Positions 1-64,000 are shown, counted from the stretch's first letter. The stretch is 64,000 nucleotides of DNA from Chlorobiaceae bacterium (GCA_013334965.1 JAAXWO010000001.1:213929-277928), one strand, 5' to 3'. Program-made: numbers and translations. Notes: generated from the sequence alone by a model not told the origin.

Positions 1-20
1 CTGAGGGTTGTTCTATCATA

Positions 21-30
21 CAGCCTCTTT
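21..30 (+). terminator. Right arm of a terminator hairpin cut by the window edge
   Basis: The bases CAGCCTCTTT are identical to the 3' arm and U-tract of the complete hairpin at 54104-54143, a member of the GAGGCTG/CAGCCTC family found several times in this window. The left arm would lie before base 1. It probably ends a gene to the left of the window. Nothing else is recognisable in bases 1-153. Confidence 0.3.
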
Positions 31-153
31 GCCCTGGGTTGCAGCAAACCAGGGGCCGGTGTCGAATAGCTTTCGGAGATGTCGTTATGCTGAGGCAAGT
101 TACCGCCACTCATTGACAGTCATGGATCGTCGGGTATTCCTGCAGGCATTGTG

Positions 154-981
154 TTATAGCGTCATGTCAACCCCGCATGAGGAGGTCGTGCCGAGCTCCA
201 TGTTACGGCTCACAGCCAGGGTTGCGCGAAAAGCTCCCGTTCTTATTCCTGTGCCTGCCGAAACGACCGAAGGATTGGTTGCCATGCCGATCATCAGCTC
301 GATGTTGCCGGAGACAGGGAACTCCCCTGCGGCGAGAAAGCGTCCGGATCGATCCTGGCTCGTCATGGCATTGACGGTCAGCAGGGTTCCGGTAGCAAGC
401 CTGTACGAGACTCCGGTAAGCGTCGTTGCGTGCAACGGCGTGCCGGATGCGCCCATGGCGGGCGAGTTGAGGTTCATGGAGCTGATGCCGATTGTCAGGC
501 CCGGTTTCAGTTCAGCCTGCACTCCTGCGTTCACTCCTGTTGCGGATTCGTCGCCAACGCCCCTCATCCGGATCGACATACGCGAAACAGATATGCCAGC
601 ACGAAGAGAAGAGGTCACATGCCTTGCATAGCCGAATGCCGCCGTCTGCTCATCATACCCATTGGTGCCGAACCGGCTCACTCCCCCGGAAAGGGTTCCG
701 TGCCGGTCGAATGACATGAGGGGCAGGCAGAATCCTCCCGTGATCCTTACGAGGTCATTGTCGCCGTAGGGCAGGGTATACGAGATTCCTGCCATGGTTC
801 CTTCAGCCAAGGCCGTTGAGGCTGGATTGTAAAACATACCGAAAGCATCTCCGTGAACGGCGGTCATCGCTCCTGCCATGGCAAGCCCCTTCGGCTCTAC
901 CGGGTTCTGACCGAATGAGGCGTACGTCGGAGATGCGTACAGAAGGCTGCAAAGCGTGAAGAGGGTCGGGGTTTTACGCAT
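154..981 (-). CDS. PorV/FadL-like outer-membrane beta-barrel protein
   Basis: A 275-residue protein with a signal peptide of about 21 residues ending at SPTYA. The mature part has the pattern typical of PorV/UPF0164-type barrels: an early NPAS motif (residues ~52-55) after a Gly/Ala-rich stretch, then alternating amphipathic strands and an aromatic-poor C-terminal strand. No substrate can be read from the sequence. It stands alone, divergent from the lemA operon, with about 200 bp between them. Family assignment rests on overall pattern, so the barrel fold is more certain than the PorV relationship. Confidence 0.6.
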   Translation of the reverse strand: MRKTPTLFTLCSLLYASPTYASFGQNPVEPKGLAMAGAMTAVHGDAFGMFYNPASTALAEGTMAGISYTLPYGDNDLVRITGGFCLPLMSFDRHGTLSGGVSRFGTNGYDEQTAAFGYARHVTSSLRAGISVSRMSIRMRGVGDESATGVNAGVQAELKPGLTIGISSMNLNSPAMGASGTPLHATTLTGVSYRLATGTLLTVNAMTSQDRSGRFLAAGEFPVSGNIELMIGMATNPSVVSAGTGIRTGAFRATLAVSRNMELGTTSSCGVDMTL

Positions 982-1098
982 GGTCAGGGAATCGTATGGG
1001 TTGCGGATATTTTTCTGTTTACATGATTATATTACGTTGAAAATACAATTCAGTTCGCTTTGTTCCGCAGGATTTTCATTGAAACCACGTCGAATGAA

Positions 1099-1128
1099 GA
1101 GGCTGTCAGTTTTTGCTTCGGGCTGGCG
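1099..1128 (+). repeat. Degenerate copy of the GAGGCTGTC hairpin element
   Basis: The left arm GAGGCTGTC and the loop TTTTGCTTC match the terminator at 7211-7251 read on its minus strand, but the right arm has decayed to GGCTGGCG and no longer pairs well. It lies about 60 bp upstream of lemA. It looks like a relic of the dispersed terminator element, not a working terminator. Confidence 0.4.
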
Positions 1129-1182
1129 ATTGTTATATTTTTTATGGACTTTAACGGTTTTTCAAACATAGGGGAGTCAAGA

Positions 1183-1770
1183 ATGTTTCGATTCATTTCA
1201 AGGGTATTTCCTTTCCTGATCGCGCTCGTCATGCTTAACGGGTGCGGATACAACACCATGCAGCAGAACGAGGAGGCGGTCAACCGCTCGTGGGGCGATC
1301 TCGAATCCCAGCTCCAGCGCAGGGCCGATCTCGTGCCTAATCTCGTGGCCACAGTCAAGGGTGCGGCCAATTTTGAAAAAGAGACCCTTACGGCGGTGAT
1401 CGAGGCCCGGGCGAAGGCCACCTCCATCAACATTACGCCGGACAAGTTGAGCGATCCTGCCGCAATGGCGAAGTTCCAGGCGGCGCAGGGCCAGCTCTCA
1501 TCATCCTTGTCGAGGCTGCTGGTTGCTGTCGAGCGGTATCCCGAACTCAAAGCCACCCAGAATTTCCGGGATCTTCAGGTGCAGCTCGAAGGAACGGAAA
1601 ACAGGATAAGCGTGGCAAGGCAGCGCTACAACCAGGCTGTCGAGGTTTTCAATTTCTCAATTCGCCAGTTCCCGAACTCCGTGACCAACAGCGTAGCGCT
1701 CAAGCTCAAGCCGAAGGAGTATTTCAAGGCTGACGAGTCGGCCAAGGCTGTTCCTGCGGTCAAGTTCTGA
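1183..1770 (+). CDS. lemA: LemA family lipoprotein
   Basis: A 195-residue LemA protein. The start at 1183 is preferred over an in-frame ATG at 1060 because it has a GGGGAG ribosome site and gives a clean lipoprotein signal: hydrophobic residues 7-18 and the lipobox LNGC with Cys21. The family core follows, with NEEAVNRSW (~28-36) and [15 protein letters not shown] (~44-58), and then a long helical bundle. LemA proteins are membrane-anchored helical proteins of unclear role, often encoded beside TPM-domain proteins, as here. The next gene starts 11 bp after the stop, so this is the first gene of a three-gene operon. Confidence 0.88.
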
Positions 1771-1781
1771 GCGCGCCGATC

Positions 1782-2582
1782 ATGGACGCATCTTCCGGCA
1801 GAAGCCTCCGTCATCCCGGAGGCTTTTCCAGCACGCCTCGATTTATCCCGGGGCTGTTGGCCGTACTCTCGTTTCTGCTGATGCTTGCCTTGCCTGCTGT
1901 CAGCCAGGGGGCCGGCGTGCCTGCCCTTGCCGGCAGGGTCAACGATTATGCTTCGATGATATCGCCCCAGGCGAAGGCTGTCCTGGAGGGAAAGCTGAAA
2001 ACTCTCGAAGACGCCGAATCTACCCAGATCGTCATTCTCACCGTGCCGTCGCTCGAAGGTCAGCCGATCGAGGATTTTTCGATCAAGGTGGCAGAAGCAT
2101 GGAAGGTCGGTCAGAAAGGAAAGGATAACGGTATTCTGCTGATTGTGTCGAAAAACGACAGGAAGATCAGGATCGAGGTAGGTTATGGACTTGAAGGGCG
2201 GCTGACCGATCTTCAATCCGGAAGGATCATCAATGAGGTCATCCAGCCGGCGTTCAGGAGCGGCAATATCGACTCGGGATTCATCACCGGCGTAGATGCC
2301 ATCGCCGCATCGGTCAACGGCGAATACAAGGCTCCGCCAGCCAAAAAAGGGGAGCGTAACAAGCCCTCCCTTCCTCTGGTGGTGATCATTCTTATAGTGC
2401 TGTTCATTTACCTTCGCATGCAGCGGGGTGCTCATGGCGGCGGTCCGTTCATGCCTGGCGGCACCCAGGGGCCTGGCGGGTTTTTCATGGGCGGCGGAGG
2501 TTTCGGTGATTCCGGTTTCGGCGGAGGCTTCAGCGGCGGAGGCGGAGGTTTCGGTGGCGGTGGTGCTTCGGGAGACTGGTAG
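1782..2582 (+). CDS. TPM-domain (YgcG-type) membrane protein with Gly-rich tail
   Basis: A 266-residue protein. An N-terminal hydrophobic segment (~24-42) serves as signal or anchor. The periplasmic TPM domain (~45-175) includes VNDYASMIS and the NGILLIVSKNDRKIRIEVGYGLEG block. It is followed by a membrane segment (~196-211) and a tail of about 45 residues that is almost only Gly, Phe and Ser and ends SGDW. This is the architecture of YgcG proteins, which accompany LemA. TPM domains have been linked to phosphatase activity and photosystem repair in plants; the role here is unknown. Confidence 0.85.
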   Translation: MDASSGRSLRHPGGFSSTPRFIPGLLAVLSFLLMLALPAVSQGAGVPALAGRVNDYASMISPQAKAVLEGKLKTLEDAESTQIVILTVPSLEGQPIEDFSIKVAEAWKVGQKGKDNGILLIVSKNDRKIRIEVGYGLEGRLTDLQSGRIINEVIQPAFRSGNIDSGFITGVDAIAASVNGEYKAPPAKKGERNKPSLPLVVIILIVLFIYLRMQRGAHGGGPFMPGGTQGPGGFFMGGGGFGDSGFGGGFSGGGGGFGGGGASGDW

Positions 2583-2613
2583 GCGCAGGTTTCATGAGAT
2601 TACGAATAAAGGT

Positions 2614-3252
2614 ATGAAAGACACCGTTGAGAAATTCCTGACCGCCGCGGATCGGCTGGCTATCGAAAATCGCGTGAAAAGCGCCGAATCGCGCACATCA
2701 GGTGAAATCGTTGTGATGGCGGTTTCGTCGAGCAGTTCCTATCCTGCTGCCACGCTTGCCGGCAGCGGGGCATGTTCGTTGATCCTGGCCATTATTGCAA
2801 CCCATTTTCTGGCGAACGATACCCTTTGGCTTTTTCTCACCATTTTTGCCCCGTCGTTCATTGCCATGCATGAACTTTTCAAGCGACTCCCCTTCCTTAA
2901 AAGGATATTCACCAGCAGGCGAACCATGAATGAGGAGGTCGAGGAGGCCGCCATCAAGGCATTTTACCTCAGAAAGGTGCACGAGACCAGGGATCGCACC
3001 GGCATTCTGATCTATATCTCCCTTTTTGAGCACAGCGTGCGCGTGCTTGGCGATACGGGCATAGATTCGAAGGTCGGCACGCATCTCTGGAAAGAGGCGG
3101 TTGACACGATCACGGAAGGTATCCGCAAGGGGCGCCAGGGTGAGGCTATCTGCACTGCTGTCGACCGATGCGGCGAATTGCTGCAACTTCACTTTCCTCG
3201 AAAGGCTGATGACCTGAACGAACTGGGCGATGCCATGATCATCGGTCATTGA
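2614..3252 (+). CDS. Second TPM-domain protein, membrane-associated
   Basis: A 212-residue protein starting at MKDTVEKFL. The start at 2614 is chosen because the longer in-frame version runs into the preceding gene's Gly-rich coding region in another frame. It carries a TPM domain of the short type: SAESRTSGEIVVM early, GILIYISLFEHSVRVLGDTGI in the middle, and the conserved W-EAVDTI segment. Two hydrophobic stretches lie between (~49-83). It ends the lemA-TPM-TPM operon, 31 bp after the previous stop. The ~180 bp that follow before gcvT show no gene. Confidence 0.8.
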   Translation: MKDTVEKFLTAADRLAIENRVKSAESRTSGEIVVMAVSSSSSYPAATLAGSGACSLILAIIATHFLANDTLWLFLTIFAPSFIAMHELFKRLPFLKRIFTSRRTMNEEVEEAAIKAFYLRKVHETRDRTGILIYISLFEHSVRVLGDTGIDSKVGTHLWKEAVDTITEGIRKGRQGEAICTAVDRCGELLQLHFPRKADDLNELGDAMIIGH

Positions 3253-3431
3253 CGATGTCTGAATCATTAGCCAAAGTAACGGGAAATACTTATTCTATAA
3301 GTCAGTATGCTTCATCGGCTTTGTCTGGGGGATTATATTCAAGGCCGGTGCAAAAAGAGTTTTGATCTTTACGTTGAAATGCTTTTTTACAAGGCGTTCC
3401 ATCCATTCATCCAATTCATCCAGGGAGATCA

Positions 3432-4529
3432 ATGAAAAAAACAGCGCTCTGTTCGTGGCATGAGCAAGCCGGTGCGAAAATGATCGATTTCGGCGGTTTC
3501 CTGATGCCGGTGCAGTATTCGGGCATCATCTCCGAGCACAAGGCTGTCCGCGAAGCGGCGGGTCTTTTCGATGTTTCACACATGGGGAATTTCTATGTCA
3601 GGGGTCAGCGCGCCGCAGAATTTCTCCAGTACCTCACGACCAACGACATTGACAAGGTCAGGGAAGGACAGGCTCAGTATAACCTCATGCTCTATCCTGA
3701 CGGGGGAGTCGTCGACGATCTGATCATCTACAAGGTCAGCGCCGACACCTTTTTCCTTATCGTCAACGCAAGCAACTGCGAAAAGGATTATGCCTGGATC
3801 AGCGACCATATCGGAGCTTTTGACGGTGTAACGCTCGAGGACCATACCGGAAGCCTCTCGCTGATCGCATTGCAGGGGCCGAAATCCATGGAGATCCTCG
3901 ATCGGGTGTTCCCCGCATCCGGGATTCGCAGCCTGCGCTCTTTTCATTTTCTCTCGCTCCCGTATGAAGGCGCTGAAATCATGGTGGCCCGGACCGGATA
4001 TACCGGTGAAGCAGGAGTCGAGATCTGCCTGCCCAACGAACATGCGCTTGCTCTCTGGACTTCCCTGATGGACGCGGGCAAGGATTATGGCATCCAGCCT
4101 ATCGGACTGGGCGCCCGCGATACACTGAGGCTTGAGATGGGATACTCCCTCTATGGTCACGAGATCGAGAAGGATGTCAATCCACTCGAAGCCCGGCTGA
4201 AATGGGTCGTGAAGATGGACAAGCACAATTTCATCGGCAAGCAGGCCTGCCAGCAGGTGGAGATCGACCCGAGACGTGGCGTCGTCGGCTTCAGCCTTGA
4301 AGGCCGGGCATTGCCTCGCCAGCATTTCAGGGTCTACAACAGCGATCACCAGGAGATAGGATACGTCTGCAGCGGCACGATTTCTCCCACGCTCCAGGAG
4401 CCGATCGGGACGGCAAGCCTTCTCTATGACTATATCGAAACGGGAACCCCGATCTTTGTCGAAATTCGCGGCACGTTTCAGCCGGGTTCGGTCCGTCGGC
4501 TTCCGTTCGTTCATGCCGACAGGCCCTGA
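3432..4529 (+). CDS. gcvT: Aminomethyltransferase, glycine cleavage T protein
   Basis: A 365-residue protein of normal GcvT length. It transfers the aminomethyl-derived methylene group from the H-protein lipoyl arm to tetrahydrofolate, releasing ammonia. Visible family marks are FDVSHMG (46-52), the folate-site [10 protein letters not shown] with Asp95/Asp96, [13 protein letters not shown] (~186-198) and [14 protein letters not shown] (~226-239). A GGGAG ribosome site sits 6 bp before the ATG. The other glycine-cleavage genes are not in the window. The ftsK start follows 14 bp after the stop, so the two may be cotranscribed. Confidence 0.95.
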
Positions 4530-4543
4530 CCGGAAAAAGCGCT

Positions 4544-7006
4544 ATGTCCCTGTTGAAACAAATGGCGAACATGAAGGCTTTCCGCAGGGATAGTCTCGTC
4601 ATCGAAACGGGCGGCATTGTCCTGATGCTCGTCGCCCTGTTTTTCATGGTCGCGCTGTTCAACTTCCACGCAGAAGACGAAATCTATATCGTAAGCCTGC
4701 CCTGGCATGAAGTGTTCAGCGAAGGGGCCAAGGCGATCGCGGCGGTCATCCATAACCCGTTGGGGCTTTTCGGGGCCAGGATCTCGGTGTTTTTCATCAG
4801 GGTTCTCCTCGGTTATCCTTCGGGAATGCTGTTTCTGGGCTTTCTGGTATTGGGATGGCATCTGTTCCGGATGAAATCCCTCAGGCCCGCCCTTGTATTT
4901 CTTCTCTATTCCCTCCTGATTGCGCTTGACCTGTCGGCAATGTTCGGCCTTTCGACAGCTTCCTTCGGAGATGTGATGTCCGGAGCCACAGGGCGGATGA
5001 TGGCATCGTTCCTGTCGACCGTGATCGGGTATGCCGGAGCCTGGGCCCTGACATCCATTCTCGGCATCGCCCTGACGTTCTACATGGGCCGAAACCTGTT
5101 TTCGCAGATCATCTCGAGCCTTACGTCGTTTTCGGGCAGGGTTTCGGCAACCCTTGAGGCCAGGAAGGCGGAGCGGGTGAGACGGCAGAACGAAAAACTG
5201 GAACGGCAGGCGATGAAACAGGCGGCAAAAATGGCTGCTGCCCAGGAAAAGGAGCGAAAGAAGAGTGCGGCCAGGGGAGCGGATGTCCCTGCCGAAAAGA
5301 CTGCTCCGCGGCCGGTTGCCGTTGAGCCGGTCGAACCTGAGCCTGAACCGGCAAAGGTTTCCGAGCCTCCGCTCTTAACTGAACCTGTCCTGGCGCGGGT
5401 TGATGATTCGGAAGGGGATGATCTGGCAGAGCTGCCGGTCGATCTGGGCGATGGACCGGAAATGATCATCAAGCAGGGGTTTCACGAACAGGAGGCCGAC
5501 CTTGACGCGAGGCGGCTGAAGGTAAAGACCCGGGACAGGGTGCCCTATCGCTTTCCTTCCATCGATCTTCTGCAGAAGCCCAAGGATGACGATGAACGCT
5601 ACGACGAACGTCATCTTGCCGACAGCAAGAACCGCCTGCTCGAAAAACTGAACATCTACAAGATCGACGTCGTAAAGATCTCCACAACTGTCGGTCCGAG
5701 GGTAACCCTGTTCGAACTTGAACTGGCTCCGGACGTGAAGATCAGCCGGGTCAAGTCGCTCGAAAACGACCTTGCCATGGCCCTGGCCGCACGCGGCATC
5801 AGGATTATCGCTCCCATTCCGGGCAAGAATGCCGTAGGGGTGGAGATTCCGAACAGCAAACCGAAGACGGTGCTGATGCGCTCGGTGCTGCAGGTCGAGA
5901 AGTTCAAGAACAATACCATGGCCCTGCCGATCGCCCTCGGCAAGAACATCTCGAACGAAGTGCTGATCGAAGACCTGGCCACCATGCCCCACCTGCTGAT
6001 CGCAGGGGCGACCGGGGCCGGCAAATCGGTCGCCATCAACGTGATCCTGACCAGTCTCCTTTATGCCAGGCGTCCTGACGAGGTGAAGTTCGTACTGGTA
6101 GATCCAAAGAGGGTCGAACTCTCCCAATATTCGCGGTTGAAGAACCACTTCCTCCCGAAAATTCCGGGACTCGACGACCAGATCATCGTGACTGATCCCC
6201 AGAAGGCGGTCTCCGCCCTGAGGTCTGTGGTCAGGGAGATGGAACGACGCTATGAGATGCTCGAAAAGTCCGGCGTGCGCAACATCAAGGAGTTCAACAG
6301 CAAACTGCCTGACGAGGCGATGTACTACCTCGTCGTTGTCATCGACGAGCTGGCCGATCTCATGATAACCGCAGGCAGGGAGGTAGAGGAGCCGATCACG
6401 AGGCTCGCCCAGATGGCGAGGGCCGTAGGCATCCACCTGATCGTGGCTACGCAGCGTCCGTCAGTCGATATCATCACAGGTATCATCAAGGCGAACTTCC
6501 CGTCGAGGATTGCCTTCCAGGTGGCCAGCAAGGTCGATTCCAGGACGATTCTCGACATCTCAGGAGCGGACCAGCTTCTCGGTAACGGCGACATGCTGTT
6601 CCAGTCGGCCTCCATGCCGAAACCGAGCCGCGTACAGTGCCCGTTCGTCTCTTCGTCGGAAGTCGATGCGATCACCACCTTCATCGGCTCCCAGCCATCC
6701 CAGAAGGAGGCCTGCTTTCTTCCGATGCCGCCGGACTCGGGCAACGGTTCCTCCTCAGGCGGGGGACAGGACAGGGACGGGCGCGACAGCATGTTTGAAG
6801 AGGCCGCCAGGCTGATCGTCATGCATCAGCAGGCGAGCGTGTCGCTTCTCCAGCGTCGCCTCAGGCTTGGCTTCAGCCGCGCAGGACGCATCATGGACCA
6901 GTTGGAGTACAGCGGGATCGTGAGCGCAGGGGACGGAAGCAAGCCCAGGGAGGTGCTCGTCAAGAGCGAGGATTCACTGGAGCTGTTGCTGAGAAACCTG
7001 GATTAA
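4544..7006 (+). CDS. ftsK: DNA translocase FtsK/SpoIIIE
   Basis: An 820-residue septal DNA pump that resolves chromosome termini at division. The N-terminal ~190 residues contain about four membrane helices. A charged, Ala/Pro/Glu-rich linker (~200-310) follows, then the alpha/beta motor domain with Walker A GATGAGKS near residue 488 and Walker B VVIDELADLM near 600. The C-terminal gamma winged helix (~750-815, with QRRLRLGFSRAGRIMDQLE) reads polar DNA motifs. The linker is short compared with E. coli FtsK but usual for this phylum. It is followed by the heptamer array and a convergent terminator. Confidence 0.95.
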   Translation: MSLLKQMANMKAFRRDSLVIETGGIVLMLVALFFMVALFNFHAEDEIYIVSLPWHEVFSEGAKAIAAVIHNPLGLFGARISVFFIRVLLGYPSGMLFLGFLVLGWHLFRMKSLRPALVFLLYSLLIALDLSAMFGLSTASFGDVMSGATGRMMASFLSTVIGYAGAWALTSILGIALTFYMGRNLFSQIISSLTSFSGRVSATLEARKAERVRRQNEKLERQAMKQAAKMAAAQEKERKKSAARGADVPAEKTAPRPVAVEPVEPEPEPAKVSEPPLLTEPVLARVDDSEGDDLAELPVDLGDGPEMIIKQGFHEQEADLDARRLKVKTRDRVPYRFPSIDLLQKPKDDDERYDERHLADSKNRLLEKLNIYKIDVVKISTTVGPRVTLFELELAPDVKISRVKSLENDLAMALAARGIRIIAPIPGKNAVGVEIPNSKPKTVLMRSVLQVEKFKNNTMALPIALGKNISNEVLIEDLATMPHLLIAGATGAGKSVAINVILTSLLYARRPDEVKFVLVDPKRVELSQYSRLKNHFLPKIPGLDDQIIVTDPQKAVSALRSVVREMERRYEMLEKSGVRNIKEFNSKLPDEAMYYLVVVIDELADLMITAGREVEEPITRLAQMARAVGIHLIVATQRPSVDIITGIIKANFPSRIAFQVASKVDSRTILDISGADQLLGNGDMLFQSASMPKPSRVQCPFVSSSEVDAITTFIGSQPSQKEACFLPMPPDSGNGSSSGGGQDRDGRDSMFEEAARLIVMHQQASVSLLQRRLRLGFSRAGRIMDQLEYSGIVSAGDGSKPREVLVKSEDSLELLLRNLD

Positions 7007-7021
7007 GAGTGACGACGTGAG

Positions 7022-7196
7022 GCGTAACGCGTAACGCGTTACGGGTCACTTGTCACGCGTCACGCGTTACGGGTCACGCGTTACGGGTCACGCGTTACGG
7101 GTCACGCGTTACGGGTCACGCGTTACGGGTCACGGGTCACGGGTCACGGGTCACGGGTCACGGGTCACGGGTCACGGGTCACGCGTCACTTGTCAC
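7022..7196. repeat. Array of 25 in-phase heptamers, NNGTNAC
   Basis: Exactly 175 bp made of 25 heptamers with no phase slip. Five unit types occur: GGGTCAC, GCGTTAC, GCGTAAC, GCGTCAC and TTGTCAC. From 7064 to 7133 GCGTTAC and GGGTCAC alternate strictly, giving a 14-bp period. From 7127 GGGTCAC repeats eight times in a row. All variation falls at three of the seven positions. The array lies between the end of ftsK and the nfu terminator. An open frame runs through it on the plus strand, but its translation is only a low-complexity repeat and I do not call it a gene. Confidence 0.95.
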
Positions 7197-7210
7197 GGCT
7201 TGAACAGAAC

Positions 7211-7251
7211 AAAAAAAGAGGCTGTCCCGGAAGCAAAACCGAGACAGCCTC
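7211..7251 (-). terminator. Rho-independent terminator of nfu
   Basis: On the minus strand a 13-bp stem, GAGGCTGTCTCGG against CCGGGACAGCCTC with one G-U pair and an 8-nt loop, is followed by seven U. It lies 36 bp beyond the nfu stop codon. Stem and loop closely resemble the pyrH terminator at 13909-13949. Confidence 0.9.
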
Positions 7252-7287
7252 ATGCTGATAAGTAGCGATGCCGTTGGAAAGCGGTGC

Positions 7288-7539
7288 TCAGACCGATTCA
7301 ACCCTGGTGATTTCCGGAATGGCTTTCTTGATGGCCTGTTCGACGCCGGCGCGGAGAGTCAGCGTGCTCATGGGGCATGAACCGCAGGCGCCGAGAAGCT
7401 TGACGTCCACCTGCATTTCCTTGGTGATGCCGATAAGCTGGCAGTCTCCGCCATCGACCTGAAGATAGGGACGGACGGTTTCGAGAGCGGCGATGACCCT
7501 ATCGTAAAGTGGGTCGCTGTTTGGCAGGTAATCCTTCAT
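7288..7539 (-). CDS. NifU C-terminal-like iron-sulfur scaffold (Nfu)
   Basis: An 83-residue protein consisting only of the Nfu domain. It has VRPYLQVDGGDC (23-34) and the GACGSCPMST motif with Cys52 and Cys55, which in this family bind a transferable 4Fe-4S cluster between two subunits. It lacks the IscU-like and ferredoxin-like parts of full NifU. It lies just downstream of mrp on the same strand with about 97 bp between them. Both gene families act in iron-sulfur cluster delivery, which fits a shared role. It ends in the terminator at 7211-7251. Confidence 0.9.
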   Translation of the reverse strand: MKDYLPNSDPLYDRVIAALETVRPYLQVDGGDCQLIGITKEMQVDVKLLGACGSCPMSTLTLRAGVEQAIKKAIPEITRVESV

Positions 7540-7636
7540 GGTACTTGTTGCTGTGCGTTAATGGTTGTGTTGGGGGCGCAGTCGGCTCCAGACCTAATAT
7601 CACTCACCCCTGATAAAAAAACAAAATGATTTAACG

Positions 7637-8776
7637 TCAGTTGCTGTCGCATGCGGCGTTCCGTATCGACACCTGCCTGGCAATTTCACCTGCGACCAGC
7701 TTTGCCGCAGCCGAAGTCGGCGCGTCCGGATTGCTGATGATGAAGGGCTTTCCGGTATCCCCGCCTTCACGGATTGAACTGCTGATCGGTATGGCGCCGA
7801 GGAACGGAAGCGCGTTGGCTTTCGCAAACTTTTCCCCTCCCTGACGTCCGAAAATATAGTCGCGGGTGCCGTCCGGAAGTTCATACCAGCTCATGTTCTC
7901 GACGACGCCAAGTATTGGTACCTCTACCTTCCTGAACATGGTGACCGCCTTTGAGACGTCGGCGAGGGCAACGTCCTGGGGAGTGGTCACGATGACCGCT
8001 CCGGTAAGGGCCAGGGCCTGTACAAGGGTGAGCTGTATGTCGCCGGTACCGGGAGGAAGGTCGAAAATCAGGTAGTCGAGCTCCTGCCAGTCCACATCGG
8101 TGATGAGCTGCCTGATGGCGCTGGAAGCCATCGGTCCCCTCCATATCAGTGCGGTTTCGCTGTCGACGAGAAATCCGATCGACATCAGCTTGACGCCGTA
8201 CTTCTCGATCGGGATAAGTTTGTTATCCAGAAGTTCGGGTTTTGTGTCCAGCAAGCCGAACATGGTCGGTATGCTCGGGCCGTAAAGGTCTGCATCGATC
8301 AGTCCGACCTTCGCTCCTGTCGCGGCAAGGCTGACGGCAAGGTTGACGGAAACTGTCGATTTGCCGACGCCGCCCTTTCCTGACGCGACGGCTATGATGT
8401 TCTTCACGTTTTCGAGTTCGATCTTCCGGGGCGCGCCATGTCCGCCGTGAGCCTCGTGATTGTGGCCGTGACCGCCATGTCCGTGTCCTCCGTTCTTGCC
8501 GTGATGGCTGCAGGACGAGGTCACCTTGGAGTCCATGGTCACCTCAACTGTAGCGGCTTCAGGCACTGCAGCCCTTACTGCGTCGATGCATGACTGTTTG
8601 ATCGACTCTTTCATCGGGCAGGCGGGGGTCGTGAGCACTACGGTGAACGACACGTTGTCGGCATCGTCGATCGCGATATTCTCGATCATGCCGAGGGTTA
8701 TGAGGTCCCTGCCGAGGTCTGGCTCCATGACGGTGGCCAGGGCCGAGATGATCTGTGATTCCTGTATTGAAGACAT
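7637..8776 (-). CDS. mrp: Mrp/NBP35-family P-loop ATPase with His-rich linker
   Basis: A 379-residue protein of the Mrp/ApbC iron-sulfur carrier family. An N-terminal DUF59 (MIP18-like) domain (~5-85) carries TTPACPMKESI. A linker at ~90-114 is very rich in His and Gly. The ParA-like ATPase domain follows, with the deviant Walker A SGKGGVGKST (132-141), IDADLYGPSIP and FDLPPGTGDIQLT. The CxxC pair usually found after ENMS in cluster-binding members is absent: the segment reads ENMSWYELPDGTRDYIFG. The His-rich linker could bind metal, which is inference. It is upstream of nfu on the same strand. Confidence 0.92.
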   Translation of the reverse strand: MSSIQESQIISALATVMEPDLGRDLITLGMIENIAIDDADNVSFTVVLTTPACPMKESIKQSCIDAVRAAVPEAATVEVTMDSKVTSSCSHHGKNGGHGHGGHGHNHEAHGGHGAPRKIELENVKNIIAVASGKGGVGKSTVSVNLAVSLAATGAKVGLIDADLYGPSIPTMFGLLDTKPELLDNKLIPIEKYGVKLMSIGFLVDSETALIWRGPMASSAIRQLITDVDWQELDYLIFDLPPGTGDIQLTLVQALALTGAVIVTTPQDVALADVSKAVTMFRKVEVPILGVVENMSWYELPDGTRDYIFGRQGGEKFAKANALPFLGAIPISSSIREGGDTGKPFIISNPDAPTSAAAKLVAGEIARQVSIRNAACDSN

Positions 8777-8863
8777 AGGGAAATTACAAATGATGAATTA
8801 TGAGTGATGAATGTTTCGGGTTTCTGCAAACAACAAATTCATGAACCCTCAAGGTTCCCTTGT

Positions 8864-10204
8864 TTAAGGATGTTGAGCGTTTCGTCCCGGTGACTTCTCG
8901 GCGAACCTCATGGTGATGGGGATGCCTTCGAAGCCGAAGGTTTCCCTGAGGCGTTTTTCGAGGAAGCGCCTGAAATTGCTTTCGACAAGCTCTGGATTGT
9001 TGCAGAAAAAGAGAAATACCGGGTGGGAGGAGTCGATCTGGGTCATGTATTTGATCTTCAGCTCCTTGCCCGACTTCGTGGATGGGTGCCTCATGGAGAT
9101 GGTCTCCTGGAGGAACTTGTTCAGGTTGCTGGTGCTGATCTTCGAACGTCGGTTGATGGCGATTTCAGCTGCCGTGTCAATGGCCCGGTAGCAGTTTTTC
9201 TTCGTCAGGGCGGAGATGAAGAGCACCGGGATAAAGTTCAGGTTGCCGAGTTGCTGCTCAAGGTTATCCGTGAACTTCTTGCTGGTTTTTGAGTCTTTTT
9301 CCACCAGGTCCCACTTGTTGACCAGGATAAGCACCCCTTTCTTGCGTTCGATCGCCATGTTGATGATCTTCATGTCCTGGCTTTCCAGGCCGAGCCGAGC
9401 GTCGAGGAGCACCAGCGCCACTTCGCAGCGCTCGATTGCCCGTTCTGTCCTGAGCGAGCTGTAATATTCGATACCAGCATCGATCTTCGTCCTTTTCCGG
9501 AGTCCGGCGGTGTCGATCAAGGTATACTCGTGCTGGTTGCGCTTGAGAATGGTGTCGATGGCGTCACGCGTCGTGCCGGGGATGTCAGAGACAATCTGGC
9601 GATCGGTTCCCAGCAGGGCGTTGACCAGGCTCGATTTCCCGACGTTGGGCCTGCCGAGGACTGCAAGTTTGACCGATTCGTCCTGTACGATTCCCTCTCC
9701 CTCGGGGCATGGCAGGGCTTCGAGAACGTCGTCAAGCATGTCGGCCACGCCGCTGCCGTCCCTGGCCGAGATGTAATATGGATCGGTGAACCCGCTTTTG
9801 ACAAGCGAGGCGGCTTCCAGTGCGACCTGCGGGTTGTCGACCTTGTTGACCGCGAAGAAGATCTTCTTCGAGTTGAATTTCCTCTGGAGCATCCTGATGA
9901 TGTCGAGGTCAAGGTAGGTGAGTCCTGACCTGGCGTCGGCGACGAAAATGATCGCGTCGGCATCCTCGAAGGCGTGCATGGTCTGTTCAAGCATGGCCAC
10001 GCTCATCGTATCAGTCTCGGTTGCATATCCTCCGGTATCCATGAGCAGGAACTGCTTGCCCTGCCATTCGCCCGGGCAGATGTGCCTGTCCCTGGTTACG
10101 CCAGGCGTCGGGTCGACGATGGCGCTTTTCTGTCTCAGGATCCGGTTGAAAAGTGTTGATTTTCCGACATTGGGTCGGCCTACTAATGCGATCAGTGGTT
10201 TCAT
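8864..10204 (-). CDS. der: Ribosome assembly GTPase Der (EngA)
   Basis: A 446-residue protein with two consecutive Era-type GTPase domains, the hallmark of Der, which is needed for 50S subunit maturation. The first domain has [12 protein letters not shown] (8-19), DTGGY and NKVD. The second has [12 protein letters not shown] near residue 185, DTAGLRKR and [10 protein letters not shown]-terminal KH-like domain ends with [17 protein letters not shown]. The length is typical. It is divergent from rplM across a 172-bp intergenic region and about 90 bp upstream of mrp on the same strand. Confidence 0.96.
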
Positions 10205-10292
10205 GTCTTCTTAAACATCGTAAACGTCCGCCATGTAAGTATCTGCGGCTCTGTTTTCTTTCGGTTGGGTGTTCTGCAAGAGAATAACAAGG

Positions 10293-10298
10293 TATAAT
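10293..10298 (+). promoter_or_regulatory. Candidate -10 box for rplM-rpsI
   Basis: A consensus TATAAT lies 78 bp before the rplM start in the der/rplM divergent region. No convincing -35 hexamer stands 16-18 bp upstream, so this is only a weak promoter call. Confidence 0.3.
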
Positions 10299-10376
10299 AG
10301 TTTGTAGAATTAATCGAAATAAATTACATTGCTCAACTTTATTTTTCGGAATAGACCAGATAATCCATAGAGAAGC

Positions 10377-10829
10377 ATGAGCAAGACGATAAGTTTTAAA
10401 ACATACTCGGCCAAACCGGCAGAGGTGGAAAGGGCATGGTATGTCATTGATGCGGAGAACCAGGTGCTTGGCAGGCTGGCCGTCCAGATCGCAACCGTTC
10501 TGAGAGGAAAACACAAACCGCAGTTCACCCCGCATATCGATACCGGTGATTTTGTGGTCGTGACCAATGCCGAGAAGGTCGCTCTGACCGGCAAGAAGCA
10601 GGATGACAAGACCTACTTCTCACACTCCCATTACCCTGGCGGCGTAAGGATCGAAAAGGTGAAGGATGTGCTCAGGAAAAAACCGGAAAAGGTTATTGAA
10701 CACGCCGTTTGGGGTATGCTTCCGCATAACAACCTCGGCAGGCAGCTTTTCAAGAAGCTGAAAGTCTATTCCGGCACACAGCATCCGCATGAAGCGCAGT
10801 GCCCGGTGGAAATGAAAGTCAATAAATAA
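10377..10829 (+). CDS. rplM: Large-subunit ribosomal protein L13
   Basis: A 150-residue L13. It binds 23S rRNA early in 50S assembly. It shows [15 protein letters not shown] (22-36), the [19 protein letters not shown] block (~44-62) and the C-terminal [23 protein letters not shown]. Length and spacing to rpsI (14 bp) match the almost universal rplM-rpsI operon. Confidence 0.98.
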
Positions 10830-10843
10830 ACACACCTATACTG

Positions 10844-11233
10844 ATGAAAGAGGTTATCGATACCGTAGGCCGCCGTAAAACCTCGGTCGCAAGAGTATTC
10901 ATGTCGCCGGGCAAAGGCAGGATCGTGGTCAACAAGCGCCCTGTCGAAGAGTATTTCAAGGACGAGTTCAAGAGAAGCCAGGCCCTGAAACCGCTGGTCG
11001 CTGCCGAAAAGCAGAATGAGTTCGATATCAAGGTCAACGTACGTGGCGGCGGTGTTACCGGCCAGTCCGGCGCTGTCAGCCTTGCCATCGCAAGGGCTCT
11101 TGTCGAATTCGACGATTCCATCCGCCTGCTGCTCAGGAAAGACCGCCTTCTTACCAGGGATCCCCGTATGGTCGAGAGGAAGAAATATGGCCGCAAGAAG
11201 GCTCGTAAATCCTTCCAGTTCTCGAAGCGCTGA
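10844..11233 (+). CDS. rpsI: Small-subunit ribosomal protein S9
   Basis: A 129-residue S9. It has [12 protein letters not shown] near the start, [21 protein letters not shown] in the middle and the basic C-terminal end [17 protein letters not shown], whose tail reaches the P-site tRNA anticodon in ribosome structures. It is cotranscribed with rplM. The 135 bp that follow hold the rpsB leader. Confidence 0.98.
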
Positions 11234-11297
11234 TACCGTTTTTTCATTACTCAAATCGCATATCCTGTCATTCCGGTTATTCGGATGAGGTCAGAGG

Positions 11298-11368
11298 GAA
11301 GTGTCCGGTGCCCAGGCGCCGGATACCCTTGGACAGCGGCAGGGTAGAGGAACAACTAAAACAAAAGG
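11298..11368 (+). promoter_or_regulatory. Candidate structured leader of rpsB
   Basis: CCGGTGCC (11305-11312) pairs with GGCGCCGG (11315-11322) into a very GC-rich hairpin. Partly overlapping it, TGTCC (11302-11306) can pair instead with GGACA (11331-11335). The two pairings exclude each other, as in an autoregulated ribosomal-protein leader. No poly-U follows, so a simple terminator of rpsI is unlikely. Regulation by S2 is inference from practice in other bacteria. Confidence 0.35.
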
Positions 11369-12124
11369 ATGACAATGTCACACTTTCAGCTTGAAGAAAT
11401 GCTCAAGGCCGGCGTGCACTTCGGCCATCTCGCCCGCCGCTGGAGCCCGAAAATGAAGCCGTACATCTTCATGGAGAAGAACGGCGTTCACATCATCGAC
11501 CTCAAGAAAACCCTCGTCATGGCCGAAGAGGCCATCAAGGCAATCGAAGCGATTGCCCAGACCGGCAGGGAGATCATGCTCGTCGGTACAAAAAAACAGG
11601 CCAAAATCATCATCTCCGAACAGGCTGAACGCGCAGGTATGCCTTATGTCTGCGAGCGCTGGCTCGGCGGTATGCTGACCAACTTCTCGACCATTCGCCA
11701 GAGCATCCGGCGCATGAACTCCATCGACAGGATGGAGACGGACGGCACGTTTGACATGATCACCAAGAAAGAGCGCCTCATGCTTCTTCGTGAAAAGGAC
11801 AAGCTCGTACGAATCCTCGGCGGCATCGCCAACATGAACAGGCTGCCTGCGGCGCTGTTCGTGGTCGACATAAAGAAAGAGCATATCGCGATCAAGGAAG
11901 CACGTACGCTCGGCATCCCGATCTTCGCCATGGTCGACACCAATTGCGATCCTGACGAAGTCGACTTCGTGATCCCTGCAAACGACGATGCCATCCGCTC
12001 GATCGACCTCATGGTCAAGGCAGTTGCCGACACGATCATCAATGCACGTGCATTGCAGGTCGAACAGGAAGTTCTTGCCGAAATGGAAGAAGAGGTGGTC
12101 GAAGAGGAGTCTGAGAACGACTGA
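11369..12124 (+). CDS. rpsB: Small-subunit ribosomal protein S2
   Basis: A 251-residue S2. Family motifs include [48 protein letters not shown] and the closing [31 protein letters not shown]. The acidic tail ([12 protein letters not shown]) is typical. Two starts, 11369 and 11375, are possible; the second gives the usual [10 protein letters not shown] terminus. It is followed by tsf 80 bp downstream, as in most bacteria. Confidence 0.98.
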
Positions 12125-12204
12125 ACAAAAGAGTATCGGGCCCCTGAAAACAGCACGTTCACAGGGGTTTCCGTTAAACAATCACGATAATTCCAGATAG
12201 ATAT

Positions 12205-13071
12205 ATGAGCCAGATTTCCGCCAAAGACGTCAAGGATCTCAGGGATACCACAGGCGTAGGCATGATGGAGTGCAAGAAAGCCCTCGAAGAGACCGGCGGC
12301 GACATGCAGAAAGCCATCGAATATCTTCGCAAGAAGGGTGCTGCAATGGCTGCCAAAAGGGCAGACCGTGAAGCTGGCGAAGGTGCAATCTGCATCAGGA
12401 TCAGCGACGACCAGAAAACCGGCGTGATTTTCGAGCTGAATTGCGAGACCGACTTCGTCGCTCGTGGTGAAGTCTTCACCGGCTTTGCAAACGAACTTGC
12501 CAGCCTTGCCCTCAATAACAAATGCACGACCAGAGAGCAGCTGCTTGCCGTAAAGCTCGGCGAAGCATACGGTGGTGAAACCGTTGAAGAGGCGCTCAAG
12601 TCCATGACCGGCAAGATCGGCGAGAAGCTTGAACTGAAGCGCATGGCCATGCTTGCTGCTGAAGACGGCGTCCTCGAAAGCTACATCCATCCGGGTTCAC
12701 AGCTTGGCGCACTGATCTATATTTCAACCGATCAGCCTGAACTGGCAAAGCCGTTGGCAAAAGACCTCGCCATGCAGGTCGCTGCCGCCTCTCCCATCGT
12801 CGTCGACCGTTCGTTCGTCCCGGCAGAGTATGTCGAGAAGGAGATGGATATCTACCGTCAGCAGGCGCTTGCCCAGGGGAAGGCCGAACAGTTTGTCGAA
12901 AAGATCGTCATAGGACGAATGGACAAATATTACCAGGAGGTCGTGCTGACCGAGCAGGTCTTCATCAAGGACCAGAACGCACGTGTTTCAGACGTGCTGA
13001 ACGAGTTCAGGAAGAAGAACAAGGCGCAAGCCGACGTCAAGGCATTTGTCCGCTACCAGTTGGGAGCCTAA
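12205..13071 (+). CDS. tsf: Elongation factor Ts
   Basis: A 288-residue EF-Ts, the nucleotide exchange factor that regenerates EF-Tu-GTP. The N-terminal signature is [22 protein letters not shown], followed by AIEYLRKKG. The core contains the [11 protein letters not shown] block that contacts EF-Tu. Length and order after rpsB are normal. A strong terminator begins 11 bp after the stop. Confidence 0.98.
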
Positions 13072-13082
13072 AACTCTAAAAA

Positions 13083-13111
13083 AGCCTCGTTGTCGACGAG
13101 GCTTTTTTTTT
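13083..13111 (+). terminator. Rho-independent terminator of rpsB-tsf
   Basis: An 8-bp perfect stem, AGCCTCGT against ACGAGGCT with a 5-nt loop, is followed by eight to nine T. pyrH starts 47 bp later and must be expressed by read-through or from its own promoter. Confidence 0.93.
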
Positions 13112-13157
13112 GCTAATTATCAGAGACGTTCCAGCAATTCAGCAAAGGGAGACAGCT

Positions 13158-13883
13158 ATGTTAAAGTACAGAAGGATCCTGCTCAAGATCAGCGGAGAGT
13201 CTCTGGCAGGTGTTGGCGGATATGGAATTGATGCCGCTGTCCTTGAAAGATTTGCTGATGAGATCAAGGAGGCGCATGACCTTGGAGCTGAAATCGCCCT
13301 TGTGATAGGGGGCGGCAACATTTTTCGGGGACTCTCGTCAGCTGCTGCTTCCATGGATCGTGTACAGGCCGATTACATGGGGATGCTGGCCACGGTAATC
13401 AACTCACTGGCGCTTCAGGACGCGCTTGAACGAAAAGGCATTTATACCCGATTGCTGACAGCCATTAAAATGGAGCAGATCGCCGAACCGTTCATTCGTC
13501 GCAGGGCTGTCCGCCACCTCGAAAAGGGACGGGTCGTTATTTTCGGGGCAGGTACCGGCAACCCGTACTTTACCACCGATACGGCAGCGTCACTCCGTGC
13601 GATTGAAATAGAGGCGGACGTTATCGTGAAAGGCACCCGGGTCGAGGGTGTTTACGATTCGGATCCCGAGAAGAACCCCGACGCTGAATTTTTCCCCAGG
13701 ATCTCCTATTTCGACGTGATCAGGAAAAACCTCAGGGTGATGGATATGACCGCCATTACGCTTTGCCGCGAAAACAGCCTGCCCATCGTCGTCATGAACA
13801 TGAATACGAACGGCAACTTTACCCGACTTCTCAAGGGTGAGCTGATCGGTACCCTGGTACAGATCGATGAAGAGCTGGTATAG
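13158..13883 (+). CDS. pyrH: Uridylate kinase (UMP kinase)
   Basis: A 241-residue bacterial UMP kinase of the amino-acid-kinase fold, phosphorylating UMP to UDP. It contains [12 protein letters not shown] (6-17), [10 protein letters not shown] with the GGGN glycine loop, and the [22 protein letters not shown]-like segment that includes the nucleotide-site DSDP. The start at 13158 ([10 protein letters not shown]) is chosen over 13110 because it has an AAGGGAGA ribosome site and the usual terminus. It stands after tsf, as is common, and ends in its own terminator. Confidence 0.96.
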
Positions 13884-13908
13884 AGAGTAACGCTATGAAG
13901 ATCAAAAG

Positions 13909-13949
13909 GAGGCTGTCTCGGTTATGGTGCCGGAACAGCCTCTTTTTTT
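13909..13949 (+). terminator. Rho-independent terminator of pyrH
   Basis: GAGGCTGTCTCGG pairs with CCGGAACAGCCTC over 13 positions with one mismatch and an 8-nt loop, followed by seven T. It is a member of the same hairpin family as 7211-7251, in the opposite orientation. Confidence 0.92.
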
Positions 13950-13965
13950 ATGACTCAAAGGGATT

Positions 13966-14105
13966 GAATGTAAGAGATGGACTGGATGGACGGGATGGAC
14001 TGGGTGGACGAATGTGGGAGATGGACGTAATGGACCTGGGAAGAAATTCTGCCTGTATCCCGAAAGTTTATCATTGCTCCAGTCCATCCGGTCCATCGTG
14101 TCCTG
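13966..14105. repeat. Nonamer repeats (GATGGACNG) forming an inverted repeat
   Basis: The ~310-bp gap between pyrH and recX holds no gene. Besides terminators at both ends it contains imperfect nonamers, GATGGACTG, GATGGACGG, GATGGACTG and GGTGGACGA, from about 13974. The same unit returns in reverse orientation at 14079-14105. The 18 bp at 13986-14003 and 14079-14096 are reverse complements with one mismatch, so a long hairpin with a ~75-nt loop is possible. Confidence 0.75.
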
Positions 14106-14133
14106 GGAGCTCAAACTGTAAGCTTTTCCAATG

Positions 14134-14167
14134 AAAAAAGGCTGCCTTATCCTGATGAGGCAGCCTT
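14134..14167 (-). terminator. Rho-independent terminator of bchQ-recX
   Basis: On the minus strand AAGGCTGCCT pairs perfectly with AGGCAGCCTT across a 10-nt loop, followed by a run of U. It stands 26 bp beyond the recX stop and would end the bchQ-recX transcript. Confidence 0.88.
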
Positions 14168-14192
14168 CTGCAGTTTGTCTGCTTAAAGAGGG

Positions 14193-14690
14193 TTAATCGA
14201 GCTCCGGATACTCTTCCTGATCGTCTTGTTCTTCAAGCGGGGCGCCGAGTTGTGAAAGGGTCTGGCTGATTGTCTGCCAGTCGAATCCGCGGTTTTTAAG
14301 GAAGGTGAGCAGTTTTTTCCTTTTTGCTTCAGGAGTTCCCGAGAGGGTGCGCATCTTTTTTTCAGCGGCGGCAGCGCAAAGCATCATCTGGTCGTAACTG
14401 CCCATCATCTCATCGACGATCTCTTCGGACAGCCCCTTCTGCTTCAGCCTTATCCGGGTTTTTATTCTGCCTTCAGGTCTGCGTTTGCCCATGCTCTCCA
14501 TGCAGCTTCCAGCGAACGCCCTGTCATCGATCAGTTTCAGTTGCTCCAGACGCTCAACTGCTTTCAAGACGGCTTCAGGATCGAACCCCCTGCTTTTCAG
14601 CTTTGCTTCAAGCTCTGACCGGCTGTGAGCCCTGGTCGCCAGAAGTTTTAACGCCTGATTGAGCGCTGCGCTTTTCTTCTTTTCATCCAT
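14193..14690 (-). CDS. recX: RecA regulatory protein RecX
   Basis: A 165-residue RecX, which in other bacteria caps RecA filaments and inhibits recombinase activity. The three-helix repeats are visible: [24 protein letters not shown] (~12-35), [36 protein letters not shown] (~50-86), and [16 protein letters not shown] near the end. It overlaps the end of bchQ by 8 bp on the same strand, so the two are translationally coupled. recA is not in the window. The coupling with a pigment gene, not recA, seems to be a feature of this lineage. Confidence 0.9.
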
Positions 14691-16104
14691 CCCCTTTGGG
14701 TTTGACTCCTGCCAGCATGCCCGGGTTCATCCTGTGTGTTTTTTCGAACAATGCGAGCTCGGCAGTCAGGAGTCGCCTGAACGCAAAACTGGTGATGAAG
14801 TTGATCATCTTCTTGGGGTTATGCAGCATGCGTCCCGCAATGGTTTTCCATGTGTATACGCTGACATAGCTTTTAAGCACCTTGTACTGGAACAGGAGCG
14901 GGTCGTAGCGGTCTGACTTGATGACCAGATGGAGTGCGTTGTATTTCTCCCAGTCCTCGTCGGTGATGAGCCCCTTTTCCTTGTATTCCAGATACATCTG
15001 CGTGCCTGGATAGGGGGTGATGATCTGGAAGATGGGCATGAAGATATGGTTTTTCTTCACGAAGTGCACCAGCTCGTCGATATCTTCGAAGGTGTCGATC
15101 GCAGGATTGAACAGGAAGTTTCCCTGGATGTTGAGCCCTGCCCGACGGCAGTCGTCGATGATCTTCGAATATTTCTCGGCAGAGTTGACATGCCCCTTGT
15201 TGTAGGCTTCAAGAGTGCTTTGCTTGATCGATTCAAGGCCTGCAAGCACAAAGTTGCATCCGGCGTCAACCAGCTTCTTGACTGTTGTCGCATCTTCGAG
15301 GAAGTTGACGCTCAGAAAGACGCTGAATGTGATGTCGCACTCCTTGAGCAGGTCGAGCGACTCCCATAGTTTCTTCTTGTTGATTCCGAGGTTTTCGTCA
15401 GTCAGCATGAACCAGGGCTTCGAACTCTTATTGCTTGGGTTGAAGAAGTATTTTTTAGCCTCTTCAACCTGCGATTTCAGAGAGTCGGGTTCCTGGGACC
15501 GATATTTTTTCCCGGTAAAGTTCGGCGTTACGCAAAACGAACAGTTGAACGGGCAGCCCCTTGTCAGGTAGATCGGAATAGACTTGGTTCCATCAACCTT
15601 TCCGCGTTTCGAGGCTTTCGCGATACGTTCGTAATTGATGGGCGTGATCGAATTGACAGGAGGGAAATCCTTGGCGTCGTAACGGGCTTTCAGCTGTTTG
15701 TTCGCCACGTCGTCGAGTACCGTCGTCCATAGATTGTCAGCTTCGCCGACAACGATAGAGTCGCCATGTATGGCGGCTTCATCCGGATTGAACGAAATGT
15801 GGAGTCCGCCGAGCACGACAGTTTTACCATGTTTCCTGAACTGGTCGGCAATCTCATAGGCTCTTGTTGCCTCAAGCGTCCTCGACGTTATGCCGACGAG
15901 ATCATAATCTCCGTTATAATCGATTGCATCGTGGAAATGCTCGTCAACAATTTCAAGCTGGTGCTGTGGCGGCGTGAGGCTTGCCAGCACACCGAGCGCC
16001 ATGTGGAAAAGGGGTTTCTGGTTGCTGTCGTCATCCATTTTACCCTGCGGCGACACAAGCAGGATTTTCAGCGGCTTTGTTGATGCCGGGTCAGGAAATT
16101 GCAT
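14683..16104 (-). CDS. bchQ: Bacteriochlorophyllide C-8 methyltransferase BchQ (B12-binding radical SAM)
   Basis: A 473-residue B12-binding radical SAM protein. The N-terminal ~140 residues form a cobalamin-binding Rossmann domain (ILLVSPQG, then [15 protein letters not shown]). The radical SAM core has CxxxCxxC as Cys184, Cys188 and Cys191 in [11 protein letters not shown]. BchQ and its paralogue BchR methylate the C-8(2) and C-12(1) positions of BChl c/d/e. The choice of BchQ rests on gene order: it sits between recX and bchV, as I recall for the characterised C. tepidum gene. BchR or another BchE-like paralogue is the alternative. Confidence 0.82.
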
Positions 16105-16401
16105 TCAGGTGAAATACCGGATATTTCGGAAAAACCATTACTCTGTTATGCAGGGTTGCCCTGTATTCATGAAATATAGATACTGGACAGGGAACCTGAC
16201 AGGTGAAACCTACAAAACCTGCGGATTTTACCAAAACATTCAGTTGCCGACATTTTAATAATTGCTGTATTTCATGGCTGCGGCAGGACATATTTCGCTT
16301 TTTAAGCGTTTTAAAGGCGAAACGGATTTTGCTATATTCTCTGCTTAATCCAGCCGTTCAAGGCTGACTTATCCTCCGTAAGTTCGCAAGCCGTAGAAAC
16401 T
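16105..16401. other. bchQ/bchV divergent intergenic region
   Basis: 297 bp between the two divergent bacteriochlorophyll genes. The part near bchV is AT-rich and holds TATATT at 16333-16338, a possible -10 box for bchV, without a clear -35. I see no tRNA, riboswitch or coding sequence. Shared control of the two pigment genes from this region is plausible but not shown. Confidence 0.4.
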
Positions 16402-16875
16402 ATGCCTCGCTATACTCCAGAACAGCTCATCATGCGCAACGCATCGGTCTGGACCTATCTCCAGATCCTTCTTGCACCTGTTCAGTTTCTCATTTTCCTG
16501 ACCGGCGTTGTCCTCAATACCCTCTATGCGAACAACATCGGGAACATAGATTTTTTGTGGATCAGTCTCGCCATCCTTTTCAAGACACTGTTTTTTGCGA
16601 TTCTGTTCATTACAGGCATGTTTTTCGAAAAGGAGATCTTTGGCCACTGGGTCTTTTCGAAAGAGTTTTTCTGGGAGGACGTAGGCAGTACGGTCGCCGG
16701 ATTCTTTCATATTCTCTATTTCGTGCTCTCCTGGATGGGTACCTCAGAGAGTGTGCTGGTCGTGGCGGGTTTTGTCGCCTATCTCAGCTACATCGTCAAC
16801 GCCCTGCAGTACCTTGCCCGAATCTATCTTGAAAAACGCAATGAAAAGAAACTGAGGTTGCAGGGCCAGCTCTGA
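16402..16875 (+). CDS. bchV: 3-vinyl bacteriochlorophyllide hydratase BchV (BchF family)
   Basis: A 157-residue integral membrane protein of the BchF/BchV family, which adds water across the C-3 vinyl group of bacteriochlorophyll precursors. Family marks are the opening [28 protein letters not shown] (~27-37), the [24 protein letters not shown] block (~72-95), and four hydrophobic segments. Of the two green sulfur paralogues, BchV is chosen over BchF by position next to bchQ and before the RLP cluster. BchV is the paralogue linked to highly alkylated pigment substrates, which fits its place beside the C-8 methyltransferase. Confidence 0.85.
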
Positions 16876-16919
16876 CCGGACTGCGGCCCCTGTCATCAGT
16901 TACAACAGGAGATACTCCA

Positions 16920-17141
16920 ATGAACTACAGTTTCAAAACCCTCTGGAACAGGACTTTTTATGCCGTCGGTCCGCTCTGGGCAGCTCTTGCCTGGATGATC
17001 TGGACCTCCGGACAGCTCAAGACCGAGACCCATCAGCATCTTTTTCTCGCTATTGTCATTCCCGGCTTTATCCTTATGTATCTTTCGGGATTCGTTATCG
17101 AGAGAAGTCACACCAAAAAGATGCAGAAGCTGAAGCCCTGA
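16920..17141 (+). CDS. Small two-helix membrane protein, function unknown
   Basis: A 73-residue protein with two hydrophobic segments (~12-28 and ~41-60) and a basic C-terminal end (RSHTKKMQKLKP). A good AGGAGA ribosome site precedes the ATG. It follows bchV by 44 bp on the same strand, so cotranscription is likely. I do not recognise a family. Its conserved place between bchV and the aldolase gene suggests a membrane role tied to pigment or RLP-cluster functions, but nothing more can be said. Confidence 0.7.
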   Translation: MNYSFKTLWNRTFYAVGPLWAALAWMIWTSGQLKTETHQHLFLAIVIPGFILMYLSGFVIERSHTKKMQKLKP

Positions 17142-17187
17142 CCGGCATTTAACCCCTTAATCGTGGTCACAGGAATTTTTTTACCCT

Positions 17188-19308
17188 ATGCAGAATCTCT
17201 GGAACGAGTCTGATCTGAAATCGATAGCGGCCGGCAGGATCGATGCCGCCGATACGCCCGCTGAACTTGTAGAACTGGTTTACGCCTCAAGGCTTCTCGG
17301 AAAGGATGACCGACTGGTCATGCATGGCGGCGGCAACACCTCCGTCAAGAGTGTCCTGACCGATTTCATCGGCAATCACTCCAACGTCATCTTCATCAAG
17401 GCAAGCGGCGTCAACCTCGCAACGGTAGACGTTCATGATTTCACCCCTGTCCGGATCGATCCGCTCCAGAAGCTTCAGATGATGTACGCTTCAGGCCAGC
17501 GGCACAGCGAAGAGGATATCAGGAGGTTTTCGACAAGGGAGTTCAAGAACTTTCTTTACCTGAACCTGTTCTCCCTGACCGACCAAATGGTCAGCCGATC
17601 GCTCAGCCCTTCGATCGAAACCTTGCTTCACGCGTTCCTGCCGCACCGATATATTTTCCATACCCACTCGCTCGCCCTGCTGACCCTGAGCAATCAGGCT
17701 GAAGGCGATCGTCTCTGCCGGGAAGCGCTGGGCAGCGGGTTCGGCATGGTTCCCTATATCCAGCCGGGACTCGGCCTCGCCAAGCTTTCACTGAATGCCT
17801 ACGAAGAGAACCCGTCGATTCACGGCATGGTTCTTCACAAGCATGGTCTCGTCACCTTCGGCGATACGGCTCGTGAGGCCTATGACCGCATGATCGAGGG
17901 CGTAGACAGCATCGAAGGGCGGATTGCATCGGCTGATCGCAAATGTTTTCCGTCTGCAGCCATGCCGTCAGCTATCGCAAGCGTCGAGGATGTCGCTCCG
18001 ATCGTCAGGGGGGCATGCTTTTTCGAGAAGACCCCCGGTGAAAAGGATTACGAGGGATTCATTCTTGAGTTCAGGAGTTCTCCTGCACTTATGGAATATC
18101 TCAATACCGCCGACCTGGAGTTGTTCAGCCGTAAAGGCGCCATGACTCCGGACTTCATTATCCGCACCAAAAATCATCCTCTGGTCGTCCCGGCCCCCGA
18201 TGCCGCCGACCTTGAAGGATTCAGGGCTGCGGTTCACGAGCGGGTGGAGCGTTTCAAGGCTGATTACCAGGATTATTTCGAACGTCAGAGCAGGGTGACA
18301 GGCATGCAGGTCTCCATGATAGATCCGATGCCGAGGGTGATCCTCGTTCCCGGTCTCGGTCTTTTCGGCCTGGGGCGCTCACTGGCTGATGCCAGGCTGA
18401 CCGCCGATATTGCCGAACACTCTGCGATTGCCATGTTCGATGCCGAGTCGGTCGGATGTTTCGAATCGATTTCAGAGCAGGATGCTTTCGAGATAGAGTA
18501 CTGGGACATGGAGCAGGCCAAAGTCCGCAGGAACCGCAACGGCGGCGAATTTGCCGGAAAAGTGGCGCTGGTGACGGGTGGCGCAGGAGCCATAGGACTT
18601 GCGACTGCAAAAGCGTTCCGCCAGAAAGGAGCGGAAATCGTTATCATGGATCTTGATCCTGCGTCTCTCGAACGGGCGGCAGGCGAGCTTGGCCCCGGCA
18701 CACTGACCATCGCCTGTGATGTAACCGACAGGGAGGTGATCGGCAATGCCTTTGATACGATATGCCGGACGTTCGGCGGGCTTGATATCGTCGTATCAAA
18801 CGTCGGCGTTGCACTTCAGGGTCGGATCGGAGATGTTTCCGACGAACTGCTCAGGAAAAGTTTCGAGATCAACTTCTTCTCTCACCAGACGATCGCGCAG
18901 AACGCCGTCAGGGTGATGCGCAGGCAGGGTACAGGCGGAGTCTTGCTGTTCAACGTGTCGAAGCAGGCGGTGAACCCCGGTCCCGATTTCGGCCCTTATG
19001 GCCTGCCGAAAGCAGCGACGCTTTTCCTGCTCAGGCAGTACGCACTCGACCATGGCCGCGACGGCATTCGCGCAAACGGCGTGAACGCAGACAGGATCCG
19101 CAGCGGGCTCCTGACCCCCGAGATGATCAAGGCCCGATCGACTGCGCGCGGGTTGAGCGAAAAGGAGTATATGTCGGGGAATCTTCTGAATCTGGAAGTG
19201 ACGGCCGAAGATGTGGCGGACGCGTTCGTCCATCTCGCCCTTGAAACAAAAACGACAGGGTCGGTGACCACGGTCGACGGCGGCAATATCGCAGCCGCAC
19301 TTCGGTGA
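17188..19308 (+). CDS. Bifunctional class II aldolase / short-chain dehydrogenase
   Basis: A 706-residue fusion. The N-terminal ~430 residues are a class II aldolase domain of the RhaD/FucA type with [11 protein letters not shown] (~45-55), [12 protein letters not shown] with zinc-binding His residues (~158-169), and [13 protein letters not shown]. The C-terminal part (~455-706) is an SDR with the TGGAGAIG nucleotide motif, SNVGVALQG and a YGLPKAA active-site Tyr-Lys pair. The fusion is known in rhamnose-type catabolism (RhaD-like dehydrogenase/aldolase), but here it belongs to the cluster that ends with the RuBisCO-like protein. A sugar-phosphate or methylthio-sugar substrate is inference. 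Confidence 0.88.
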
Positions 19309-19357
19309 GCATCATCAAATTACCACAAATCAAATAACGAATCAGGAGGTCTGGCAG

Positions 19358-20239
19358 ATGGCGGAATACGATAAGGACAAACAGGCGAAAGAGTACTATA
19401 CCGATATCCCGGTGGAAAACCACGGTTTTTTCCTGAAGGGCGCCCACTCCCTCGACTGGGGCATGAAGAACCGACTTTCGAGGATATTCAGGCCTGACAC
19501 CGGCAAAACGGTCATGTTCGCCATCGACCATGGATATTTCCAGGGCCCGACAACCGGACTGGAACGGCCCGACGTGAACATCGTGCCTCTGATGCCCCAT
19601 GCCGACGCCATCATGCTCACCAGGGGCATCCTCAGGACGACCGTTCCTCCGAGCCTCACCAAGGCTGTCGTCATGCGCTGCAGCGGTGGCCCGAGCATTC
19701 TCAAGGAGCTCTCCGACGAGGAGCTTGCCGTCGATATCGAGGACGCCATCCGCATGAACGTCGCAGCAATCACGCTCCAGGTGTTCATCGGCGGGGAATA
19801 CGAGACCCGTTCGATCCACAACATGACCAAGCTGGTCGATATGGGCCTTCGTTACGGCATCCCGACCATGGCCGTGACCGCCGTCGGCAAGGACATGGTT
19901 CGCGACGCGAAATATTTCCGACTCGCGTGCCGCATATGCGCCGAACTCGGCGCCCAGATCGTCAAGACCTATTACGTACCTGAAGATTTCGATACCGTCG
20001 TCGCCTCCTGCCCTGTGCCGATCGTCATGGCCGGCGGCAAGAAGCTTCCTGAACTCGAAGCGCTTACCATGTCCTACAACGCCATCCAGGAGGGTGCTGC
20101 AGGCGTGGATATGGGCAGGAACATCTTCCAGAGCGATGCTCCGGAGGAGATGATGAAGGCTGTGGGCAAGATCGTCCACGAAAAGTATACACCGGAAGAG
20201 GCTTACGAGTATTTCAACTCGCTCAAGGCCAAAGCCTGA
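19358..20239 (+). CDS. LsrF/FbaB-type class I aldolase
   Basis: A 293-residue TIM-barrel protein of the DeoC/FbaB/LsrF group. It shows [17 protein letters not shown] (~49-65), [21 protein letters not shown], and the strand with [13 protein letters not shown], whose Lys is the likely Schiff-base residue. A phosphate-binding [10 protein letters not shown]-like segment, here [12 protein letters not shown], lies near 248. The first ~45 residues form an N-terminal extension. A strong AGGAGG ribosome site precedes it. LsrF cleaves a phosphorylated autoinducer-2 product in enterics; here the neighbours point to carbohydrate fragments handled together with the RLP. Confidence 0.85.
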
Positions 20240-20276
20240 TATCGATTGCGGGTATTGCTGCCTGCACTGTTCATGC

Positions 20277-20310
20277 GGAGGCAGTAGTCGCTGCCTCCTT
20301 CTTATTTTTT
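20277..20310 (+). terminator. Intra-cluster terminator or attenuator before the RLP gene
   Basis: GGAGGCAG pairs perfectly with CTGCCTCC across a 6-nt loop and is followed by TTCTTATTTTTT. It lies 37 bp after the aldolase stop and 26 bp before the RLP start. It could end the upstream transcript or reduce read-through into the RLP gene. Confidence 0.75.
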
Positions 20311-20335
20311 AACTGCAGCGGTTGATGAATTAATT

Positions 20336-21637
20336 ATGAATGCTGAAGACGTCAAAGGGTTTTTTGCCTCCAGGGACACGCTCGATATGGAGCAATACCT
20401 TGTTCTTGACTATTACCTCGAATGCGTAGGGGATATTGAGACGGCCCTTGCCCATTTCTGCAGTGAACAGTCTACCGCTCAGTGGAAGAGGGTAGGGATC
20501 GACGAAGATTTCCGTCCTGTCCATGCAGCCAAGGTCATCAACCTCGAAATTATCGAAGAGCTTTCACAACTGAGCTATCCGGTCAAGCATGCCGAAACGG
20601 GCAAGATTCATGCGTGCAGGGTGACCATCGCCCATCCGCACTGCAATTTCGGCCCGAAAATTCCCAACCTTCTCACGGCTGTCTGTGGTGAAGGCACCTT
20701 TTTTACTCCCGGAGTGCCGATCGTCAAGCTGATGGATATCAACTTTCCCGACTCTTTTCTTGCCGATTTCGAAGGGCCTAAGTTCGGCATCGAAGGGTTG
20801 CGTAATATTCTTAAAGCCCACGGGCGTCCGATTTTCTTCGGCGTCGTGAAGCCCAATATCGGGCTGAGCCCCGAGGAGTTCTGTGAGATTGCCCATCAGA
20901 GCTGGCTGGGCGGACTCGATATCGCCAAGGACGACGAGATGCTTGCCGATGTGACCTGGTCTGCGATTGCCGATCGGGCCGCCCATCTGGGAGCGGCAAG
21001 GCGTCATGCCGAAGCCGAAACCGGAGAACCGAAGATTTACCTCGCCAACATCACTGACGAGGTCGACAGCCTGATCGAGAAGCACGATGTGGCCGTTCGA
21101 AACGGCGCAAACGCGCTGCTCATCAACGCGCTGCCTGTAGGACTCAGCGCCGTCAGGATGCTGAGCAACTACACACAGGTTCCCCTGATCGGCCATTTTC
21201 CGTTTATCGCATCGTTCAGCCGGATGGAGAAGTACGGCATCCACTCCAGGGTGATGACCAAGCTGCAACGCCTTGCCGGACTTGATGCCGTCATCATGCC
21301 GGGCTTCGGCGACAGGATGATGACCCCTGAAGAGGAGGTGCTCGAAAATATCGAAGAGTGCACCAAGCCGATGGGACACATCAAGCCATGTCTGCCCGTG
21401 CCAGGAGGAAGCGATTCAGCATTGACACTCGAAACGGTCTACAGGAAGGTCGGAAGCGTCGATTTCGGATTTGTTCCCGGCAGGGGCGTATTCGGTCATC
21501 CCATGGGCCCAAAAGCCGGCGCCATGAGCATCAGGCAGGCGTGGGAAGCGATCTGGAGCGGCGTCTCGATTGAAAGCTATGCAGAAGGGCGTCCGGAGCT
21601 CCAGGCAATGCTTGATCTGGCAGGTCCAAGGAAATAA
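20336..21637 (+). CDS. RuBisCO-like protein (form IV)
   Basis: A 433-residue large-subunit-like protein. The carbamylation-site region is kept as [10 protein letters not shown] (Lys198, Asp199-Asp200-Glu201). Other active-site parts differ from true RuBisCO: the usual KPK motif reads VVKPNIGLS (~171-179), and loop 6 reads [14 protein letters not shown]. Form IV proteins do not fix CO2. In C. tepidum the RLP mutant shows altered thiosulfate oxidation and stress response, and in other bacteria RLPs act as enolase or isomerase in methionine salvage. The upstream aldolases and downstream SDR support work on sugar-phosphate-like substrates. Confidence 0.95.
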
Positions 21638-21692
21638 CCGGAAATGCAGCGGCCGTGGTGCCGATGTGTATGCCTGAAATCATCATCCCGTC

Positions 21693-22517
21693 ATGAAACA
21701 GCTTGAGAACAAGGTCGCGATAATCACCGGATCGACGAAAGGGATCGGGAGGGCAATCGCTCACGAGTTCGTCAGGGAAGGCGCCCGTGTAGTCATCACC
21801 TCAAGCCGGAGGGAGAACGTCGAAGCTGCCGTCAGCGAGTTTTCCCCGGGATCGGTCTACGGTCATGTGTGCGACGTATTGTCGTACGATGAGATGGAAG
21901 GGCTTGTACGTGCAGCCGTCGAGAGGTTCGGCACCATCGATTGCTTCATTAACAACGCAGGCATCTCGGATCCTTTCGTCAACGTCGGCGACAGCGACCC
22001 CGATGCGTGGGGAAAGGTGATCGACACGAACCTCAAGGGCACCTATTACGGCAGCCGGGCTGCCATAAGGTATTTCCTCTCGGAGGGCAAGCGCGGGAAA
22101 ATCATCAACCTGGCAGGATCAGGAACCGACAAGGCTTCGAACACCCCCTATATTTCCGCATACGGATCGACAAAAGCCGCCATCTCCCGGTTCACCTTCG
22201 CCATGGCAGCAGAGTACCGCGACAAACCGGTTTCGATCATGCTTCTGCATCCCGGCCTTGTCAGGACAGGCATGATCAGCCCGGAAAATCCCACACCCGA
22301 GCTTCTCCGGCAGCATAAAACCTTCAATACCATTCAGGACATCTTTTCGCAGAGCCCCGAGCGTTCTGCCCGGTATGCGGTGAAGATGGCCTCGTCATGG
22401 AGCGACGGCAAAACCGGTATCTATATGTCTGCCCTTGACGGTAAACGCAAGAAACTGATGCTGATGAGCTATCCGTTCCGAAAACTGACGAACAGAATCG
22501 ATCGCCGAACCTTTTAA
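21693..22517 (+). CDS. Short-chain dehydrogenase/reductase
   Basis: A 274-residue classical SDR with TGSTKGIGRAIA (10-21), the INNAGIS motif (~87-93) and a YGSTKAA active-site Tyr/Lys pair (~156-162). The C-terminal ~40 residues (SWSDGKTGIYMSALDGKRKKLMLMSYPFRKL) exceed the minimal SDR. It lies 55 bp after the RLP stop and in the same direction, so it probably belongs to the RLP cluster. The substrate cannot be read from the sequence. Confidence 0.88.
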   Translation: MKQLENKVAIITGSTKGIGRAIAHEFVREGARVVITSSRRENVEAAVSEFSPGSVYGHVCDVLSYDEMEGLVRAAVERFGTIDCFINNAGISDPFVNVGDSDPDAWGKVIDTNLKGTYYGSRAAIRYFLSEGKRGKIINLAGSGTDKASNTPYISAYGSTKAAISRFTFAMAAEYRDKPVSIMLLHPGLVRTGMISPENPTPELLRQHKTFNTIQDIFSQSPERSARYAVKMASSWSDGKTGIYMSALDGKRKKLMLMSYPFRKLTNRIDRRTF

Positions 22518-22528
22518 CCAGGGACGAT

Positions 22529-23038
22529 ATGCAGAAGATCTCCAGAACCGTTACGCTGCTTCTGTCGATGGTGCTTGTTCTCCTTCAGGGCTGTTACAGC
22601 TTTTCAGGCGCCTCCCTCCCGTCTCACCTGCAAACCGTTTCGGTTCCGCTGTTCGACGATACCTCCCAGGCGGGGATCGCCCAGTTCAGGGAGGCAATTA
22701 CCCGGAACATCATCAGTAAAATCGAATCACAGAGCAGTCTCGCCATCGAGCCCGATCCTGCCCGTGCACATGCGTTGCTGAAGGGGGTCATCGTTTCATA
22801 TGTCGATGAGCCCAGCCAGTTGGGGAGCACTACTGAGCGTGCAGTCACCAACCGTATCACGATCGTGATCAGGGGCGATTTCGATGACAGGGTAAAAGAT
22901 ACCAGGATTTTCTCCCAGTCGTTCGTCGGCTTTGCAGATTATTCGGTAGGCAACTACGCTGCCCAGCAAGCCGCCATCCAGAGCGCAATCAACCAGGCTG
23001 TCGACGAAATGTTCAACAGGATGATCTCGAACTGGTAG
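22529..23038 (+). CDS. lptE: LptE-like outer-membrane lipoprotein
   Basis: A 169-residue lipoprotein. The signal sequence ends in a lipobox LLQGC (Cys22), followed by YSFSG, typical of the LptE/RlpB family that plugs the LptD barrel for lipopolysaccharide export. The pattern SVPLFDDTSQAGIAQFREAITRNIISKIESQSSL fits the family fold of LptE in Bacteroidota/Chlorobi. lptD is not adjacent. It starts 11 bp after the SDR stop. The identification is by pattern only, so other small lipoprotein families remain possible. Confidence 0.65.
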   Translation: MQKISRTVTLLLSMVLVLLQGCYSFSGASLPSHLQTVSVPLFDDTSQAGIAQFREAITRNIISKIESQSSLAIEPDPARAHALLKGVIVSYVDEPSQLGSTTERAVTNRITIVIRGDFDDRVKDTRIFSQSFVGFADYSVGNYAAQQAAIQSAINQAVDEMFNRMISNW

Positions 23039-23057
23039 TCGTCGCCGGCGGGATAGC

Positions 23058-23465
23058 TTACTGGGCGCCTGAAGGCTTGTTCTTCTTCTCTTCGATGTAG
23101 TTTTTAAGCCAGGCGATTCCAAGATCCTTGGCGGTATGGAGCAGTTCGATCCCTATGATGCCGATGGTGGCGCTGAGTGTCGAACGCTGTTTGTCCGCAG
23201 GATCGGACTGTACAGATGGCCGGTGCGGGGTCGGGCTGACGATGCTTTTGATCGCACGCCCCAGAAGCACCCCGGTCACGAACGACGCTCCAGCCGCCTC
23301 GACAGGATGTTTCCTGATCAGTTCTACCGGGGAAAGCTCGTCCTGAAGCTCCTCTTTCAGTTGCAATGTCCGTGCCTTTATATGCTCACCACGCTCAGCG
23401 ATGCTCTGCTCCAACTCATCGATTCTCGACTGAATGCTCTTTATCGGGTCATTTGCGGTAGTCAT
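23058..23465 (-). CDS. Coiled-coil/amphipathic protein of a YqjD-YqjE-type cluster
   Basis: A 135-residue protein. Residues 1-45 look like a coiled coil (IQSRIDELEQSIAERGEHIKARTLQLKEEL). A Gly/Ala-rich hydrophobic hairpin follows (EAAGASFVTGVLLGRAIKSI), similar to the C-terminal anchor of YqjD/ElaB proteins, and a second hydrophobic stretch is at ~96-112. It overlaps the holin-like gene upstream by 17 bp. Function unknown. In E. coli the equivalent cluster encodes membrane proteins that may tether ribosomes in stationary phase. Confidence 0.65.
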   Translation of the reverse strand: MTTANDPIKSIQSRIDELEQSIAERGEHIKARTLQLKEELQDELSPVELIRKHPVEAAGASFVTGVLLGRAIKSIVSPTPHRPSVQSDPADKQRSTLSATIGIIGIELLHTAKDLGIAWLKNYIEEKKNKPSGAQ

Positions 23466-23859
23466 TGGCGGAAAGAAGGATTTTATGGATGAAATTTTTC
23501 AGGATCTCCGGCCTGACTTTCGTGAACAGGACAAAACAGACGATGAAGATCATGCTAACGGCAAAATAGCCGAGCCAGGCATGTCCGAGAAGCTCACCCG
23601 CGAGAAGCGCGAACGAGGTGATCAGATAGGCTGTGCCGATCATGAGGATCACCGCGAGAATGATTAGTGCGCTTACCAGGGCGACCTTTTCGGTCAGTTC
23701 AATCCTGAGAAGTTCAAGTTTCGCCTCGATGATCGCCATCATATCCTCATAGGTCGACGTAACCGTATCGTCAATCAACGCGGGTATTCCTGTTCTTTTC
23801 TTTTCCGACCGTCCTTTCTGAGGTTCGGGGGAAGGAGTCTGCTTTTCCTTGGGCGTCAT
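23449..23859 (-). CDS. Phage-holin-X/YqjE-family membrane protein
   Basis: A 136-residue protein with two long transmembrane helices (~62-82 and ~90-112) after a charged N-terminus. The segment DDTVTSTYEDMMAIIEAKLELLRIELTEKVA before the first helix is the usual YqjE/PF07332 pattern. Despite the family name it is a chromosomal housekeeping protein and there is no phage context. It is the middle gene of a three-gene set on the minus strand, 11 bp after the upstream small gene. Confidence 0.8.
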   Translation of the reverse strand: MTPKEKQTPSPEPQKGRSEKKRTGIPALIDDTVTSTYEDMMAIIEAKLELLRIELTEKVALVSALIILAVILMIGTAYLITSFALLAGELLGHAWLGYFAVSMIFIVCFVLFTKVRPEILKNFIHKILLSANDYRK

Positions 23860-23870
23860 GCGTTCCTGTT

Positions 23871-24140
23871 CTATTTTTTTCTCCTCAGCAGGAGGCCGAG
23901 AAAAAGACCTGCACCCAGCGCATAGAAGAATGAGTTTACCGGATTGTCTGCGATGTAGTTCCGGGCCTTGTCCTTTGCCTCGAGAATCTTTTCATAGGTT
24001 TCGGTTTCCTGGAACTCCTTGAACGCCGATGAAACCTTCTCGCTGACCTCCCTGATCGGTTCAGGAATATCCTGACGGACTGACGGGGTCGGTTTCGGTA
24101 CCTCTGGGGTGATGTCGGTAATCGGGATGTGCTGTTCCAT
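23871..24140 (-). CDS. Small YqjD/ElaB (DUF883)-like protein
   Basis: An 89-residue protein from the ATG at 24140; an upstream ATG at 24170 would add ten residues. A Pro-rich start is followed by a helical segment (REVSEKVSSAFKEFQETETYEKILEAKDKARNYI) and a C-terminal hydrophobic hairpin (NPVNSFFYALGAGLFLGLLL) ending RRKK. This anchor with its basic end is typical of the YqjD/ElaB/YgaM group. It is the first gene of the yqjDE-like trio. Confidence 0.7.
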   Translation of the reverse strand: MEQHIPITDITPEVPKPTPSVRQDIPEPIREVSEKVSSAFKEFQETETYEKILEAKDKARNYIADNPVNSFFYALGAGLFLGLLLRRKK

Positions 24141-24316
24141 AGTCGTCGACGAATTCTGGTTGAGGGTCAATATTTCCTGCGGATGCCTGAGCTTGCCCTC
24201 ATCAGGGCTTTCCTCGCACGGTGGGGAAGGCTTGACCCGAAGAGACCTGCATCTATCTGAATATATGAAAAATCGTTCTCCTGCATTCCAGGTAAAAAAA
24301 CGGTGATGTTGCTCCC

Positions 24317-25054
24317 TCAGTGCAGAAGCCTTCCTCCATCGACATTGATGACCTGGCCGGTGATATACTCGCTCTCCATCAGAAAGCGTATGGCCATGAC
24401 GATGTCCATCGGATCGCCGAGCCGCTTCATCGGGATTTTTTTCAGCAGATCCCCCTCCGGTTCGGATTCACGGCCGGGATAGGCGGAAATGGTGCCCGGC
24501 GCGATTGAGTTGACGAGAATATGAGGCGCAGTTTCACGCGCAAAAATCCTCGTGAGATGCTGAATGCCTGTTTTCGAAACGGTGTAGGGTGCATAATTGC
24601 GCCAAACGAGGTCAGCGGAGATGTCAGACATGGTGATGATGCGCGAGAGGAATGGTTGCCTCAGCATGATCCTGGCTGCGGCCTGCATGGTGAAGAAGGT
24701 TCCCTTGAGGTTCGTGTCGACAAGGCTGTTCCAGTCAGATTCGGTCACATCAAGCAGGTCTGTGCGGAAAAAGTTCGAGGCGCTTGAAACCAGGAGGTCG
24801 AGCCTGTCGAAATGGCTGCTGAATGCTGAAAACGCACGCTCGATATCGGACACCTTTGCCACGTCGCATTGTACCATCCGTGATTCAGGGCTTACCCAAC
24901 GGATCTTTTCAAGCGTTTTTTCGGCTTTCTCCTGTGAGGAGTTCCAGGTGAAAAAAATCGAATATCCCTGCCCTGCGATTGCAAGTGCAATTTCGCTTCC
25001 GAGTTTGCCGGAAGCCCCGGTCATGAAGCAGACCTTCTTGCCTGAAGCGTTCAT
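24317..25054 (-). CDS. Short-chain dehydrogenase, possibly pteridine-reductase-like
   Basis: A 245-residue SDR with MTGASGKLGSEIA (~11-23) and the YTVSK active-site Tyr-Lys pair (~158-162). The NNAG motif is replaced by VSSASNFFRTDLLDVTESDW, and the C-terminal end carries GQVINVDGGRLLH. The SSASNF pattern is reminiscent of FolM/PTR1 pteridine reductases (SSAS instead of NNAG), which reduce dihydrofolate or dihydromonapterin. This is suggestive only. It stands alone on the minus strand, divergent from the receiver-domain gene. Confidence 0.8.
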   Translation of the reverse strand: MNASGKKVCFMTGASGKLGSEIALAIAGQGYSIFFTWNSSQEKAEKTLEKIRWVSPESRMVQCDVAKVSDIERAFSAFSSHFDRLDLLVSSASNFFRTDLLDVTESDWNSLVDTNLKGTFFTMQAAARIMLRQPFLSRIITMSDISADLVWRNYAPYTVSKTGIQHLTRIFARETAPHILVNSIAPGTISAYPGRESEPEGDLLKKIPMKRLGDPMDIVMAIRFLMESEYITGQVINVDGGRLLH

Positions 25055-25418
25055 AGGTTTCAGTGTTCGACAGTTTCAGGATATACCCACCAATTGAAAG
25101 GTACGTCAAAAAGTTGAATGAAAGGGTCGTGGTGCAGTGATTGGTTCAGGGGCGACGTTGTCGTTTCGTAAGTATGGGGATGAGATCATTCAACGCAGCT
25201 TTCCATTGTTGCCGACATACAATCGGTAACCATTACAATATCACATCCCGATCAGGAAACACGATAGTTTTGGCAAGAGTGGTCGATAACGTCAGCGTGA
25301 ATTTGAAGTATTTGTCAATCACATGTATAATGACCTTATAGTCATGCTGTCGGATGTTATGGATGGACGGTGCAAATCTTTGTATATGCCGTGCAATTAA
25401 TTTTAACGCCACTCTTCC
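25055..25418. other. Gene-free divergent region with a promoter
   Basis: 364 bp between the SDR and the receiver-domain gene without a credible coding frame or RNA gene. The only clear signal is the promoter at 25303-25331. Confidence 0.5.
25303..25331 (+). promoter_or_regulatory. Sigma-70-type promoter of the receiver-domain gene
   Basis: TTGAAG at 25303-25308 and a perfect TATAAT at 25326-25331 are separated by 17 bp. The start of transcription would fall near 25338, leaving an ~80-nt leader before the ATG at 25419. Confidence 0.65.
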
Positions 25419-25793
25419 ATGTCCGGTAAGGCAACGATTTTATTGGTGGACGACAAGGTTATCATTCTCAAGATATGTGAGGAGATGCTTGAGATGAACG
25501 GCTATCGGATATTGTCGGCATCAACCCCATCGGAAGCGATTGAGATCGCCGGGAAGTATGATGGGAATATAGATCTGCTCCTGACGGACGTCATGATGAG
25601 TAGTTTGAGCGGAGTGCAATCAAGCCGGAGGTTGTCCTCTGTTCGCAAGGGCATGAAGACGCTGTTTATGTCCGGACATTCCGGAACGGTTCTTGACGAG
25701 AAGGTCGATTCAGGCGCCATCAACCTTCTCGTCAATCCATTCACCATGAAGGCTTTCCTGGATAAAGCGGGTGCCAAGCTGCGTCAGCCGTAG
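25419..25793 (+). CDS. Stand-alone response-regulator receiver domain with altered Lys site
   Basis: A 124-residue single receiver domain. Asp11-Asp12 and the phosphoacceptor Asp57 (LLTDVMM) are present, as is Ser85 of FMSGHS. The invariant Lys of the usual K-P-F/Y motif is Asn105 (LLVNPFTMKAFL), so phosphorylation-dependent signalling may be weakened or changed. No output domain or kinase is nearby. It has its own promoter and terminator, so it is a single-gene unit of unknown partner. Confidence 0.88.
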   Translation: MSGKATILLVDDKVIILKICEEMLEMNGYRILSASTPSEAIEIAGKYDGNIDLLLTDVMMSSLSGVQSSRRLSSVRKGMKTLFMSGHSGTVLDEKVDSGAINLLVNPFTMKAFLDKAGAKLRQP

Positions 25794-25812
25794 ACGCCCA
25801 TGCGCATTTACT

Positions 25813-25848
25813 GCCCGAATCAACAGCGTTTGGTTTATTCGGCTTTTT
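25813..25848 (+). terminator. Rho-independent terminator of the receiver-domain gene
   Basis: GCCCGAATCAAC (25813-25824) pairs with GTTTATTCGGC (25833-25843) across an 8-nt loop, with one bulged C and one mismatch, followed by five T. It lies between the convergent receiver and molbindin genes. Confidence 0.7.
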
Positions 25849-25863
25849 CTGCCGTTTTTGTGC

Positions 25864-26292
25864 CTACTCCCCGATGCCGATAATGACGCTTGATGCCTTG
25901 AATATGGCGCAAGCCTGAACTCCGGCGGCAAGACCAAGATTCGTCGAGCTTCCGTGCGTGATGACCGCAGAGAGCATGTCACCGCTGCCGATCTCGATGT
26001 CGACCTCCGTGCTGACCGGTCCTTCGATCACTTTGCTGACGGTGCCGCAGACGATGTTCCGGGCGCTCAGCTTCGCGTCCTGTATGTTGGTGCCGACGAT
26101 GATCGAACTGGCTTTGATGATCGCGGTGGCGGCCATCCCCTCTTTCAGTCCGAGCCGGTCGACGGCTCCGATGGTGACGACTGAAGTGATTGGTGTGCCG
26201 TCTCCGAGGGTGATCGTTACTTCTGCGTTAACAGCTCCCCTGACGACCGATGAGATTGTGCCGGTGAAGATGTTTCGTGCGCTGATGTTCAT
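25864..26292 (-). CDS. Molbindin: tandem TOBE/Mop molybdate-binding protein
   Basis: A 142-residue protein made of two Mop/TOBE domains. Each has the pattern ISARNIxxGTIxxVxxGxVxxEVxIxxGxG-xxxSVVT and ends GxxxxAxIKASSVIxG. The start at 26292 (MNISARN) is chosen because the longer frame adds an unrelated N-terminus. Such proteins bind molybdate or tungstate in the cytosol as storage or sensor. There is no DNA-binding domain, so it cannot replace ModE. It lies next to, and divergent from, the molybdate-type island. Confidence 0.92.
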   Translation of the reverse strand: MNISARNIFTGTISSVVRGAVNAEVTITLGDGTPITSVVTIGAVDRLGLKEGMAATAIIKASSIIVGTNIQDAKLSARNIVCGTVSKVIEGPVSTEVDIEIGSGDMLSAVITHGSSTNLGLAAGVQACAIFKASSVIIGIGE

Positions 26293-26697
26293 GATTTTAC
26301 TCTTTAATTGATGGTTGCGCTGTTCATGGTAATGGACTGCGGTGTTTCGCCAGAAGGTTCCGTGCGGTGATTTGTGTCTTGATTCTGCAATAAATGACGA
26401 TGGTGAATAGAGCGCGCAGATATTCATTTTTTTCAATCGATTCAGGCCTTAATTATCGTGTGGCCACTGGTAGCAGTAAATATTTGTTTTTTTTTGGTCA
26501 AGCCCATGGAAAAACAGGTTAAGCCTTTATAATTTAGGTTTTGTAAGTATTGTTATTAATTATTTAATACATAAATGTAAAAATAATTTGTTTTTTAAGT
26601 TTTTTAATCGGAAATTCATGAGGATTGTGCTTCTCTTTTTTTTAATTATCGTTATAGACTGGCGGATATAACGTATGCGGCCTAAAAGTAAGTCATC
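26293..26697. other. AT-rich border of the transport island
   Basis: 405 bp without a gene between the divergent molbindin and SUMT-like genes. From about 26440 the composition becomes much richer in A and T than the surrounding coding DNA. GTATT at 26547-26551 and AATAC at 26566-26570 form a short inverted repeat. The ModE-type box at 26650-26673 is the only strong signal. Confidence 0.6.
26650..26673. promoter_or_regulatory. ModE-type operator 1 (SUMT-like gene)
   Basis: Half-sites CGTTATAG and ATATAACG are exactly 8 bp apart. The second is the reverse complement of CGTTATAT, so 7 of 8 positions are symmetric. It matches the E. coli modA operator layout, whose half-sites as I recall them are CGTTATAT and ACATAACG with 8 bp between. 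It ends 24 bp before the ATG of the SUMT-like gene. Confidence 0.75.
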
Positions 26698-27501
26698 ATG
26701 AGAGAAAACAAACAGAAAAACCCAGTTTTGATTGTCGGTACAGGCCCTGGTGATCCCGAACTGTTGACGGTAAAGGGGGATCGGGCGATCCGTAATGCCG
26801 ATGTGATCCTGTATGACTGCAAGACGGTAGAGCCTGCATTGCTTGTCGCATCCGCAACCGCAACAGTCATTGCCGTTGAACGTTCGCAGTACGAAAGTGG
26901 AGAGGGGTGCCGCGAGGAGACGCCGATGATCAGGTCTATCCGGGATCATTATCTCGGAGGACGAAAGGTCGTGCGCCTGAAGGCTGGCGATCCGACGCTG
27001 TTCGGGGGTGAAGTAGACGAGTGTGACCTCCTCGACCAGCTCGGCATTCCCTATGCGATCGTACCGGGAGTATCTGCCGGGGCCGCGGCAGCCTGCGCCT
27101 ACGCCATGCCGATCAGCCGCAAATTCGAGAGCGACGCCGTAGTCAACATTATTGTCAACGAAGTAAACGATGAACTCGGCTCTCTTCTCAGGAATGGGGC
27201 TAAAATGTTCGGGCAGGGAGCGACCATGGTGCTCTATATGGCTACAGCGAACCTTCCCGTCATACTCGGGATATTCAGTGAAGAAGGGGTTCCGGATGAT
27301 ACTCCGGTTGTCGCGGTCAGCAAGGCAGGCTGGCCGGAAGAGGCCATGGTTGAAACCACGCTGGGCGCTATGGGGGCAGAAGGTTTTTCCTTGGGCATCA
27401 GTGAGCCTGTGGTCTACACTATAGGACGATACGTGAGGGTGAGGATTTCGCCTTTCGAATCCCGGAAGCGTTCTGCCATTTTCTCGAAATGTTTAAAGTG
27501 A
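26698..27501 (+). CDS. SUMT-like tetrapyrrole methylase (divergent)
   Basis: A 267-residue member of the tetrapyrrole methylase family, closest in pattern to uroporphyrinogen-III C-methyltransferase, which makes precorrin-2 from uroporphyrinogen III. It has VGTGPGDPELLTVKG (14-28), RLKAGDPTLFGGEVDE (~98-113), VPGVSAGAAAACAYAMP and TMVLYMA. The usual GGDP reads AGDP and the PLTHR-type segment reads PISRK, so it is not a standard SUMT. It is the first gene of the island and follows a ModE-type box. Its substrate could be uroporphyrinogen III or another macrocycle. Confidence 0.82.
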   Translation: MRENKQKNPVLIVGTGPGDPELLTVKGDRAIRNADVILYDCKTVEPALLVASATATVIAVERSQYESGEGCREETPMIRSIRDHYLGGRKVVRLKAGDPTLFGGEVDECDLLDQLGIPYAIVPGVSAGAAAACAYAMPISRKFESDAVVNIIVNEVNDELGSLLRNGAKMFGQGATMVLYMATANLPVILGIFSEEGVPDDTPVVAVSKAGWPEEAMVETTLGAMGAEGFSLGISEPVVYTIGRYVRVRISPFESRKRSAIFSKCLK

Positions 27502-27519
27502 CCCCTTTTTTTTGAAAAC

Positions 27520-27543
27520 AGTTATGTAGTAAAAGTTATAACG
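27520..27543. promoter_or_regulatory. ModE-type operator 2 (first TonB receptor)
   Basis: Half-sites AGTTATGT and TTATAACG with exactly 8 bp between them lie in the gap between the SUMT-like gene and the receptor gene, ending 15 bp before the receptor ATG. Each half differs from the E. coli-type half-site at one or two positions. The position suggests an internal regulated promoter. Confidence 0.6.
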
Positions 27544-27558
27544 CAACGATCGGATCCA

Positions 27559-29586
27559 ATGAAAAAAACAATATTGACGGTTTTACTGCTGGCCTCAGTC
27601 CGGCCGGCGATGGCGGCAGAGCAATCAGCCGTTATAGGCGATGATTCTGCAACGGTATTTACCGCCGGTGAGGTTGTCGTAAGCGGCAAAAAAGAGATTG
27701 CAAGAGAACGGGTGAGTGCCCGCGAAATCGAAAAACTTGACAGGAAGACGGTTACCCAGGCGGTTAACCTGCTTCCCGGTGTGACACTCGGGAACGTCGG
27801 CGGGCGCAATGAGGGCATGATCTATGTGAGAGGCTTCGATATGCGGCAGGTACCGCTTTACCTCGATGGAGTACCGCTCTACGTCCCTTATGACGGATAT
27901 GTCGATCCCAATCGTTTCACGACCTTCGATCTCTCTGAAATTTTCGTCTCCAAGGGGTTCTCTTCTGTGCTTTACGGCCCGAACAATCTTGGTGGAGCAA
28001 TCAACATGGTGAGCCGCAAGCCTGAAGGGAAGCTCGACGGCAACGTGAAAGGAGGAATATCGTTTGCTGATGATGCATTGGCATCAAAATTCACTTCGAT
28101 CAATATCGGCTCGAACCAGGGCAAGTGGTACGTGCAGGCTGGTGGAACGATTCTTGACCGCAAATTCATTGCATTGTCGGATTCCTTCAAGCAGACAGCC
28201 GATGAAAACGGTGGACAACGGGATCACTCCGATACAAAGGATATGAAGGGCTCTATCAGGATCGGCTTTACTCCGAACGAAACCGACGAGTACAGCCTTT
28301 CTTTCAGCGCTCTTCATTCGACAAAAGGCATACCCCAATACACCGGAGCTGACAGGACCAGGCTGAATTCAGTATTAAGCGCAGGTTCAGCCAGTGACAG
28401 GAATAAAGTGAAGTATTGGGGGATTGAAGCATGGGATAAATCAAGCCTTTATTATATCGGCAAAACGTTGATCGGTGAAAAAAGCTACGTGAAGACCAAA
28501 GCCTATTTCGACAATTACTACAATGCTTTCAAGTACTACAAGGATGTGACATACACCTCCTATTCCGACATCAGTTACTATGATGAAAAGACCTTTGGCG
28601 GTGGTGTAGAGTTCGGTACTGAAATCATCAGCAACGATATTCTGAAATTCGCCTTGCTGGACAAGTCCGACAAGCACAGGGAAAACAGCGTTAAGGTGCC
28701 GCTGCCCAAGGAGATGGAAGACAATACCTTTTCTGCTGCGGTTGAAAACACCTGGAGCGCCTCGAAAAATATCTCGGTCATCGCCGGCATCAGGCAGGAT
28801 TTTCACAGTGTGATCAGGGCTGATGGTTATAACAGCAGCTCGACAGCCACGATACCGTTTCCGACAAGAGACAGCCAGGCGACGAATTACCAACTGGCCA
28901 TTTCCGGGAAGTTGGATGATCTTCAGGATATAACAGCCTATGTGGCTCAGAACACCCGGTTCCCTACCCTGAAAGATCGTTATTCGTACAAAAACTTTAC
29001 GGCGACACCGAACCCGGAACTGCAACCCGAGCACAGCTGGAATTATGGGCTGGACTACAGCATCAGGCCTTCCGGTAATCTCAGGCTTTTTGCTTCTGTT
29101 TACCAGAGTAGGCTGACTGACACCATTCAGCAGGTATCCAAGGCCGTCAATGGTCTGGACCAGATGCAGAACACGGGTAAATCCACCTTTACGGGAGCTG
29201 AAGTTGCCGCTGACTGGACAGCGATGAAGGGGTTGAAAACCAATCTGTCATACAGCTACATAAAACGTGAAAACGAGAGCAACCCCGCGATCCTGTTTAC
29301 CGATGTTCCCAGGAACAAACTGTCTGGATACCTGCAGTTCCTGCTCGGGAAGAAAAACTGGGTCATGCTTGAAGGCGAATACGATTCCAAACGCAACAGC
29401 TCTTCAGACGGCAAGTACATTGCCGGTTCCTTCGCAGTGGCAAACATCAGGGCCAGCGCCGGTCTGACAGGGCAGATTTCGATACAGGCCTCTGTGGAAA
29501 ACCTGTTTGACAGGAATTACCAGATTTCCGAAGGGTACCCCGAAGCGGGCAGGGCCTACGTCATGTCGGTGGCATATGCCTTTTGA
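27559..29586 (+). CDS. TonB-dependent outer-membrane receptor 1
   Basis: A 675-residue receptor with a signal peptide of about 19 residues (ending RPAMA). A plug domain follows (EVVVSGKKEIARERVSAREIEKLDRKTVTQAVNLLPGV...; IYVRGFDMRQVPLYLDGVPLYVPYDG at ~92-117; SSVLYGPNNLGGAINMVSRKP). A beta-barrel ends in the aromatic terminal strand SVAYAF. Receptors of this class take up chelated metals or cofactors with TonB energy. Directly downstream are FecC and FecE homologues. The ModE-type box in front of it suggests a molybdenum or tungsten chelate as substrate, which is inference. Confidence 0.9.
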   Translation: MKKTILTVLLLASVRPAMAAEQSAVIGDDSATVFTAGEVVVSGKKEIARERVSAREIEKLDRKTVTQAVNLLPGVTLGNVGGRNEGMIYVRGFDMRQVPLYLDGVPLYVPYDGYVDPNRFTTFDLSEIFVSKGFSSVLYGPNNLGGAINMVSRKPEGKLDGNVKGGISFADDALASKFTSINIGSNQGKWYVQAGGTILDRKFIALSDSFKQTADENGGQRDHSDTKDMKGSIRIGFTPNETDEYSLSFSALHSTKGIPQYTGADRTRLNSVLSAGSASDRNKVKYWGIEAWDKSSLYYIGKTLIGEKSYVKTKAYFDNYYNAFKYYKDVTYTSYSDISYYDEKTFGGGVEFGTEIISNDILKFALLDKSDKHRENSVKVPLPKEMEDNTFSAAVENTWSASKNISVIAGIRQDFHSVIRADGYNSSSTATIPFPTRDSQATNYQLAISGKLDDLQDITAYVAQNTRFPTLKDRYSYKNFTATPNPELQPEHSWNYGLDYSIRPSGNLRLFASVYQSRLTDTIQQVSKAVNGLDQMQNTGKSTFTGAEVAADWTAMKGLKTNLSYSYIKRENESNPAILFTDVPRNKLSGYLQFLLGKKNWVMLEGEYDSKRNSSSDGKYIAGSFAVANIRASAGLTGQISIQASVENLFDRNYQISEGYPEAGRAYVMSVAYAF

Positions 29587-29600
29587 GAGGATTATCTGAC

Positions 29601-30593
29601 ATGAAAGGTGTTTCCCTGATCCTGGTCTGCGCGTGTGTGCTGGCAGGCATCTGCATCCTATCCCTCGGTTTCGGCCGGTATCCGGTTTCACCGGGTACGA
29701 TTATCTCATGGCTGATAACCGGGGGGAGTACAGATGGCAATGTACCGCTCATAATGGTCAGCATACGGCTTCCCCGGATGTTTGCGGCTGTTGTGGCTGG
29801 CGGGGCGCTCGCGATATCCGGAGCTGCCTACCAGGGACTTTTCCGCAACCCGATGGTCAGCCCCGACATCCTCGGCGTCTCATCGGGAGCGGGTTTCGGG
29901 GCGGCGCTCGCTATCCTGCTTTCGATGTCGCAGGCGTTTGTGCAGCTCATGTCGTTTACTGGCGGCATATCCGCAGTGCTTATCGCCGTGGCTGTCAGCA
30001 GGGCTATCGGCCGGGGGCACGATTCGGTACTCGTGCTGGTGCTTTCCGGTATCGTTGTTTCATCGCTGTTCGGCGCGTTGATTTCGATGCTCAAGTATGT
30101 GGCCGACCCGCTGGACAAGCTTCCTGCCATAACCTACTGGCTTATGGGAAGCCTTGCCGATATCAGGATACGGGAGCTCAGGACGGTGCTTTTCATGGTT
30201 GCAGCCGGGGCAGTTCCCCTGATGCTGGTCAGTTGGAGGTTGAACGTACTGTCGTTCGGTGAAGAGGAGGCTCGATCGCTTGGCCTTCATACCGGAATCA
30301 TGCGTGCAGTGGTCATCGTCTGTGCGACGATGGTGACGGCCAGCGTGATTTCGCTTTGCGGCATCATCGGCTGGGTAGGGCTTGTTGTGCCGCATATCTC
30401 CAGGTTCATTGCCGGTCCGAACCACCGCATGCTCCTGCCTGTCTCTTTCCTGATCGGGTCGGCGTTCATGCTTGCTGTCGATACGGTGGCCCGTTCGGCA
30501 GTTTCCGTGGAGATTCCGATCGGGATCATCACAGCGGTTGCCGGTGCACCCTTTTTCATCTGGGTCATGAAAAAATCATCGATACGCTCATGA
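29601..30593 (+). CDS. FecCD/BtuC-type ABC transporter permease
   Basis: A 330-residue permease with about ten membrane helices. Family motifs are IRLPRMFAAVVAGGALAISGAAYQGLFRNPMVSPDILGVSSGAGFGAALAIL (~56-107), WLMGSLADI and the C-terminal CGIIGWVGLVVPHISRFIAGPNHRMLLP. The ATG at 29601 is preferred to a TTG at 29583 because a GAGAGGA ribosome site lies in front. Members transport iron siderophores, cobalamin, heme or, in the Haemophilus MolBCA system, molybdate. The stop overlaps the start of the ATPase gene. Confidence 0.92.
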   Translation: MKGVSLILVCACVLAGICILSLGFGRYPVSPGTIISWLITGGSTDGNVPLIMVSIRLPRMFAAVVAGGALAISGAAYQGLFRNPMVSPDILGVSSGAGFGAALAILLSMSQAFVQLMSFTGGISAVLIAVAVSRAIGRGHDSVLVLVLSGIVVSSLFGALISMLKYVADPLDKLPAITYWLMGSLADIRIRELRTVLFMVAAGAVPLMLVSWRLNVLSFGEEEARSLGLHTGIMRAVVIVCATMVTASVISLCGIIGWVGLVVPHISRFIAGPNHRMLLPVSFLIGSAFMLAVDTVARSAVSVEIPIGIITAVAGAPFFIWVMKKSSIRS

Positions 30594-31399
30594 TGAACGG
30601 TAACGGCATGGCGCTTCAAATAAAAGGAGCGGGGTTGGGCTACAACGGCAGGGCCATTGTGCATGATGTCGACCTGGAGATCCGGTCGGGCGACATTCTC
30701 TGCCTGCTGGGCCAGAACGGCGCCGGCAAAACGACCCTTTTCAGGACGATGCTCGGGTTCATCAAACCGGTTTATGGTACGATCAGTGTTGACGGCAGGG
30801 ATATGTCGCGTCTTTCGCCGAAAGAGGTGGCTGGATTCGTCTCCTATGTGCCGCAATCCTATGCAATGCCGTTTTCCTACAAAGTTAGTGATGTCGTTTT
30901 GTTCGGCAGGACAGCGCATCTCGGCATGTTTGCTGCGCCTGGGAGAAAAGACCGGTCGATCGCCATGGAGTGTCTTGAGATCCTGGAAATGGCTCATCTT
31001 GCCGAGCGGTCGTTCAACGAACTCAGTGGAGGCCAGCGTCAGATGGTCGTTATTGCCAGGGCGTTAGCTCAGGAGGCGCGTTTCATGATTCTTGACGAGC
31101 CGGCATCGAACCTCGATTACGGCAATCAGGTAAGGGTCATCAGGAAGATCAGGGAGCTTGCCGGTCGTTCGATCGGCATTCTCATGGCGACGCATCATCC
31201 CGACCATGCCTTTATGACGGACTCAAGGGTCGCCGTGCTCTCAAACGGGAGGCTTTGCCACAACGGTCCGCCTGATGAGATGCTTACTTCGGAAACCCTG
31301 AAGCATGTGTATGGCGTGGATGTGCAGGTCTTTGACATGCCTGAAGATTGCGGCGGGACAAGGAAGCTCTGTGCGCCGGTGATGGGGTGGCAAAGATAG
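30590..31399 (+). CDS. FecE/BtuD-type ABC transporter ATPase
   Basis: A 269-residue ATPase with Walker A GQNGAGKTT near residue 42, signature LSGGQRQMVVIARAL (~145-159) and Walker B FMILDEPASNLDYGNQ. The start at 30590 makes an ATGA overlap with the permease stop, a sign of translational coupling. The length is that of FecE/MolC ATPases. With the permease before it and the binding lipoprotein two genes later it forms a complete importer. Confidence 0.92.
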   Translation: MMNGNGMALQIKGAGLGYNGRAIVHDVDLEIRSGDILCLLGQNGAGKTTLFRTMLGFIKPVYGTISVDGRDMSRLSPKEVAGFVSYVPQSYAMPFSYKVSDVVLFGRTAHLGMFAAPGRKDRSIAMECLEILEMAHLAERSFNELSGGQRQMVVIARALAQEARFMILDEPASNLDYGNQVRVIRKIRELAGRSIGILMATHHPDHAFMTDSRVAVLSNGRLCHNGPPDEMLTSETLKHVYGVDVQVFDMPEDCGGTRKLCAPVMGWQR

Positions 31400-31431
31400 T
31401 AACCATAGATGGATAATGGAGGAGAAAGGCG

Positions 31432-32064
31432 ATGTATACCATGGATGCGATGGAGTTCAACGAGAAGATCATGAAGGGGCATTTCCGGAAAATCTACCCG
31501 GAGATCGCCAGGCAGGTCATCAATCGTACCGGAGTGGTCACCGGCAGGTGCATCGACCTGGGTGGAGGGCCGGGGATGCTCGGCATCTCCCTTGCAAAAA
31601 TCACCCTGCTTCGAGTTACCGTGGTGGACCTCATGCCGGAGTGTGTCGAGCTGGCCAGGCAGAACAGTCTTGAAGAGGGATATGCGCATCGGGTTGATGC
31701 TATGCAGGGGGTGGCGGAGGATCTGCCATTCGCAGACAGGTCGATCGATCTTGTCGTAAGTCGGGGATCGATCTTTTTCTGGGAGGATCAGCAGCATGGG
31801 CTTTCTGAAGTGTTCCGTGTGCTCAGGCCGGGGGGCTGGGCGTACATCGGCGGCGGTTTCGGCACCATTGAGCTGCTTCGGGAGATAGAACAACTCAGGG
31901 CGGGCGATCCCGAATGGAACCGGAAGCGAAAGGAGAGGATGGCAAAGAATCCCCCCGGGCATTACCGGTCACTGCTCGAAAGGCTCGGTATCCCCGGGAC
32001 AGTGGAGCATGAGGAGGCTGGCACCTGGATCATATTCAGCAAACCCAAGGAGGTAACGCCATGA
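31432..32064 (+). CDS. Class I SAM-dependent methyltransferase
   Basis: A 210-residue Rossmann methyltransferase with motif I CIDLGGGPGMLGISLAK (~42-58), the acidic loop VVDLMPECVELARQ, and DLVVSRGSIFFWED. The last third is short, so the substrate is likely small. It lies between the FecE-like and FecB-like genes; its own stop overlaps the next start (ATGA). Such methyltransferases occur in several metal-chelate transport loci. Here it might modify a chelator or tetrapyrrole together with the SUMT-like enzyme, which is inference. Confidence 0.85.
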   Translation: MYTMDAMEFNEKIMKGHFRKIYPEIARQVINRTGVVTGRCIDLGGGPGMLGISLAKITLLRVTVVDLMPECVELARQNSLEEGYAHRVDAMQGVAEDLPFADRSIDLVVSRGSIFFWEDQQHGLSEVFRVLRPGGWAYIGGGFGTIELLREIEQLRAGDPEWNRKRKERMAKNPPGHYRSLLERLGIPGTVEHEEAGTWIIFSKPKEVTP

Positions 32065-33185
32065 AAAGAAACTTTATGAATCCATCCCGTATGTTGAGGC
32101 TGATGCTGCCGCTGCTGCTCCTTTCGCTCTGCGCGTGCGGCAAAGCCGTAAAAACCCGCATCGACACTCGACAGGTCACGGATATGGCCGGCAGGAAACT
32201 GACCGTCCCCACTGATATCAAAAGGGTCTACTCGACCCGGCCCGGCAGTGTGGTGCTCTATGCCGTCGCTCCTGACCTGATGGTGAACCGTTCGCTCTGG
32301 ATTACCGACGGATCGGAAAAGTTCATGAGCGAAGCCTACCTGAAGCTGCCCTTCGCGGACGGGTCGGCCGAAGAGATCATCAAGCTCCATCCGGACCTCA
32401 TCATCTCCTGGTTCAACATCAATCCCAAGTCGATCGAAGAGGCTGACCGGCTCAGTGCCAAAACCGGTGTCCCGGTATTCATGGTCGACATGGATATGAA
32501 GCGGTATACGCAGTCGTTCGCGACGATGGGAGATCTGCTTGGCCGAAAGGAGCAGACCGACAGGATGATTCGCTATGTCGAGACCTGGCTTACCCCGTTG
32601 TTCGACAAGGCTGGGCAGATACCTGACAGCAGAAAGAAAAGGGTCTATTACGCCGAGGGCGGTATGGGGTTGAACACTGATCCTTCGGGCTCCTTCCACA
32701 GCGAAGTGATCGACCTGGTAGGTGGAACCAACGTGGCAAAGGTCCAGCTCCTTTCCGGAAAGGGGATGAGCGCGGTTTCGATGGAGCAGCTCCTGAAGTG
32801 GAACCCGGACGTCGTCATCGTATGGACGGGCATGGGGCCCGAATTGACCACCTACCGGAATATCTCCGGTGACCCGTTATGGGCGAAGCTTCCCGCCGTC
32901 AGGGAGCACCGTATCTACCAGATCCCCTGCAAGCCGTTCGGCTGGTTCGACCGGCCTCCGGGAACAAACAGGATCCTCGGGGCGATCTGGCTGGCCAACC
33001 TGCTCTATCCCGAGGTCTATCATATCGATTACGAACGGGCTGTGAAGGAGTATTTCAGCCTCTTTTTCCACCGCGAGCTGTCTGATGCCGAACTGCAGGA
33101 GGTACTGAACCCTCTCTCTTCAGTGGGAGGCTCCCAGGCACATATCGAAAACAAGCCAAAAGGAGATGATGAAACCAGTCGATAG
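32061..33185 (+). CDS. FecB/BtuF-type periplasmic binding lipoprotein
   Basis: A 374-residue binding protein with a lipoprotein-like signal (hydrophobic ~11-23, then SLCACGK). It has the type III (helical backbone) binding-protein layout: VTDMAGRKLTVPTDIKRVYSTRPGS (~40-64), PDLIISWFN (~112-120), TGVPVFMVD, and the long central helix region followed by the second lobe with KWNPDVVIVW. It pairs with the permease and ATPase upstream. The ligand cannot be read from the sequence. Its length is slightly above average because of a ~30-residue C-terminal tail. Confidence 0.88.
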   Translation: MKRNFMNPSRMLRLMLPLLLLSLCACGKAVKTRIDTRQVTDMAGRKLTVPTDIKRVYSTRPGSVVLYAVAPDLMVNRSLWITDGSEKFMSEAYLKLPFADGSAEEIIKLHPDLIISWFNINPKSIEEADRLSAKTGVPVFMVDMDMKRYTQSFATMGDLLGRKEQTDRMIRYVETWLTPLFDKAGQIPDSRKKRVYYAEGGMGLNTDPSGSFHSEVIDLVGGTNVAKVQLLSGKGMSAVSMEQLLKWNPDVVIVWTGMGPELTTYRNISGDPLWAKLPAVREHRIYQIPCKPFGWFDRPPGTNRILGAIWLANLLYPEVYHIDYERAVKEYFSLFFHRELSDAELQEVLNPLSSVGGSQAHIENKPKGDDETSR

Positions 33186-34239
33186 AATGGACAGTGACGG
33201 CAACGTCCTTGCATACTGCGGCGCGCCGCCGCTTCATCGGAAAGCCACCGGAAACGGAGTGCCGCTATTGAGGAAAGGGGCCATCAACCTCTACATGAAC
33301 ATGCCATGCCCTCTCAAGGTGGTGTGTAAAATGGTGATAGGCGAATTTGCAGGACTTTACAACGCCTCGCATGAGGTGCCCATCTATTCACCCATGCTGC
33401 TCGATGGCGATTCGAAGGGGATCGAAGGGGAGCTCAAGGCGGCCATGACCGAGGATGAGCTTCCCGAAGTGCTTGTCGCATCAGGCCTGCATACGGTTCT
33501 GTCGAAAGGGTTTCGGGAGCGATTCATCGACACCGGCGTGTACCGTGGAGTCACGAGCGAATCAGCTCTTGCCAAAATGCCTGAACTGTATCGCCGGTTG
33601 GTCTCGCAGCACAATATCGGGATATACAGCACTGGATTCTGGAGCGTCGTCTGCGATCTCTCCCTGGAGTCAGGCGTACCCTATCCGCGGAGGTGGCGCG
33701 ACCTTGTCGATCCGTCGTACAAGGATCTCGTCACGGTCCATGGCTATAACGGCAAGGCGAGCATCGCCTCACTGCTCCTTCTGCTCAGGGAGCAGCTCGG
33801 CAGCAGTGCCATTACAGACTTTGCCTCCAATATCCGAAACGTCTGGCATTTCGCCGAGATACTGAAGCGCATCGATTCGTCCGAGCAGAGGCGTACGCCG
33901 TTCAACCTGTTGCCCAACGCCGCCACGGTGCAGATGCCGTCAAACAAGCGCGGGGCGATCCTCGAGTTCGAGGATGGCCCGATTCTCGCTCCCATGCTCA
34001 TGTATGTCAAGGCATCAAGGATGGAGGAGTGCCGTCCACTGATCAACTTCATGCACAGCAACATCATGCGCCAGGCCCTGCGCAGGGGCGACTTCCACCA
34101 TGCTGACGATTTCGACTGGATGCAGCCATTCTGCTTTCCATCCTGGGATTTTCTCCTGCAATGCGACTATGAGGTCATGACCGAGTCGCTCAACGTCGAA
34201 CTGAAAAAAGGGCTTCGCCCCGACGTTTTTCAAACCTGA
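33166..34239 (+). CDS. Cytosolic binding-protein-like protein without signal peptide
   Basis: A 357-residue protein whose fold pattern resembles type II ABC substrate-binding proteins of the iron/polyamine kind (AMTEDELPEVLVASGLHTVLSKGFRERFIDT..., YPRRWRDLVDPSYKDLVTVHGYNGKASIASLLLLL). It has no signal peptide or lipobox and so should stay in the cytosol. Cys18, Cys48 and Cys54 (MNMPCPLKVVCK) lie near the N-terminus. It overlaps the lipoprotein gene by 20 bp and is followed by the GTPase and the ABC ATPase. A cytosolic carrier of the imported metal or its complex is the most natural guess. I know of no characterised homologue. Confidence 0.7.
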   Translation: MMKPVDRMDSDGNVLAYCGAPPLHRKATGNGVPLLRKGAINLYMNMPCPLKVVCKMVIGEFAGLYNASHEVPIYSPMLLDGDSKGIEGELKAAMTEDELPEVLVASGLHTVLSKGFRERFIDTGVYRGVTSESALAKMPELYRRLVSQHNIGIYSTGFWSVVCDLSLESGVPYPRRWRDLVDPSYKDLVTVHGYNGKASIASLLLLLREQLGSSAITDFASNIRNVWHFAEILKRIDSSEQRRTPFNLLPNAATVQMPSNKRGAILEFEDGPILAPMLMYVKASRMEECRPLINFMHSNIMRQALRRGDFHHADDFDWMQPFCFPSWDFLLQCDYEVMTESLNVELKKGLRPDVFQT

Positions 34240-34259
34240 CTGAAATTCTGAAATCAATC

Positions 34260-34961
34260 ATGAAACTTGTAACCATATCGGGTCCTCCATCGTCAGGCAA
34301 GACCGCTATCCTTGCCGGTGTCATCCGCTCGATGATCGCATCAGGAATCAAGGTAGGAGCGTTGAAATACGACTGCCTGGCCACGGATGATGACACCCTT
34401 TTTCGCTCGCTGGGAGTGCCCGTGCAGACTGGTCTTTCGGGTAACCTCTGTCCGGACCACTACTTTGTGAGCAACATCGAGGAGTGCCTCGACTGGGGTT
34501 TTCGCCATGGGCTTGATTTCCTGCTCTCCGAAAGCGCAGGCCTCTGCAACCGCTGTGCTCCCCACATCAAGGGGGTGCTCGCGGTATGCGTCATTGACAA
34601 CCTCATGGGCGCGACCACCCCGAAGAAGATCGGGCCCATGCTGAAGTATGCCGATATCGTGGTCATCACCAAGGGAGATATCGTATCCCAGGCGGAACGC
34701 GAGGTTTTCGCCTTCCAGGTGAGACGGGCCAACCCGAAGGCCAGGATCATGCATGTCAACGGCATTACCGGCCAGGGCGCAGGCGAGCTGGCTTCCCAGT
34801 TCCTGCACGCACCTGAAACCACATGCCTCGACGGCTCCCGCCTGCGTTTTTCCATGCCTGCGGCCCTTTGCTCCTATTGCCTCGGTGAAACGAGGATCGG
34901 CATGGAGCATCAGCTCGGCAATATCAAGAGGATCAAACTGAAAGAGGAGCCGATTTCATGA
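34260..34961 (+). CDS. HypB/UreG-like metallochaperone GTPase with Cys pairs
   Basis: A 233-residue P-loop protein of the HypB/UreG/CooC type: Walker A GPPSSGKT (8-15), a switch segment DFLLSESAGLCNRC (86-99) where HypB has an IENxGNLVCP-type motif, a base-recognition motif TKGD (137-140) in place of NKxD, and MHVNGITGQGAGEL like the closing SALTGEG motif. Cys96/Cys99 and the C-terminal Cys204/Cys207 could hold a metal ion. HypB and UreG use GTP to insert nickel. The neighbours here suggest molybdenum or tungsten handling, which would be new. Its stop overlaps the next start. Confidence 0.8.
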   Translation: MKLVTISGPPSSGKTAILAGVIRSMIASGIKVGALKYDCLATDDDTLFRSLGVPVQTGLSGNLCPDHYFVSNIEECLDWGFRHGLDFLLSESAGLCNRCAPHIKGVLAVCVIDNLMGATTPKKIGPMLKYADIVVITKGDIVSQAEREVFAFQVRRANPKARIMHVNGITGQGAGELASQFLHAPETTCLDGSRLRFSMPAALCSYCLGETRIGMEHQLGNIKRIKLKEEPIS

Positions 34962-35953
34962 ATATCCTTGAGAGAACCATGGCAGACCTTTACGAGAATA
35001 TGCCCCAGGTCTCGCTTTTCCTGGGCGATTACGGTCTCGATCCCCTTGAACGCGGCATTCCGCTCGGCCTCTGGCTGGAGTCACTTCCGGAAGAGATGTA
35101 TGAGGATATCGGCATCGATATGCGGGGTCTGGTTGAAAACCTCGAAGAGTATCTCCTTCAGCAGCAGATGCTTCAAAGCGGCCACCTTCCGGCAGTCGAA
35201 GAAATTACGGTCATCGGCGGCAGGGACAAGGGCGGTAATCCTGAAAAGGTGCGCCTGAACCTGAAGCGAGGATCGGTCACCAGCATCGTCGGACCTACGG
35301 GCTCAGGCAAGAGCCGCCTGCTGGCCGACATCGAATGGATGGCGCAGTGTGATACGCCGACCGGCCGGACGATCCTGGTCAATGGTGAAAAACCGGATCC
35401 GGAACTGAGGTTTTCGCTCGAATACAAGCTCGTTGCCCAGCTTTCACAGAACATGAACTTCGTCATGGATACCACGGTCGCCGAGTTCGTGGCGATGCAT
35501 GCCGAAAGCCGCATGGTGGATAACATCGAGGGCGTGGTGGAAGAGATCGTCACCCAGGCCAATCAGCTTGCAGGCGAACCTTTCAGCACGACCACCCCGG
35601 TCACGTCGCTTTCGGGAGGGCAGTCAAGGGCGCTGATGATCGCTGATACGGCTTTCCTCAGCTCCTCGCCCGTCGTATTGATCGACGAGATCGAAAACGC
35701 CGGCATAGACCGGAAAAGGGCGTTATCACTACTGGTCAGGAGAGAGAAGATCGTGCTCATGGCCACACACGACCCGATTCTCGCCCTGATGGCTCAGCAA
35801 CGCATGGTCATCAGGAACGGCGGTATCCACCGTGTGATTAAGACCACGAAGCGGGAGAAAGAGAACCTTGCAGTACTCGAATCGTTCGACAACAGGTTGC
35901 TGGCCCTGCGCACGCGCCTGCGAAACGGCGAATTGATCGAAGAGGTTCCCTGA
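34958..35953 (+). CDS. Orphan ABC ATPase with DUF1858-like N-terminal domain
   Basis: A 331-residue soluble protein. Residues ~4-68 (TMADLYENMPQVSLFLGDYG, then GIDMRGLVENLEEYL) resemble the DUF1858/ScdA N-terminal domain, but without its Cys residues. An ABC-type ATPase follows: Walker A GPTGSGKS (112-119), signature TSLSGGQSRALMIADTAFL (~213-231), Walker B VVLIDEIENAG and a switch His in ATHDP. No permease is encoded next to it. It overlaps the GTPase gene by 4 bp, so the two are made together. A non-transport role such as loading or unloading metal on a partner is inference. Confidence 0.78.
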   Translation: MNILERTMADLYENMPQVSLFLGDYGLDPLERGIPLGLWLESLPEEMYEDIGIDMRGLVENLEEYLLQQQMLQSGHLPAVEEITVIGGRDKGGNPEKVRLNLKRGSVTSIVGPTGSGKSRLLADIEWMAQCDTPTGRTILVNGEKPDPELRFSLEYKLVAQLSQNMNFVMDTTVAEFVAMHAESRMVDNIEGVVEEIVTQANQLAGEPFSTTTPVTSLSGGQSRALMIADTAFLSSSPVVLIDEIENAGIDRKRALSLLVRREKIVLMATHDPILALMAQQRMVIRNGGIHRVIKTTKREKENLAVLESFDNRLLALRTRLRNGELIEEVP

Positions 35954-35991
35954 GGCGATGATCACTCGGGAACCGGTTTTTTATTGCATGT

Positions 35992-36015
35992 CTTTATAAC
36001 ATCAAATATATAACG
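35992..36015. promoter_or_regulatory. ModE-type operator 3 (second TonB receptor)
   Basis: Half-sites CTTTATAA and ATATAACG with exactly 8 bp between. The right half is identical to that of operator 1. It ends 2 bp before the receptor ATG and thus covers the ribosome site region; no other Shine-Dalgarno sequence is seen. Confidence 0.6.
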
Positions 36016-36017
36016 AT

Positions 36018-38084
36018 ATGGCATTTCTGAAAAAACGTCATGGCAACCTGCTCTCTGTAGCTGCAGCGATCGGTTGTGTTACCGGGTATGCCCAGGCTGC
36101 GGAATTATCTCCTGAATACCAGGGAGAGGAGGTCATTGTTACCGCTACCCGCACGCCCAATACCGTATCCAGGCTGCCTATGGCTGTCGAGGTGATCACG
36201 CGTGCCCAGATTGAAGAGAGCGGTGCGTTGAATCTTTCCGATGTGCTTGCCGAAGCACATGACGTCAATGCCGAGGCATCGACCAACGGAAGGCTCGGGG
36301 TCGCGATGATGAGGGGGCTGGACAGCCGCATGACCCTCGTGCTTGTCGATGGAATACGGCTCACTTCCGGATTCCAGGGCTATGTCGACCTTCACGAAAT
36401 TCCTTCCGGAATAATCGAAAGGATTGAGATCGTCAGAGGGGCAGGATCGGCACTTTACGGAAGCGACGCCGTTGGCGGCGTGGTCAACGTGATAACGCGC
36501 AAGCCTCGCAGGGAGCCGCAGGCCGGCCTGACGCTCTCTGGCGGTGAAAGCCGCTACGCCCAGGTGGGGACCGTCCAGACTGACGGATGGGTGAGCGGCA
36601 CGACAGGCAAGCTCGGTTACGGCGTTGCCGGTTCATGGTATGACCGTGACCGCTATGATCGGGACACCAGGGACCTGACTACCGATGGCGACGACAGGCG
36701 CACAGCTTCCGGCTCTGTGGCGCTGACCTACGCCCTGACACCCGACGTAAAGCTGACTTCAGGCACGATCTATGCCTGGAACAGGCTCGATGGAATTCGT
36801 GCACAGACGTCAGGTAATTTCGGCAGGGTTGTCGACAGTGACAGGTTGATGGCCTATGCCGGTGCCGAAATCAGGACCGGTACAACCTCGAACCTTTCGC
36901 TGCGTGTTTCGAAGAGCACCTACGACTGGTCTTCGGAGATGGATAATCTTGGTGGATTGCCTTACGTCACCACAGCGGTCACATCGGGAATAAAAACGAC
37001 TACAGCCACCAATACCAAGACACTGACAAAGGTATCCCAGGATGCCACACAGTTTGATGCACAGTGGACGGGAACGATTTCCGGGACCAATCGCCTGACG
37101 GCAGGCGTTGAATACCGCACCGAAGAGAGGGATGATTACAGTAAAACGTTGACAAGGAAGGTCGTGACGAAGAACAATATATCGACCGGGGTGATCACCA
37201 GCGGGCCAACAACGACTTCGACGACCGATCTTTCGAATATTTCGCACGATTCAGGCAACCTCGGCCTTTTCGCGCAGGACGAGTTCCGTGTGTCCGAACA
37301 GCTCTCCTTCATTGCCGGAGTAAGGTTTGATGATCATTCCGACTTCGGTTCCGAAGTCAGTCCCAAAATAGCGTCAGTCCTGAGAATCGACGAACACCTG
37401 AAGCTGAGGGCCTCTTACGGCGAGGGGTTCCGGGCACCTTCGCTCTATGAGCTATACACCGGATCGGTCCAGTCCAAGAAAAGCATAATACTGGCGAATC
37501 CCGATCTCGATGCCGAGACATCCAGAAGTTTCGAACTTGGGGCCGACTTTGTTTCCGGAGCCTTCGAATCAGGTATTACCGGTTTCAGGACAGGGGTGAA
37601 GAACATGATTTTACAGGCCCTTGTCGACGCGACGACAACGCCGGCTACCTACAGGTTCGAGAACGTTTCAGAGGCTATGACCCGGGGCATCGAATTCAGG
37701 GGTTCATTCAAGTTGCAGCATGGATGGATGCTTGCCGACCAGGTTTCATTTCTCGATACCAGAAACGAAACGACGGGCAGCAAGCTGCTTTTCGCACCCG
37801 CTTTCACCAACATGGTCAAGCTCTCCTATGCCAATCCCGGCAAGGGCCTGAAAGGAAACATCAGGGTGATCTCAACAGGCTCCCAATACATATCAGCCAG
37901 CGAGAAGGCTGGAGGATACACCCTGGTCAACTGCTTTGTTTCAAAAACGGTCAGTAAAGGGACCGAACTGTTTGCCGGTGCGGACAACCTGTTCAACCAC
38001 GATACCAGTGCGGCATACGGAAACAACGAAGGTGCCGGCATGACCGGAACCTATTTTTATGGCGGCCTGAATTACCGCCTGTAA
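36018..38084 (+). CDS. TonB-dependent outer-membrane receptor 2
   Basis: A 688-residue receptor with a signal peptide ending TGYAQA (~28). The plug domain has the TonB-box-like region EEVIVTATRTPNTVSRLP (~36-53), MMRGLDSRMTLVLVDGIRLTSG and GAGSALYGSDAVGGVVNVITRK. A beta-barrel ends FYGGLNYRL. It differs clearly from receptor 1 and resembles the BtuB/CirA group. It is separated from the upstream ATPase gene by 64 bp containing a ModE-type box, so it probably starts its own transcript with the next gene. Confidence 0.9.
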   Translation: MAFLKKRHGNLLSVAAAIGCVTGYAQAAELSPEYQGEEVIVTATRTPNTVSRLPMAVEVITRAQIEESGALNLSDVLAEAHDVNAEASTNGRLGVAMMRGLDSRMTLVLVDGIRLTSGFQGYVDLHEIPSGIIERIEIVRGAGSALYGSDAVGGVVNVITRKPRREPQAGLTLSGGESRYAQVGTVQTDGWVSGTTGKLGYGVAGSWYDRDRYDRDTRDLTTDGDDRRTASGSVALTYALTPDVKLTSGTIYAWNRLDGIRAQTSGNFGRVVDSDRLMAYAGAEIRTGTTSNLSLRVSKSTYDWSSEMDNLGGLPYVTTAVTSGIKTTTATNTKTLTKVSQDATQFDAQWTGTISGTNRLTAGVEYRTEERDDYSKTLTRKVVTKNNISTGVITSGPTTTSTTDLSNISHDSGNLGLFAQDEFRVSEQLSFIAGVRFDDHSDFGSEVSPKIASVLRIDEHLKLRASYGEGFRAPSLYELYTGSVQSKKSIILANPDLDAETSRSFELGADFVSGAFESGITGFRTGVKNMILQALVDATTTPATYRFENVSEAMTRGIEFRGSFKLQHGWMLADQVSFLDTRNETTGSKLLFAPAFTNMVKLSYANPGKGLKGNIRVISTGSQYISASEKAGGYTLVNCFVSKTVSKGTELFAGADNLFNHDTSAAYGNNEGAGMTGTYFYGGLNYRL

Positions 38085-38102
38085 CCACAAGATCAGCATA
38101 TC

Positions 38103-38648
38103 ATGAAAATCAGGATTGCCAGGATAGTCATTCTTGTCGCTTCAGCATGGATTCCGCTCCTTTCGATCGCGCATGCCGATGTCGGGAAGCTTTCACCAAC
38201 AGTGACGTTAAAGGTTTCCGGACTGGTCGGGCATCCTCTCGACCTTTCTGTGGAGTCGATCAGGAAGATGAAGGTTGTCGAAAAAGGGACGACGGACATC
38301 GTATGTGATTCCGGAGTGACGAAGCATGCCCTGAAAAGTTTCAGTGGAGTGCTTCTTCGCGACATTCTCGATTCAGCGAAGGTAGTCATGCCCGAACCCC
38401 ACAAGAGGGGCGAATACTATGTGCTTGTCCGTTCGGAAGATGATTACAATGTGCTCTATTCCTACAACGAGCTTTATTACGGAGTTGCAGGCGAGGGTAC
38501 GTGGCTCGTAATCGAGGAGAACGGTCGACCGATCGGTGAGAACGGGCCTTTCGTGGTGTTCTGCGACAACGATCGCTCCAATGGCCCAAGGCAGGTCAAA
38601 CTGGTGAGGAGTATTGAAATATCGAAAATTCCAGTATCCGGGAAATAG
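38103..38648 (+). CDS. Periplasmic protein with sulfite-oxidase-like (PF00174-type) fold
   Basis: A 181-residue exported protein (signal peptide ~1-25, ending SIAHA). The mature part, [25 protein letters not shown]..., [19 protein letters not shown] and [18 protein letters not shown]...[10 protein letters not shown], follows the pattern of the molybdopterin-binding domain of sulfite-oxidase-type proteins. It is short and lacks the usual cofactor-ligand Cys motif. It follows receptor 2 by 18 bp. A periplasmic ligand-binding role next to the receptor is more likely than enzymatic activity. Confidence 0.7.
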
Positions 38649-38655
38649 AGGAATC

Positions 38656-38757
38656 CGGACACTCCAGCCCAACCCATCATCTGTGCAACGCAGGCCCTGT
38701 CGTGGTCAGCCACTCCTCCCCTTGCGGTCAGGACCAGGGCGGGGGTGTCCGTTTTTT
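38656..38757 (+). terminator. Large structured terminator or small RNA
   Basis: CGGACAC (38656-38662) pairs with GTGTCCG (38745-38751), followed by TTTTTT. Inside, GCCCTG (38694-38699) pairs with CAGGGC (38735-38740), and GTGG with CCAC form a third stem. The U-tract orients it to the plus strand, ending the receptor 2 transcript. The ~95-nt branched structure is larger than a simple terminator needs to be. Confidence 0.55.
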
Positions 38758-38758
38758 C

Positions 38759-39814
38759 TCAGCCCAGCCGTCTGAACGAGGAAGCCTTGACTGCGGCGAA
38801 AACGGTTGCTCCAGTGGATATTTCGAGCTCTTCCGCCGCGGTGCGGACGATTTCGGCGACCAGCTTCTGGTTGCCCGATTCGAGCACCACCCCTTTCCTT
38901 CCTCCCGAGTCAAATATCTCTGCAACACGGCATTCGATCAGGTTTCGGGCGCTGATAGCCTCCGGGTTTTTCTTGAACAGGATGATGTCGCGTGACGAGA
39001 GTTCGAACAGCGATTCACCTTCCTGGCGGCCGTATGAAACGATAAGGTTCCCGTTCCCCCACGGGTAGTGGAACAGCCCCTCCTGCATGACGGGATCTTT
39101 AAGGCGAAGAAGGTTCATGTAACCGTTCGGACTGACTGACATATTGGCGCGGGCCAGTTCGTCCGGTGTCGAAACGCCTGAGATGCGTCCCTCCTTCACT
39201 ACGAGCACCCTGTCGGTCATCAGCTGCATCTCGGTGATCGAATGCGAAATGAAGAGGTAGGGTATACGGAACTCCTCGCTGACGCTTCTCAGGTATGGAA
39301 TGATCTGGTAGCGCAACGAGTCGTCGAGCGCCGAAAGCGGTTCGTCCATGATGAGTAGCCGGGGGTTGGCAAGCACGGCCCTGCCGAGGGCGACGCGCTG
39401 TTTTTCCCCGCCGGACAGGTTGCCCGCGCCTCGCTGGAGCAGATGCTCAAGGTTAAGGATTTTTGTAAGGGCCTCCGGAGTGATTTTCCGGTTTTCCGGC
39501 TTGCATCGTTTGTAGCCGTAAAGAAGGTTCGCCCTGACTCCAAGGTGCGAAAAGAGCATCGATTGCTGGAATACGAGGGCAATTCGGCGCTGTTCGGGAG
39601 AGAGATTTATGCTTTTCCTGCCGCTGTAAAGGCAGGTGTCGTCGAGATACAGCTCTCCCGAATCAGGATGCATGAGGCCGGCAATGAGGTGTACGAGGCT
39701 CGATTTGCCGCTTCCCGATGTGCCGAATATGCCGATACGCTCGCCGGAGATCCCGCTTTTCATCTTGAGTGAAAACTCTCCCAGCTGTTTTTCGATGTCG
39801 ATATGCAGAATCAC
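38759..39814 (-). CDS. modC: Molybdate ABC transporter ATP-binding protein ModC
   Basis: A 351-residue ATPase with Walker A GTSGSGKSS (~30-38), signature LSGGEKQRVALGRAVL (~133-148), Walker B LLIMDEPLSALDD, and a C-terminal TOBE domain (ISARNLIECRVAEIFDSGGRKGVVLE... to the end) that binds molybdate in ModC proteins. The start overlaps the modB stop by 4 bp. It ends the modDABC operon on the minus strand. Confidence 0.95.
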   Translation of the reverse strand: MILHIDIEKQLGEFSLKMKSGISGERIGIFGTSGSGKSSLVHLIAGLMHPDSGELYLDDTCLYSGRKSINLSPEQRRIALVFQQSMLFSHLGVRANLLYGYKRCKPENRKITPEALTKILNLEHLLQRGAGNLSGGEKQRVALGRAVLANPRLLIMDEPLSALDDSLRYQIIPYLRSVSEEFRIPYLFISHSITEMQLMTDRVLVVKEGRISGVSTPDELARANMSVSPNGYMNLLRLKDPVMQEGLFHYPWGNGNLIVSYGRQEGESLFELSSRDIILFKKNPEAISARNLIECRVAEIFDSGGRKGVVLESGNQKLVAEIVRTAAEELEISTGATVFAAVKASSFRRLG

Positions 39815-40497
39815 GAAGCCCTCCCGTTTTCCAGCTTTTTACCGACCACTTCGTGCAGAAAAAGGATAGCGACCGACAGGATTACAGATACGAGGCAAAG
39901 GGAAAGGGCCATGGATGTTCCGGTCGGAGAGCTTGCATAATCGTAGATCGCAAGTGGAATGGTCTGTGTAAGGCCGGGAATGTTTCCGGCCACGATGATG
40001 GTCGCACCGAACTCTCCGAGGCTTCTTGCGAACATCAGGGATGAGCCTGCGATCATGCCCCTGAATGAGAGCGGCAGGACGATTGTCGCCATGGTGTCGA
40101 GCCAGGGAGCCCCCAGGCTGCGGGACGCATGGAGAAGCTGCCGGTCGATCGATTCCATGCCTAACCTGATTGATCGCACAAGCAGGGGAAACCCAACGGT
40201 CGCCGATGCTATGACGGCAGCCTTCCAGGTGAAGATGATTTCAATGCCGACGGACTTGAGCGCCGTGCCTGCCCAGCCGTTCCTGCCGAGCAGGAGCAGC
40301 AGGAAATAGCCGATGACCACTGGAGGCAGGGTCAGGGGAAGGTTGACCAGCACTTCGAGCAGCACTTTTCCCCTGAACTTTCCAAAGACGATCAGCCCGG
40401 CCACGGCGAAGCCGAGCGGCAGCGAGATTGCCGTAGCGGTAAGGGCAATCTTGATCGATAGCGCTATGGCGGCGATATCGGAAGGCGTCAGGTTCAT
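39811..40497 (-). CDS. modB: Molybdate ABC transporter permease ModB
   Basis: A 228-residue permease with about five membrane helices and the cytoplasmic coupling motif RSLGEFGATIIVAGNIPGLTQTIPLAIY (~163-190), which is characteristic of ModB. Other marks are LPLTLPPVVIGYFLLLLLGRNG (~53-74) and ASRSLGAPW. The length is typical. It sits between modA (28 bp upstream) and modC (overlapping). Confidence 0.95.
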   Translation of the reverse strand: MNLTPSDIAAIALSIKIALTATAISLPLGFAVAGLIVFGKFRGKVLLEVLVNLPLTLPPVVIGYFLLLLLGRNGWAGTALKSVGIEIIFTWKAAVIASATVGFPLLVRSIRLGMESIDRQLLHASRSLGAPWLDTMATIVLPLSFRGMIAGSSLMFARSLGEFGATIIVAGNIPGLTQTIPLAIYDYASSPTGTSMALSLCLVSVILSVAILFLHEVVGKKLENGRAS

Positions 40498-40525
40498 GTG
40501 CTGTTACGGAGTGTTTGCTGAAGGG

Positions 40526-41275
40526 CTATTTCAGGATGAACCCATTCTTTTTCAGGATCGATTTGGCTTCGCCACCCTGCAGCCAGTCAATAAAGGCTTT
40601 TGCTTCGCTGTTTTTGGCGCCGGTTGCGGTCAGCGCCATAGGGTAGGTTACCCTCGAATAGAGTTCGTCCGGTACAGTGAAGAGGATTTTGGCCTTTTTC
40701 GCCTGGAGTGCATCGGTCCGATAGACGAAAGCACCGTCGACTTCGCCCAGTTCGGCATACATGAGGCACTCCCTGACATCCTTGCCCATGATCAGTTTGC
40801 CGGTGAGTTTCTGTTCGACTCCGGATTTCCTGATGGCCTGCATCGCGTAGTCGCCTGCGGGAACGCTTTTCGGACTGCCGATGGCGATCTTGTCGAGTGC
40901 TGCAAGATCGTTCATGCCGGTGACTTTTTTGCCTGTCGAACCTGCAAAAACCAGAAGGTTGTAGGCAAAGCTTTTCTCGCTGGCTGCATCTACCAGTTTT
41001 TTGTTTTTCAGGTAATCCATCCATTCATTGCTCGCAGAGATGAAAAGGTCAGCCGGAGCGCCGTTCTCAATCTGGCCGGCAAGGGCGCCGGAAGCCCCGA
41101 AATTCTTGACGAACGTGGTGCCGGGATGGGTTGCCGTATACCTGTCGGTCATCTCGTTGACGCTCTCTTTCAGGCTGGCCGCCGCTGAAAGGTTGAGCTG
41201 GCCGGCCATCGCCGGGATGGCCGTCGTCATGAAAGTGCACAGCAGCACTACGATACGTCTGAAGGTCTGTTTCAT
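40526..41275 (-). CDS. modA: Molybdate-binding periplasmic protein ModA
   Basis: A 249-residue binding protein with a signal peptide of about 24 residues (ending IPAMA). The mature part begins LNLSAAASLKESVNEM, the ModA opening that contributes the ligand-binding Ser residues. Further marks are FVKNFGASGALAGQIENGAPADLFISAS (~57-84) and AIGSPKSVPAGDYAMQ (~130-145). It binds molybdate or tungstate in the periplasm. Its start overlaps the modD stop by 4 bp. Confidence 0.95.
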   Translation of the reverse strand: MKQTFRRIVVLLCTFMTTAIPAMAGQLNLSAAASLKESVNEMTDRYTATHPGTTFVKNFGASGALAGQIENGAPADLFISASNEWMDYLKNKKLVDAASEKSFAYNLLVFAGSTGKKVTGMNDLAALDKIAIGSPKSVPAGDYAMQAIRKSGVEQKLTGKLIMGKDVRECLMYAELGEVDGAFVYRTDALQAKKAKILFTVPDELYSRVTYPMALTATGAKNSEAKAFIDWLQGGEAKSILKKNGFILK

Positions 41276-42138
41276 GGCTTGTATGGTTGATGTTTGTTGT
41301 TGATGACAGCTGAAATATCTGAAGGTTTGCCGAAATAGACCGACGACAGGACGATGATGTCTATACCTGTGGCGGCATAGGCGGCCGCGTTGTCGGCATT
41401 GATGCCTCCGGCGGCTGAGACGGCGACGCCAGGACAGGTCGCCCGGATATCCAGGACCAGTTTCGACAGTGCCGCGATGGAGAGCTTGTCCACCTGGACC
41501 ACGTCTGCTCCCGCCCTGGCGATAATGAGGGCTTCATCTGGCGACTCGGCCTCTACGATGATCCTGTGTTCAGGAGCTTTTTTCTTAAGGGCAGCAAGAG
41601 TGTCGAGGAATGGTTCAAGTCCGCCCGTAAATACGGTGTGTTGAGGGAATACGAGGATCGATCCAGAAAGGCCGAGCCGGTGGGGAAGCGCACCTCCCGC
41701 CATGATAGCCTTGATCGCCACTTTTTTGGTCCCCGGAAACGACTTCCTCGTCGTCACCACGCTGACGCCCGGATTGGCGGCTTTGGCGCGCTCTACGATG
41801 TTCATTGTCCGTGTGGCGATTCCGGAGGCATACTCCAGCAGGTTGACTGCCGCTTTCCATCCTGCATGCAATCCGCCAGCCAGGCCTTCCGCCTTCAGAA
41901 TGAGGGTGCCCGGTTCGGCAACCGTGCCTGACGGCAGTGAGAATGTGGTTTCAGCTCCGCATTTTTCCAGCAATCGTCCGGCCTCTTCAGTGCAGCATAT
42001 CGCCGTTCGTTCACGCGTCGTGAAGCGTATTTCCCCAGCCATTCCATCAATGCCGAGCAATGTCGTCGTCAGGTCGCCGTAAGGAACGTCCTCTTCGAGG
42101 AAGCTCTCTATTGCTGAGTCTTGAATACGGTAATGCAT
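41272..42138 (-). CDS. modD: ModD protein (NadC-like phosphoribosyltransferase fold)
   Basis: A 288-residue member of the quinolinate phosphoribosyltransferase family in its ModD branch. It opens with SAIESFLEEDVPYGDLTTTLLGI, then has GGLHAGWKAAVNLLEYASGIATRTMNIV (~88-115), TRKSFPGTKKVAIKAIMAGGALPHRLGLS and VVQVDKLS. In other bacteria modD lies in molybdate transport operons and its reaction is not established. It is the first gene of modDABC and lies directly behind ModE-type operator 4. Confidence 0.92.
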   Translation of the reverse strand: MHYRIQDSAIESFLEEDVPYGDLTTTLLGIDGMAGEIRFTTRERTAICCTEEAGRLLEKCGAETTFSLPSGTVAEPGTLILKAEGLAGGLHAGWKAAVNLLEYASGIATRTMNIVERAKAANPGVSVVTTRKSFPGTKKVAIKAIMAGGALPHRLGLSGSILVFPQHTVFTGGLEPFLDTLAALKKKAPEHRIIVEAESPDEALIIARAGADVVQVDKLSIAALSKLVLDIRATCPGVAVSAAGGINADNAAAYAATGIDIIVLSSVYFGKPSDISAVINNKHQPYKP

Positions 42139-42155
42139 TGTTGTCGATGTCAGTT

Positions 42156-42179
42156 CGTTATGTCATCAAGGTTATATCG
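42156..42179. promoter_or_regulatory. ModE-type operator 4 (modDABC)
   Basis: Half-sites CGTTATGT and TTATATCG with exactly 8 bp between. Read on the minus strand, the direction of modD, the second half is ACATAACG, identical to the E. coli modA half-site as I recall it. It lies 17 bp upstream of the modD ATG, where binding would block transcription or translation. Confidence 0.75.
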
Positions 42180-42395
42180 TCGGATACCCTTCTGACGCCA
42201 TCAAATCCGTTCATTCCGCAATTACAGCCGGCCATGAGGAGGAATTCGTTACGCGCGCAGGTGTATTTTAATAATCACCTTAAATAATAAGGAAAAAATA
42301 ACAAATAACCTAAATAATGCGGTTGTTTCGATTATCTGTCATCAATAATAGCTACGTATATGTTGTTTGTCCCTGTTAGCTTCTTCGTCCTTATT

Positions 42396-42419
42396 CGATA
42401 TGCAATATAGGATATAACG
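42396..42419. promoter_or_regulatory. ModE-type operator 5 (orphan)
   Basis: Half-sites CGATATGC and ATATAACG with exactly 8 bp between. The right half is identical to operators 1 and 3. No complete gene starts just behind it: a 20-codon frame begins at 42427 and lolD only at 42621. It may be a second operator or belong to a lost gene. Confidence 0.45.
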
Positions 42420-42620
42420 AAATAAATGAAACATGCATTCGAGGTCATGGCGGATACCCATAATATTAATGGGCGAGACAATAAATAGCTGGGCCATACT
42501 GATCCATCTCCCTCATTAGTGGCTTTTTTCTTATACTTTACTACACAGCGTCGACAGGCTGTTGGCCGTTTCATGGCAAGCTGTCCGGCAGTTGTAAATG
42601 ATGAACGAAAAGGGTAACTG

Positions 42621-43334
42621 ATGGCTGAATCGATTGTGCGTCTTGAGGGTATCCGCAAGGAACTTGAACTGTCGAGGGATGTCCGGCAGACGATCATTCC
42701 CAATCTTTCGCTTGACATCTTCAAGGGGGAGTTCGTTGCGATCACCGGTCCTTCCGGTTCCGGAAAATCGACCCTTCTGTACATAATGGGAGGCCTTGAC
42801 AAGCCTACTTTCGGCAAGGTATGGCTCGATGGGCAGGAGATAACCGGTATCGACGAAGCCGAAATGACCGTCATCAGGAACGAGAAGATCGGGTTCATTT
42901 ACCAGTTCCATTTTCTTCTCCCCGAATTCAACGCAATCGAGAACGTCAGCCTCCCGATGCAGATCCGACGGAAGTTCCCGAAAAAAGAGATCCGCGAGCG
43001 GGCCATGCAGTTGCTTGATATCGTCGGACTCGAGAATAAATACACCAACAGGCCGAACCAGCTTTCCGGAGGCCAGCAGCAGCGTGTCGCCATTGCCAGG
43101 GCGCTTGCCAACGAGCCAAAGGTCCTGCTCGGCGACGAGCCGACGGGAAACCTGGATTCGAGGTCAGCCGACAACGTCTACCAGCTGTTCGACAGGCTGA
43201 ACAGGGAGCTGAACCAGACGGTGATCGTCGTTACCCATGACGAAGATTTCGCTAACCGCGCCGGTCGCCGTATCCATCTGGTCGACGGCATGATTGCGAG
43301 CGACTCCCGCGCCATGCAGCCTGTACCGGCATGA
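42621..43334 (+). CDS. lolD: LolD/MacB-family ABC ATPase
   Basis: A 237-residue ATPase with Walker [10 protein letters not shown] (~45-53), the LolD-type segment [28 protein letters not shown] (~90-117), signature [15 protein letters not shown] (~148-162) and Walker [13 protein letters not shown]. LolD powers release of lipoproteins from the inner membrane by LolCE. No permease gene is adjacent, so a LolCE partner must be elsewhere, or the ATPase serves another FtsX-type permease. The product, AEVEMT-type switch and length all fit LolD. Confidence 0.85.
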
Positions 43335-43380
43335 AGCCCAGAGGGGCGGATCAACAAACGTTCACCATCTCATAACAGCC

Positions 43381-44919
43381 ATGCTCGAGCAGATCAGGAA
43401 TACGCATCCTCTCGTCTACAGTCGTTTCAGCGCACTGGAGGACGGAGAGCGCCATCTTCAGGCCATCCTTTCGATCGACCGTTACTGGGATGCGCTGATG
43501 CACCCGGTACCCGATGTGATCAGGGACGGCTCACGGATGCCTGCCGGGACAAGGCTCTCAGGCAGCTTTGATATCGTTTATGCCGGAGGCACGCTCGGCA
43601 TGCTGCATGCGGCGGTTATGGCGAAACAATACGGCAGGAAGGTGCTGGTGATCGACAGGGGTGAACCTGCAGAGACCACACGGGACTGGAACATTTCGCG
43701 CAAAGAGCTGCTCAGGCTCGCGGATACGGGAGTATTTACGGTAGCCGAGCTCGAATCGACCATCGTCAGGAGCTACAGGACCGGATGGGTGGAGTTCCAT
43801 ATGCCTGGTAATCGGCAGAAGCGACTGTATATTGACGACGTGCTTGACTGCGCAGTCGACGCCGACAGGCTGCTGGGCATAGCCAGGGCGAAGGTGCTCG
43901 AAGTCGAGGGATCGATGGTGATGGGCCGTACCTCGTTCGACTGCTGCTACCGGTTTGCCGATCATGTGGTCGTCCAGGCAAAGGATCGGGAGGGCAACCC
44001 GCTCTGTTTCAGGGCCGGGATTCTGGCCGATGCCATGGGTATCGTCTCGAAGGTCGCGATGCAGCTCAACGGCGGGAGGCCCCAGACCCATGTCTGTCCG
44101 ACGGTGGGTACGATTGCGAGCGGATTTGAGGATGTCGATTTCGATGTCGGCGAGATTCTCGCGAGCACGGAACCGGCTGAAACCATGCGCGGGAGGGGGC
44201 GTCAGCTTATCTGGGAGGGCTTCCCTGCGAAGGGAAACGAGTACATCACCTATCTGTTCTTCTACGACAAGGTCGACTCGCCGAACGACAAGTCGCTGCT
44301 CAGCCTTTTCGAAACCTATTTCCGGAAACTTCCCGACTACAAGCAGCCCGGAACGGAGTTCAACATTCTCAGGCCGGTCTACGGGATCATCCCGGCCTGG
44401 TTTCATGACGGGACAGGGTGCACGCGCGTGGTTTCGGACGATCGGATCATCCTGCTCGGCGACGCAGCCTCGCTGGCCTCGCCGCTCACCTTCTGCGGCT
44501 TCGGATCGATGGTTCGCAATCTCCCCCGTCTTACCGCAGGGCTTGAGCGTGCGATGAGCGAAGGCCGCCTGGGCAGGAAAGCGCTTGGCGAAATCAGCGC
44601 CTACGAGCCGAACGTAGCCTCGATGGCCAACCTGATGAAGTACATGTGCTACGATCCCGACACTGACGAGCCCAACTTCGTCAACGAGCTCATGAACGAA
44701 GTGATGATCGTGCTCGACGAACTGCCGACCCGTTACCGGCAGGCCATGTTCCGCGACGAGATGAAGATCGAGGAGCTGGTGACCGTCATGCTCAAGGTTG
44801 CCTGGCGCTACCCGAGAATCCTCAAGGCTACATGGGACAAACTCGGCGTTACGGGATCAGCCGGATTCCTGAAAAACCTTGCAGGGTGGGCAATGACACC
44901 CTCAAAACAAGACTCCTGA
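43381..44919 (+). CDS. cruA: CruA/CruB-type lycopene cyclase (FAD-dependent)
   Basis: A 512-residue flavoprotein of the CruA/CruB/CruP family, which forms beta-ionone rings on lycopene in green sulfur bacteria and cyanobacteria. It has FDIVYAGGTLGMLHAAVMAKQYGRKVLVIDRG (~61-92) as FAD-binding Rossmann motif, TTRDWNISRKELL (~97-109), and GDAASLASPLTFCGFGSMVRNLPRLTAGLERAM (~361-393). The ATG at 43381 is chosen over 43294, which overlaps lolD. CruA gives gamma-carotene, precursor of chlorobactene; CruB acts on gamma-carotene in brown species. The two cannot be told apart safely here. Confidence 0.82.
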   Translation: MLEQIRNTHPLVYSRFSALEDGERHLQAILSIDRYWDALMHPVPDVIRDGSRMPAGTRLSGSFDIVYAGGTLGMLHAAVMAKQYGRKVLVIDRGEPAETTRDWNISRKELLRLADTGVFTVAELESTIVRSYRTGWVEFHMPGNRQKRLYIDDVLDCAVDADRLLGIARAKVLEVEGSMVMGRTSFDCCYRFADHVVVQAKDREGNPLCFRAGILADAMGIVSKVAMQLNGGRPQTHVCPTVGTIASGFEDVDFDVGEILASTEPAETMRGRGRQLIWEGFPAKGNEYITYLFFYDKVDSPNDKSLLSLFETYFRKLPDYKQPGTEFNILRPVYGIIPAWFHDGTGCTRVVSDDRIILLGDAASLASPLTFCGFGSMVRNLPRLTAGLERAMSEGRLGRKALGEISAYEPNVASMANLMKYMCYDPDTDEPNFVNELMNEVMIVLDELPTRYRQAMFRDEMKIEELVTVMLKVAWRYPRILKATWDKLGVTGSAGFLKNLAGWAMTPSKQDS

Positions 44920-46944
<2,025 letters not shown>

Positions 46945-46973
46945 CGATGCTTCAACAACAAAAAGTCAAATCC

Positions 46974-47450
46974 ATGAACAGAATTGTGGTTTCACTGCTT
47001 GCCGGGTTACTGCTTTGTTTTGCCTCTGTCATACCGGTCTCTGCCGGAACGGTGGCGTCAGAGGATGTCGTCGGAAAATGGCAGACCTTCAGGGACGGGC
47101 GCCACCGTTCCACCATCGAGATCTACAGGAACGAAAACAGTACCTACGAGGGGCGGATTGTCTGGGGGGAGACGCCTGGGCTCCTGGATTCGAAAAATCC
47201 GGACCCCGCCAAAAGAGGGCAGGTGCTCGTGGGTCAGGTCATCCTGCGCGACTTTGTTTACGCAGGTGAGAACAGCTGGAAAAAGGGACGCATTTACGAC
47301 CCCGACAGCGGACATGAGTACAGCGCCTCCATGCAGCTCGACGACGACGGCCGCGACAGGAACACGTTACGGCTTCGAGGTTTTATAGGAATCTCTCTCT
47401 TCGGGCGGACGGAGAAGTGGACCCGGGAAGGGGCGACGGCGGCAAAGTGA
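46974..47450 (+). CDS. DUF2147 exported protein
   Basis: A 158-residue protein with a signal peptide (~1-23, ending PVSAG). The mature domain has VVGKWQTFRDGRHRSTIEIYRNENSTYEGRIVW, the lipocalin-like opening of DUF2147, and ends with NTLRLRGFIGISLFGRTEKWTR. These proteins are periplasmic and of unknown function. It starts 29 bp after ligA; the start at 46974 is preferred to 46947 because it gives a clean signal peptide. Confidence 0.85.
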   Translation: MNRIVVSLLAGLLLCFASVIPVSAGTVASEDVVGKWQTFRDGRHRSTIEIYRNENSTYEGRIVWGETPGLLDSKNPDPAKRGQVLVGQVILRDFVYAGENSWKKGRIYDPDSGHEYSASMQLDDDGRDRNTLRLRGFIGISLFGRTEKWTREGATAAK

Positions 47451-47478
47451 ACGGAGAGTGCTGTTGTAACCGATTATA

Positions 47479-48144
47479 ATGCTGGGCAGGTTAACGAAAA
47501 ACATCAATCAGAGCATGGAACCTCATTACCGCGTATCCATTTTCGGCTCAGCAAGGATCAGCGAGGGGGACGAAGCCTATCGCCACGTCTTCGAGATCGC
47601 CAGCGGACTGGCTGCAGAAGGTTTTGACATCGTGACCGGCGGTGGGCCGGGCCTGATGCAGGCCGCCAACGCCGGGTCGAAAAGCGTGGCGAAAGGCGGG
47701 CAGTCGATCGGACTGAACATCAAGCTGCCTCGTGAGCAGCATCCGAACCCCTATCTCGACATCAAGGAGGAGTTCGACCGCTTCAGCAATCGCATCGACG
47801 CCTTCATGGCACTTTCCGACGCAGTCGTCGTCGCTCCCGGAGGAATCGGCACCCTCCTCGAGCTGTTTTATACCTGGCAGCTCACCCAGGTTCATCAGCT
47901 CTGCGAAACCCCGATCATCCTGTACGGTGACCTGTGGACCGACATGCTCACCTGGCTTGAGGGAGAGGTGATACCGAAAAAACTGTTCGACAAGGGCGAC
48001 ATGCACAATATCTTCCACGTCATGGAGCCTGCGCATGTGGTCGAACTGGTTGTCAGGATCCACAAGGATCGGTCGAAACAGGAACATGTCTGCAGGAACT
48101 TCAACAAATACAGGGTGGAAATCAAGGACCGTTACCGGTTCTGA
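47479..48144 (+). CDS. LOG-family protein (nucleoside 5'-monophosphate phosphoribohydrolase type)
   Basis: A 221-residue Rossmann-fold protein of the LOG/TIGR00730 family. It has [15 protein letters not shown] (~19-33), [17 protein letters not shown] (~51-67) and the signature [19 protein letters not shown] (~118-136) with the PGGxGTxxE catalytic motif. LOG enzymes split purine nucleotides to base and ribose 5-phosphate; older databases call them lysine decarboxylase. An alternative start at 47515 would shorten it by 12 residues. Confidence 0.9.
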
Positions 48145-48173
48145 TCGTTCACATCGCATCAGGTACTCAATCT

Positions 48174-48611
48174 ATGGAACAGAAATTGCAGGATATCCTC
48201 AACAAGGCGATTCCGTTGACTCAGGCCATGGGCATCATGGTGGAGCGCTACACGAAGCAGGAGCTGACGATCATTGCGCCCCTCGCAAACAACTTCAACC
48301 ATCTCGGCACTGCTTTCGGAGGCAGTCTCTATATCGCGGCAGTCCTCTCCTCGTGGGGGCTCCTGTTTCTCAGGCTCAGGGAGGCAGGCGTCAAGGGCAG
48401 CATCGTCATCAGCAAGGGGAACGTCGAATATCTGCGTCCTGTCACCAGCGATATCATTGCAACCGGCATGATGCCGCCGGAAGAGGTTTTCAACGACTTC
48501 CTCGAACACTACGAGCGGAAAGGGATGGCAAAGATCGTGATCAACGCGGTCGTCGGCGAGAAGGGTCAGGAAGCTGTGAAGTTCGAAGGAGTGTTTGCGC
48601 TGGTGAAATAG
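48174..48611 (+). CDS. YiiD-type hotdog thioesterase
   Basis: A 145-residue single hotdog domain. The pattern is GIMVERYTKQELTIIAPLANNFNHLGTAFGGSLYIAAVLSSWGLL (~20-64), with NHLGTAFGGSL as the active-site helix start, followed by GNVEYLRPVTSDI. This matches the C-terminal domain of E. coli YiiD (FabY). The substrate is presumably an acyl-ACP or acyl-CoA. It follows the LOG gene by 29 bp. Confidence 0.82.
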   Translation: MEQKLQDILNKAIPLTQAMGIMVERYTKQELTIIAPLANNFNHLGTAFGGSLYIAAVLSSWGLLFLRLREAGVKGSIVISKGNVEYLRPVTSDIIATGMMPPEEVFNDFLEHYERKGMAKIVINAVVGEKGQEAVKFEGVFALVK

Positions 48612-48757
48612 TCGGGATAAACAGGAGCCGGGGATAGTCGGGCATGAAGATTTTGGACTGATGCCCGGGATAAAAGGATAAAACAAGAACCGGCATCATC
48701 CTTTCCTTTCGCTGTCCTTGTGCTCCTTTAAGTCCCTTTGGTCCCTTCATTTTTATA

Positions 48758-48815
48758 CCAAAACAGAAAAAGGTTGTCCCAGATTCAACACTGAAACAAC
48801 CTCTTTCTGTTTTGG
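48758..48815. terminator. Bidirectional terminator between the thioesterase and ubiE
   Basis: Twenty-nucleotide arms at 48758-48777 and 48796-48815 are reverse complements with one mismatch. The A- and T-rich ends supply U-tracts on both strands. It lies between convergent genes and resembles the GAGGCTGTC hairpins only loosely (AGGTTGT with ACAACCT). Confidence 0.88.
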
Positions 48816-48824
48816 ATAACGATC

Positions 48825-49550
48825 TTATTTCGTGGCGATATAGAGTATCGAAGTCTCGAAAGTCATCGGCTGGTACTCTGCCTTGCTGAATCCTGCTTTT
48901 TTCAGGATTTTCGTGAACGCCTCGGCTTGCGGGAACTGCTCCACAGAGTTCGGAAGGTAGTCGTAGGCGAAGGTCGATTTGCTGAACATGCCTGCGATCT
49001 TTGGAAGAACCTTCTTGAAGTAGATCAGGTACAGCTTTTTCATGACGGCGTTACGCGGGATCATCGGTTCGATGATGTATGCACAGCCGCCGGGCTTCAG
49101 GACTCGGTGGAATTCACGCATGCCCTGTTCGAGGTTTTCGAAGTTCCTGACCCCGAAACCGGCGCTGACGACGTTGAAACTCCTGTCTTCGAACGGCAGC
49201 TTTTCCGCATACCCTTCGATGAACTTGATGTCGGGATATTTTTTCCGTGCGATGGCGAGCATTTCGGGCGAAAGGTCGAAACCGGTGACCCTGGCCCCTT
49301 TTATCTTGGCCATGGACGCGGCAAGATCCCCAGTGCCTGTGGCTACGTCGAGTATTAAGGGCTCACTTACCCCGGCGAGGAGCTTTTTTGCCTTTCCGGA
49401 CGCGACCTCCCGCCAGTAGTTGTCTATTCCGAGGCTCAACAGGTGGTTGAGAAAGTCATAGGTCGGAGCGACCTCATCGAACATGTTCCTGATCGACGAG
49501 CGCGATTTGGACTGTATGAGCGATTTTGCCGTTTCTTTTGAACTGCGCAT
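48825..49550 (-). CDS. ubiE: Demethylmenaquinone methyltransferase (UbiE/MenG)
   Basis: A 241-residue SAM methyltransferase. Marks are [27 protein letters not shown] (~22-48), motif [12 protein letters not shown] (~67-77), and [25 protein letters not shown] (~131-155), all signature blocks of UbiE/MenG. It methylates demethylmenaquinone, which fits the menaquinone-7-based chemistry of green sulfur bacteria. It starts 7 bp after hisI on the same strand. Confidence 0.95.
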
Positions 49551-49557
49551 CGGCGGA

Positions 49558-49971
49558 TCAGTGTTTTTTACCGTAAACTTCCTCGGGATCGAACATCAGC
49601 GTATCGCAGATCTCCATTGCCTCTCCGTCGGTCGTTCTCCTGAAGAAGCATGAGTGGTATCCTACGTGGCATGCCCCCCCTTTCTGTGAAACCTTCAGCA
49701 ACAGCGTGTCGCCGTCGCAGTCGATCAGGATGTCGTGAACGTCCTGCATGTTGCCTGACGATTCACCCTTAAGCCAGAGCTCTTTCCTGCTGCGGCTCCA
49801 GTAACAGGCTTTTTTCTTTTCGATGGTCATCTGGAGGCTTTCACGGTTCATCCAGGCCATCATCAGCACCTTTCCGGTCTCATGATCCTGCACGATGGCG
49901 GGCACGAGCCCTTTTTCATCGAATTTTACCGTTTCAAGAAAGCTCTTCTGCGTATCTTGATTCTCGCTCAT
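49558..49971 (-). CDS. hisI: Phosphoribosyl-AMP cyclohydrolase HisI
   Basis: A 137-residue single-domain HisI without the HisE part. It has [42 protein letters not shown] (~32-73), then [29 protein letters not shown] (~85-113) with the metal-binding Asp and Cys residues. It opens the ring of PR-AMP in histidine synthesis. It is followed by ubiE, while hisH and hisA lie 11 kb away, so the pathway genes are scattered. Confidence 0.95.
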
Positions 49972-50189
49972 TGAAGCTGTAGATTAGAATTTTTGCCGTA
50001 GTGCCTGCAATTGATGCTTACATGCGTCCATCGGGTGGCGTTCGGCGAAGTGACTTTAAAGATTGATAAAAATATTGAAAAACCAAGGTCGCGCCCGAGA
50101 AAAAATGGCAAACTGCTGTAAAGGTCTGATAAAGGCTTTCCGGGCTGTAACTGCCGCGCCGCCTTTTAACCGTTAATCCCCAGACTGTC

Positions 50190-51278
50190 ATGCAGAACCT
50201 GCAGAAAATGCTTCCAAAGTTATCGATAGCGCTCGCCGTAGTGTTTGTCGTTACTGTCGGATATCTGCTCACCCGTGGAAATACCGTAAATGTCGAGGCC
50301 GGAAAGGTTTCGAAATCCGAACTTGTCGAAGCGGTCTACGCCACCGGTTATGTCGAGGCTGAAAACATCGCGAACCTGAGCGCTGAAACCTCAGGTACGG
50401 TCCGCTCCATCAGCGCCCTCGAAGGACAGCATGTCAGGAAAGGACAGGCGGTAATCGTGTTCGACAGCAAACTTCCGGGTCTTTCCGTAGAGGAGGCGCG
50501 TGCAGCCGTCGCACAGGAGCAGGCCCTGATGAAAGACAACGCCCTGAAACTCGAAAGAAACCGGGCGCTCTTCAGGGATGGGGCCATCTCCCGCCAGCAG
50601 CTCGATGAAGCGCAGCGCAACAGCACGCAGTCTCTCGAAATGCTGCGCCAGCGGCAGGCACAGCTGAAAAGTCGTGAGGATGACCTGAAGAAGCTGGCGG
50701 TCGTCGCACCGTTTGACGGTATCCTGACATTGCAGAACGTCAAGGAGGGAGATTTCGTCAAGGCCAACACTGAAGTCGCAACCGTGACCGATCCATCGGC
50801 CTACATGGTGACCGTAGAGGTCGATGAGCTGGATGTTCCCCGACTTCGAACGGGCATGCCGGCTGTCATAGCGTTCGACGCGATGCCCGAAAAGCGCTTT
50901 CAGGCATCGGTCAGCAGGATTGTGCCGCATACTGACCGGGTGACCAAAACCTCAAGGGTATACCTGAAGCTGGACGAGCCAGTAAAAGCGGTTCAGGGCG
51001 GCATGACGGCCACGGCGAACATTATCTACAATATCAGGAAAGGTGCGCTTCTGGTCAGGAAAAGTTCCGTTCTGGAAGAGGAGCGCAAGAGCTTTGTATG
51101 GAAGATCGACGGAGGCCGCCTGAAAAAACAGCAGGTACAAACCGGCGACAGCGATCTCACGTACGTGGAGGTTCTGAATGGATTGGCTCCCGGCGATCTG
51201 GTGGTCACCTCGCCCCAGGAAAAGTTCAGGGAAGGCATGGAGGCCAGGCTGGTCAGCGCAAAGAAGGGCAAATCTTGA
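50190..51278 (+). CDS. HlyD/RND-type periplasmic adaptor subunit
   Basis: A 362-residue membrane-fusion protein. One N-terminal anchor helix (~9-26) is followed by a split biotinyl-lipoyl domain (GTVRSISALEGQHVRKGQAVIVFDSKLPG at ~68-96 and APFDGILTLQNVKEGDFVKAN at ~172-192) around a coiled-coil hairpin (~100-165). Beta-barrel and membrane-proximal parts follow. Adaptors of this group work with MacB-type or RND pumps. No pump gene is next to it, and the ferrochelatase-like gene follows 22 bp downstream. The 218 bp before it are divergent from hisI. Confidence 0.88.
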   Translation: MQNLQKMLPKLSIALAVVFVVTVGYLLTRGNTVNVEAGKVSKSELVEAVYATGYVEAENIANLSAETSGTVRSISALEGQHVRKGQAVIVFDSKLPGLSVEEARAAVAQEQALMKDNALKLERNRALFRDGAISRQQLDEAQRNSTQSLEMLRQRQAQLKSREDDLKKLAVVAPFDGILTLQNVKEGDFVKANTEVATVTDPSAYMVTVEVDELDVPRLRTGMPAVIAFDAMPEKRFQASVSRIVPHTDRVTKTSRVYLKLDEPVKAVQGGMTATANIIYNIRKGALLVRKSSVLEEERKSFVWKIDGGRLKKQQVQTGDSDLTYVEVLNGLAPGDLVVTSPQEKFREGMEARLVSAKKGKS

Positions 51279-51300
51279 ACAGCTTTAAATACAGCGTCGC

Positions 51301-52329
51301 ATGAGCGTGAAAACTTTCGCGGTGGTTCTCATCGCTCACGGGGAAGCTGAAACCTCGGGGTTTCTGGAAAATTACCGTGTCAGCCGGCATACCCTCGATC
51401 GTGCGTCAGGAGTGATGCACATCCCTCCGCTGCTCAGGCAGGTGATATCGGTAAGCTCCTCCCTGAAAAAGAAGCTGCGTCGGGCCCCTGTCGGCGGCTC
51501 ACCGCAGAACATGCTTACCCGCACACAGGCCACGAGCCTTCAGAAGCACCTCGACAACCATCCACTCTCCTCTTCAGGCATCAGGTTCGAAGTCAGGCCC
51601 GCATTTTCGGCTTCGGAACCCTACGTCGAGGATGTGATTGCAGAAACCAGGGGGTATGACGGCCGGATACTGTTGCCCATGGCTCCTGTGGACAACACGT
51701 TGAGCTGCGGGTATCTCTGCGAACAGCTTGCCGGAGTGAGCACTCCCGAAGAGCTCTCCCGGACAAGGGTTGTCGGCAGGTTGTGGCCTGACGGGCAGTT
51801 GCATCGAACCTATCTGGATCATCTGTTCGAAAGCGGCCGTGCGCTGCCGGTTTCGGCTGCGGAGCACAATGTGCTGATGCTGCTGTTCCACGGTACGCTC
51901 ATAAGGGACAGCAAGGGAGGCGTTCCCGCATTCCATACCGGCCAGAAAGAGACCGAAGCGTTTGCCGCGAGCCTGACCAATGCCATCGAATCCGATTCCC
52001 GCAATCGCTGGGGCAAGGTGGTGACCGCCTACCTGAATCATGACGTAGGGGGGGAGTGGAGCGCTCCTTCGTTCGATGAGGTCTGGAAAAGGGTGAGAGG
52101 GAGTGGGTGTCGTCATGTGTCTCTTTTTGCGGCAGGCTATTTTTCAGACGGCAACGAAACCATTCATCGGGCAGGCCTTCTGGCCGCTTCGGAACCTTCA
52201 ATGCAGATTGAGTCGATACCCTGCCTGAACGATTCTTCCGCATTCGCTTCATATCTCGCAGTGAAAGTGGCTGGTGCCGCTTCGCAGATTATTGCTTTTT
52301 CACCCGATTCACGGTCCGAGGAGATGTGA
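51301..52329 (+). CDS. Ferrochelatase-family protein (HemH-like), divergent
   Basis: A 342-residue protein with the ferrochelatase two-lobe pattern: VVLIAHGEAETSGFLENY near the start, EVRPAFSASEPYVEDVI, ILLPMAPVDNTLSC, and the second-lobe NVLMLLFHGTLIRDSKGGVPAFHTGQKETEAFAASL (~189-224), where FHGT carries the expected metal-site His. The end includes HVSLFAAGYFSDGNETIHRAG. It is clearly more distant than a textbook HemH, so it may be the heme ferrochelatase of this lineage or a chelatase for another tetrapyrrole. It is likely cotranscribed with the HlyD adaptor. Confidence 0.7.
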   Translation: MSVKTFAVVLIAHGEAETSGFLENYRVSRHTLDRASGVMHIPPLLRQVISVSSSLKKKLRRAPVGGSPQNMLTRTQATSLQKHLDNHPLSSSGIRFEVRPAFSASEPYVEDVIAETRGYDGRILLPMAPVDNTLSCGYLCEQLAGVSTPEELSRTRVVGRLWPDGQLHRTYLDHLFESGRALPVSAAEHNVLMLLFHGTLIRDSKGGVPAFHTGQKETEAFAASLTNAIESDSRNRWGKVVTAYLNHDVGGEWSAPSFDEVWKRVRGSGCRHVSLFAAGYFSDGNETIHRAGLLAASEPSMQIESIPCLNDSSAFASYLAVKVAGAASQIIAFSPDSRSEEM

Positions 52330-52524
52330 ATCATGCCGTCAAGGAGCTATATTAAAATGAAATGAAGGTATCCCATGCTTATTGAGTAAAGCTTTTTCAT
52401 GGGTGCCCGCTCATCAGCCCTTCCGCCTGACCACCAGCGCATGACGTCAGGGCTCCAATTTCCGAATATTGTCCTGCCGCTTCTCCATGAAGCAGTGGCC
52501 GGGACCAACGACAAGAACACCATT

Positions 52525-54027
52525 ATGGAGCACAGCAAGGAAACGATAGCGATGCTTATCGACGCCGACAATTCTCCGAGCGACAAGATCGATTTTATCC
52601 TGGCCGAAATGGCCAAGTACGGAGTGGTGAACATCCGACGCGCCTACGGCAACTGGAAAAGCAGTTCGCTGAAGGGGTGGGAGGACAAGCTGCACGATTA
52701 CGCCATCCGTCCAATCCAGCAGTTCGATTACACCAAGGGCAAGAACGCCACGGATATGGCCATGACCATCGACGGGATGGACCTGCTGTACGGAAGCAAG
52801 CTCGACGCCTTCTGCATCGTATCGAGCGACAGCGATTTTACCCCGCTCGTCATGCGGATTCTCTCGGAGGGCTTGAACGTCTATGGTTTCGGGCAGAAAT
52901 CGACCCCATCGCCTTTCGTGAACGCATGTTCGACATTCCTGTACCTTGAATCGTTCGGAGGGCAGGCGCAGGAAAGATCCCGAAGCGACGGCGGACGTCG
53001 CAAGACACCCCAGGAGCTCAAGAGCGACAGCAAGCTCATCACCCTGGTCAGGAACGCCGTCGACAGCGCACAGGAGGAGGACGGCTGGTCGAACCTGGCC
53101 AAGATCGGCAAGAACATCTCCAACCAGGCGTCGTTCGATCCGAGGAACTACGGATTCAAGCGCCTTTCGGACCTGATCCGCGCCATCGACCTGTTCGACA
53201 GCGAGTTCAGGAACAACAACTCAGAGCTGTATATCCGCGACAAGCGCAAGGCCAGACGGCCCGAGATGGGTATAGCCGAGGGCGAGATGCCCTCGACCCC
53301 GTCTGAATCGGCAGCAGCGGAGCCTCCACATTCCAGGCCCGTACGACATGAGCCTCCATATACAAGGCACACCCGTTCGGAGCATCCGGCAGTTAAGCCG
53401 GAACCGCAGGAGCCCCAGACGGCCAGACCTGCAAACCCTGAACCCGAGGTAGCAAAACCTGAAGCCAGGGAGTATCTGGTGACCAGGCCGACGCGACAGG
53501 AGCAAGTTGAAGCGAAGCCGGAGCCTGAACCCAAGCCGGAGCCCAGGCCTGAACCCAAACCGGAACCCAAGCCGGAACCCAAGTCGGAACCCAGGCCTGA
53601 ACCCAAGCCGGAACCCAAGTCGGAACCCAAGTCGGAACCCAGGACCTACCTGACGACCAAAGCCCCTCGCCCGGAACCGGCGGATAAAAAATCGGAACCA
53701 CGGGAATCCGCGACGCCTGAAGCGGTACCGTCAGAACCGGCTGATGCGCAGTCAGAGCCTCAGGAGTTTCTGGTCACCAAACCTGCCCGTCCCAAATCCG
53801 CAGCCAGGAGAACTTCGCGTTCGACAACTCCAAAGGCGGCTAAACCGGCTTCTCCTGAACCTGCGGCAGCCGAACCGGTAACTCCTGAATCAGCTCCTCT
53901 CCAGGAGCCTCAAGCCCGTCCGAAACGCAAGGCGCGGAGACCTGCCCGCAGGCGGCCGGAACAGGAGTCACCTTCAGCATCTTCCGATCAGGGCCCTGCC
54001 GAACCGGTCGCTGCTCCGGATAAGTGA
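52525..54027 (+). CDS. NYN-domain (LabA/MARF1-type) putative RNase with LOTUS domain and Pro-Glu-Lys tail
   Basis: A 500-residue protein. The ATG at 52525 (MEHSKETIAMLIDADN) is chosen because the NYN/PIN-like domain begins there. That domain (~7-150) has LIDADNSPSDK, KGKNATDMAMTIDGMDLLYG and CIVSSDSDFTPLVMR, the acidic motifs of the nuclease site. A LOTUS/OST-HTH domain (~166-245) contains LVRNAVDSAQEEDGWSNLAKIGKNI. The last ~250 residues are low complexity, with many KPEP and SEP units (~325-375) and a basic end. RNA binding and cleavage are inferred from the domains. Confidence 0.85.
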   Translation: MEHSKETIAMLIDADNSPSDKIDFILAEMAKYGVVNIRRAYGNWKSSSLKGWEDKLHDYAIRPIQQFDYTKGKNATDMAMTIDGMDLLYGSKLDAFCIVSSDSDFTPLVMRILSEGLNVYGFGQKSTPSPFVNACSTFLYLESFGGQAQERSRSDGGRRKTPQELKSDSKLITLVRNAVDSAQEEDGWSNLAKIGKNISNQASFDPRNYGFKRLSDLIRAIDLFDSEFRNNNSELYIRDKRKARRPEMGIAEGEMPSTPSESAAAEPPHSRPVRHEPPYTRHTRSEHPAVKPEPQEPQTARPANPEPEVAKPEAREYLVTRPTRQEQVEAKPEPEPKPEPRPEPKPEPKPEPKSEPRPEPKPEPKSEPKSEPRTYLTTKAPRPEPADKKSEPRESATPEAVPSEPADAQSEPQEFLVTKPARPKSAARRTSRSTTPKAAKPASPEPAAAEPVTPESAPLQEPQARPKRKARRPARRRPEQESPSASSDQGPAEPVAAPDK

Positions 54028-54103
54028 TTTCATGCGCTCATGGCGCTGTGCGTTCAGGAACAGTGGAGCTTGTCGCAGTGTTGATCGTTTAAGGATGTTG
54101 CAT

Positions 54104-54143
54104 GAGGCTGTCTCAAAAGTATGGTTTGAGTCAGCCTCTTTGC
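54104..54143 (+). terminator. Rho-independent terminator after the NYN gene
   Basis: GAGGCTG and CTCAAA pair with TTTGAG and CAGCCTC, a 13-bp stem with one T-T mismatch at 54104-54138, followed by a short T-rich tract. It belongs to the same hairpin family as those at 7211 and 13909. Confidence 0.8.
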
Positions 54144-54281
54144 ATTTTTAATGGAGAGCTGGCCTTTTGAGAGAGCATCTTCAAGGATTTATGCCATTCC
54201 CGGTCTGATCGCGTAACCGGAAACCACAGAGGCGAGCACGCGGATTTTTCCCACAACTGACAACTGAAAGGAGCCTGAACC

Positions 54282-54722
54282 ATGAGTATTGTCGACGATC
54301 TGTTGGGCGGCATCACGGGCGTTACTTCCGGCCTGTGGCCCGACCCTGCTGCAAAGCCGCATCTTGTTGACGGACGTTTGCGTCCATGTCCCGGTACGCC
54401 GAACTGCGTGTGCAGCGAAAGCGCAAAACCGGGGGAGCATGTGGAACCCCTCTCTTTCAAAGGTGAGCCTGGAAAGGCATGGGCACTGCTGAAGCAGTGT
54501 GTGGCCTCCATGGGCGGTACTGTCCGTCACGAAGAGGGGAGTTACCTGTGGACGACCTTTGTCGTGCCGGTTTTCGGTTTTACCGACGATGTGGAGTTCA
54601 GGATCGATGAGGCGGCAGGGGTGATCCATGTGCGGTCGGCATCGCGCCTCGGCTTCTCTGATCTTGGCGTGAACAGGAGCCGGATCGATCAGCTCAGGTC
54701 CGAATTCGGCCGTCGGTGCTGA
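54282..54722 (+). CDS. DUF1499 family protein
   Basis: A 146-residue protein with the DUF1499 signature RPCPGTPNCVCSESAKPGEHVEPLSF (~32-57) and a C-terminal half reading TTFVVPVFGFTDDVEFRIDEAAGVIHVRSASRLGFSDLGVNRSRI. No signal peptide is evident. Members occur in many phototrophs and their function is unknown. Its last 29 bp overlap the end of the convergent cbiO gene. Confidence 0.88.
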   Translation: MSIVDDLLGGITGVTSGLWPDPAAKPHLVDGRLRPCPGTPNCVCSESAKPGEHVEPLSFKGEPGKAWALLKQCVASMGGTVRHEEGSYLWTTFVVPVFGFTDDVEFRIDEAAGVIHVRSASRLGFSDLGVNRSRIDQLRSEFGRRC

Positions 54723-55443
54723 TCTGGTCCTGAAGCCGCAGCGGCAGCTCCAGGCCGTTGTTCTCCAGCAGCGAACGGTTTGAGAGCACTGTTTTGGTCT
54801 CCCCCTGTGCGACGATTCTGCCTTCGTTCATGACGCACACTTCGGAGCAGGTTTCCCAGATGAAATCCAGGTCATGGGATACCGTTATCCTTGTGGCCTG
54901 AAGGTTGCCGACCAGCCCGATAAGCTTGCGCCGGTTGCGCGGATCGAGGTCCGATGTCGGTTCGTCCATGACCAGCACCTTCGGGTTCATCACCAGCACC
55001 GCGGCAAGGGCTGCGAAGCGTTTCTGCCCGTGCGACAGATGGGCGGGGGGTTTGTCCCTGACTTCCCAGAGGCCGAACTCCCTGAGCAACCTTTCAGTTG
55101 CGGCCTCGGCTTCGTTCCGCTTCATGCCGAGGTTCGACGGGCCGAACATCACGTCGTCGTATACCCTTGCCGTGAAGAGCTGGTCATCCGGGTTCTGGAA
55201 CAGCAACCCGACGCTTTTCCGGATATCATCCAGGCTCTTTTTGCCTACCGCCATCCCGTCGACGATGATCGACCCTTTCTGGGGCAGGAACCATCCGTTC
55301 AGATGGCTGACCAGGGTCGATTTACCGGCGCCGTTCGCTCCCACGATACCGGTCGTTCCTCCCGTTGGGATGTGCAGCGTCACTCCGTTGAGGGCTTTTG
55401 TGCCGTCTGGGTAGGTGAAGGAGAGGTGGTCGATCGTAATCAA
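54694..55443 (-). CDS. cbiO: ECF-type metal transporter ATPase (CbiO/NikO)
   Basis: About 249 residues, starting at a TTG (55443) that gives LITIDHLSFTYPDGTKALNGV, the usual beginning; the open frame continues upstream into cbiQ without a better start. Walker A is GANGAGKST, the signature LSHGQKRFAALAAVLVM (SHGQK instead of SGGQ, as in CbiO/EcfA proteins) and Walker B VLVMDEPTSDLDP. It energises the CbiM/CbiQ membrane unit. It is the last gene of the operon and converges on the DUF1499 gene. Confidence 0.9.
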   Translation of the reverse strand: MITIDHLSFTYPDGTKALNGVTLHIPTGGTTGIVGANGAGKSTLVSHLNGWFLPQKGSIIVDGMAVGKKSLDDIRKSVGLLFQNPDDQLFTARVYDDVMFGPSNLGMKRNEAEAATERLLREFGLWEVRDKPPAHLSHGQKRFAALAAVLVMNPKVLVMDEPTSDLDPRNRRKLIGLVGNLQATRITVSHDLDFIWETCSEVCVMNEGRIVAQGETKTVLSNRSLLENNGLELPLRLQDQISTDGRIRT

Positions 55444-55480
55444 ATGTGGGCTCCAGTTGCGGTAATGATTGTATGGATGG

Positions 55481-56227
55481 TCAGAACGTGAGCCGTAAGG
55501 CGATGAGGGCCGCAAAAGAGAGCGCAAGAGCGACCATGTCCCTGGTGGTCATCGGTGCGGCGGGCCTCGAGTGAAGGAGTGTCGTGAAACCGCGGGCGCA
55601 CATGGCCATATAGATGCGTTCCGCCCTGGATGTCGTCCTGATCAGCAGCGATCCGATCAGCCTCGCCGTCACGATCGCTCCTTTTCCCTTTCCGCCGAAC
55701 GACCTCAGGTCCCGCGCTTTCTGCATCATTCGCGCCTCTTCGGAGAGAAGGAAGCTGTATCGGTAGACGAGCAGGAGCTGGGTGACGAACACCTCGGGCA
55801 CGCCGATCGACCTGAGGGCAATGCCGAACCGGTGGAACGGAATGCAGGTGACGAGAGAGAGCAGCGCAGAGAGGGTGACTATGGTTTTGGTGACGATTAC
55901 CGTGGCCGAGAGCATGCCGCCGGTTACGGACACTCCCGCAAACCTGAAGAGCGGAGCCCGGTCGAGCATCAGGTTGCCGGCGGCCATGAAGAGGATGAAC
56001 GGTGAGGCGACGAGCAGGCGTTTCATGATGGGAGCATACGGGATCCTGGCCGCAGTGACGAGCATCGAAGGAACGGCCGCGAATGCGATCACGCCGGCCA
56101 GATCATATTTCGGTACGGAGAGTACGAAGAGTACGAACATGGCCAGCAGAATGATCGCCATGCTGTCGCCGACCGGAAGGGAGCATGTTGCAGTTTCCAA
56201 GTCAGGCAAATGCCTTCTCTCCTTCAT
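55481..56227 (-). CDS. cbiQ: ECF-type transporter transmembrane subunit (CbiQ/NikQ)
   Basis: A 248-residue T-component with about five membrane helices (e.g. DSMAIILLAMFVLFVLSVPKYDLAGVIAF, IVTKTIVTLSALLSLV) and the coupling-helix pair with an ARDLRSFGGKG motif (~185-195) and a second one near RAERIYMAMCARGF (~213-226), both typical of CbiQ. It overlaps the cbiM stop by 4 bp. It connects the ATPase to the substrate-binding CbiM unit. Confidence 0.9.
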   Translation of the reverse strand: MKERRHLPDLETATCSLPVGDSMAIILLAMFVLFVLSVPKYDLAGVIAFAAVPSMLVTAARIPYAPIMKRLLVASPFILFMAAGNLMLDRAPLFRFAGVSVTGGMLSATVIVTKTIVTLSALLSLVTCIPFHRFGIALRSIGVPEVFVTQLLLVYRYSFLLSEEARMMQKARDLRSFGGKGKGAIVTARLIGSLLIRTTSRAERIYMAMCARGFTTLLHSRPAAPMTTRDMVALALSFAALIALRLTF

Positions 56228-57246
56228 GAACGGCTCGCCTGTGCGTTGTGTTTCCTGAGCAGGGCTCCTGTCGACCCGGCGAGAAACAGCACCGTCAGGC
56301 TTCCCAGCAGTCCGGACAGGCTGGTGCCGGGATTGACCGGTGAGTCAGGTGCCACTGTTCCGGTTGATGCCGCTATCGGGGTCCTGAAGTCATAGCCCGG
56401 AAGTAGCGCCAGTCGCTGTTGTGCATCGGCAAGCACCGTATGTGCTTTTTCGGTCGGCGCGGGCAACTCTCTCTTCCCCGAAGTATTTGCAACTGACCAC
56501 TCCAGGCCGTCCGGGTTCGACGAGGCGAACCAGGAGAGCACCCCTCCGGTAGCCAAAGCGGCGACGAAGAGTGCCGTGGTGGCCAGCCTGGCGACTGACG
56601 GCCTTGCTGAGCCTGAGAGCATTGCCGGTTCCGTTTTTGCGACGAACGACAGCACACCCCAGGTAACCAGCCCTTCGACGATGCCGATGATCAGGTGAAT
56701 CGGCAGCATGAAGAGGGCGAAGGTCCCGAACGGCAGGTCCGATATCCCCGAAAGTGTCGTCTGGAGCACAACCGAAATCGCACCCATGAGGAGACCGGCC
56801 ATGGATGCGGCGATGCTTCCCGTTGAGATCCTTGCCTTTGATGTGCTGTTCCCTGCAATCGTCCGGTAGACGATCGGCAATGCTACAAACGCAGGGAAGA
56901 ACGCCATGTTGAAGATGTTGCATCCGAGCGCCAGAAGGCCTCCGTCGGCAAAAAAGAGGGCCTGAACCACCAGCACCGAGGCCATCGTGACGAATGCCCT
57001 CCACGGGCCCAGCAGGACGGCCAGAAGCAGGCCTCCTCCGAGGTGGCCGCTCGATCCGGTGCCGGGTATGGTGAAGTTGATCATCTGGGCCGCGAAGACG
57101 AATGCGCCGAGCACGCCCATGAGGACGGTTTTTGAGCCGTCGGTTTCATTGGAGATTTTTCTCGCCGACCAGCCGATCATACCGGCGCTTACAGCCCAGA
57201 AGGTTCCGCCGACAACCGGGGAAAGCAGCGCGTCTGCCATGTGCAT
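56224..57246 (-). CDS. cbiM: Nickel/cobalt ECF substrate-binding unit CbiM with fused CbiN/NikN-like C-terminus
   Basis: A 340-residue protein. Residues 1-210 are the CbiM/NikM part: the N-terminus MHMADALLSP places a His at position 2, part of the metal site in this family, followed by six or so helices and GTGSSGHLGGGLLLAVLLGPW (~61-81). The C-terminal ~115 residues add a helix, a periplasmic loop (SSNPDGLEWS) and a last helix, like a fused NikN/PDGLE component; this fusion is known in nickel transporters. The nikR gene and the inverted repeat nearby favour nickel as substrate, with cobalt as the alternative. Confidence 0.9.
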   Translation of the reverse strand: MHMADALLSPVVGGTFWAVSAGMIGWSARKISNETDGSKTVLMGVLGAFVFAAQMINFTIPGTGSSGHLGGGLLLAVLLGPWRAFVTMASVLVVQALFFADGGLLALGCNIFNMAFFPAFVALPIVYRTIAGNSTSKARISTGSIAASMAGLLMGAISVVLQTTLSGISDLPFGTFALFMLPIHLIIGIVEGLVTWGVLSFVAKTEPAMLSGSARPSVARLATTALFVAALATGGVLSWFASSNPDGLEWSVANTSGKRELPAPTEKAHTVLADAQQRLALLPGYDFRTPIAASTGTVAPDSPVNPGTSLSGLLGSLTVLFLAGSTGALLRKHNAQASRS

Positions 57247-57271
57247 GGGACTCTCCAGTTTCAGTTTCAGT

Positions 57272-58078
57272 TCAGAATCTCAACGCAATGCCGGCCAGCA
57301 GGGTCGTATCGGTCTCTGCACGGTTCAAGCCGCCCTTGATGCCCAGATCGAGGTCCATATTGTCGCTGACTCCGTAAATCAGTCCGCCGATAATGAACGC
57401 CGGGGCAATATCCGAGGTTCTGCTGGAGTTTGTTTCGATGCCAATGTCCGTTACGGCTCGCAGCGCACTCGACACGTTCACCATTGCGGCAAGCGATGCG
57501 TGCCAGATGTCGTTGCGCATTGAGTTCTGGACATCAGCCAGCCGGTACTCGTTGCGGGTGTAGCCGAAATTGACGTGGTAGGAGCAAAGCTTGCTTTCGC
57601 GGGTTGCAATGACCATGACGCCGCCCGAAACCTTCCCGTTGCCAAACCCTTTGCTCTCATCGCCCGAAGGGATCGATACGCCCGGCTTGATGGCAAGGCT
57701 CACTCCTTTGTCCCTGTTTTCAAGAAGCCGGTACTTGATTTCAAGGGTGAGATCCCCCATTCCACTATTGTCAGCTGTCACGCTACCGTTTTCCTCGAGC
57801 CGGGACCATTGTGTCGGCACGCCTGCGATCAGGTCGATCCTGTCGGAAAGGCCGTATGATAGCATGGCTGACGCTGTCGTGCCGTGCGCAACCTCGCTGA
57901 TCCCCGATGCTGATTCCCGGTCGCGGGAAAATTCGGTGTTCAGTTCAAGCTGGAAACGACCTTTTCCTTGACTATTGGTGTCGTCGGTGATGAGCGGGTG
58001 GGACGCATAGATCGGTGTGGCCCAGATCATGGCCGCGATGGTAAACAGGACTTTTTTTCGCATCGGGATGTGCTTCAT
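57272..58078 (-). CDS. Outer-membrane barrel, 'MetA-pathway'-type, linked to the nickel importer
   Basis: A 268-residue exported protein; the ATG at 58078 (MKHIPMRKKVLF) gives a signal peptide ending PIYA, while an ATG at 58063 is also possible. The mature protein begins SHPLITDDTNSQGKGRFQLELNTEFSRD, the usual opening of PF13557-type outer-membrane proteins, and ends in an aromatic strand AGIALRF. It precedes cbiM by 25 bp, in one operon. It may be an outer-membrane channel for the metal, which is inferred from context only. Confidence 0.75.
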   Translation of the reverse strand: MKHIPMRKKVLFTIAAMIWATPIYASHPLITDDTNSQGKGRFQLELNTEFSRDRESASGISEVAHGTTASAMLSYGLSDRIDLIAGVPTQWSRLEENGSVTADNSGMGDLTLEIKYRLLENRDKGVSLAIKPGVSIPSGDESKGFGNGKVSGGVMVIATRESKLCSYHVNFGYTRNEYRLADVQNSMRNDIWHASLAAMVNVSSALRAVTDIGIETNSSRTSDIAPAFIIGGLIYGVSDNMDLDLGIKGGLNRAETDTTLLAGIALRF

Positions 58079-58085
58079 GAGTTGC

Positions 58086-58116
58086 TGATAGCATGAAAAT
58101 AAAAAACGTGCTATCA
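58086..58116. promoter_or_regulatory. Probable NikR operator
   Basis: A perfect 8-bp inverted repeat, TGATAGCA and TGCTATCA, with a 15-bp AT-rich spacer. It lies 7 bp before the outer-membrane protein start and ahead of cbiMQO. NikR operators elsewhere are palindromes with similar half-site spacing (E. coli GTATGA-N16-TCATAC, recalled). The half-site sequence differs, as it does between lineages. Confidence 0.65.
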
Positions 58117-58167
58117 AAAAGCAACGAATCAATAAAGAGAAGCCCGTGATATGACGGTTTGTCGCGC

Positions 58168-58572
58168 TCAGTCGGCGGAAGAGACGCTGAGGCTCAGATG
58201 TTTGACTCCTACCAGCACCTTGAGGGCTGTGGAGAGCCTGTCGACCTCGGGTGCGTTCCCTTTTACCGCGATCACCTCAAGGCAGTTGCCGTGGTCGAGG
58301 TGTACGTGCTGTGTCGAGATGATGATGTCGTGGAAATCGTGCTGGATGTCGAGCAGCCTGTTGACCAGCTCCCGTTTGTGATGGTCGTAGGTCATCACGA
58401 TGGCGCCGGCGACGGTGCCGCCTTCGGACCTGGTCTTCTGCAGCAGCTCCTCGCGAATGAGGTCGCGGATGGCCTCCGAACGGCTCTTGTACTGCTGGGC
58501 AGCGATGTGCCGGTCGAAGGCCTCGATCAGTTCCCTGTCGAGTGATATGCCGAAACGGTAGAGGTCGCCCAT
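58168..58572 (-). CDS. nikR: Nickel-responsive regulator NikR
   Basis: A 134-residue ribbon-helix-helix/ACT repressor. It opens with YRFGISLDRELIEAFDRHIAAQQYKSRSEAIRDLIREEL, the DNA-binding domain. The nickel site residues of the family are visible in QHVHLDHGNCLEVI (His, His and Cys) with an earlier His in the HHKRELVNRLLDIQH helix. The start at 58572 is preferred because the longer frame reads into nfnB. It begins 4 bp after the nfnB stop, so it is probably transcribed with nfnAB, not only with the importer. Confidence 0.94.
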   Translation of the reverse strand: MGDLYRFGISLDRELIEAFDRHIAAQQYKSRSEAIRDLIREELLQKTRSEGGTVAGAIVMTYDHHKRELVNRLLDIQHDFHDIIISTQHVHLDHGNCLEVIAVKGNAPEVDRLSTALKVLVGVKHLSLSVSSAD

Positions 58573-58576
58573 GGCC

Positions 58577-60025
58577 TTACCACTCGTTGAACTGCTGGGC
58601 TGTGCCGGCGAGTTTCTCGTTGATGGCTGCCGCCGCCGTTCGGCCTGCGCCCATGGCGAGAATAACCGTTGCGCCGCCGGTGACGATGTCGCCGCCTGCA
58701 TAGACGAACTCTTTCGAGGTCTGCATGGTGTTGATGTCCACGACGATCGTATCCTTTTTGCTGAACTCGATGTCGGGCGTGGTCTGCTTGATCAGCGGAT
58801 TGGAGCCGTTGCCGATAGAGATGACCGCCATGTCGATCGGAAGAACGAACTCCGAGCCTTCAACTGGAACCGGTTTGCGTCGTCCGGAATCGTCGGGTTC
58901 CCCAAGCTCCATTTTCTGGCACTTCACGCCGGTCAGCAAAGCTTTTTCGTCGCCGATGAACTCAAGCGGGATGGTGAGCAGCATGAACTCGATGCCCTCT
59001 TTCTGTGCATGATGGATCTCCTCCTCGCGAGCAGGCATCTCCGCTTCGGAACGTCGATAGACGATATAGGCGTGTTCGGCGCCGAGACGTTTTGCCGTGC
59101 GGACGGCGTCCATTGCCGTGTTGCCGCCGCCGAACACCGCAACGTTTTTTCCTTTGCATTCGAACACCGGGGTGTCGCTCGAAGGGAAATCGTAGGCTTT
59201 CATCAGGTTGACCCTGGTCAGGAACTCGTTGGCGGAGAGCACGCCGACGAGGTTTTCGCCGGGAATTCCCATGAACCATGGCAGTCCGGCGCCTACGCCG
59301 ATGAAGACCGCGTCGAAATCTTCCTCCTCCATCAGCTCGTCGATGGTGATGGTCCGACCGACGACGACGTTGGTCCTGAACTCGATGCCCATCCTGCGTA
59401 ACCCGTCGAGTTCGTCCCTGACGATCGCTTTCGGGAGGCGGAACTCGGGAATTCCGTACATGAGAACGCCGCCCAGTTCATGGAGCGCCTCGAACACCAC
59501 CACTTTGTGGCCGAACCTCGCAAGGTCGTTGGCGCAGCTCAGTCCCGCGGGTCCGCTGCCGATCACGGCGACTTTTTTGCCGGTAGGCGGAGCCATTTCC
59601 GGATCGATCCTCTGGCCGCTCAGGCGTTCGTAGTCGCCGACGAACCGTTCCAGGTTGCCGATGGCCACCGGTTGGCGTTTCTTGCCGATCACACAAACCT
59701 TTTCACATTGGTCCTCCTGGGGACAGACCCTTCCGCAGATAGCAGGCAGGACGTTGTCCTCCTTGATTTTTCGGACAGCGCCAATGAAATTGCCTTCAGC
59801 GATGAGCTTGATGAACTGGTCGATCTTGATGTTGACCGGGCAGCCCTCGATGCAGACCGGGTCCTTGCACTGTATGCAGCGCAGGGCCTCCATCTGTGCC
59901 AGTTCAGGCGTCAGCCCCAGATGCACCTCCTCGAAGTTTCCCTTGCGGACGTTCGGGTCCTGCGCCGGCATTTCCTGGCGGGGAATGGCAAGGCGTTCTT
60001 TGGTCGTGATATGTCGTGCATCCAT
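58577..60025 (-). CDS. nfnB: NfnB/GltD-like NADPH-dependent oxidoreductase subunit
   Basis: A 482-residue flavo-iron-sulfur protein from the ATG at 60025; a longer frame reaches into nfnA but lacks support. The N-terminal domain has two Cys clusters, CIQCKDPVCIEGCPVNI (~54-70) and CGRVCPQEDQCEKVCVIG (~92-109), for 4Fe-4S centres. Then come FAD/NAD(P) Rossmann motifs VAVIGSGPAGLSCANDLARFGHKV (~150-173) and VAVFGGGNTAMDA. Together with the upstream NfnA-like subunit it forms an NfnAB/SudAB-type complex that exchanges electrons among ferredoxin, NADH and NADPH. A role as glutamate synthase small subunit is less likely here. Confidence 0.85.
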   Translation of the reverse strand: MDARHITTKERLAIPRQEMPAQDPNVRKGNFEEVHLGLTPELAQMEALRCIQCKDPVCIEGCPVNIKIDQFIKLIAEGNFIGAVRKIKEDNVLPAICGRVCPQEDQCEKVCVIGKKRQPVAIGNLERFVGDYERLSGQRIDPEMAPPTGKKVAVIGSGPAGLSCANDLARFGHKVVVFEALHELGGVLMYGIPEFRLPKAIVRDELDGLRRMGIEFRTNVVVGRTITIDELMEEEDFDAVFIGVGAGLPWFMGIPGENLVGVLSANEFLTRVNLMKAYDFPSSDTPVFECKGKNVAVFGGGNTAMDAVRTAKRLGAEHAYIVYRRSEAEMPAREEEIHHAQKEGIEFMLLTIPLEFIGDEKALLTGVKCQKMELGEPDDSGRRKPVPVEGSEFVLPIDMAVISIGNGSNPLIKQTTPDIEFSKKDTIVVDINTMQTSKEFVYAGGDIVTGGATVILAMGAGRTAAAAINEKLAGTAQQFNEW

Positions 60026-60137
60026 GATTATCGCTGTTTTGCAGTGAAACGTGTTTTCATGACAAGCCTGGCCACCGAGCGCGAAACTGGGCATCGGAGG
60101 ACAGGCGATTTCTGTGATATGTGCTGGGTGGCAGGGC

Positions 60138-60983
60138 CTATGCCTGCTGTGAAAGCCTGCATTTATGGGCGAAGGCTTCGTCTGACTGTTTTTCTTCGTG
60201 CAGGTAAATCCTGTTTCTGTCGGAAAGATTCTTGAAATCGACCAGGTGCGCGTCGAACTCAGGACCGTCGACACAGGCGAATTTGATCTGGTCGTCCACG
60301 GTGACCCTGCATCCGCCGCACATCCCGGTGCCGTCGATCATGATGGGGTTGAGGCTTACCATGGTTCTGATCTTGTGGGGACGGGTCACTTCGGCTACGG
60401 CCCTCATCATCGGGATCGGCCCGATCGCCAGGACGAAATCGATTTTGCGGCCGGAGTCGATCAGCTCCTGCAGCTTCTGCGTAACGAATCCGTTGAAGCC
60501 ATATGAACCGTCGTCTGTCGTGATGTACGCCTCATCGCTGACCGCCTTCATCTCCTCTTCGAGGATGACCAGATCCCTGGTGCGGGCGCCGTTGATGGTG
60601 ATGACATAGTTCCCGGCCTGTTTCAGGGCTGCCGCAGTGGGATAGGCGATAGCCGTTCCGACACCGCCGCCGATGCTGACCGCCGTACCGAAATTTTCGA
60701 TGTGTGACGGTGTGCCGAGCGGGCCCACGATATCGGAAATCGAGTCTCCCGCCTCCTTGCGGTTGAGCTCCCTGGTCGATTTGCCGGCACCCTGGGCGAT
60801 GATCGTGATGGTCCCTTTTTCGGGATCCGAATCGGCGATGGTCAGCGGGAAGCGCTCCCCTTTAGGATCGATCCTGAGCATCACGAACTGGCCCGCTTTT
60901 CGCTTTTTTGCGATCCTCGGGGCCTCTATTTCGAATTTTTTAATATTTTCAGCTAAAAAAATAGCGGAAACAATCCTGTACAT
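60138..60983 (-). CDS. nfnA: NfnA-like ferredoxin-NADP reductase subunit
   Basis: A 281-residue protein of the PyrK/NfnA family. FAD-binding is by RIDPKGERFPLTIAD (~37-51), and the NAD(P)-binding loop is AVSIGGGVGTAIAYPTAAALKQAG (~104-127). A C-terminal 2Fe-2S site has Cys residues in GTGMCGGCRVTVDDQIKFACVDGPEFDAHLVDF (~217-249). It starts the operon nfnA-nfnB-nikR on the minus strand, with 112 bp between nfnA and nfnB. Its partner and reaction are inferred from the gene pair. Confidence 0.88.
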   Translation of the reverse strand: MYRIVSAIFLAENIKKFEIEAPRIAKKRKAGQFVMLRIDPKGERFPLTIADSDPEKGTITIIAQGAGKSTRELNRKEAGDSISDIVGPLGTPSHIENFGTAVSIGGGVGTAIAYPTAAALKQAGNYVITINGARTRDLVILEEEMKAVSDEAYITTDDGSYGFNGFVTQKLQELIDSGRKIDFVLAIGPIPMMRAVAEVTRPHKIRTMVSLNPIMIDGTGMCGGCRVTVDDQIKFACVDGPEFDAHLVDFKNLSDRNRIYLHEEKQSDEAFAHKCRLSQQA

Positions 60984-61176
60984 TGGTTCTTTCGATTTCT
61001 CGTGATATGTGGATTGGAATGACTTTCAGGGAAGCAGTGAACTATCGAAAGCCACAGAATCTATTATAATACGGCATGAACTTCTTAATTAAAAGCCGGG
61101 TTGACGCTTTTTCATGGTTCAAAATGTTTTTTTTGCTTTTTGTCGGCTTTTCAGGAATGATTTAATCTATTGATTC

Positions 61177-61785
61177 ATGGTATTCATTGCCGACTATGGC
61201 GCCGGTAACCTCCGGTCAGTGCACAAGGCGTTCGATTATCTCGGCGTTAAGGCTGTTGTGAGCGACAGGGCTGCCGATGTGTCAAACTACGACAAGGTCG
61301 TCATTCCAGGCGTGGGGGCTTTCGGCCCCGCCATGGAAGCGCTCAACAGCCTTGGCTTCACGGAAGCCATCCGGGAACACATCGACAGGGGCAGGAGCGT
61401 GCTCGGCATCTGCCTCGGCATGCAGCTGTTTCTGACGGGCAGCGAAGAGATGGGGGCGTTCAGCGGCCTCGACATCGTTCCCGGCAAGGTGCTCCAGTTC
61501 AGGAGCCCGACCGACAAGATTCCCCAGATCGGCTGGAACTCCGCAGACGTCTGCAAGGAGGATTCGATCCTGTTCCGCAATATTCCTGACCACTCCTGGT
61601 TCTATTTCGTGCACTCCTATTTCTGTTCTCCCGACGAACAGGACAGCATTGCCGCCACGACCAGTTTCGCAGGAAAAAATTTCTGCTCGGCCATCGAAAA
61701 AAATGGTATTTTCGCTGTACAGTTTCACCCTGAAAAGAGCTCGGAATCGGGCTTGCAGGTGCTGAAAAATTTTGCCGATTTTTAA
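61177..61785 (+). CDS. hisH: Imidazole glycerol phosphate synthase, glutaminase subunit HisH
   Basis: A 202-residue glutamine amidotransferase. It has DYGAGNLRSVHKAFDYLG (~5-22), the nucleophile motif GICLGMQLFLTGSEE with Cys ~77, and the catalytic His-Glu pair in FAVQFHPEKSSESGL (~180-194). It supplies ammonia to HisF, which is not in the window. hisA follows 21 bp downstream. Confidence 0.96.
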   Translation: MVFIADYGAGNLRSVHKAFDYLGVKAVVSDRAADVSNYDKVVIPGVGAFGPAMEALNSLGFTEAIREHIDRGRSVLGICLGMQLFLTGSEEMGAFSGLDIVPGKVLQFRSPTDKIPQIGWNSADVCKEDSILFRNIPDHSWFYFVHSYFCSPDEQDSIAATTSFAGKNFCSAIEKNGIFAVQFHPEKSSESGLQVLKNFADF

Positions 61786-61806
61786 GAGGGTTATGCCTTA
61801 CACCAT

Positions 61807-62589
61807 ATGCTGATTATTCCCGCTATTGATATAAAGGACGGCAAGTGCGTCAGGTTGACGAGGGGGGATTTCTCCCAGAAGAAGATCTATCTCGACAATC
61901 CCTGCGATATGGCGGTCATCTGGAGAAAACAGAACGCCAAGATGTTGCACGTCGTCGATCTCGATGCCGCATTGACCGGGGAGATGGTCAACTTCGACAA
62001 GATCAGCGAGATCGTCTCCATGCTCGATATCCCGATCCAGGTCGGCGGCGGCATCCGCTCCGTCGAAGCTGTGGCAAGGTACCTCGACATCGGCGTCAGC
62101 CGTGTCGTCATAGGCTCTGCTGCCGTAACCAATCCCGGCCTCATCTCTGAACTCCTGAAAAAATACAGCCCTTCCCAGATCGTCGTCGGCATCGATGCCG
62201 AAAACGGAGTGCCGAAAATCAAGGGTTGGACCGAGAGCAGCGGCATGAAGGATTTCGAACTCGCCCTTGAGATGAAGAAACTCGGGGTCGAACGGGTCAT
62301 CTACACCGACATCACCCGTGACGGCATGCTTCAGGGGGTCGGTTACGAAACCACCCGCGCCTTTGCAGAAAAGGCGGGTATGAAGGTGACCGCTTCCGGA
62401 GGCGCAAGCAGTTCCGAGGATCTTCACAAGCTGAGGCAGCTCGAACGCCTCGGAGTTGATTCCGTCATCATCGGCAAAGCCCTTTATGAGTGCAATTTTC
62501 CGTGCCAGGAGTTGTGGTACGCTTATGAAAACGGGCTCGGCATCGACGGAGAGTTTTCCACAGCCCGCAAGAAAGGGTGCTGTTCCTGA
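61807..62589 (+). CDS. hisA: ProFAR isomerase HisA
   Basis: A 260-residue TIM barrel. Catalytic Asp8 lies in LIIPAIDIKDGKCVRL and the second catalytic Asp in YTDITRDGMLQG (~165-176). Phosphate-binding loops are QVGGGIRSVEAV (~77-88) and TASGGASSSEDL (~196-207). It follows hisH, as in most his operons, and is followed by scpB 46 bp later. Confidence 0.96.
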   Translation: MLIIPAIDIKDGKCVRLTRGDFSQKKIYLDNPCDMAVIWRKQNAKMLHVVDLDAALTGEMVNFDKISEIVSMLDIPIQVGGGIRSVEAVARYLDIGVSRVVIGSAAVTNPGLISELLKKYSPSQIVVGIDAENGVPKIKGWTESSGMKDFELALEMKKLGVERVIYTDITRDGMLQGVGYETTRAFAEKAGMKVTASGGASSSEDLHKLRQLERLGVDSVIIGKALYECNFPCQELWYAYENGLGIDGEFSTARKKGCCS

Positions 62590-62635
62590 CGGAGCGGCCC
62601 GACCGCGCAGCCTACCTTAACCATAAGGGACCATC

Positions 62636-63262
62636 GTGCAGGATCAGGATCGACAACTCCTTCAGTCTATCGAAGCCCTGATTTTCGCATCGGAAGAGGC
62701 CATTACCTGGCAGACCGTATGCCAGATCACCGGCCTGGACCTCAAGTACGGCGATCTCGAGGAGGCTGTCGCGACCCTGAATCGCGACTACGAGGCAACC
62801 GGGCGAACCTTCCGTATCCATGCCATCGCAGGCGGCTATCGCTTCCTGAGCGAACCGGAATATGGAGATCTCATAAGGAAGCTGCTCGCCCCGGTCATCC
62901 AGCGCCGCCTTTCACGATCGATGCTCGAAGTGCTTGCGGCTGTGGCCTGGCATCAGCCCATCACCAAAAGCGATATCCAGCAGATCAGGGGGGTTAGCCC
63001 GGATTACGCAATCGACAGGCTGCTTGCCCGCGGCCTTATCGAAGTGCGGGGGAGGGCAGATGCTCCCGGCAGGCCGCTGCAGTATGGGACGACGGTCGAA
63101 TTTCTCGACCTGTTCCACCTGTCGAGCCTTAAGGACTTGCCGAAGTTGCGGGAAATCAAGGAGATCCTCCAGGAGCACGAGGAGCAGCAATATCTTGCAT
63201 CCGCCGGGGATGAGATGCCCCGTGAAGATGATGAAATCAGTGAAATAAAGGACAGTGAATGA
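62636..63262 (+). CDS. scpB: Segregation and condensation protein B ScpB
   Basis: A 208-residue ScpB starting with GTG. It has LQSIEALIFASEEAITW (~8-24), RFLSEPEYGDLIRKLLAPVIQRRLSRSMLEVLAAVAWHQPITKSDIQQIRGVSPDYAIDRLLARGLIEVRGRADAPGRPLQYGTT, the two winged-helix domains of the family. ScpB works with ScpA and SMC in chromosome condensation. The C-terminal tail is acidic. Its stop overlaps the start of the next gene. Confidence 0.94.
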   Translation: MQDQDRQLLQSIEALIFASEEAITWQTVCQITGLDLKYGDLEEAVATLNRDYEATGRTFRIHAIAGGYRFLSEPEYGDLIRKLLAPVIQRRLSRSMLEVLAAVAWHQPITKSDIQQIRGVSPDYAIDRLLARGLIEVRGRADAPGRPLQYGTTVEFLDLFHLSSLKDLPKLREIKEILQEHEEQQYLASAGDEMPREDDEISEIKDSE

Positions 63263-64000
63263 AGAAGCAGGTTGAGGAAGAAAAGGTCAGGATCAATAAA
63301 TATCTGGCGATGTGCGGCGTCGCTTCGCGGCGTGCGGCCGATCAGCTCGTGATCGAAGGCAAGGTCATGGTGAACGGACGAATGATCAATGAACCCGGCC
63401 TTAAGGTCGATCCCCGCAAGGACGAGGTGGTCGTCGACGGAAATTTTCTGGCCAAGCCCGAAGAGCATAAGGTCTATATCCTTTTCAACAAACCGAAAAA
63501 CGTCATCACCACGAGCCATGATGAACGTGACCGTCAGCAGATTCTCGACTTCATCGACGTCCGTGAGCGGATTTTCCCGGTCGGCCGTCTCGACAGGAAA
63601 AGTACCGGTCTGCTGATCCTGACCAACGACGGCACCCTGGCCCACCAGCTGATGCATCCGTCGTCGCAGGTCCAGAAGGAGTACCTTGCTGCGCTCGATA
63701 CCAAATTCCCGCCGGCGATGCTGCAGAGGCTGACCAGCGGCATGCGGCTTAAAGACACTGGCGAGAAAGTGAGTCCGTGCAGGGCAAAAATACTTGACGA
63801 GGGGATGACCGTCCTCATCAGCATACACGAAGGCAAGAACCATCAGGTTCGGCGAATGTTCGATACGCTCGGTTTCGAGGTCAAAAGGCTTGACAGGGTC
63901 GCCTATGCCGGCCTGACTCCCGGAGACCTCAGAAGAGGCGAGTGGCGATACCTGAGCCGCAAAGAGGTCGAGCAGCTGTATCGCCTCTGCGGCCAGAAGT
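63259..64000 (+). CDS. rluB: 16S/23S rRNA pseudouridine synthase RsuA/RluB family (cut by window edge)
   Basis: At least 247 residues are visible and no stop is reached before the window ends. The N-terminal S4 domain is VRINKYLAMCGVASRRAADQLV (~10-31) and VNGRMINEPGLKV. The catalytic domain has VGRLDRKSTGLLILTNDG (~113-130), where GRLDR carries the catalytic Asp, and EGKNHQVRRMFDTLGFEVKRLDRVAYAG near 190. ATG at 63259 overlaps the scpB stop (ATGA). The scpB-rluB pair is common in bacteria. RsuA and RluB cannot be separated with certainty. Confidence 0.92.
   Translation, partial: MKKQVEEEKVRINKYLAMCGVASRRAADQLVIEGKVMVNGRMINEPGLKVDPRKDEVVVDGNFLAKPEEHKVYILFNKPKNVITTSHDERDRQQILDFIDVRERIFPVGRLDRKSTGLLILTNDGTLAHQLMHPSSQVQKEYLAALDTKFPPAMLQRLTSGMRLKDTGEKVSPCRAKILDEGMTVLISIHEGKNHQVRRMFDTLGFEVKRLDRVAYAGLTPGDLRRGEWRYLSRKEVEQLYRLCGQK

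Follow-up and report, generated by a model that had tools for sequence, protein, structure and literature searches.

The described systems closest to the locus reported here each resemble it only in part. In importers of the Fbp/Afu type the binding protein is exported and a permease is dedicated to it; the G3E GTPases HypB and UreG have HypA and NiFe hydrogenase, or urease, as partners; soluble ABC ATPases of the SufC/SmsC type have partners of the SufB/SufD type; and members of the ModE regulon, to which the ModABC importer belongs, are marked by an upstream palindrome in a genome that also carries a ModE gene. NifQ is the known molybdenum donor for FeMo-co, and to our knowledge the route by which molybdenum reaches nitrogenase in anaerobes lacking NifQ is unsettled.

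Here we analyze three adjacent genes (the trio) encoding a binding protein, a GTPase and an ABC ATPase. The initial annotation of this DNA knew of no described system of this composition, and none was found in the literature that could be searched (for the composition of the trio, for DUF1858, and for ModE or molybdenum import with TonB receptors in Chlorobi), although other papers could hold a description. Nor does any of the three proteins reach the cut-off of a curated NCBIfam family.

Organization of the locus

The window, that is, the whole 64-kb stretch of DNA that was analyzed, comes from genome G000 (2.48 Mb, 20 contigs), that of a green sulfur bacterium (Chlorobia), and the genomes nearest to it are likewise from green sulfur bacteria; the trio locus lies on contig 12. 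The trio genes are complete open reading frames on the plus strand, overlapping or closely spaced as had been annotated, and lie among the following features.

26650..26673, perfect ModE-type palindrome CGTTAT-N12-ATAACG, upstream of the operon start
26698..27501, plus strand, divergent tetrapyrrole-methylase family protein (PF00590), below the uroporphyrinogen methyltransferase cut-offs
27520..27543, ModE-type palindrome with 1 mismatch, upstream of TonB receptor 1
27559..29586, plus strand, TonB-dependent receptor 1
29583..30593, plus strand, FecCD/BtuC-type permease, the single permease gene
30590..31399, plus strand, FecE/BtuD-type importer ATPase (the reading frame opens at 30356; likely start about 30590)
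31432..32064, plus strand, SAM-dependent methyltransferase (PF08241)
32061..33185, plus strand, FecB/BtuF-type binding protein with a lipoprotein-like leader (PF01497)
33166..34239, plus strand, trio binding-protein gene, 357 aa (PF13343 fold, predicted cytosolic, no leader peptide)
34260..34961, plus strand, trio HypB/UreG-like G3E GTPase gene, 233 aa (C64-P-D-H67, C96xxC99 and C204xxC207 invariant)
34958..35953, plus strand, trio soluble ABC ATPase gene, 331 aa (five-helix N-terminal domain, about residues 1-75)
35992..36015, ModE-type palindrome with 1 mismatch, between the trio and TonB receptor 2
36018..38084, plus strand, TonB-dependent receptor 2
38103..38648, plus strand, exported SUOX-like small protein (PF00174)
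38759..42138, minus strand, divergent molybdate importer operon, modC, modB, modA and QRPTase-like modD (modABC assigned by inspecting the sequence and the order of the genes)
42156..42179, perfect ModE-type palindrome, upstream of the mod operon
42396..42419, second perfect ModE-type palindrome, by the mod operon in the same intergenic region as the preceding site

The genes from the tetrapyrrole methylase through TonB receptor 1, FecC, FecE, the SAM methyltransferase, FecB, the trio and TonB receptor 2 to the SUOX-like protein are co-directional. The upstream fecB-like gene overlaps the trio's binding-protein gene by 20 bp, and the GTPase and ATPase genes overlap by 4 bp, here and in nearly all Chlorobia. 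Several relatives also conserve the small SUOX-domain protein, exported and encoded next to TonB receptor 2, and sequence inspection of the window also revealed a RuBisCO-like protein gene at 20336-21637.

Composition of the three proteins

The first protein of the trio had been annotated as a substrate-binding-protein fold without a signal peptide, and the analysis agrees. It matches the SBP_bac_6/FbpA fold (PF13343, E 1.5e-58; 198.6 bits against a gathering cut-off of 24.6), the best Foldseek matches of its structure model (medium quality, pLDDT 68.6) are P5PA and thiamin-, ferric- and hexose-phosphate-binding proteins, and a simple hydropathy scan of its N terminus found no hydrophobic leader, while the neighbouring FecB and ModA have one. 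What it has in common with binding proteins of the FbpA, AfuA, P5PA and ThiB type is thus the fold and the PF13343 match, but it differs from them in lacking an export leader and a cognate permease, in having a GTPase as partner, and in a conserved N-terminal Pro-Cys motif (P47-C48). The exported binding protein and dedicated permease of an Fbp/Afu-type importer are both missing from the trio, which encodes no permease, and the Fec permease next door has partners of its own.

The second protein is a G3E GTPase (PF02492). Its G1 motif, its E-variant G3 (ESAG) and its Cys-His-Cys metal site align with HypB, C64, H67 and C99 falling on the Cys-His-Cys nickel site of the HypB of G000 itself, the true HypB, which is encoded separately at locus L001. 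Against these similarities, the trio GTPase has an additional cysteine, C96, and an additional C-terminal CSYC segment, and it lacks HypA or urease partners. It scores well below the cut-offs of both families (HypB, TIGR00073, 45.1 bits against 121.2; UreG, TIGR00101, 24.2 bits against 204.2), and no hyp or hydrogenase genes were found beside the trio that would indicate a partnership with HypA and a NiFe hydrogenase. The description of this protein as HypB/UreG-like, with cysteine pairs at positions 96/99 and 204/207, is nevertheless correct: C64, H67, C96, C99, C204 and C207 are invariant in 14 GTPase sequences, that of Fusobacterium included. These HypB-like residues, together with the genomic context, suggest that the trio binds and delivers a metal.

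The third protein is an ABC ATPase (PF00005) with no permease of its own, as annotated. Its fold is closest to transporter-type nucleotide-binding domains, and SmsC2 is among the structural matches. With the SufC/SmsC-type ATPases it shares a stand-alone ABC ATPase and a metal context, but it is without a SufB/SufD-type partner, its Walker B region reads LIDEIENAGIDR, and it carries a five-helix N-terminal domain, which was modelled confidently (AlphaFold, pLDDT 82.8). The earlier description of this domain as DUF1858-like is not confirmed: Pfam returned no match to PF08984 even at E<10, and a profile-profile comparison gave a weak match of 24 columns (probability 10%, single-comparison P 0.003). 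A genuine DUF1858 is carried by the binding protein of Fusobacterium (54.0 bits against a gathering cut-off of 32.2), the ATPase of which is without the five-helix domain; if the two domains are related, an exchange of domains between partners may be suggested.

Conservation of the trio

Orthologues of the GTPase were counted in 395 genomes sampled in the phylum, and all 22 carriers belong to the order of G000, so that trio orthologues are found in 22 of its 98 genomes (Chlorobia). Three of the 22 are visibly broken: G210 retains only a remnant, in G016 there is a GTPase-ABC fusion, and the copy in G306 is truncated. The fusion (L081, about 9038-10105, minus strand) apparently arose by a deletion joining the GTPase and ABC genes, suggesting decay of the trio, and the G210 remnants (L083, 9800-10500) lie between modAC and nifB. 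The trio is also carried by a Bacteroidales MAG (L020, G395), the sole match among 198 genomes of its class, and by a Fusobacterium vincentii record (L037), in which the GTPase is 61% identical and the ATPase about 60%. That record (NZ_CP084075.1, 2.1 Mb) is labelled a plasmid and looks like a Fusobacterium chromosome; genes for a DUF6162 protein and a Znu-type metal importer follow the trio there.

Plasmid searches with the GTPase and the ATPase returned only the Fusobacterium record besides ordinary HypB and UreG, and alignment searches of viral contigs with the same two proteins gave no matches. The collection-wide scan had the binding protein, which is less conserved than the GTPase, as its query, and the distribution given here is that in the groups just named. 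Purifying selection on each of the three genes is strong (omega 0.04-0.13, from pairs with unsaturated dS). The trio thus recurs as a unit in Chlorobia, the Bacteroidales MAG and Fusobacterium, and no member has a clear unrelated function, as the initial proposal of a module requires.

ModE-type sites

Work by Studholme and Pau in 2003 reportedly dealt with ModE sites in green sulphur bacteria. We scored the palindrome CGNTAT-N12-ATANCG, made of the outer segments of the E. coli ModE consensus (PMC545781). The 2.48 Mb genome contains just five perfect copies, of which the 64-kb window accounts for three; a fourth is beside modE and nifB. In 440 kb of DNA surrounding 22 trio loci we counted 36 perfect palindromes, where 0.3 would be expected; homologous loci are not independent in this count, though their operon layouts differ.

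Sites also precede trios that stand alone. In L011, L012 and L018, where FecBCD is missing from the locus, the binding-protein gene is preceded by a ModE-type site at a distance of 73-178 bp. In the Bacteroidales MAG a site lies 71 bp before the trio operon, the last gene of which encodes a ModE-type DNA-binding protein. The single site at the start of the Chlorobaculum tepidum operon (L082) has one mismatch, and no ModE-type site was found at the Fusobacterium trio locus; a few other trio loci are too near a contig edge to be judged. A further perfect palindrome in G000 (L066, C16:51402) accompanies a main reading frame that resembles another TonB-dependent receptor.

With upstream palindromes far above chance and a ModE gene in the genome, the regulon first proposed as putative now has strong support, and predicted control of the trio by ModE, which would bind these palindromes, is well supported on sequence grounds. 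The trio would share with the ModABC/ModE regulon its predicted regulator as well as its neighbourhood, and no known member of that regulon was found with the composition of the trio.

The metal and the enzyme served

Elsewhere the trio neighbours modE (L098, L110), modABC (L114, L084), nifB (L111, L112, L080) and anf genes (L098, L080/L101). The interpretation that we prefer, while giving it a little less than an even chance, is that the trio acts as a cytosolic machine for handling metal, placed under ModE control and turned on by a shortage of molybdenum. An outer-membrane receptor and an ABC importer (FecCE/FecB, or of the Mod type in some relatives) would import a scarce molybdenum species or chelate, which the cytosolic FbpA-fold protein would capture. 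The soluble ABC ATPase could drive opening or remodelling of the binding protein, perhaps docking through its N-terminal helical domain, and the HypB-like GTPase would take the metal on its Cys/His site and hand it over in a GTP-controlled step, nitrogenase cofactor assembly being the most likely destination. The cargo, the order of hand-over, the formation of a complex and the client are all proposed here from domain content and context; molybdenum or a molybdenum complex as cargo, with nitrogenase as client, is our best reading and not a proven one.

Delivery had initially been proposed to nitrogenase or to molybdopterin enzymes, and the neighbourhood speaks for the former. MoaC was found neither in the Bacteroidales MAG, which may be incomplete, nor in the Fusobacterium carrier, which argues against molybdopterin enzymes as the general client. 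Because MoaC is absent from the MAG and both a Mo- and an Fe-only nitrogenase are present, nitrogenase is favoured there. The same MAG holds a third nitrogenase-like gene set (L127, contig C155). In Fusobacterium the only nitrogenase candidate is a weak family match interrupted by stops; without MoaC or a convincing nitrogenase in this organism, the GTPase/ATPase core is therefore not nitrogenase-specific and would have a broader use.

A possible role in moving molybdenum to nitrogenase is what the trio would have in common with NifQ, to which its proteins, having other domains, bear no sequence relation. NifQ (PF04891) is absent from 97 of the 98 Chlorobia, and none is present in G000 or in any other Chlorobia genome carrying the trio. 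An obligatory replacement of NifQ was considered and rejected, since the trio is missing from 76 of the 98 genomes, almost all of which are without NifQ as well; the trio is therefore to be regarded as a conditional accessory rather than an obligatory molybdenum donor.

The main rival to molybdenum delivery, which we consider unlikely if still worth serious attention, is that in the absence of molybdenum the trio uses nickel, iron, zinc or cobalt to mature a Mo-free replacement metalloenzyme, in which case ModE control would mark a Mo-free backup and the Fusobacterium core would serve an enzyme of its own. Soft Cys/His ligands such as those of the HypB-type site suit nickel, zinc, iron and cobalt better than molybdate, unless molybdenum is sulfur-ligated, and this point counts both for the rival and against the molybdenum reading, as does the Fusobacterium core, with neither MoaC, a convincing nitrogenase nor a ModE-type site. 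In addition, ModE-type repression serves Mo-free nitrogenases in other diazotrophs (PMC7294313). On the other hand, no candidate client enzyme accompanies the trio throughout, and the neighbours that do are molybdenum importers, modE and nifB.

A narrower proposal, that the trio supplies iron to the Fe-only (Anf) nitrogenase in particular or matures its cofactor, draws on several gene arrangements. In a Chloroherpeton-like genome (L077) a paralogous binding protein directly follows anfHDGK and anfO, with its own ModE-type site just upstream; in G172 the trio and anf are divergently arranged, and in G030 and G002 they lie near each other; the Bacteroidales MAG has anf; and 6 of the 11 Chlorobia genomes with anf (among 98) carry the trio, more than chance predicts (Fisher P 0.014, kinship ignored). 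This co-occurrence and the anf-linked paralogue also count for the preferred reading. Against the narrower proposal, the remaining 5 of those 11 are without the trio, and no AnfG/VnfG gene was found in most trio carriers, G000 and C. tepidum included, which makes this proposal improbable in our estimation.

Relation to the importer

The trio was initially described as following a complete FecBCD-type importer, which holds here, where TonB receptor, FecC, FecE and FecB genes lie upstream, but the association is not essential elsewhere. In two genomes (L085 and L086, in G015 and G010) the importer operon is retained and the trio deleted to a short remnant of the binding-protein gene, and in three Chlorobium-type loci (L079, L102, L115) the trio occurs with a Mod-type importer in place of FecBCD. 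Retention of the importer after loss of the trio, and pairing of the trio with a different importer, are both what one would expect of a step that follows import.

The genes around the trio also raise the possibility that, rather than delivering metal to an enzyme, it acts with the two co-operonic methyltransferases to release metal from an imported metallophore- or tetrapyrrole-like chelate. The tetrapyrrole-methylase-family protein and the SAM methyltransferase are indeed in the operon and conserved with the importer, and TonB receptors imply a large substrate. But the three Chlorobium-type operons have the trio without the two methyltransferase genes, and the two deletion genomes keep methyltransferases and importer without the trio, and we hold this explanation to be just as improbable as a dedicated Anf function, or slightly more so. 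That the binding protein and the ATPase are auxiliary importer parts (an inward-facing binding protein and a trans-acting ATPase) is very improbable, for although the ATPase fold is nearest to transporter-type domains and the genes are co-operonic with the importer, the importer already has an ATPase and a binding protein, and the independence of importer and trio argues against it.

Implications

A more general idea, which is speculative and which we consider unlikely, is that the trio represents a new kind of dual-nucleotide metal-transfer machine, in which a soluble ABC ATPase would load and open a cytosolic Venus-flytrap carrier and a HypB-like GTPase would unload it. In NifQ-less anaerobic diazotrophs it might capture trace sulfur-ligated or chelated molybdenum for nitrogenase, and in other anaerobes a change of binding protein might adapt it to other metals. 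Sulfidic conditions convert molybdate to thiomolybdate (PMC10390477).

A ModE-controlled module containing a GTPase of metallochaperone type in green sulfur bacteria makes molybdenum supply in the absence of NifQ a testable question, as the trio is carried by C. tepidum, a described N2 fixer (PMC5715403). If general, it would add an architecture of soluble carrier, ABC ATPase and G3E GTPase to the known NTPase metallochaperones.
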